Of a DNA stretch of 20,843 nucleotides, positions 1 through 20,843 are shown piece after piece; within the stretch, counting starts at the first letter, position 1; every line of letters starts with the position of its first letter. Source of the DNA: a virus; the IMG/VR virus record IMGVR_UViG_3300044732_002913, positions 1 through 20,843 of that record; one strand, given 5' to 3'. Position numbers and translations under genes: made by a program. A model generated the notes under the pieces. It had not been told where the DNA came from. It worked only from the letters and a program-made list of their open reading frames with translations, and searched no databases.

Positions 1-149
1 GACTGATTCACAATCCCACGAGTGACAAGGCGAGAATCTCCCACGCTTGCGTTCATGTTGCGAAGGCTTCCGTTTCCTTCATACTGAAGGGTTGCGCCGT
101 TGGCTTGATAGATGGAACCGACTTGGAGGTTTTCAATGGTGTTTTTCAT
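1..149 (-). CDS. 5' part of an unrecognised minus-strand gene
   Basis: The first 49 codons of a gene that runs off the left edge. It begins MKNTIENLQVGSIYQANGAT and is polar and glycine/asparagine-rich, with no membrane segment or recognised motif. I chose ATG at 149 because a near-consensus sigma70 promoter (TTGACA, 17 bases, TATATT) ends six bases before it. There is no Shine-Dalgarno sequence, so the transcript may start at or next to the ATG. It lies downstream of a run of other very short minus-strand genes with similar composition. Function unknown; the coding call is good, the product call is not possible. Confidence 0.6.
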   Translation of the reverse strand, partial: MKNTIENLQVGSIYQANGATLQYEGNGSLRNMNASVGDSRLVTRGIVNQ

Positions 150-155
150 AATGTG

Positions 156-184
156 AATATATCTGTTCGTTCTTATTTTGTCAA
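156..184 (-). promoter_or_regulatory. sigma70-like promoter ending six bases from ATG
   Basis: Read on the minus strand: -35 TTGACA (179-184), 17-base spacer, -10 TATATT (156-161), six bases, then ATG at 149. Expected transcription start is at about the A of the ATG. This is the best match to consensus in the window. Confidence 0.7.
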
Positions 185-187
185 CAA

Positions 188-325
188 TTATTTTTTGGAA
201 ATGTTCAAGAGGATAGAGATATCCTTGCTCACCTTGTCGGAGATCTTGGCGTGTTGCTCAAGATTGTTAGCGAAGCGGATGAGTTGGGCCTTCAGAGGAT
301 TCTGTTTAATTGCTTTCTTCTTCAT
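188..325 (-). CDS. small basic protein, 45 aa
   Basis: Encodes a 45-residue lysine-rich protein starting MKKKAIKQNPLKAQLIRFAN and ending NISKK before TAA. The N-terminal third is strongly basic and the rest is predicted amphipathic helix, so it may bind nucleic acid or a host protein, but nothing identifies a target. Start chosen at 325: a promoter-like pair (TTGCTT, 17 bases, TATCTT) ends six bases upstream and there is no Shine-Dalgarno sequence. Codon choice (CTC, ATC, AAG) resembles the other small minus-strand genes and differs from the AT-rich genes to the right. Probably an early or host-modifying small phage gene. Confidence 0.6.
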   Translation of the reverse strand: MKKKAIKQNPLKAQLIRFANNLEQHAKISDKVSKDISILLNISKK

Positions 326-331
326 GGTTAA

Positions 332-360
332 AAGATAGCACGGCCCTACTAGGAAAGCAA
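332..360 (-). promoter_or_regulatory. promoter-like pair ahead of the 45-aa gene
   Basis: Minus strand: TTGCTT (355-360), 17 bases, TATCTT (332-337), six bases, ATG at 325. Weaker than the promoter at 156-184 but with identical geometry. Confidence 0.45.
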
Positions 361-430
361 CAAGTTTTTTTCTTTTTGATAAACTTTTTTTTGATGATTT
401 ATCTTGACATTTACATTGTCCTACGTTTGT

Positions 431-468
431 CTTACAGTGTCATACCGGGCGGGGCCCGGCGCTGTAAG
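431..468. repeat. two-tier inverted repeat (hairpin) in a 165-base gap
   Basis: Outer arms CTTACAG (431-437) and CTGTAAG (462-468) enclose inner arms CCGGGC (445-450) and GCCCGG (454-459) with a GGG loop. Both stems are perfect; the 7- and 2-base links between them would form an asymmetric internal loop. No T-run follows on the minus strand, so it is not a classic intrinsic terminator. It lies in the only sizeable gap (326-490) of the small-gene run and could be a processing site, attenuator or operator. A TTGACA with a poor -10 at 404-432 on the plus strand is not convincing. Confidence 0.5.
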
Positions 469-490
469 TCGTTGATACTTAAGGGCTTGG

Positions 491-661
491 CTATCTGACT
501 AGCCTCACCCTATATTCGTTCTGACACTTGAGCTTTTCGTCCTGTCTTACAAGCTCATAGTATTGTAAGAGGGCCTGTGTCTCTGTGCTACCTACTAGCT
601 CGGCACGATACACCCACTTGCTATCACCTTTCCATCTGGATTCTACAATGATCTTCTTCAT
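491..661 (-). CDS. small unrecognised protein, 56 aa
   Basis: A 56-residue charged protein starting MKKIIVESRWKGDSKWVYRA, with a helical C-terminal half (LLQYYELVRQDEKLK) and an RVRLVR end. The frame is open further upstream, to 805, but I place the start at 661 because the upstream part overlaps, in another frame, a better gene (663-812) that stops one base before this ATG. That arrangement (TAA, C, ATG) is typical of translational coupling. No motif recognised. It may be a small regulatory or host-interacting phage protein. Confidence 0.55.
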   Translation of the reverse strand: MKKIIVESRWKGDSKWVYRAELVGSTETQALLQYYELVRQDEKLKCQNEYRVRLVR

Positions 662-662
662 G

Positions 663-812
663 TTATACAATGCTATGCTTTCTATTCCATCCTCTTTGCC
701 ATATAGCATACACACGCAAGCCATAAGCGGGATACTTCTTGATTGGTATACGATGCAAGGCGCACCATTGTGCAAACTCTTTCTTGCATTGCATTTGTGA
801 TACAATGTTCAT
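663..812 (-). CDS. small basic protein, 49 aa
   Basis: Encodes 49 residues starting MNIVSQMQCKKEFAQWCALH, rich in aromatic residues (three Trp, three Tyr or Phe near the C-terminal half) and basic residues, ending RKHSIV. The start ATG at 812 overlaps the stop of the gene upstream as ATGA, which fixes both frames. It stops one base before the next ATG at 661. Another frame is open across the same bases but gives a less protein-like product. No family recognised; the two cysteines (positions 9 and 17) do not form a known zinc pattern. Confidence 0.6.
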   Translation of the reverse strand: MNIVSQMQCKKEFAQWCALHRIPIKKYPAYGLRVYAIWQRGWNRKHSIV

Positions 813-955
813 AGTGATTGAATGAAGGTCTTTGCCTCAAGCAACCCCTGACTGATGTAGTAGTTACCCCACATCCTCAACGTGTTTCCCCTGCGTCCAT
901 GATAGGCCGAGCGATTGAAGAAGCGTTGCGATAGTTTGTAGATGATGGTGATCAT
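809..955 (-). CDS. small basic protein, 48 aa
   Basis: A 48-residue protein starting MITIIYKLSQRFFNRSAYHG with a basic, aromatic centre (RRGNTLRMWGNYY). It overlaps the next gene by four bases (ATGA at 809-812), a standard coupled-operon junction, and follows the 19-aa peptide gene after nine bases. No Shine-Dalgarno sequence is apparent. No domain recognised; composition suggests a soluble nucleic-acid- or protein-binding role, which is inference only. Confidence 0.55.
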   Translation of the reverse strand: MITIIYKLSQRFFNRSAYHGRRGNTLRMWGNYYISQGLLEAKTFIQSL

Positions 956-964
956 GCGCTTATT

Positions 965-1024
965 CTATGCTTTGTTGTGATAAAGTGCAACAGCAATCAC
1001 AAAAGAAATCAAGAGGAGTTCCAT
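965..1024 (-). CDS. 19-residue hydrophobic micropeptide
   Basis: MELLLISFVIAVALYHNKA followed by TAG. Residues 3-15 are hydrophobic, long enough for only a short membrane segment. The ATG shares its A with the stop of the gene upstream (TAATG at 1022-1026), which supports coupled translation, and GGA-type purines precede it inside the upstream gene. At 19 residues a chance reading frame is possible. The case rests on the junction geometry and the hydrophobic pattern. Confidence 0.4.
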   Translation of the reverse strand: MELLLISFVIAVALYHNKA

Positions 1025-1119
1025 TAGTGGTTACAGATCTGATCGGCGTAGTAGAAGATGCCAGCGTATGGAAGGATGGCGACGATAACAAGTAAGACAA
1101 GGAGAGCGATGCGTTTCAT
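1024..1119 (-). CDS. small single-pass membrane peptide, 31 aa
   Basis: A 31-residue peptide starting MKRIALLVLLVIVAILPYAG: two basic residues then a continuous hydrophobic helix to about residue 24, ending ADQICNH. This is a one-helix inner-membrane peptide, N-terminus in by the positive-inside rule, or an uncleaved signal. Its stop overlaps the next start as TAATG. A promoter-like pair at 1127-1155 ends seven bases before the ATG. Small membrane peptides in phage early regions can act in superinfection exclusion or lysis control; no specific role is supported here. Confidence 0.55.
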   Translation of the reverse strand: MKRIALLVLLVIVAILPYAGIFYYADQICNH

Positions 1120-1126
1120 GTGTGAC

Positions 1127-1155
1127 AGATTAGTGTGAGCAAGCCTCCATCGCAA
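1127..1155 (-). promoter_or_regulatory. weak promoter-like pair inside the small operon
   Basis: Minus strand: TTGCGA (1150-1155), 17 bases, TAATCT (1127-1132), seven bases, ATG at 1119. It overlaps the end of the upstream gene. Weak individually; listed because its geometry matches three other promoters in this region. Confidence 0.35.
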
Positions 1156-1243
1156 GGACAATCGTTCCAACCCCAAACAGGGCGAACATTCCGAGGGCGA
1201 GGAAGGAGAGGAGGATTATGGCTGATTCAATGTGGTGTTTCAT
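1130..1243 (-). CDS. small single-pass membrane peptide, 37 aa
   Basis: A 37-residue peptide starting MKHHIESAIILLSFLALGMF with one long hydrophobic helix (about residues 8-32) rich in Gly, Ala and Leu, ending EACSH. It is followed 10 bases later by the start of another small membrane peptide. The start at 1243 is the only ATG that includes the whole helix. No Shine-Dalgarno sequence and no clear -10 box are visible. It could be a holin-like or exclusion-type peptide, but nothing beyond the helix supports a function. Confidence 0.55.
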   Translation of the reverse strand: MKHHIESAIILLSFLALGMFALFGVGTIVLAMEACSH

Positions 1244-1284
1244 TTGTTCTAGTGTGTGTGTTTTGTTGTGTGTTGTAAAGATTT

Positions 1285-1395
1285 TTATTGATTCAAAGGA
1301 TCTTTTTTAAGGTTGCGCTTGGCGATCTCTGCCGCCTTGCGGTTCATTTCCATTACCTTCTTCATCAGAGTGTCGTTGTTCTTCTTATCGTTCAT
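1285..1395 (-). CDS. small basic helical protein, 36 aa; first gene of the minus-strand run
   Basis: A 36-residue lysine-rich protein starting MNDKKNNDTLMKKVMEMNRK and ending KKDPLNQ before TAA. The predicted structure is one long amphipathic helix. Its ending (NLKKDPLNQ) resembles the start of the 45-aa gene at 188-325 (KQNPLKAQ) only loosely. The start at 1395 is placed by a promoter-like pair (TTGCAT, 17 bases, TAGTAT) six bases upstream. It is the first gene of the leftward transcript and faces the repeat-protein genes across a 390-base gene-free stretch. Confidence 0.55.
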   Translation of the reverse strand: MNDKKNNDTLMKKVMEMNRKAAEIAKRNLKKDPLNQ

Positions 1396-1401
1396 GAGTA
1401 G

Positions 1402-1430
1402 ATACTACCCCCATCCCACACACAATGCAA
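1402..1430 (-). promoter_or_regulatory. leftward promoter of the small-gene run
   Basis: Minus strand: TTGCAT (1425-1430), 17 bases, TAGTAT (1402-1407), six bases (CTACTC), ATG at 1395. The expected start of transcription coincides with the start codon, so the first mRNA may be leaderless. Confidence 0.5.
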
Positions 1431-1650
1431 GAATTATTTTTATGTGATGATGTATTACAGTGTCCCCTCCCCTTTTTCCGAAAAATTGACCTTGTAAGAC
1501 CCGGTAAAACGCCGGTAGGGTCAAACTTCAATCTCCACTCAATAAAAAAACTACATTATTCAGAAATCTCGCCTAGAATTCAGAAATCGCCGCCGCCCCC
1601 AGCGACCGGGCGCTGCATTTTATATGCTGGCGCTTATCTATATAAACAAT

Positions 1651-1737
1651 TAAGAATAATAACTTAATTAATAAGAACAATAATAATAAGAATAAGAATA
1701 ACAATAATAAGGATAAGGATAAGAACAAATAATAAAT
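1651..1737. repeat. low-complexity TAA-rich tract
   Basis: About 87 bases built almost entirely of imperfect RATAAN units (AATAAG, GATAAG, AATAAC) in purine-rich strand orientation. It contains no gene. On the complement it reads as CTTATC/CTTATT units. It could be a flexible or easily melted segment, a slippage-prone microsatellite, or an untranslated leader of the repeat-protein operon. Confidence 0.75.
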
Positions 1738-1752
1738 ACCCGCATAGGGTTA

Positions 1753-1764
1753 TATGTGTAATTA
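1753..1764 (+). promoter_or_regulatory. candidate phage promoter motif, copy 1
   Basis: TATGTGTAATTA, identical over 12 bases to 7971-7982 and similar to 15214-15224. It lies 21 bases before the start codon of the repeat-protein gene at 1786, whose leader otherwise has only a weak purine run (AAGAAGAAAAAG). Confidence 0.45.
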
Positions 1765-1785
1765 ACCATAACAAGAAGAAAAAGT

Positions 1786-3066
1786 ATGGCAATTAATAAC
1801 TTTATAAACAAAGTGGAATTAGAGGCTCCTATATCCAGCCTGCCGGGAGACCTAAGGGTAAGTGGTAGGATATATTCAAGTGGTGAGCGCGTGGCGACCA
1901 TCGAGGATATGGGTTTAAACATTACCGTGAATGGTGGGTTTAGTTGCCCGGTTCCAGTTTTTATAGCCCCGGTTAATTATACACAAATTACTACTACTGG
2001 TAGCGCGCCAGCAATCGGCCCGGTGGAGACTAACGCCGCTCTATGGATAGAGAGTTTTGATTACAATCCAACAATAATTGGCGGCACGGACACAACCTTG
2101 ACTGGCGTAAGCTTTAATAACCTATTTGGTGTAAAGGGCGGGTTCAGTTTAGCTACGTGCAATTCTTTAACAGGCCTAAACCTTCCGCAGTTAAGCACTG
2201 TCATTGGTAATTTTTCCCCTAGCATATTGCCAGCGCTTACCGGTTTTTCGCTGCCGCAGTTAACAACCGTGGGCGGAGGGTTTAGTCCTAATATTATGTC
2301 CGCCCTCACCAGTCTTTCGGCGCCACAGTTAACAACAGTGGGCGGGAGTTTTGGTCCTGGTTCGATGGCCGCGCTTACCGGTTTTTCGTTTCCGCAGTTA
2401 ACAACAGTGGGCGGAGCGTTTAATCCTACCAACATGGCCGCACTTACCGGCTTTTCGATGCCCCAGCTAACAACGGTGGGCGGAACGTTTAATCCTAATA
2501 CTATGGCCGCGCTTACCGGTTTTTCGTTTCCGCAGTTAACAGTGGTGGGTGGACTTTTTCAGCCTAGCAATCTATCCTCTCTTACTAGTATCTCAATGCC
2601 ACAGCTGTTAACGGTGGGCACGAATTTACAACCAGCTACAATGGCCAGTCTAGCCAACTTAAACTTGCCACAATTGGCCCGTATAGGTGGTAGTATTGCT
2701 ATGGCTGGTACAAGCGTTCCAGCACTGAGTGGCTTTACTCTGCCGTCTATCACTGGTATTGCTTCTAATATTACTATAACCCCAACGGCCGGGAACTTTT
2801 CCGGACTATTTTTCGGCACTGGACTTAGAAACGCGGGTGGAAACGTTACGATTACCAGTCAAAGACTAATATTACCATCAGTAGAAAACATTCTTATCAG
2901 ATTGGCCGCTTTGGACGGAACCGCTGGCACTACCGTTTACGGCGCTGGTCGTACGGTTAACTTGAGTGGTGGAACCTCGGCTGGAGTTGCCGCATTAGGC
3001 CCTGCGGCTTCCGGTGCTAGAGCCACGCTTTTAGCCAGAACCGTGACCGTAACAATGAATCCATAA
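1786..3066 (+). CDS. repeat-containing surface or fibre protein, paralogue A (426 aa)
   Basis: Three parts. The N-terminus (about residues 1-45) is shared with the protein at 3294: an INKVE motif, then GDL, SSGER and ATIED. After a spacer of about 80 residues comes a solenoid of eight 23-residue repeats (about 127-310), core ALTGFSxPQLTTVGGxFxP. Last is a conserved C-terminal segment with SVENIL, RLAAL, GTTVYGAGR and a final TVTMNP. The Leu/Pro/Val-Gly-Gly spacing resembles leucine-rich or receptor-L-type right-handed solenoids, which often bind surface ligands. There is no signal peptide or membrane helix, as expected for a virion part. GC content and codon use are unlike the neighbouring AT-rich genes. 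Likely a host-binding fibre, an adhesin or a virion decoration; role inferred, fold moderately supported. Confidence 0.7.
   Translation: MAINNFINKVELEAPISSLPGDLRVSGRIYSSGERVATIEDMGLNITVNGGFSCPVPVFIAPVNYTQITTTGSAPAIGPVETNAALWIESFDYNPTIIGGTDTTLTGVSFNNLFGVKGGFSLATCNSLTGLNLPQLSTVIGNFSPSILPALTGFSLPQLTTVGGGFSPNIMSALTSLSAPQLTTVGGSFGPGSMAALTGFSFPQLTTVGGAFNPTNMAALTGFSMPQLTTVGGTFNPNTMAALTGFSFPQLTVVGGLFQPSNLSSLTSISMPQLLTVGTNLQPATMASLANLNLPQLARIGGSIAMAGTSVPALSGFTLPSITGIASNITITPTAGNFSGLFFGTGLRNAGGNVTITSQRLILPSVENILIRLAALDGTAGTTVYGAGRTVNLSGGTSAGVAALGPAASGARATLLARTVTVTMNP
2164..2715 (+). repeat. eight 69-base coding repeats, array A
   Basis: In-frame 23-codon units with core LTGFSxPQLTTVGGxFxP. The middle units are close copies; the outer ones have diverged (for example LSTVIGN, LARIGGS). 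Confidence 0.85.
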
Positions 3067-3074
3067 TAAATAAT

Positions 3075-3284
3075 ATGAGCCAATTAATAATTAATCAAAG
3101 CCCTGCGGAAAGTAGTTGGAGACTGGTTTATTGCAAGGATAAGCTTGAAGTTATCGCACTTTTTTATAGTGCCGGGGTTACGGCTACGGGGTATGAGTTA
3201 TTTATCTCACAATCCAAACAAGAGTGTTTGGATAAGATAGCTAGTCTTGGACTAGCATATACTGAGGAACACGCAGAAGAGTAA
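3075..3284 (+). CDS. small unrecognised protein between the two repeat genes, 69 aa
   Basis: A 69-residue mixed alpha/beta protein starting MSQLIINQSPAESSWRLVYC and ending in an acidic EEHAEE tail. It begins eight bases after the upstream repeat protein and ends nine bases before the downstream one, so the three genes look co-transcribed. Composition is normal for a small soluble domain (central GYELFISQSKQECLDKIASL). Position between two fibre-like genes suggests a partner, assembly chaperone or binding accessory, but no family is recognised. No Shine-Dalgarno sequence is seen; the leader is AATAAATAAT. Confidence 0.65.
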   Translation: MSQLIINQSPAESSWRLVYCKDKLEVIALFYSAGVTATGYELFISQSKQECLDKIASLGLAYTEEHAEE

Positions 3285-3293
3285 ACTAATAAA

Positions 3294-4763
3294 ATGCCAA
3301 TTGTAAATATTATAAATAAAGTAGAAGTTGGCCCGGCGATATCTGGCATTACTGGTGATTTAAGTATAACCGGGGCACTGCGCTCAAGCGGCGAGCGCGC
3401 TGCCACAATTGAAGATGCCGGATTAAGCTTAACAGTAGATGGTAGGTTTTTAGTTCCACCCCCTTTTTATCCGTCTGTGGTTAATTATGTGCAAATTATA
3501 TCTGGTAATACGGTTCTACCAGTTACCACAAATAACAATTTGTGGCTAGAAAACGTTAGCTATACAGTAACAGATACTACTTTAAGTGGAATAACATTTA
3601 ATAATTTATATGGAGTACGCAAGGATTTTACTTTTGCTAGTCAAAGCGCTCTAACTGGTTTAAACTTACCGCTTTTAACAATGGTGGGCGGAGCGTTTAG
3701 TCCTGGCACAATGGCCGCTCTAACCAGCTTTTCGCTACCACAGCTAACAACGGTGGGCGGATCGTTTAGTCCTAGCACGATGGGCGCGCTTACCAGTTTT
3801 TCGTTGCCGCAGTTAACAACAGTGGGTGGGAATTTTAATACTAGCACTATGGGCGCCCTCACCGGTTTTTCGGTGCCACAGTTAACAACGGTGGGTGGGA
3901 ATTTTAATACTAGTGTAATGTCCGCCCTCACCGGTTTTTCGGTGCCACAGCTAACAACGGTGGGTGGGAATTTTATTCCTAATATTATGAACGCCCTCAC
4001 CGGTTTTTCGGTGCCACAGTTAACAACGGTGGGCGGGGGTTTTAGTCCTAATATTATGAACGCCCTCACCGGTTTTTCGGTGCCACAGTTAACAACGGTG
4101 GGCGCATCGTTTAATCCTAGTATTATGAACGCCCTCACCGGTTTTTCGGTGCCACAGTTAACAACGGTGGGCGGATCGTTTAGTCCTAGCACGATGGGCG
4201 CGCTTACCAGTTTTTCGGTGCCACAGTTAACAACGGTGGGCGGGAATTTTAATCCTACCGCGATGGCCGCGCTTACTGGTATGTCATTACCACAATTAAG
4301 GACAGTGGGTGGTATTGCTATTGATGGCGCCTCTATTAGGTCCATCGAACTACCACAGTTAACAACCGTGGGCTCGTTTATCCGCTTGGGTGGCCTTCCT
4401 ATTGTAAATCCAACGCCAAGACTTACTGGCCTTAGTTTACCAGCCATTACTGGTATTGGTGGTAATATTGATATATTCTCAACTGGTCTTAATTTTTCCG
4501 GACTGTTTTTTGGCACTGGCTTGAGGAATGTCAATGGAAACCTTACAGTTACCGGACAGGCCCTATCCATCCCCTCTGTAGAAAATATACTAGTAAGATT
4601 AGCGGCCTTAAATGGAACCAGTGGCACTACGGTCTACGGTGCTGGTCGATCTGTTGCTTTACAAGGTGGAACCTCAGCTGGTAGTGGCGTTTTAACTCCT
4701 GCTGCGTCTGCGGCTAGAGCGGTGCTTACTGGGAGATCCGTAGTTGTAACGTTAAATCCTTAA
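3294..4763 (+). CDS. repeat-containing surface or fibre protein, paralogue B (489 aa)
   Basis: Same architecture as the protein at 1786. The shared N-terminal segment has INKVE, GDLSITG, SSGER and ATIED. A spacer ends in LSGITFNNLYGVR, matching LTGVSFNNLFGVK in the paralogue. The solenoid has ten to eleven 23-residue repeats (about residues 118-360), core ALTGFSVPQLTTVGG. The C-terminus carries the matching LFFGTGLRN, SVENIL, RLAAL, GTTVYGAGR and VVTLNP. The middle repeats are almost identical in DNA, pointing to recent duplication or conversion. It differs from paralogue A mainly in repeat number and the spacer, which may be the ligand-specific part. Both proteins may be alternative binding modules of one virion structure. 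A long open frame also exists antisense to the repeats but only mirrors them. Confidence 0.7.
   Translation: MPIVNIINKVEVGPAISGITGDLSITGALRSSGERAATIEDAGLSLTVDGRFLVPPPFYPSVVNYVQIISGNTVLPVTTNNNLWLENVSYTVTDTTLSGITFNNLYGVRKDFTFASQSALTGLNLPLLTMVGGAFSPGTMAALTSFSLPQLTTVGGSFSPSTMGALTSFSLPQLTTVGGNFNTSTMGALTGFSVPQLTTVGGNFNTSVMSALTGFSVPQLTTVGGNFIPNIMNALTGFSVPQLTTVGGGFSPNIMNALTGFSVPQLTTVGASFNPSIMNALTGFSVPQLTTVGGSFSPSTMGALTSFSVPQLTTVGGNFNPTAMAALTGMSLPQLRTVGGIAIDGASIRSIELPQLTTVGSFIRLGGLPIVNPTPRLTGLSLPAITGIGGNIDIFSTGLNFSGLFFGTGLRNVNGNLTVTGQALSIPSVENILVRLAALNGTSGTTVYGAGRSVALQGGTSAGSGVLTPAASAARAVLTGRSVVVTLNP
3645..4378 (+). repeat. ten or more 69-base coding repeats, array B
   Basis: In-frame 23-codon units. 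Several central units share the junction ATTATGAACGCCCTCACCGG and downstream sequence with almost no change. The last unit is degenerate (RSIELPQLTTVGSF). Units are also close copies of those at 2164-2715. Confidence 0.85.
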
Positions 4764-4775
4764 GATTTAACTATA

Positions 4776-4961
4776 CTATACAGTTTCCAACTGTACATTA
4801 TTTTTATAAACCACTGGCTTGACCCAAAATATGTCAGTGCCACTGTATATCTTATACTGGCTTCTGCTATTATTTATTTCAATAATCTTACCATAACGCC
4901 AATTTTTAATACTACGCTCTAAAAATTCGATATTATCATTTAATTTAAATTCTTTTTTCAT
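4776..4961 (-). CDS. small SH3-like hypothetical protein, 61 aa
   Basis: A 61-residue protein starting MKKEFKLNDNIEFLERSIKN with a pattern of short beta-strands (WRYGKIIEINN, QYKIYSGTDIFWVKPVVY) like a small SH3/KOW-type barrel; this resemblance is only by eye. It converges with the repeat gene, its stop lying 12 bases after that gene's stop, and shares a 31-base divergent start region with the zinc-knuckle gene at 4993. AT-rich codon use matches the phage genes to the right. Function unknown. Confidence 0.6.
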   Translation of the reverse strand: MKKEFKLNDNIEFLERSIKNWRYGKIIEINNSRSQYKIYSGTDIFWVKPVVYKNNVQLETV

Positions 4962-4992
4962 AATATAATTGGAATTAGTTGTATAATATTAT
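4962..4992. promoter_or_regulatory. 31-base divergent promoter region
   Basis: The whole space between two opposed start codons. On the plus strand TGTATAAT lies five bases before the ATG at 4993. On the minus strand ATTATATT abuts the ATG at 4961. No Shine-Dalgarno sequence serves either gene. Both transcripts must begin very close to their start codons. Confidence 0.5.
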
Positions 4993-5253
4993 ATGAAGCA
5001 GTGTGGTCTTTGTAAAAAGGAATTAGAGTTGGGCTTGTTCTCTATAAATAAACGTGCGAAAGACGGCTTGCATGCTTGGTGCAAAAATTGTTGTAGAAAG
5101 GCCGAACGTGAGCGTTATAAAATAGTAAGAGAGCAAAAAATAAAGGAAGTGCGCGAATGGCAAGAGAAAAATTTGCAGAAAGTCAAGGAATACAAGAGGA
5201 ATTGGCGGGCCGAGCAGAAAAACCTGCCCGAACCCGGCCAATCTAACCAGTAA
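4993..5253 (+). CDS. zinc-knuckle protein, endonuclease VII-like N-terminus (86 aa)
   Basis: An 86-residue protein with a CxxC pair at C4/C7 and a second at C30/C33 (plus C34), in the context CGLCKKEL...DGLHAWCKNCC. This spacing and the phrase around it resemble the zinc-binding N-terminal part of phage HNH/recombination endonuclease VII relatives. The rest (about 35-80) is a highly charged single helix, and the nuclease catalytic part is missing. It may therefore be a stand-alone zinc-binding nucleic-acid protein or a remnant. It ends two bases before the end of the convergent heat-shock gene. Confidence 0.65.
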   Translation: MKQCGLCKKELELGLFSINKRAKDGLHAWCKNCCRKAERERYKIVREQKIKEVREWQEKNLQKVKEYKRNWRAEQKNLPEPGQSNQ

Positions 5254-5255
5254 TA

Positions 5256-5702
5256 TTAAACTTCCACGTTAATCTTTCTTGGTTTCGCCACTTCACTCCT
5301 TGTGGCACTAACATAGAGAACGCCATGATCTAGTTTTGCGGATACTGTTTGTGCATCCAAGAACTCAGGGAAGCTTTCAGAAGTATAGAACTTCAAGCTG
5401 TCCTGTTCCGCGCTAATGTGCAACACGCCATTGTCTATTGACACGTTAATATTTTCGCGCTTGAATCTTGGTAATTCGATATCAAAACCAAACTTATCCT
5501 GATTGGTTTCGTCCTGCTTCCACTTATTCGCCAATTTAGAACTGAACGATGGGCTTGTCACCGCATCGAAATCATCCCAAATACCAGACCACTTTGTTGA
5601 CCATATATCAAGTATCTTAAACGGATCGTAAGCAGTGTTAATACTTCCGATTGTATAATTGGGTAAGTTTACTATTTTTTTAGGTACTAATGTAATATTC
5701 AT
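5256..5702 (-). CDS. small heat-shock protein (Hsp20, alpha-crystallin family), 148 aa
   Basis: An ATP-independent holdase-type chaperone. A variable, Trp-rich N-terminus (1-65) is followed by the alpha-crystallin domain (about 68-134) with IELPRFKRENINVSI, GVLHISAE and the hallmark G-x-L near HGVLYVSA (126-133). It ends in the C-terminal I-x-V motif (INVEV, 144-148) used for oligomer contacts. Length is normal for the family. Hsp20 proteins are known from T4-like cyanophages and other large phages, where they may protect host or virion proteins. The gene is monocistronic on the minus strand, tail to tail with the zinc-knuckle gene. Its leader has CTGTAAC 15 bases before the ATG and no Shine-Dalgarno sequence. 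Confidence 0.85.
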   Translation of the reverse strand: MNITLVPKKIVNLPNYTIGSINTAYDPFKILDIWSTKWSGIWDDFDAVTSPSFSSKLANKWKQDETNQDKFGFDIELPRFKRENINVSIDNGVLHISAEQDSLKFYTSESFPEFLDAQTVSAKLDHGVLYVSATRSEVAKPRKINVEV

Positions 5703-5779
5703 ATATTTGTATTGTTATTGTTACAGTATTGAGACAAAACTTTTGTTGGAATGTTCAATAAATATTTGTAATATATTAT

Positions 5780-6457
5780 GTGAAAGAGTATGAGTATCTA
5801 ATTGTTTCGGATTTGCACCTCACCAGCTTGGTTTGTCAGCACGAGAAATTCGAAAAGGTAATTAAAAGCGTCCCGGCCAAAAACATAGTATTAAACGGCG
5901 ACGTAATAGATGTTAATCATACAAAAAAATTGAGCAAAAAAGATTGGCACTTAATGTCAAGCTTGCGTAAGCTAACGAAAAACAGTAACTGTTATTGGAA
6001 CGCCGGGAATCATGATGAGGACGTTTCAAAAACTCTTTCAGAATTTATAGGCTATGATCACTCAAGAGAGGTTCGCTGTACAATTGATGATAATAAAATC
6101 ATTGTAACTCATGGTGACCAATTTGACAGTTTTATTGGCGACCATCCTGTACTGACAACAGTGGCCGCTGGAATATATTACTGGCTACAAGCAATAGACC
6201 CAAAAGAACAGCGCGTTCCAAGGTTTTTTAAAAAACGTAGTAAAAATTGGGTGCAAGCCGCAAGCAGAGTTAGGCAAAATGCGGTCAAGTGGGCAAAGGC
6301 CCAAAATTATAATTCAATTATTTGTTCTCATGTACATCACAGCGAATTTTCAACTGTTGAAAATATCAATTATGCTAATACTGGCTGTTTTACTTATGCA
6401 GAATGTTCTTATGTGACAATAGATAAATTTGGTAAGATTGTCGTACATAAAGTGTAA
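5780..6457 (+). CDS. calcineurin-like metallophosphoesterase, 225 aa
   Basis: Carries the metal-binding motifs of the family in order: D11-x-H13 (SDLHL), GDVID (40-44), GNHDE (76-80), THGD (110-113) and SHVHH (183-187). The last replaces the usual GHTH. This fits a two-metal phosphoesterase of the LpxH/MPP type acting on nucleotides, nucleic acids or other phosphoesters; the substrate is not readable. The start is GTG at 5780, since the nearby ATGs go out of frame at once. TGTAAT lies seven bases before it and there is no Shine-Dalgarno sequence. Monocistronic in appearance, between the heat-shock and PhoH genes. Phage enzymes of this class are implicated in nucleotide or DNA-end metabolism; here that is inference. 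Confidence 0.85.
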   Translation: MKEYEYLIVSDLHLTSLVCQHEKFEKVIKSVPAKNIVLNGDVIDVNHTKKLSKKDWHLMSSLRKLTKNSNCYWNAGNHDEDVSKTLSEFIGYDHSREVRCTIDDNKIIVTHGDQFDSFIGDHPVLTTVAAGIYYWLQAIDPKEQRVPRFFKKRSKNWVQAASRVRQNAVKWAKAQNYNSIICSHVHHSEFSTVENINYANTGCFTYAECSYVTIDKFGKIVVHKV

Positions 6458-6545
6458 TATATACCGTAGTGAATATTTCGGCCTCCCACAGTTCGGGAAT
6501 AGATTTTAAAAGTGGCCATAACTGTCTCCAGACCTCTCCCCCAGA

Positions 6546-6571
6546 AGTTAAATTCATGTGTTAATTTAACT
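6546..6571. repeat. perfect 9-bp inverted repeat before the PhoH gene
   Basis: AGTTAAATT, 8-base loop (CATGTGTT), AATTTAACT, then TATTTAATTTTTT and the ATG at 6584. It could be an operator, or an AT-rich terminator for the phosphoesterase gene because a T-rich run follows. The loop resembles the TATGTGTAA motif with one extra base. Confidence 0.6.
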
Positions 6572-6583
6572 ATTTAATTTTTT

Positions 6584-7324
6584 ATGAAAAACAAAACAGA
6601 TAAACCCAAAAAGGACACTTCTCCATATGTTGACAAAAAAAGAACAAAAGTCAGCATTGATTTAAGTTTAAGAGAATTACCTTGGACGGAAAAACAAAAC
6701 AAGTTTTTTGAATTAGCAAATAATAAAAATACCAAAGTCATTATAATCAAAGGTGTTGCTGGCACATCAAAAACATTATTAGCAACATACATGGCGCTAA
6801 AGAAAATAAAAGAAAAGAAGATATCTGAAATTTATTACAGCCGAGTACCAGTAGAAAGCTCTGTTCACGGCATAGGATACATAAAGGGAACATCCGAAGA
6901 AAAAATGTCCCCATATGTACAACCATTAACCGATAAGTTAAATGAACTATTACCAGAACCACAAGTAAGGGCACTTATGAGTGATAATCGTGTTATTGGT
7001 TTACCATTAGGATTCCTACGTGGATTAAACATCTCAAACGCCGCGTTCATTATGGACGAGGCGCAAAATTGTCGCGTGGAAGACTTCCTATTAGTAATGA
7101 GCCGTATGGCCAATTTCTCAAACTTGTACATCCTCGGAGATGATCAACAATCAGATATTAAAAACAGTGGTTTTAATCGTGTTTATAATCTGTTTGATAA
7201 TGACACCGCAAAAGAACATGGTATTCATACTTTCCAATTCGGAAAGGAAGATATCGTGAGATCCGAGATCTTGTCTTACGTCATCGAAAGCTTCGAGAGC
7301 ATAAGACAGACGAATAAAAACTAA
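6584..7324 (+). CDS. PhoH-family ATPase, 246 aa
   Basis: A P-loop NTPase of the PhoH group. Walker A is GVAGTSKT (57-64) and Walker B is IMDEAQN (156-162); between them is the family region with YYSRVPVE and GYIKGTSEEKMSPY (about 84-111). PhoH2-type relatives combine RNA helicase and RNase activity, and phoH is a common marker gene in marine and freshwater phages. No PIN nuclease domain is present, so this is the ATPase-only form. The leader is AT-rich without a Shine-Dalgarno sequence. The stop overlaps the stop of the opposite metalloprotein gene by three to four bases. Confidence 0.9.
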   Translation: MKNKTDKPKKDTSPYVDKKRTKVSIDLSLRELPWTEKQNKFFELANNKNTKVIIIKGVAGTSKTLLATYMALKKIKEKKISEIYYSRVPVESSVHGIGYIKGTSEEKMSPYVQPLTDKLNELLPEPQVRALMSDNRVIGLPLGFLRGLNISNAAFIMDEAQNCRVEDFLLVMSRMANFSNLYILGDDQQSDIKNSGFNRVYNLFDNDTAKEHGIHTFQFGKEDIVRSEILSYVIESFESIRQTNKN

Positions 7325-7917
7325 TTCTGGTAGAATTGAATAATAGATTCAGGTATTTCTAAATAGTTCAAATGCGATTTTAATAGAACATTTGGGCACT
7401 GATTAGCTATTGTTTTGTACCTAGTGCGAGGCATGGGCCAAATGTTATTTTTATATAAATAAGCATATTTATACAGAATCGCGTTAGCATACTGAGCATA
7501 CTCCTTATGACAGAATAGATTATTATCCTTTATTATTTTAATAGCTCGGCGTTCGCAATCTCTTTCAAGAGCCAAAAGAATTAGAATTTCTTCTTTGAAC
7601 TTTTTGGGCTTACTAATTATATCATCAAATGCAAAGTTCTGATTTTCAAACTTTTGCCAAATTTTGCTATTAGTAGTCCATTGTAAGAAATGGCAATACT
7701 CATGTATTAATACTCCAAACCATTCTTTTTCTGTTTTGTCGCCAGTTGCTACCTTGATTACAGGGTCGCCTTCATTATTAAAGTAAAATATCCCATCGCA
7801 TTTGCTAACGCCAGCACAATACTTACCTTTTTGTAAAAAAATCTTACCATCATTTTCAGACAAGTCGCTTTCTATTGTCTTGTAAATGTCCGAATTAATT
7901 AAGGAAGACATTAACAT
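7321..7917 (-). CDS. HExxH zinc metalloprotein (putative peptidase), 198 aa
   Basis: Carries IHEYCHFLQW with the zinc-binding, catalytic HExxH at 72-76. A helix with candidate third ligands E118 or E122 (LERDCERRA) lies about 45 residues on, as in gluzincin-type metallopeptidases. No signal peptide or membrane segment, so it acts in the cytoplasm or in the virion. I start at ATG 7917, since a TTG at 7929 would read through the TGTGTAAT motif that probably drives the gene. The last third is basic and aromatic. It could cleave a host or virion protein, or be a non-peptidase zinc protein. I know of no named phage family that fits. Its end is interlocked with the PhoH stop. Confidence 0.7.
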   Translation of the reverse strand: MLMSSLINSDIYKTIESDLSENDGKIFLQKGKYCAGVSKCDGIFYFNNEGDPVIKVATGDKTEKEWFGVLIHEYCHFLQWTTNSKIWQKFENQNFAFDDIISKPKKFKEEILILLALERDCERRAIKIIKDNNLFCHKEYAQYANAILYKYAYLYKNNIWPMPRTRYKTIANQCPNVLLKSHLNYLEIPESIIQFYQN

Positions 7918-7970
7918 AATATTACACAAGCGACAGTGTAAAAACGTTAGTTAAAGAGATTTTAGAATTT

Positions 7971-7982
7971 TATGTGTAATTA
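7971..7982 (+). promoter_or_regulatory. candidate phage promoter motif, copy 2
   Basis: TATGTGTAATTA, identical to 1753-1764, 15 bases before the ATG at 7998. It stands at the head of the long rightward gene series. Confidence 0.5.
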
Positions 7983-7997
7983 TTTAATAATAAGTGT

Positions 7998-8534
7998 ATG
8001 AAATATTTTTGTCCGTCATGCGGAAAACCTACCGTATATAATTTAAACATTCCAAAGTTTTGTTCGGAATGCGGTGTAAGTTTTGCGCCTAATAAAACAG
8101 CAGTCGCTTCTAATTTAAAAAAACTTTTTCCATCGCAAACTTTTGCACCAGCTGAAGCCAAGCCCCTGAGTGCTGAACAGAATGAGCGCATAAACGCCAC
8201 TATTAAAAAAATGGCGCCAAAATATGAGGCTAGTATATCATTTGAAAATACTACAACCAGTCAACCAACCGAAGATCAGGATATTGAATATATTGATAGT
8301 GAAGATTTTGATGCAAGCAAGTTTAAATCAATTAAGCCGCAATTTAAAGTAGAGGCAAGAAGAAGTGATGGAGTGTCTTTTGAAAATTTGGTAACAAATG
8401 GTTATGTTAATAACTATAAGTCATCAGACTCGTCCTTGGATAATAATATTATTACAAACAATAGATCGGCTGATGATATATTGAATGAATTCCAAAGAGA
8501 AGCTGGAACTTCGCGTGGCGCTAGCCAAGACTAG
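7998..8534 (+). CDS. zinc-ribbon protein of unknown function, 178 aa
   Basis: The N-terminus is a compact zinc ribbon: C5-x2-C8 (FCPSCGK) and C22-x2-C25 (FCSECGV). The remainder is low in hydrophobic residues, acidic and Asn/Ser-rich, and probably largely disordered, with a short helix at the end (DDILNEFQREAG). Such an arrangement suits a transcription-associated or adaptor protein. It is the first gene after the TATGTGTAATTA motif and lies 21 bases upstream of the sigma factor, so a role with it in late transcription is plausible but unproven. Confidence 0.7.
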   Translation: MKYFCPSCGKPTVYNLNIPKFCSECGVSFAPNKTAVASNLKKLFPSQTFAPAEAKPLSAEQNERINATIKKMAPKYEASISFENTTTSQPTEDQDIEYIDSEDFDASKFKSIKPQFKVEARRSDGVSFENLVTNGYVNNYKSSDSSLDNNIITNNRSADDILNEFQREAGTSRGASQD

Positions 8535-8555
8535 TAAAATATAAAATTATATATT

Positions 8556-9248
8556 ATGTCTACAACGCCTTCTTTCGAGGATAGTATTGCAATTATTGAT
8601 GAAGAAATTAATAAACGTAAGGTTCGCTGGCATTTAACTGCCATTGCTTGGATGGATTTTCAAGATGTCGCGCAAAGACTCAGGATTCATATTTATAAAA
8701 AATGGAACAAATGGGATACGGTTAGGCCATTGAGGCCGTGGTTAAATCAGGTAATCAACCATCAGATTACCAATATGTTAAGAAATCATTATTCAAATTT
8801 TTCACGCCCATGTTTAAAGTGCCCATATAACACCGGAGATCACGGCTGCTCAGTATATACCACACAGAATAATTCTTGTTTATCCTATTCCAAATGGGAG
8901 AAAACAAAAAAGAATGCTTATGATATAAAGTTCCCAGTAAGCATACATACTCCAAATACACAGAATCCAGAGACTAATCTAGAATCTCTCATAGAAAGTA
9001 AGGAGTCTTATTTAGATATAGAAAATATTCTACCAGCATTCAATGATATGATGAAAAAGAATTTATCTAATATAGAATGGAAAGTATATGATTTAGTATT
9101 CTTACAGAACTTAGAAGATTCGGATGTTGCTAAAAAAATGGGATATAAACTAAGTTATAAAGATGGCAGACCTGCTTATAGACAGATAAGCAAAATTAAA
9201 TCTAAAATTTTACAAAAAGCAAGAGAACTTGTTAAGGAGTTGTTATGA
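8556..9248 (+). CDS. phage sigma factor with a zinc-finger-like linker, 230 aa
   Basis: Resembles the sigma-70/ECF class. Region 2 lies at about 20-80, with DFQDVAQRLRIHIYKKW and RPWLNQVINHQITNMLRNHY matching the core-binding and -10-reading helices. Region 4 lies at about 165-228, with IEWKVYDLVF, LEDSDVAKKMGY and RQISKIKSKILQKARE as a helix-turn-helix. Between them lies an unusual four-cysteine block, C86-x2-C89-x8-C98-x9-C108, likely binding zinc. Phage sigma factors redirect host polymerase to middle or late genes, and location just before packaging and head genes fits that. No Shine-Dalgarno sequence; leader TATAAAATTATATATT. Its stop overlaps the next start as ATGA. Confidence 0.8.
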   Translation: MSTTPSFEDSIAIIDEEINKRKVRWHLTAIAWMDFQDVAQRLRIHIYKKWNKWDTVRPLRPWLNQVINHQITNMLRNHYSNFSRPCLKCPYNTGDHGCSVYTTQNNSCLSYSKWEKTKKNAYDIKFPVSIHTPNTQNPETNLESLIESKESYLDIENILPAFNDMMKKNLSNIEWKVYDLVFLQNLEDSDVAKKMGYKLSYKDGRPAYRQISKIKSKILQKARELVKELL

Positions 9249-10363
9249 GTACAGAAATAGAAGACGCCGATCTTTCTTCAGAACAGAAACAAAGAATAAA
9301 AGATTTGGTTGCAAAAAATCCAGACGCAACGATCACTGAAATAACTGCCTATGCGTATGAAGATGATTCTATAGATAGCAGGAGCAAAGAGGGTCGTAAC
9401 GTAAAGAAATTCTTACTTGATAATAAAATTAATTACAAGAATAAGTCGGTTACACAAAGAGAGAGGGTTTCTCTAACTGAAGAGCAGAAAGAGTTTATAA
9501 AAAATAATTATAAAAATCAGCATTATGTGGAGCTGGCAAAAACATTGTTCGCTAATGACAAATTAACGCATGTAACTCTTGAATGCAGGGAGGTTAATTC
9601 TTATATACAGTCTTTGCAAAAAGATGATCCAGAGCATCTGGAAACTATTAATTACAATCCAGAAAGAGACGCGCAAACTCCAGTTGGCTCTTACTTTCCT
9701 CCCAGAAGACAAGATCAGGTTTTATTTAGAATAAACAAGTACTTGAATCTCGGCTGGTCATTAGATGCCATGAAGGCATCCCAGTTAAAACAGGTTGATA
9801 CCTTGCAAAGATATCTAAATACTTTTAGTTTTTGCTACCAAATTAATACATATAAAGTATCTGGAGACAGACAACTATTTGAAGATGCTTTTATAAGATA
9901 TACGTATGATAAAGAAGACTTAAGTCAGGAAGAGCTTGACCAATTTATCGTACTATGCACAGAAGCGGTTACTGCGGCAAGTGTTTTACAGCAAGTTGAA
10001 GAATTGCGTGAAATGTTGAGAAATAGTAGTGGCGATGGAGAAGGCAGGAATATAAAAATGCAACTTAATGATGCTATCAATAATTTACATACCGAGTATA
10101 ATCAATGTAGATCCCGTCAGCAAAAATTGTATAAATCACTTGTAGACGATAGGTCTAAACGCCTACAGCAACGCAAAGATGAGAATGCTAGCATTTTAAA
10201 CTTGGTTCAGGCGTGGAAAGACGAGGAGAGAAGAAAGGGCATTCTGACCTTGGCCACAGCACAGAAAGAAAACTTAAAGCAGGAGGCCGCTAGATTGTCA
10301 TCAATGGACGAATTAAAAGCAGTAATTCGTGGTATAGATATAAATGACATGGTAAACGGCTAA
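9245..10363 (+). CDS. unrecognised helical protein upstream of the terminase, 372 aa
   Basis: Acidic and predominantly helical. Residues 1-75 contain what may be two short helix-turn-helix-like segments (SSEQKQRIKDLVAKNPDATI; LTEEQKEFIKNNYKNQHYVE). Residues 150-240 are a mixed region and 245-365 a long charged coiled coil. It is translated from an ATGA overlap with the sigma factor and has a true Shine-Dalgarno sequence (AAGGAG at 9234-9239, five bases before ATG). DNA-binding N-terminus plus coiled coil, two genes before the large terminase subunit, would suit a small terminase subunit or a packaging/transcription cofactor. This is inference; no family is recognised. Confidence 0.7.
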   Translation: MSTEIEDADLSSEQKQRIKDLVAKNPDATITEITAYAYEDDSIDSRSKEGRNVKKFLLDNKINYKNKSVTQRERVSLTEEQKEFIKNNYKNQHYVELAKTLFANDKLTHVTLECREVNSYIQSLQKDDPEHLETINYNPERDAQTPVGSYFPPRRQDQVLFRINKYLNLGWSLDAMKASQLKQVDTLQRYLNTFSFCYQINTYKVSGDRQLFEDAFIRYTYDKEDLSQEELDQFIVLCTEAVTAASVLQQVEELREMLRNSSGDGEGRNIKMQLNDAINNLHTEYNQCRSRQQKLYKSLVDDRSKRLQQRKDENASILNLVQAWKDEERRKGILTLATAQKENLKQEAARLSSMDELKAVIRGIDINDMVNG

Positions 10364-10370
10364 ATTTATT

Positions 10371-11309
10371 ATGAGTAAGTATTCTAAATATTTGCAATGT
10401 AAAGTTTGCAATAAAAATTTTGAAAATGCAGATGGTATTCTTAAGCACGTAAAAGTACACAAGATTACTGCCAAAAAATACTTCATGCAGTATTATCCAA
10501 AATCTGATTTACTAAACGCGGAGCTGATAGAATATAAATCATTCGAGCAGTACTATTTAAATGACTTTATAAATAAAAGAAACTTAAAAAAATGGTTAGG
10601 TGAATTAGATTCCACTTCTGCTTGTAACTATTTAGTATCTAAATTATCAGATTACTGTACACTCAAGGGATTAACCTCCATTCCAAGTCAGTCCCAAATA
10701 AAAACAATAGCGTGTTTACCGTCAATAGAAATATTCAATAGTTTTTGTGGAAAGTCTTTTTGCGAATTGGCGGAATCATTAAAATTAAAATGCAATTTTA
10801 ATTATAAAAGAAAACATACTCCAAAAGATATAAATAACATCGGATTTAATCAAATGGTTATAGACACTAGAGAGCAAAAGCCGTTGAAATTTGATAACTT
10901 GAATATCATTTCTTCTAAATTAGAATGTGGTGATTATGCTGTAACTAAAGATGCCAATTTAGTTATCGAAAGAAAGAGTATGGGTGACTTTTTCTCTACA
11001 TTGAGTGGTGGTATAGAAAGGTTTGAAAGAGAAATTGAAAGGGCAGAAAAACTTGGAATATATATAGTTGTCATGGTCGAGTCACCGATAAATACAGTGC
11101 TGTTTTGTAAAAGAACTTTTGGTGCCTGTAGTGGAGATTATATAATGCATCACATGCGAAAAATATGTAGACAGTTTAGCAATGTTCAATTTGTTTTTTG
11201 TGATAGTAAATTAGATTTGACAAAAAAAGTATTATATGTCTTAGATATGAAAGACGAAGCAAAGACAACCGATCTGCAATATCTATTTGATAACGAGGTA
11301 AAATTATGA
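10371..11309 (+). CDS. C2H2 zinc finger-ERCC4 nuclease fusion, 312 aa
   Basis: A classic C2H2 finger opens the protein: C10-x2-C13-x12-H26-x3-H30. A middle region (35-155) is basic and helical. The C-terminal half is an ERCC4/XPF/Mus81-type nuclease domain with D165-T-R167-E168, G187-D188-Y189 and I199-E200-R201-K202 followed by D206, the acidic and ERKxxxD metal site of that family. These enzymes cut branched or flapped DNA; the finger may target it to DNA. It overlaps the terminase start by four bases, so it is probably made with it and could resolve branches during packaging, as T4 endonuclease VII does. No XPF-type helicase or HhH2 domain is seen. Confidence 0.8.
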   Translation: MSKYSKYLQCKVCNKNFENADGILKHVKVHKITAKKYFMQYYPKSDLLNAELIEYKSFEQYYLNDFINKRNLKKWLGELDSTSACNYLVSKLSDYCTLKGLTSIPSQSQIKTIACLPSIEIFNSFCGKSFCELAESLKLKCNFNYKRKHTPKDINNIGFNQMVIDTREQKPLKFDNLNIISSKLECGDYAVTKDANLVIERKSMGDFFSTLSGGIERFEREIERAEKLGIYIVVMVESPINTVLFCKRTFGACSGDYIMHHMRKICRQFSNVQFVFCDSKLDLTKKVLYVLDMKDEAKTTDLQYLFDNEVKL

Positions 11310-13207
11310 GTTTAATAGCAGGCGCACAACGAAGCAAGGGCACGGAAGATGTAAATGAAGAGCTTTTGAAGCTCACTGGCGAACTTAGCGACGAAGAGGC
11401 TAGACGTTCGTTGGCAAAGTTTCTTCGTCATAATATTGGCTTTACTACGGAACTAGCCCTTGGTATTACTTTAGAGTTGTATCAAGAGTTGACTATAAAA
11501 TCATTTTTTCATCGTAATTATTGCATGTTGGTTTGGGGGCGTGGTTGTGCAAAGAGCTTTAGTGCAGCTGTTTACTGTGTATTAAAGTGCATATTTGAGC
11601 CGGGTACTAAAATACTAATAGCTTCAATTAACTTTCGTACAAGCCGTAGATTGTTTAATGAAATTGAAAAGTTTTTAGCAAGTCCGGACGCGGCCTTAGC
11701 AAGGCAGTGCTTTGGCGACAAGATGAAAAGAAATGACCAATACGAATGGCTTATTAACGGTGGCAGTATCACCGCCATTCCTCTAACTGGTGAAAAAATC
11801 CGTGGTATTCGCGCCAACGTTCTTATTCTCGACGAGTTCTTGCTTTTGCCTCCGGATATTATTGATAACGTTCTAATGCCGTTCTTAAGTTCTCCTAGAG
11901 ATGTTAGCGAAAGAATTAGAACCAGAAGACTGGAAGAGGAATTAATTAAAAAGGGATTGTTGCATCCAGATAATAGACAGATTTTTGAAAACACTTCACA
12001 AATGATAGCATTGAGTTCTGCTAGTTATACTTTTGAGCATTTGTTTAGAGTGCATCAACAGTGGGCGCACTTAATTGAGCATCCAGAAGAGCAGGAAGCA
12101 AAGGAGGGGGAACTTCCCGGTACGTATTTCATATCCCAATTAGGATATGAAGCATTGCCTTCTCACATGGTTGATCAGGCGGCAATCCAGTTGGCGAAAA
12201 ATGGTGGAAGTTCGCATAACTCTTTCCTTAGAGAGTATGCTGCAAGATTTATTGATGGTGGAGATAGTTATTTCTCACCTAAAAAAATGCATTCATGTAC
12301 CATACCTGATGGGGAATATCCAACCACCAAGGTTGTTGGCGATCCTGATAAAAAATATATATTAGCAATTGACCCAAATTTTTCATCCTCTCGTAGCTCT
12401 GACTATTTTGCTATGAGCATTATTGAGCTTGATGAAGAAAAGAAACAGGGCATATTGGTACATGGCTACCAAGCCGCTGGAAGTTCTCTACAGGATCACA
12501 TTAAGTATCTATATTACGTGTTTAAGAATTTTAATATTGTGTTCATGATTATTGACCATGCAGGTGCGGATACTTTTATAGATGCGGTTAATAATTCTCA
12601 ATATTTTAAAGATTTAAATAGATCAATTAAGTTTATAGACTTTGATTCGGATGCGGAGAATGAGGATTATAGCAAGATGTTAAAAGAAGCTGGAAGGCAA
12701 TATAATAGAGATATTGGCGCTATTTGCGTAAAGCAATATTTCACATCTGCATTCTTGGGTAGGGCGAATTCTTATTTACAAACCTGTATTGACCATAAGA
12801 AGATCTGGTTCGCATCTAGGGCAAGTAACCATCCAGATATTTTAGAGAATATATTTACTATGAACTTACCTATGGACTGTATTTATCCAAGGGGTATAGG
12901 AGATCGTGCAGACAACGAGTACGAAACTAAAAAATTAACAGTTAGAGAGTTTATAGAACAGCAGGATTTTATAATAAAAGATACTAAAGATCAATGTGCA
13001 AACGTTGAGGTGACCACTACATCAAGAGGAACTCAAAGTTTTGATCTGCCGTCTCATTTAAGAAAATCAACTAGCGTAAATCGCGCAAGAAAAGATAATT
13101 ATACAACATTGATGTTAGGAAACTGGGCAGTAAAATGTTATTTTGATGTAATATCTCCAGATAATAATAAGAAAAAAAACACAGAATTTGTTGCAGTGCT
13201 GATTTAA
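11306..13207 (+). CDS. terL: terminase large subunit (DNA-packaging ATPase/nuclease), 633 aa
   Basis: Motor protein that pumps DNA into the prohead and cuts it. ATPase part: Walker A GRGCAKS (78-84, preceded by VW) and Walker B VLILDE (172-177). Nuclease part: an RNase H-like fold starting at ILAIDPNF with D356, then FMIIDHAGADTF about 60 residues later, giving the acidic metal ligands. Length and order are those of the family. The start at 11306 is confirmed by GAGGT at 11295-11299, six bases upstream, and by the ATGA overlap with the nuclease gene. The unusual Walker A (Gly-Arg-Gly-Cys-Ala-Lys-Ser) is within the range of phage terminases. Confidence 0.92.
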   Translation: MSLIAGAQRSKGTEDVNEELLKLTGELSDEEARRSLAKFLRHNIGFTTELALGITLELYQELTIKSFFHRNYCMLVWGRGCAKSFSAAVYCVLKCIFEPGTKILIASINFRTSRRLFNEIEKFLASPDAALARQCFGDKMKRNDQYEWLINGGSITAIPLTGEKIRGIRANVLILDEFLLLPPDIIDNVLMPFLSSPRDVSERIRTRRLEEELIKKGLLHPDNRQIFENTSQMIALSSASYTFEHLFRVHQQWAHLIEHPEEQEAKEGELPGTYFISQLGYEALPSHMVDQAAIQLAKNGGSSHNSFLREYAARFIDGGDSYFSPKKMHSCTIPDGEYPTTKVVGDPDKKYILAIDPNFSSSRSSDYFAMSIIELDEEKKQGILVHGYQAAGSSLQDHIKYLYYVFKNFNIVFMIIDHAGADTFIDAVNNSQYFKDLNRSIKFIDFDSDAENEDYSKMLKEAGRQYNRDIGAICVKQYFTSAFLGRANSYLQTCIDHKKIWFASRASNHPDILENIFTMNLPMDCIYPRGIGDRADNEYETKKLTVREFIEQQDFIIKDTKDQCANVEVTTTSRGTQSFDLPSHLRKSTSVNRARKDNYTTLMLGNWAVKCYFDVISPDNNKKKNTEFVAVLI

Positions 13208-13214
13208 AACAGAT

Positions 13215-13224
13215 TTCGGTGTAA
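13215..13224 (+). promoter_or_regulatory. candidate phage promoter motif before the portal gene
   Basis: TTCGGTGTAA, identical to 20791-20800. It sits in the 37-base gap between terminase and portal, 20 bases before the ATG. The gap also holds TTTATAAT at 13231-13238. Confidence 0.45.
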
Positions 13225-13244
13225 TTAGTGTTTATAATTAATGT

Positions 13245-15197
13245 ATGAGTGATAATGTGAAAAATTTATCTTTCCCAGAGCCGCAGTTAATTGAGGGTTC
13301 TGTGGCTGTTGGAAAGAAAGGTATAGAAATTGCAGCCGCCTCTCGTGGCGAGGTAACTACTACCAACCGTAGAAATGCAGCTTCCACTATTTCCCGTACT
13401 GACAAATATGCAAATATAGAAGGCGGCGTAATTCCTTTCGCTTATGGTGGCGCACTTGGTAAGTACTCGTCCACAATAAGTATTAGAGATGCTATTATAT
13501 TGTGCCAAAAAGCTTATTATAATTTTTCAATCTTCAGAAATACGATTGATTTGATGACAGATTTTACTTGTTCGTCGATATATTTCACTGGCGGAAACTC
13601 TCAATCATTAAAGTTTTTTAAGGCTTGGGGAGAGAGGGTTAACCTATGGAAACTGCAGGACATGTTTTTTAGGGAGTTTTTCCGCAGCGGTAACGTCTTT
13701 TTGTATAGATTAAATGCAGAGTTTAGTAAAGATGATATGATGTTAATCAGCGAGATAACCGCCGCTGAAAATCAAGATATACCTATAAGATACATCGTAC
13801 TAAACCCAGCAGATATCCAGTCTATTGGTTCTGCATCTTTTGTTAGTCCGCGCTATGTAAAAGTGCTAAATGATTTTGAAATTCAAGTAATGACCAATCC
13901 TCAAACTGATGAGGACAAAGAGCTAGCAAAAAGAATCCAAGAATTTGGAGAGATACGCCAAGGCGGAAAAATGAACCAAGCTAACCAGTTCTTGGTATTT
14001 AATTTAGATCCAAATCGCGTAAAGGCAGTGTTTTATAAGAAGCAAGATTACGAGCCATTTAGTGTTCCAATGGGTTTCCCAGTTCTTGAAGATATTAACT
14101 GGAAACAGGAATTAAAAAATATTGACATGGCTATTGGCCGTACTGTACAGCAAGCAATATTGCTTGTTACAATGGGAAACGACGAAGTAGGAATGCCAAG
14201 CAAAGAACAGATCGTAAACCTAAGAAAGATTTTTGAAAACGAGAGTGTTGGCCGTATATTGGTAACTGATTATACTACTAATATAAAGTTTGTCATACCA
14301 GAAATTGGACAAATTTTAGACCCTAAAAAATATGAAGTAGTTGATAGAGATATCAGATACGGATTAAATAATGTTCTAGTTGGCGATGAAAAATACTCAA
14401 ATACTAGTACAAAAGTTGAAGTTTTCTTATCAAGATTAAAGCATGCCAGAGAAGCATTTTTAAATCAATTCCTTATTCCTGAAATGAAGGATATCAGCAA
14501 AAAGTTAGGATTTAAGTCAATGCCAACAGCTAGATTTACAGATGCTGATTTTAGAGATGACGCAAACCTTACGCGCATATATACAAGACTTGTGGAACTT
14601 GGTGCATTAACGCCAGAAGAAGGTATGACTGCTATTCAAACGGGTAGACTGCCACTTCCAGAAGAAAGCGTGGAATCTCAGAAAAAATTTGTAGAACTTC
14701 AAGATGAGGGTCTTTATCAGCCATTACTAAATAAAGTTCCACAGCCTAGTTCTGGAGACAGTAAGCCAGAAGAAAAAAAGCCTAAAACACCTAACAATAT
14801 GCCGGGTAGACCAGTTGGAACAGGAACTCCAAAAACTGTAAATAGAATCGGCAAAATTGGCGGAAGTGACGAGGAAAAGCCACAGCCGAAATTAAGTGCT
14901 AAAAAATTAGCTGAAAATTTGGTTAAGTTTGATTCACTTATTTCCAATATCGAAGAATCATTGAAAAAATCTTACAATAAGAATAGACTGTCCAAAGATC
15001 AGAAAGGCATTATTAAGGAAGTTGCTGAAACAATAGCAACAAACGAAACTCCTGATAAATGGAACGAGAGTATTGCCTCTTATATAAACAGTCCAGTTAA
15101 AGTTACTGATAATATGTCTAAAGTAGATGAGATATCTGAGAAGCATTCAGTTGATCGCAAAACAGCTATCCTACTATTGCATAGTGAAATAGAATAG
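13245..15197 (+). CDS. portal protein, 650 aa
   Basis: The dodecameric ring at the head vertex through which DNA passes and to which terminase and neck dock. Support: position right after the terminase, length, and a portal-like body with DLMTDFTCSSIYFTG, FREFFRSGNVFLYRL and RYIVLNPADI (about residues 100-190), a wing/stem region to about 420, and a glutamate-rich helical part. The tail from about 500 is a proline/lysine linker (PEEKKPKTPNNMPGRPVG) followed by a basic helical extension. This is an unusually long C-terminus that could act in head assembly. The leader lacks a Shine-Dalgarno sequence but carries the TTCGGTGTAA motif. Confidence 0.85.
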   Translation: MSDNVKNLSFPEPQLIEGSVAVGKKGIEIAAASRGEVTTTNRRNAASTISRTDKYANIEGGVIPFAYGGALGKYSSTISIRDAIILCQKAYYNFSIFRNTIDLMTDFTCSSIYFTGGNSQSLKFFKAWGERVNLWKLQDMFFREFFRSGNVFLYRLNAEFSKDDMMLISEITAAENQDIPIRYIVLNPADIQSIGSASFVSPRYVKVLNDFEIQVMTNPQTDEDKELAKRIQEFGEIRQGGKMNQANQFLVFNLDPNRVKAVFYKKQDYEPFSVPMGFPVLEDINWKQELKNIDMAIGRTVQQAILLVTMGNDEVGMPSKEQIVNLRKIFENESVGRILVTDYTTNIKFVIPEIGQILDPKKYEVVDRDIRYGLNNVLVGDEKYSNTSTKVEVFLSRLKHAREAFLNQFLIPEMKDISKKLGFKSMPTARFTDADFRDDANLTRIYTRLVELGALTPEEGMTAIQTGRLPLPEESVESQKKFVELQDEGLYQPLLNKVPQPSSGDSKPEEKKPKTPNNMPGRPVGTGTPKTVNRIGKIGGSDEEKPQPKLSAKKLAENLVKFDSLISNIEESLKKSYNKNRLSKDQKGIIKEVAETIATNETPDKWNESIASYINSPVKVTDNMSKVDEISEKHSVDRKTAILLLHSEIE

Positions 15198-15213
15198 TTG
15201 AAATTATCTATAT

Positions 15214-15224
15214 TATGTGTAAAT
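15214..15224 (+). promoter_or_regulatory. candidate phage promoter motif before the lysis cassette
   Basis: TATGTGTAAAT, seven bases from the end of TGTAAA to the ATG at 15231. Closely similar to 1753-1764 and 7971-7982. It would give a near-leaderless start for the lysis genes. Confidence 0.5.
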
Positions 15225-15230
15225 CATAAT

Positions 15231-15812
15231 ATGAGAGTAGTATTTAATTTTGTTTTATTTAGTATATTAGCATTAAGCGGTTGCACGGTTTATACCGAAA
15301 AACAAAGCGAAGCTGTCTCACAGTCTGTTTATGCTACAAAGGATTCTATTGATTTCGCAAGAATTGATTTAGCGGAATCATATATAAATGAGGCTACAAA
15401 ATTTATCAATCCTCCTAAAAAGAGAATACAGATAAACGCTATCTACCAAAAGCCTATATCTGTAAATGACTCAAAACAGAGAATTGTTATTGTTCCTGAG
15501 CAATACAAAAATGATAAAGTGGTTGTTGTTAACTCAACTGATTATAATGATCTTTTAAAAGACAAGGAAATTGCAGCAAGGCTTAAAAAAGATAATGAAG
15601 ATTTAACAAAAGCAAAAGAAGGCTTTGACAAAGAACTTCAAAAGCAAAAGGAAATGAGTGATAAAATGATCATTAAGCTAAACGAGCAACAGAAAACAAT
15701 TTTAAAACAAAGGCTTATGATTCTATGGGAAGGAATTATTATAGCAGTTCTAGTAGCGCTAATTGTTGGTTATATCTATATCAGAATGAATAGCGGGTTT
15801 AGATTATTTTAA
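15231..15812 (+). CDS. one-piece spanin (u-spanin-like lipoprotein), 193 aa
   Basis: N-terminal signal MRVVFNFVLFSILALSGC with a lipobox (L-S-G-C, cysteine 18) followed by Thr and Val, so not the Asp-2 inner-membrane retention signal. Then comes a periplasmic stretch with a charged helical coiled coil (about 100-160) and a C-terminal transmembrane helix (about 168-184) with a short basic end. Outer-membrane lipid anchor plus inner-membrane anchor in one chain is the plan of T1 gp11-type unimolecular spanins, which fuse the two membranes at the last step of lysis. It is followed directly by holin and endolysin genes. I use ATG 15231; an upstream TTG at 15198 would bury the signal peptide. Confidence 0.8.
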   Translation: MRVVFNFVLFSILALSGCTVYTEKQSEAVSQSVYATKDSIDFARIDLAESYINEATKFINPPKKRIQINAIYQKPISVNDSKQRIVIVPEQYKNDKVVVVNSTDYNDLLKDKEIAARLKKDNEDLTKAKEGFDKELQKQKEMSDKMIIKLNEQQKTILKQRLMILWEGIIIAVLVALIVGYIYIRMNSGFRLF

Positions 15813-15815
15813 AAA

Positions 15816-16247
15816 ATGCACCCATTTAGCAATATTATTTCGGTAGTAAAATCTGCTACTTCCTTTCTCGAAACTGGAAAGGCTCCGCCACACACTCCAC
15901 CTGATTTACAAAAGACAATGGAGGAGACAAACCATTTGTCATCCAAGAAATTCTTTATTATATTCACATCTGTTTTAATGCTTGCGGCGTTATATTATTC
16001 AAGTGTTGCCATTCTTTTGGCCATTAAGATGCCTGAGCATGTGTCGGCTTTTGTTACTCTCTTTACCAAGACTATAGAGATATTTGCCGTTATTATAGCT
16101 TCTTATCTCGGTGTTCAGGCTGCAGTTGAGTTAAGATACAATAGTGAGTCTAGTGCCAAACAAGAAATTACAGTCGAGAAAAAAGAGATAGTCTTAACAC
16201 ATAATACAAAAGAAGATGATTATGATATTTCGGAGGTAACAATATGA
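15816..16247 (+). CDS. holin-like two-helix membrane protein, 143 aa
   Basis: Two transmembrane helices at about 46-70 (KFFIIFTSVLMLAALYYSSV...) and 78-103 (TLFTKTIEIFAVIIASYLGV...), with a soluble N-terminus and a charged C-terminal tail (KEDDYDISEVTI). Both ends would be on the same, cytoplasmic, side, as in class II holins, though the soluble tails are longer than usual. It starts three bases after the spanin stop and overlaps the endolysin by ATGA, so function as the holin that times lysis is the best reading. It might instead be an antiholin or anchor for the endolysin. Confidence 0.7.
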   Translation: MHPFSNIISVVKSATSFLETGKAPPHTPPDLQKTMEETNHLSSKKFFIIFTSVLMLAALYYSSVAILLAIKMPEHVSAFVTLFTKTIEIFAVIIASYLGVQAAVELRYNSESSAKQEITVEKKEIVLTHNTKEDDYDISEVTI

Positions 16248-16858
16248 AGCAACCGTCACGCAAAGCCTTAGATTTAATTTTAAAGTATGAAGTCGGAGGT
16301 GGTAAATCTTACTACGAGAAGTTTTTAGCTAAGCCCACATGGCCCGGTGGCGCGAGTGGAATGACTCTTGGCATAGGTATTGATTGTGGTTATTATACTC
16401 CAGATGAACTGGAGAAGATATTTAAATTCTTACCTAAGAAACAGTTAGAAATTGTTAAAGGAGCTTCTGGTAAGAAAGGACAAGCTGGCAAGCAATATAC
16501 TAGCCAGCATAAAAATAGTGGCATCGTTGTAAGTTGGGATCAGGCTTTGGATGTATTTAATAGTCTTATTTGGTCGAAGTTTGCAAGACTGGCCGAAAGG
16601 GCATTTCCTAGTCTAGATGAGTTATGTGACGATGCTTATGGAGCTATTGTTTCATTAGTTTTTAACAGAGGTTCTTCATTAACAGGAGATAGTCGATTGG
16701 AGATGAGAAACATTAGGGTTCTTGTGCCAAAAAAGGACTACAAAGGTATCGCTAACGAGCTTCGTAAAATGAAAAGAATCTGGGAAGGCAAGGGGTTAGA
16801 CGGACTGCTTGAAAGAAGAGACGCTGAGGCTAAATTAGTAGAGTCTTGTGCAAAGTAA
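16244..16858 (+). CDS. endolysin (T4-lysozyme/pesticin-like muramidase), 204 aa
   Basis: Cleaves the peptidoglycan glycan strand. The catalytic region is visible as E16 (KYEVGGGKSYYEKF) followed by SGMTLGIGIDCGY (39-50), giving T41 and D47, the Glu-Asp-Thr arrangement of the phage lysozyme/pesticin superfamily. The rest (YGAIVSLVFNRGSSL, then LLERRDAEAKL near the end) matches the helical lobe and closing RR-x-AE motif seen in such muramidases. There is no signal peptide, so release needs the holin. The start is fixed by GGAGGT at 16232-16237, six bases upstream, and the ATGA overlap with the holin gene. Confidence 0.85.
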   Translation: MKQPSRKALDLILKYEVGGGKSYYEKFLAKPTWPGGASGMTLGIGIDCGYYTPDELEKIFKFLPKKQLEIVKGASGKKGQAGKQYTSQHKNSGIVVSWDQALDVFNSLIWSKFARLAERAFPSLDELCDDAYGAIVSLVFNRGSSLTGDSRLEMRNIRVLVPKKDYKGIANELRKMKRIWEGKGLDGLLERRDAEAKLVESCAK

Positions 16859-16897
16859 TTTTGCTTTTACTAGAGTAATAATTAATAATATAAATAT

Positions 16898-18610
16898 ATG
16901 AGAATAGAAAAACACAAAGAAGCTGGCTTTGATTATTCAGATTTAGAATACAGACCCGGCAGCAATACAAACTTATGTGCTTTTGAAGTATTAAAAAATG
17001 AAAACAAAGAGTTAATTGTGAATCATAAATTAAAAAATATTGCTCATATTGAAGTAGATAGTGTAAATTTTAACATGGATAAATTCAAATACCAAGCGAC
17101 CTTTGATGGCATTATAGTGCAAGCAATGGTGCCAATTGACGAAGATAAGTACTTAGCCGTAGCATCTATTGACCAACTAAAATCATATCTTCCACAAAAA
17201 GTTGATTTAGACGTAAACAAAGATTTAATGGGAGTGGCTTTTGATGCATTCGTTGTTAATCGTGGTAACAAGAATGGCCATGTTATTAGCACAGAAGTTG
17301 CTTTGTCAATGGTTGAGAATTTTATAAATAAACCATTTAATATAGAACACAATAGAAAAACTGTTGTTGGTTTTTGCACTGGTTATGGTTTTAGTGAATT
17401 TGGTACTAGTAACCCACTTACCCTTGAGGAAATTGTGGGAACTAACAAGCCTTTTAATGTTGTTCTTTCTGGTTACGTTTGGAAAATTGTTAACCCTGAG
17501 TTCGCTCAGGAGCTAGTTAAGAGTAGCGACCCAAGTTCTGATGAGTATTTATCTGTCAGCGCAAGTTGGGAGCTTGGATTCAATGAGTTCAATATTGCAA
17601 AGGGCAATAAAAATTTAGCAGATGCTTCTATTATAGAAGATGAAGATGAAATCTTAAATCTAAAAGATTCTCTAAAGGTTTTTGGTGGAAGAGGATCGGA
17701 CAAAGATGGTAATCTGCTTTTATTAAACTTACAAGGCAGTGTTCTACCATTAGGTATTGGTTTTACTAACAATCCAGCTGCAGACGTTAAAGGTGTTGTT
17801 ATATCTTATGATAAGCAAGAGGTAGAAATAGTAGAGGATGGTGCTACTAATAAAAATGAAAATCAATCTAATGAAATGAATAAAAAAAGTGTCTCTACTG
17901 AAAATAATGATGTAAAAAGTACTATGCAAATTAATAAGATTGAAGATATCACAGAAGATTCTATTAAAGAAGTCTCTGCAAGTGAAGTTCGTGAATTTAT
18001 TTCTAACCGTATTTCTGACCTTTCGAAAGATTGGCAGACCAAGGTAGAAGAAAAAGACAACGCAATTGTAAACGCTGAAGAAAAAATTAATATGCTAAAG
18101 GCCGACCTTGAAGCAATTAAGGCCGAAAGCGAGAAAGTTAAAGAAGAGTTTAACGCCATGCAGGAGTCAATCAAGGCTCAGGAAATCGAGGCCGCTTTCC
18201 AGCGTCGTATGTCACTTGTTGATGAGGAATTCAATCTTTCCAACGAAGATCGTGAAATTGTTGCAGAAGATTTACGCGCGATTGAAAACAATGAGTCGTT
18301 TGAAAAATGGTACAATAGATTTAGCACTATCGCTTCCGCTAAGAAAAAGCAAGCCAAGCAGGAAGTAGAAGTAAAAGCAAGCACAGAAATAGAAACAGTT
18401 GAGAAAGAAGTAGTTGTAGAAGAAAAGGTTGAAGAAGCTGTCGTTCTAGAAAAAGCAGAAGAGTCTGAAGAGAAAACTGTTGAAGACATCGTTTCCTCTG
18501 CGAAAGAAGAGAAAGAGACCATTCCAAACACTTCTAGCGCACAAGAAATTAGTCTAGTTGAAAAAATAAGTGCTGCTTTTAACAAAAACAGTGTAAAGAT
18601 CAACAGATAA
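16898..18610 (+). CDS. prohead protease fused to a scaffold domain, 570 aa
   Basis: The N-terminal half (about 50-300) looks like a phage prohead serine protease: NIEHNRKTVVGF gives a candidate catalytic His at 151, and DEYLSVSASWE gives Ser 219 or 221, spaced as in HK97-type (S78) enzymes. The C-terminal half is a Ser/Asn-rich linker (310-345), a coiled coil (about 370-435), a helical block with WYNRF, a Lys/Glu-rich acidic stretch (489-545) and a short basic end (KISAAFNKNSVKINR), the look of an internal scaffold. Protease-scaffold fusions are known in other phages. It would gather the capsid protein, then destroy itself on maturation. It lies between the lysis cassette and the capsid genes. 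Confidence 0.75.
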   Translation: MRIEKHKEAGFDYSDLEYRPGSNTNLCAFEVLKNENKELIVNHKLKNIAHIEVDSVNFNMDKFKYQATFDGIIVQAMVPIDEDKYLAVASIDQLKSYLPQKVDLDVNKDLMGVAFDAFVVNRGNKNGHVISTEVALSMVENFINKPFNIEHNRKTVVGFCTGYGFSEFGTSNPLTLEEIVGTNKPFNVVLSGYVWKIVNPEFAQELVKSSDPSSDEYLSVSASWELGFNEFNIAKGNKNLADASIIEDEDEILNLKDSLKVFGGRGSDKDGNLLLLNLQGSVLPLGIGFTNNPAADVKGVVISYDKQEVEIVEDGATNKNENQSNEMNKKSVSTENNDVKSTMQINKIEDITEDSIKEVSASEVREFISNRISDLSKDWQTKVEEKDNAIVNAEEKINMLKADLEAIKAESEKVKEEFNAMQESIKAQEIEAAFQRRMSLVDEEFNLSNEDREIVAEDLRAIENNESFEKWYNRFSTIASAKKKQAKQEVEVKASTEIETVEKEVVVEEKVEEAVVLEKAEESEEKTVEDIVSSAKEEKETIPNTSSAQEISLVEKISAAFNKNSVKINR

Positions 18611-18641
18611 TTATATCTAACAAAAATTTAAACAAAAACAT

Positions 18642-19178
18642 ATGAGTAACTTAAAACCATTCCGTGATTATAGTGAGCATGATGTTATTAACCTATTCGC
18701 TTTCTCCGGCGCCAGTGCTGATAAGGGCACTGTTGTCGTAGCTAATGGACAGGGCATTAACCTCAAAGACGCAACTTTAATTGATAACATTTCCCCTTAT
18801 GGAAATTCCGTTTCATCCCATCTTTCAGTACCTTGGACAGTGGTTCCAGCCGCTTCCGGTGCAGCAAAGAGCCAGATTGTTGGACTACTACTAAAAGACG
18901 TTCGCACTGTAGACGAAAACGGTGAGAGACTTCTATTCAATCCCCGCAAGGCGGCTGAGATGGATGTCGTCATCAGTGGTCAGGCAGCCCCCATTTTAAC
19001 AAATGGCATCGTTCTATTCAGTGGTATCGTTGGAAACCCCGGTTATGGCAGTGGAGCAGCAGTCTCCGATGCTGGTAACGGTGATCTAAAGGTTGTCGCT
19101 TATGGAAGCGCTACCGTTGGTAAGTTCCTAGGGCCTAAGAACGACGAAGGATACGCTCTTCTAAAAATCGAGCTATAA
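18642..19178 (+). CDS. putative head decoration protein, 178 aa
   Basis: A compact, beta-rich, Gly/Ala/Val-rich protein starting MSNLKPFRDYSEHDVINLFA, with strands such as GTVVVANGQG, NGIVLFSGIVGNPGYG and GYALLKIEL. It lies 18 bases before the major capsid gene and shares its codon style (many CTA, GGA, TCC), pointing to similarly high expression. Size and position match capsid-stabilising decoration proteins, which bind the mature shell. It has no cysteine, no signal and no membrane segment. The assignment is from position and composition; no sequence motif proves it. Confidence 0.65.
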   Translation: MSNLKPFRDYSEHDVINLFAFSGASADKGTVVVANGQGINLKDATLIDNISPYGNSVSSHLSVPWTVVPAASGAAKSQIVGLLLKDVRTVDENGERLLFNPRKAAEMDVVISGQAAPILTNGIVLFSGIVGNPGYGSGAAVSDAGNGDLKVVAYGSATVGKFLGPKNDEGYALLKIEL

Positions 19179-19196
19179 TATTAATATTTTAAAAAC

Positions 19197-20306
19197 ATGA
19201 AAATTCAATTCGAAAAAAATCCAGAACAGGTTGAACTAATCAAGGCTTTAGCCTCTGATAACAAGTCAACAGCACTAGAGGCACAAGAGGCCTTTGCTGC
19301 TTTCATCAGTCAGGTAGTACAGCAGGTGCTTCTACAGACTGGCACAGCTACCAGTATTTATCGTGATATCGAGTTTGATGAAGACGATTCTCCATCAATT
19401 CCTTTAGATCTATACTATGGAGCACAAGAGGGAACAATCAGTGTATGGAGCCAGACAGTTGGCGGTGGTCTACCAACAAACTTCGTACAGGGAACTCAAG
19501 AGATGAAGATCAGTACCTATCGTTTAGATAGTGCTATCTCCATGGAAAAGCGTTATGTTCGCAGAGCACGTCTAGACGTTGTTGCTGCTGGACTAGAGCG
19601 TATGGCCAATGAGTTGCTTGTTAAGCAGGAGCGTAATGCATGGGCAGTCGTTCTTAAGGCTCTAGCCGAGGCTCAAACACAGTCTCAGAAACACGTTATT
19701 CGTGCCGGAACAGCTGGAACTTATCAGCTAGACGACATGAACAAGCTATGGACACTAGTTCGTAGATTAAACGCCGCTTACACAGGTGGAACTCCTTCCG
19801 CGCTACAGAGCCGTGGATTAACTGACATCTTCGTAAGTCCAGAAATCAAGGAGCAGATCCGTGGTTTTGCTTACAATCCAATGAACACACGTGCTGGTTC
19901 AGTCGGAACAACTCAGAGTAACACTTCCCTAGCTCTTCCTGATAGTATCCGTGAGGAAATCTATCGTAGTGCAGGAACAAGTGAGATCTTTGGAGTAACT
20001 ATCCATGAGCTATTAGAACTAGGTGTTGGACGTAAGTACAACGATCTATTCTCAGCTTTCGCTGGTGGTACATCATACGGTGGAAGTAGCTTCAACGGAT
20101 CCACAAGTCAGATCCTTATTGGTGTGGATTCCACACGTAACGCCCTACTACGCCCCGTCTCTATCCAGAGCGAGACACGTGGACAGGTTAAGGTTCTTCC
20201 TGATGATCAGTTCCTAGCCCGTAGTCAGAAGGTCGGCTTCTACAGTTATGTTGAAGAGGGCCGTGTAGTAACTGACGCTCGTGCAGTCTGTGGTTTAATC
20301 GTATAA
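19197..20306 (+). CDS. major capsid protein (HK97-fold type), 369 aa
   Basis: Shell subunit. Support: position after protease-scaffold and decoration genes, length, strong codon bias unlike the flanking AT-rich genes, and a typical layout with a helical N-terminus (1-50), YRDIEFDEDDSPSIPLDLYY, then a helix-rich domain with RYVRRARLDVVAAGLERMAN and LLVKQERNAWAVVLKAL (about 122-165, resembling the spine helix), and a beta-rich C-terminal domain. The leader is AATATTAATATTTTAAAAAC without a Shine-Dalgarno sequence. A strong terminator follows 24 bases after the stop. Confidence 0.85.
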   Translation: MKIQFEKNPEQVELIKALASDNKSTALEAQEAFAAFISQVVQQVLLQTGTATSIYRDIEFDEDDSPSIPLDLYYGAQEGTISVWSQTVGGGLPTNFVQGTQEMKISTYRLDSAISMEKRYVRRARLDVVAAGLERMANELLVKQERNAWAVVLKALAEAQTQSQKHVIRAGTAGTYQLDDMNKLWTLVRRLNAAYTGGTPSALQSRGLTDIFVSPEIKEQIRGFAYNPMNTRAGSVGTTQSNTSLALPDSIREEIYRSAGTSEIFGVTIHELLELGVGRKYNDLFSAFAGGTSYGGSSFNGSTSQILIGVDSTRNALLRPVSIQSETRGQVKVLPDDQFLARSQKVGFYSYVEEGRVVTDARAVCGLIV

Positions 20307-20330
20307 TACGAATTAAATAACTAATTAAGA

Positions 20331-20360
20331 AAAGCCGCCAGAAATGGCGGCTTTTTCTTT
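20331..20360 (+). terminator. rho-independent terminator after the capsid gene
   Basis: AAAGCCGCCA, GAAA tetraloop, TGGCGGCTTT, then TTCTTT. A ten-base-pair perfect stem, the strongest terminator in the window. It ends the head-gene transcript. Because the A-run mirrors the T-run it may also work leftward. Confidence 0.93.
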
Positions 20361-20404
20361 TGTAATTAAAATTGATAATTAATACTGCTAATTTAATAAT
20401 CTAT

Positions 20405-20779
20405 ATGAGTAAGACTAAAAAGAAATCATTAAAGTTAGAAGTGCAGGCGCAACTAGATGGCAAATGTGATGATAAGCCGCAAGTGCAGATTGCTGGTTCT
20501 CTGGATTCAATAATGGGAGAATGCTTATCTTTGTATTCGGTTAGAAATATAGAAGACTATAAAAATCAGATTTCTGAAATGAATCAGACTGACTTGCAAA
20601 CACATGCATATAAGATTGGCTTGGTTCCAATAGAAGATCGTCGTGTTTTGATTTCTAGACTATGTACAGAATTTGAGCGTTGGAACACACGCATGTCTCC
20701 ACATGATGTTGGTGGCCTAACAAAGACAATCAATGATATTGACAATCGGGCGCAAAAGATATTAAGAGAAGGCGCGTAA
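20405..20779 (+). CDS. unrecognised protein after the capsid gene, 124 aa
   Basis: Starts MSKTKKKSLKLEVQAQLDGK; lysine-rich N-terminus (1-12), then an acidic helical body with LYSVRNIEDYKNQISEMNQT and ending DIDNRAQKILREGA. I use ATG 20405 rather than 20372 because the earlier one lies just after the terminator and adds a hydrophobic stretch not in keeping with the rest. Genes at this place often encode head-completion or neck proteins, but no motif supports that choice. No Shine-Dalgarno sequence. Confidence 0.65.
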   Translation: MSKTKKKSLKLEVQAQLDGKCDDKPQVQIAGSLDSIMGECLSLYSVRNIEDYKNQISEMNQTDLQTHAYKIGLVPIEDRRVLISRLCTEFERWNTRMSPHDVGGLTKTINDIDNRAQKILREGA

Positions 20780-20790
20780 CATATTCTATA

Positions 20791-20800
20791 TTCGGTGTAA
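20791..20800 (+). promoter_or_regulatory. candidate phage promoter motif before the last gene
   Basis: TTCGGTGTAA, identical to 13215-13224. The end of TGTAAA lies seven bases before the GTG start at 20809, the same spacing as at 15231. Confidence 0.45.
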
Positions 20801-20808
20801 AATAGTAT

Positions 20809-20843
20809 GTGAGCAATAATTACTTCTACGACTTTGTAAATAG
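20809..20843 (+). CDS. 5' end of a gene cut by the window edge
   Basis: Eleven codons from a GTG start (MSNNYFYDFVN) before the end of the window. GTG is chosen because the overlapping ATG meets a stop at once and because the promoter-like motif is spaced as at other genes. Nothing can be said of the product; by position a further virion gene. Confidence 0.45.
   Translation, partial: MSNNYFYDFVN

What the first reader, a model, noticed from the sequence alone, without database searches (positions are those of the whole stretch)
1786..4763. Twin solenoid proteins with shared ends and expandable 23-residue repeats
Two neighbouring genes share N-terminal and C-terminal modules but differ in repeat number (about 8 against 10-11) and in the spacer before the repeats. 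The core LTGFSxPQLTTVGG resembles receptor-L/leucine-rich solenoids rather than usual phage fibre repeats. Having two versions side by side suggests a dual-specificity or switchable binding system.
Basis: partly seen in the sequence, partly recalled or inferred. Interest (0 to 1): 0.68.

Follow-up and report, generated by a model that had tools for sequence, protein, structure and literature searches.

The report
Twin phage fibre proteins with solenoid
Two neighbouring genes of an uncultured tailed phage encode look-alike fibre proteins that probably dock on the virus particle by a shared N-terminal tag and grip the host cell with an expandable leucine-rich-repeat-like solenoid, and relatives carry the same kind of solenoid gene, always paired with one small partner gene, at a locus where adhesins are swapped.

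Summary
ORF A (1786-3066) and ORF B (3294-4763) are 62% identical paralogues with 8 and 10 consecutive 23-residue repeats (plus degenerate ones). Three lines of evidence point to virion fibre or receptor-binding proteins. (1) Their first ~12 residues (MxIxNIIxKxE) are a tag found, in 5,843 ORFs, only at or near the N-termini of A, B and fibre-like genes of relatives, several with BppL_N baseplate repeats. (2) mid69 belongs to a family found directly downstream of a solenoid gene in 31 of 31 distinct cases: 27 LRR proteins, 3 PATR beta-helices and ORF A. (3) The locus content changes completely between phages whose capsid and terminase proteins are about 94% identical. The predicted fold of B is an LRR-like solenoid, nearest to Bacteroides BspA-type LRRs, but the repeat fails the TpLRR consensus and the Pfam LRR_5 and Recep_L models. 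Amino-acid changes concentrate at six positions per repeat. Two binding specificities are plausible but untested. A genetic switch is not supported: no inverted repeats, no reverse transcriptase in relatives, old divergence. Receptor, host and virion presence are unknown. I rate it a new variant of a known kind.

The parts
1786..3066 (+). ORF A, 426 aa: N-terminal tag, spacer, 8 regular 23-residue repeats, C-terminal cap
1786..1866 (+). N-terminal module of A; tag MAINNFINKVE shared with fibre genes of relatives
2164..2715 (+). 8 repeats of 23 residues in A
2719..3063 (+). C-terminal 115-residue module of A; distant similarity to the cap of phage LRR proteins
3075..3284 (+). mid69, small partner protein; family found once per relative genome, directly after a solenoid gene
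   Evidence: model
3294..4763 (+). ORF B, 489 aa, paralogue of A with 10 regular repeats
   Evidence: AlphaFold model
3294..3374 (+). N-terminal module of B; tag MPIVNIINKVE
3648..4331 (+). 10 repeats of 23 residues in B (last one 21)
4332..4487 (+). two irregular repeats at the C-terminal edge of the B solenoid
4416..4760 (+). C-terminal 115-residue module of B (overlaps the last irregular repeat)
4776..4961 (-). m61, conserved flanking gene; in relatives it separates two adhesin slots
4993..5253 (+). endonuclease VII/HNH-like 86-aa gene, conserved right flank of the adhesin locus

Best explanation
A and B are paralogous virion fibre (receptor-binding) proteins of a large tailed phage. The N-terminal tag docks them to the same particle site used by other fibre proteins of this phage group (inferred from sharing of the tag). 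The 23-residue repeats fold into an LRR-like solenoid (predicted). It presents rows of variable residues on a fixed frame, which is the probable ligand face (inferred). The C-terminal module caps the solenoid (inferred). mid69 is made with it as a dedicated small partner, most likely an assembly chaperone or cap of the kind often encoded directly after tail-fibre genes (inferred from gene order alone). Repeat number probably grows and shrinks by recombination between near-identical units (inferred from unit identity), and whole solenoid genes are exchanged at this locus between related phages (shown by comparison). Two retained copies probably give two binding specificities or two reaches (inferred, untested).
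For: Tag: pattern [MV]x?IxN[IFVL][IVL]xKxE occurs in 732,811 residues of ORFs only at or near the N-termini of A, B and six other distinct fibre-like sequences (shuffle expectation 0.1). Several of these proteins carry BppL_N (lower baseplate) repeats, and five of six listed tagged genes lie 235-1672 nt before an LRR-cap gene. Partner: 31 of 31 distinct mid69-family genes with visible upstream sequence follow a solenoid gene: 27 LRR with a common C-terminal cap, 3 PATR beta-helix, and A. The family occurs once in each of 13 of 21 records searched. Elsewhere the cassette sits beside tail-fibre, tail-tip, tape-measure or endolysin genes, and in L113 the LRR is fused to a Laminin_G_3 lectin-type domain. 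Fold: B repeats pLDDT mostly 73-96, short strands in each turn; nearest solved folds are BspA-type LRRs, 4fs7 Z 15.5, rmsd 4.4 over 351 residues; the viral library returns an uncharacterised Caudovirales protein at E 1e-8. Variation: pN/pS about 1.24 at positions 7, 16, 18, 20, 21, 23 against 0.14 elsewhere. Locus turnover: L009/L010 share about 94% of TerL and MCP with the window but have unrelated adhesins here.
Against: No virion proteomics, receptor or host is known. The model of B is based on two sequences; the N-terminal 82 and last 70 residues have pLDDT below 50. Foldseek finds no solved structure at E below 0.001, and repeats easily give middling Z-scores. Similarity of the C-terminal module to the LRR cap is weak: hhalign P 4e-5 but HMMER E 0.08, below threshold. 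The variable positions were picked after looking at the data, so the pN/pS contrast is descriptive. The window itself holds no identifiable tail gene near A and B. The tagged relatives come from a few related phages and are not independent.
Confidence: 0.72

Rival explanations
1. A and B are decoration fibres of the head or neck that hold the phage loosely to surfaces or sugars (not host-specific receptor-binding proteins). They would work by many weak contacts along the solenoid.
For: They lie on the side of the packaging and head genes (TerL, portal, MCP in the same window). A tagged relative has a weak Phage_cement_2 match. Neighbouring fibres in relatives carry GLEYA, PA14 or LamG carbohydrate-type domains.
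Against: Tagged relatives mostly match baseplate BppL_N repeats, and cassettes in other phages sit beside tail fibre and tape-measure genes.
Confidence: 0.17
2. A and B are intracellular or released phage proteins (for example host-takeover or immunity-binding LRR proteins), and mid69 is a regulator or antitoxin-like partner.
For: LRR proteins often bind proteins inside cells (general knowledge); genes near A and B in the window are mostly non-structural (HNH, Hsp20, phosphoesterase, PhoH).
Against: The N-terminal tag is shared with fibre proteins, relatives have PATR autotransporter-type beta-helices in place of LRR proteins before the partner gene, and cassettes elsewhere sit in tail and lysis clusters.
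Confidence: 0.08
3. The pair is a switch: recombination between A and B or inside the arrays changes which adhesin is made, as in phase-variable fibres or diversity-generating retroelements.
For: Direct repeats of up to 93% DNA identity between units make array expansion and contraction likely.
Against: No inverted repeat of 18 nt or more in 1400-5300, no reverse transcriptase in 14 relatives, C-terminal modules too diverged (dS about 1.06), identical A-B stretch in the second contig.
Confidence: 0.03

Closest known systems
LRR proteins of related uncultured large phages with the cap VNaILaaFV...GtnsaPTGQGlTDkaTLisRGWTVTTN
   Same: Solenoid of ~23-residue repeats, a C-terminal cap with the same order of features, mid69-family partner directly downstream, same genomic neighbourhood in the closest relatives
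   Different: Their repeats are of the LxxFxCxxNxLtGsIPsL type and match LRR_4; A/B repeats do not. A/B carry the docking tag on the same chain, while relatives have it on a separate fibre gene upstream
TpLRR/BspA-class LRR surface proteins (PMC2946307; solved 4fs7, 4fd0, 4h09, 4gt6, 6mlx)
   Same: 23-residue period, L..L.L..L..VG..F frame, best fold match
   Different: Conserved segment one residue shorter than the ten of TpLRR; no AF and no C/N position; no LRR_5 match
Tail fibre plus downstream chaperone modules (T4 gp38, Mu Tfa, Alteromonas phages V22 gp26-gp27 and A5 gp8-gp9; PMC7289586, PMC10579305)
   Same: Adhesin gene followed directly by a dedicated partner; module exchanged between unrelated phages
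   Different: mid69 is ~70 aa (beta-beta-beta-alpha in a modest model) against 195-240 aa in V22/A5; no homology shown; chaperone activity not shown

Membership tests
TpLRR (BspA) class of leucine-rich repeats | Repeat length 23-25 residues in tandem (PMC2946307) | tested here: met
   Consecutive anchors spaced exactly 23 residues: 7 of 7 spacings in A, 9 of 11 in B
TpLRR (BspA) class of leucine-rich repeats | Consensus LxxLxLxxxLxxIgxxAFxx(C/N)xx with a ten-residue conserved segment (PMC2946307) | tested here: not met
   0 of 18 units fit the strict pattern; 14 of 18 fit a version one residue shorter and without the A
TpLRR (BspA) class of leucine-rich repeats | Match to Pfam LRR_5 (PF13306) | tested here: not met
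   No match at E up to 10; control genomes match
TpLRR (BspA) class of leucine-rich repeats | LRR arc/solenoid fold | tested here: inconclusive
   Predicted fold nearest to 4fs7 (Z 15.5) and other LRRs, but Foldseek E only 0.03 at best and shallow alignment
Receptor L domain (PF01030) | Match to the Pfam model | tested here: not met
   No match at E up to 10; controls match
Phage solenoid-plus-partner cassette seen in relatives | mid69-family gene directly downstream of the solenoid gene | tested here: met
   mid69 scores E 2.7e-23 to the family HMM (which was built with it), 8 nt after A; an independent phmmer of mid69 alone finds L082 at 1.2e-5
Phage solenoid-plus-partner cassette seen in relatives | LRR C-terminal cap | tested here: inconclusive
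   hhalign P 4e-5 over 77 columns; HMMER E 0.08
Tailed-phage fibre / receptor-binding protein | N-terminal module shared with other fibre proteins of the group | tested here: met
   (sequence sharing shown; docking itself inferred)
Tailed-phage fibre / receptor-binding protein | Located among tail or fibre genes in relatives | tested here: met
Tailed-phage fibre / receptor-binding protein | Present in virions and binds the host surface | not testable with these tools
   needs proteomics and binding assays
Diversity-generating retroelement target | Reverse transcriptase in the genome | tested here: not met
   none in 14 relative records; controls match; the window's own full genome is not held

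The most novel reading that the evidence does not exclude
A widespread, so far unnamed phage adhesin system: one small beta-beta-beta-alpha partner protein that serves solenoids of different folds (LRR, PATR beta-helix, and this 23-residue LRR-like type), so that receptor-binding solenoids can be swapped like cartridges while the partner and dock stay; the window is the case in which dock and solenoid are fused and the solenoid duplicated.
Probability: 0.4. Interest if true: 0.7.

Novelty: new variant of a known kind. Interest (0 to 1): 0.52.

Why it matters
Receptor-binding proteins set phage host range, and most of those of uncultured phages cannot be recognised. A ~70-aa partner gene that marks the solenoid adhesin next to it, with an N-terminal dock on neighbouring fibres, gives a practical handle for finding adhesins in environmental phage genomes. 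It also raises a testable question: how one small partner copes with solenoids of different folds. The 23-residue array with a fixed frame and variable stripe is a natural counterpart of designed repeat binders.

Tried and rejected
Pfam and PHROGs scans of A and B: only a spurious TRAF3_RING match to the repeats. PDB sequence search: nothing meaningful. Rfam on the window and four relatives: none. Viral-contig scans with A/B, their C-terminal module and the repeats: only the near-identical contig. Genome-contig scan with the repeats: only a Bacteroidetes secreted protein with a similar LRR-like stretch (38%), judged repeat similarity, not orthology. Of the phage-collection hits, OR338540 is a BspA-like LRR stretch in a gut sequence; the others were weak and not followed. 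A/B profile over 21 relative records: no match. Switching by inversion or by a retroelement: rejected. Literature searches showed no paper on LRR phage adhesins with such a partner among the rows listed, but only open-licence papers are held.

Full report
What is there. The window is a 20.8-kb fragment of a large tailed phage from IMG/VR: TerL at 11306, portal at 13245, endolysin at 16244 and, by gene order and size, the probable major capsid protein at 19197-20306 (no family match). At its left side, ORF A (1786-3066), a 69-codon gene mid69 (3075-3284) and ORF B (3294-4763) follow each other with gaps of 8 and 9 nt, then m61 on the minus strand, an endonuclease-VII-like gene, Hsp20 and a phosphoesterase. 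A and B are 62% identical. A has eight and B ten consecutive 23-residue units, followed by degenerate ones. Tandem Repeats Finder scores of 366 to 774 rule out chance.

How the repeats vary. Of the 23 positions, L2, P8 and L10 are invariant in all 18 units and most others nearly so. Change concentrates at positions 7, 16, 18, 20, 21 and 23. Among the 13 regular units the pN/pS ratio is 1.24 at these positions and 0.14 elsewhere; the positions were chosen after inspection, so this is a description, not a test for selection. Neighbouring B units are up to 93% identical in DNA, a sign of recent expansion, while the C-terminal modules of A and B differ by dS about 1.06 and dN about 0.27: an old duplication, both copies kept.

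Fold. The AlphaFold model of B (alignment of two sequences) is confident only in the repeats (pLDDT mostly 73-96) and shows short strands at unit positions near 4-6, 12-13 and 17-21 in the clearest turns. Residues 1-82 and 420-489 are below 50. Foldseek finds no solved structure with E below 0.001, but the list is dominated by LRR proteins. The VIA-align second look puts the Bacteroides LRR protein 4fs7 first (Z 15.5, rmsd 4.4 over 351 residues), with 4fd0, 4h09, 4gt6 and the Treponema TpLRR 6mlx in the list. In the viral library three uncharacterised Caudovirales proteins score E 1e-8 to 3e-4, so the kind exists elsewhere, unnamed. The repeat does not satisfy the published TpLRR consensus (PMC2946307): 0 of 18 units, its conserved segment being one residue shorter. 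The LRR_5 and Recep_L models do not match. I therefore call it LRR-like and do not file it in a class.

The locus in relatives. A TerL search returned 80 related loci. In the closest relatives the same flanks hold two adhesin slots on either side of m61: beta-repeat proteins in the first; LRR or PATR beta-helix proteins followed by a ~70-aa gene in the second. The window has A-mid69-B in the first slot and only 31 nt in the second. L009 and L010, which share 94% of TerL and 95% of MCP with the window, have no relative of A or B there but a PATR protein (643 aa in L009) and, in L009, an unrelated 274-aa repeat protein. This is the turnover expected of host-recognition genes (compare metaviromic islands, PMC3909814).

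The partner gene. mid69 alone finds a relative in L082 at E 1.2e-5. An HMM built from it and five relatives collects one family, present exactly once in 13 of 21 records searched, up to 178 kb. A further viral scan gave 28 loci. In all 31 distinct cases with upstream sequence the gene before it is a solenoid: 27 LRR proteins with a common C-terminal cap, three PATR-type proteins (two scanned, L010 by its near identity to L009) and ORF A. L117 has two LRR-plus-partner cassettes in tandem, their LRR proteins 56% identical, which parallels the twin arrangement here. The C-terminal module of A/B aligns over most of its length with the LRR cap (hhalign P 4e-5; HMMER E 0.08): suggestive, not proven. 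The AlphaFold model of mid69 (pLDDT 74) is three strands and a helix; its best structural neighbour is an uncharacterised phage protein of the same size.

The dock. The first residues of A (MAINNFINKVE) and B (MPIVNIINKVE) recur in relatives as MAIRNIIQKAE, MAIRNIIRKAE, MPIKNIIEKAE and MIKNIINKIE. In 5,843 ORFs the pattern occurs only at or near N-termini, in eight distinct sequences, against 0.1 expected after shuffling. The tagged relatives are fibre-like; L078 and L033 match the BppL_N baseplate domain above its cut-off and L043 below it. Five of six lie 235 to 1672 nt before an LRR-cap gene. So in relatives dock and solenoid are neighbouring genes, in the window they are one chain. That the tag binds the particle is inferred from the general design of phage fibres (for T5 pb1, an anchoring domain at residues 1-40: PMC12750041).

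Neighbourhood elsewhere. In other phages the cassette lies beside a BppL_N/Phage_tail_C protein (L107), an endolysin and tail-like protein (L112), near a tape-measure protein (L118), beside a tail-fibre protein (L119) or a terminase (L115); in L113 the LRR is fused to a Laminin_G_3 domain.

Mechanism and limits. Shown: paralogy, repeat structure, tag sharing, partner association, locus turnover. Predicted: solenoid fold. Inferred: docking, ligand face, capping, chaperone role of mid69, two specificities. A switch is unlikely: no inverted repeats, no reverse transcriptase in 14 relatives, and an identical A-B stretch in the second contig covering it. The host and receptor are unknown. Downstream chaperones of tail fibres (T4 gp38, Mu Tfa, V22 gp27; PMC7289586, PMC10579305) are the nearest precedent for mid69 by gene order only.

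Verdict. A real and coherent finding: twin LRR-like fibre proteins with a family-wide small partner, a new variant of phage receptor-binding modules. The most novel reading, one partner serving interchangeable solenoid folds, remains open.

Noticed in passing
window 358-1573: Stretch upstream of ORF A with no long gene but DNA blocks conserved in L014, L019, L080 and L082 (68-94% identity), including 1463-1573 just before the first adhesin slot; no Rfam match. It may hold short minus-strand genes or a regulatory element.
   Followed up: partly
L117:1-3701: Two LRR-plus-partner cassettes in tandem (LRR proteins 56% identical), a second case of twin solenoid adhesins.
   Followed up: partly
L113:911-3457: Protein of about 849 codons that fuses a Laminin_G_3 lectin-type domain to the LRR and cap.
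   Followed up: no
L016, L019, L025, L112-L120: Phage LRR repeats of the form LxxFxCxxNxLTGSIPSL, which read like the plant-specific LRR consensus (from memory, not tested).
   Followed up: no
L009:262-1083: 274-aa protein of GDATFN..SYNGGTV repeats in the first adhesin slot, weak Bactofilin match below cut-off.
   Followed up: no
L049:1116-4382: 1089-aa fibre with GLEYA, PA14 and BppL_N domains above cut-off and a weak CBM_5_12 match, next to an LRR cassette.
   Followed up: no
window 287-1000 against L001: L001 is identical to the window from about 1000 to 12500 but differs at 30 positions to the left of that, so the left end is a separate, faster-changing segment.
   Followed up: partly
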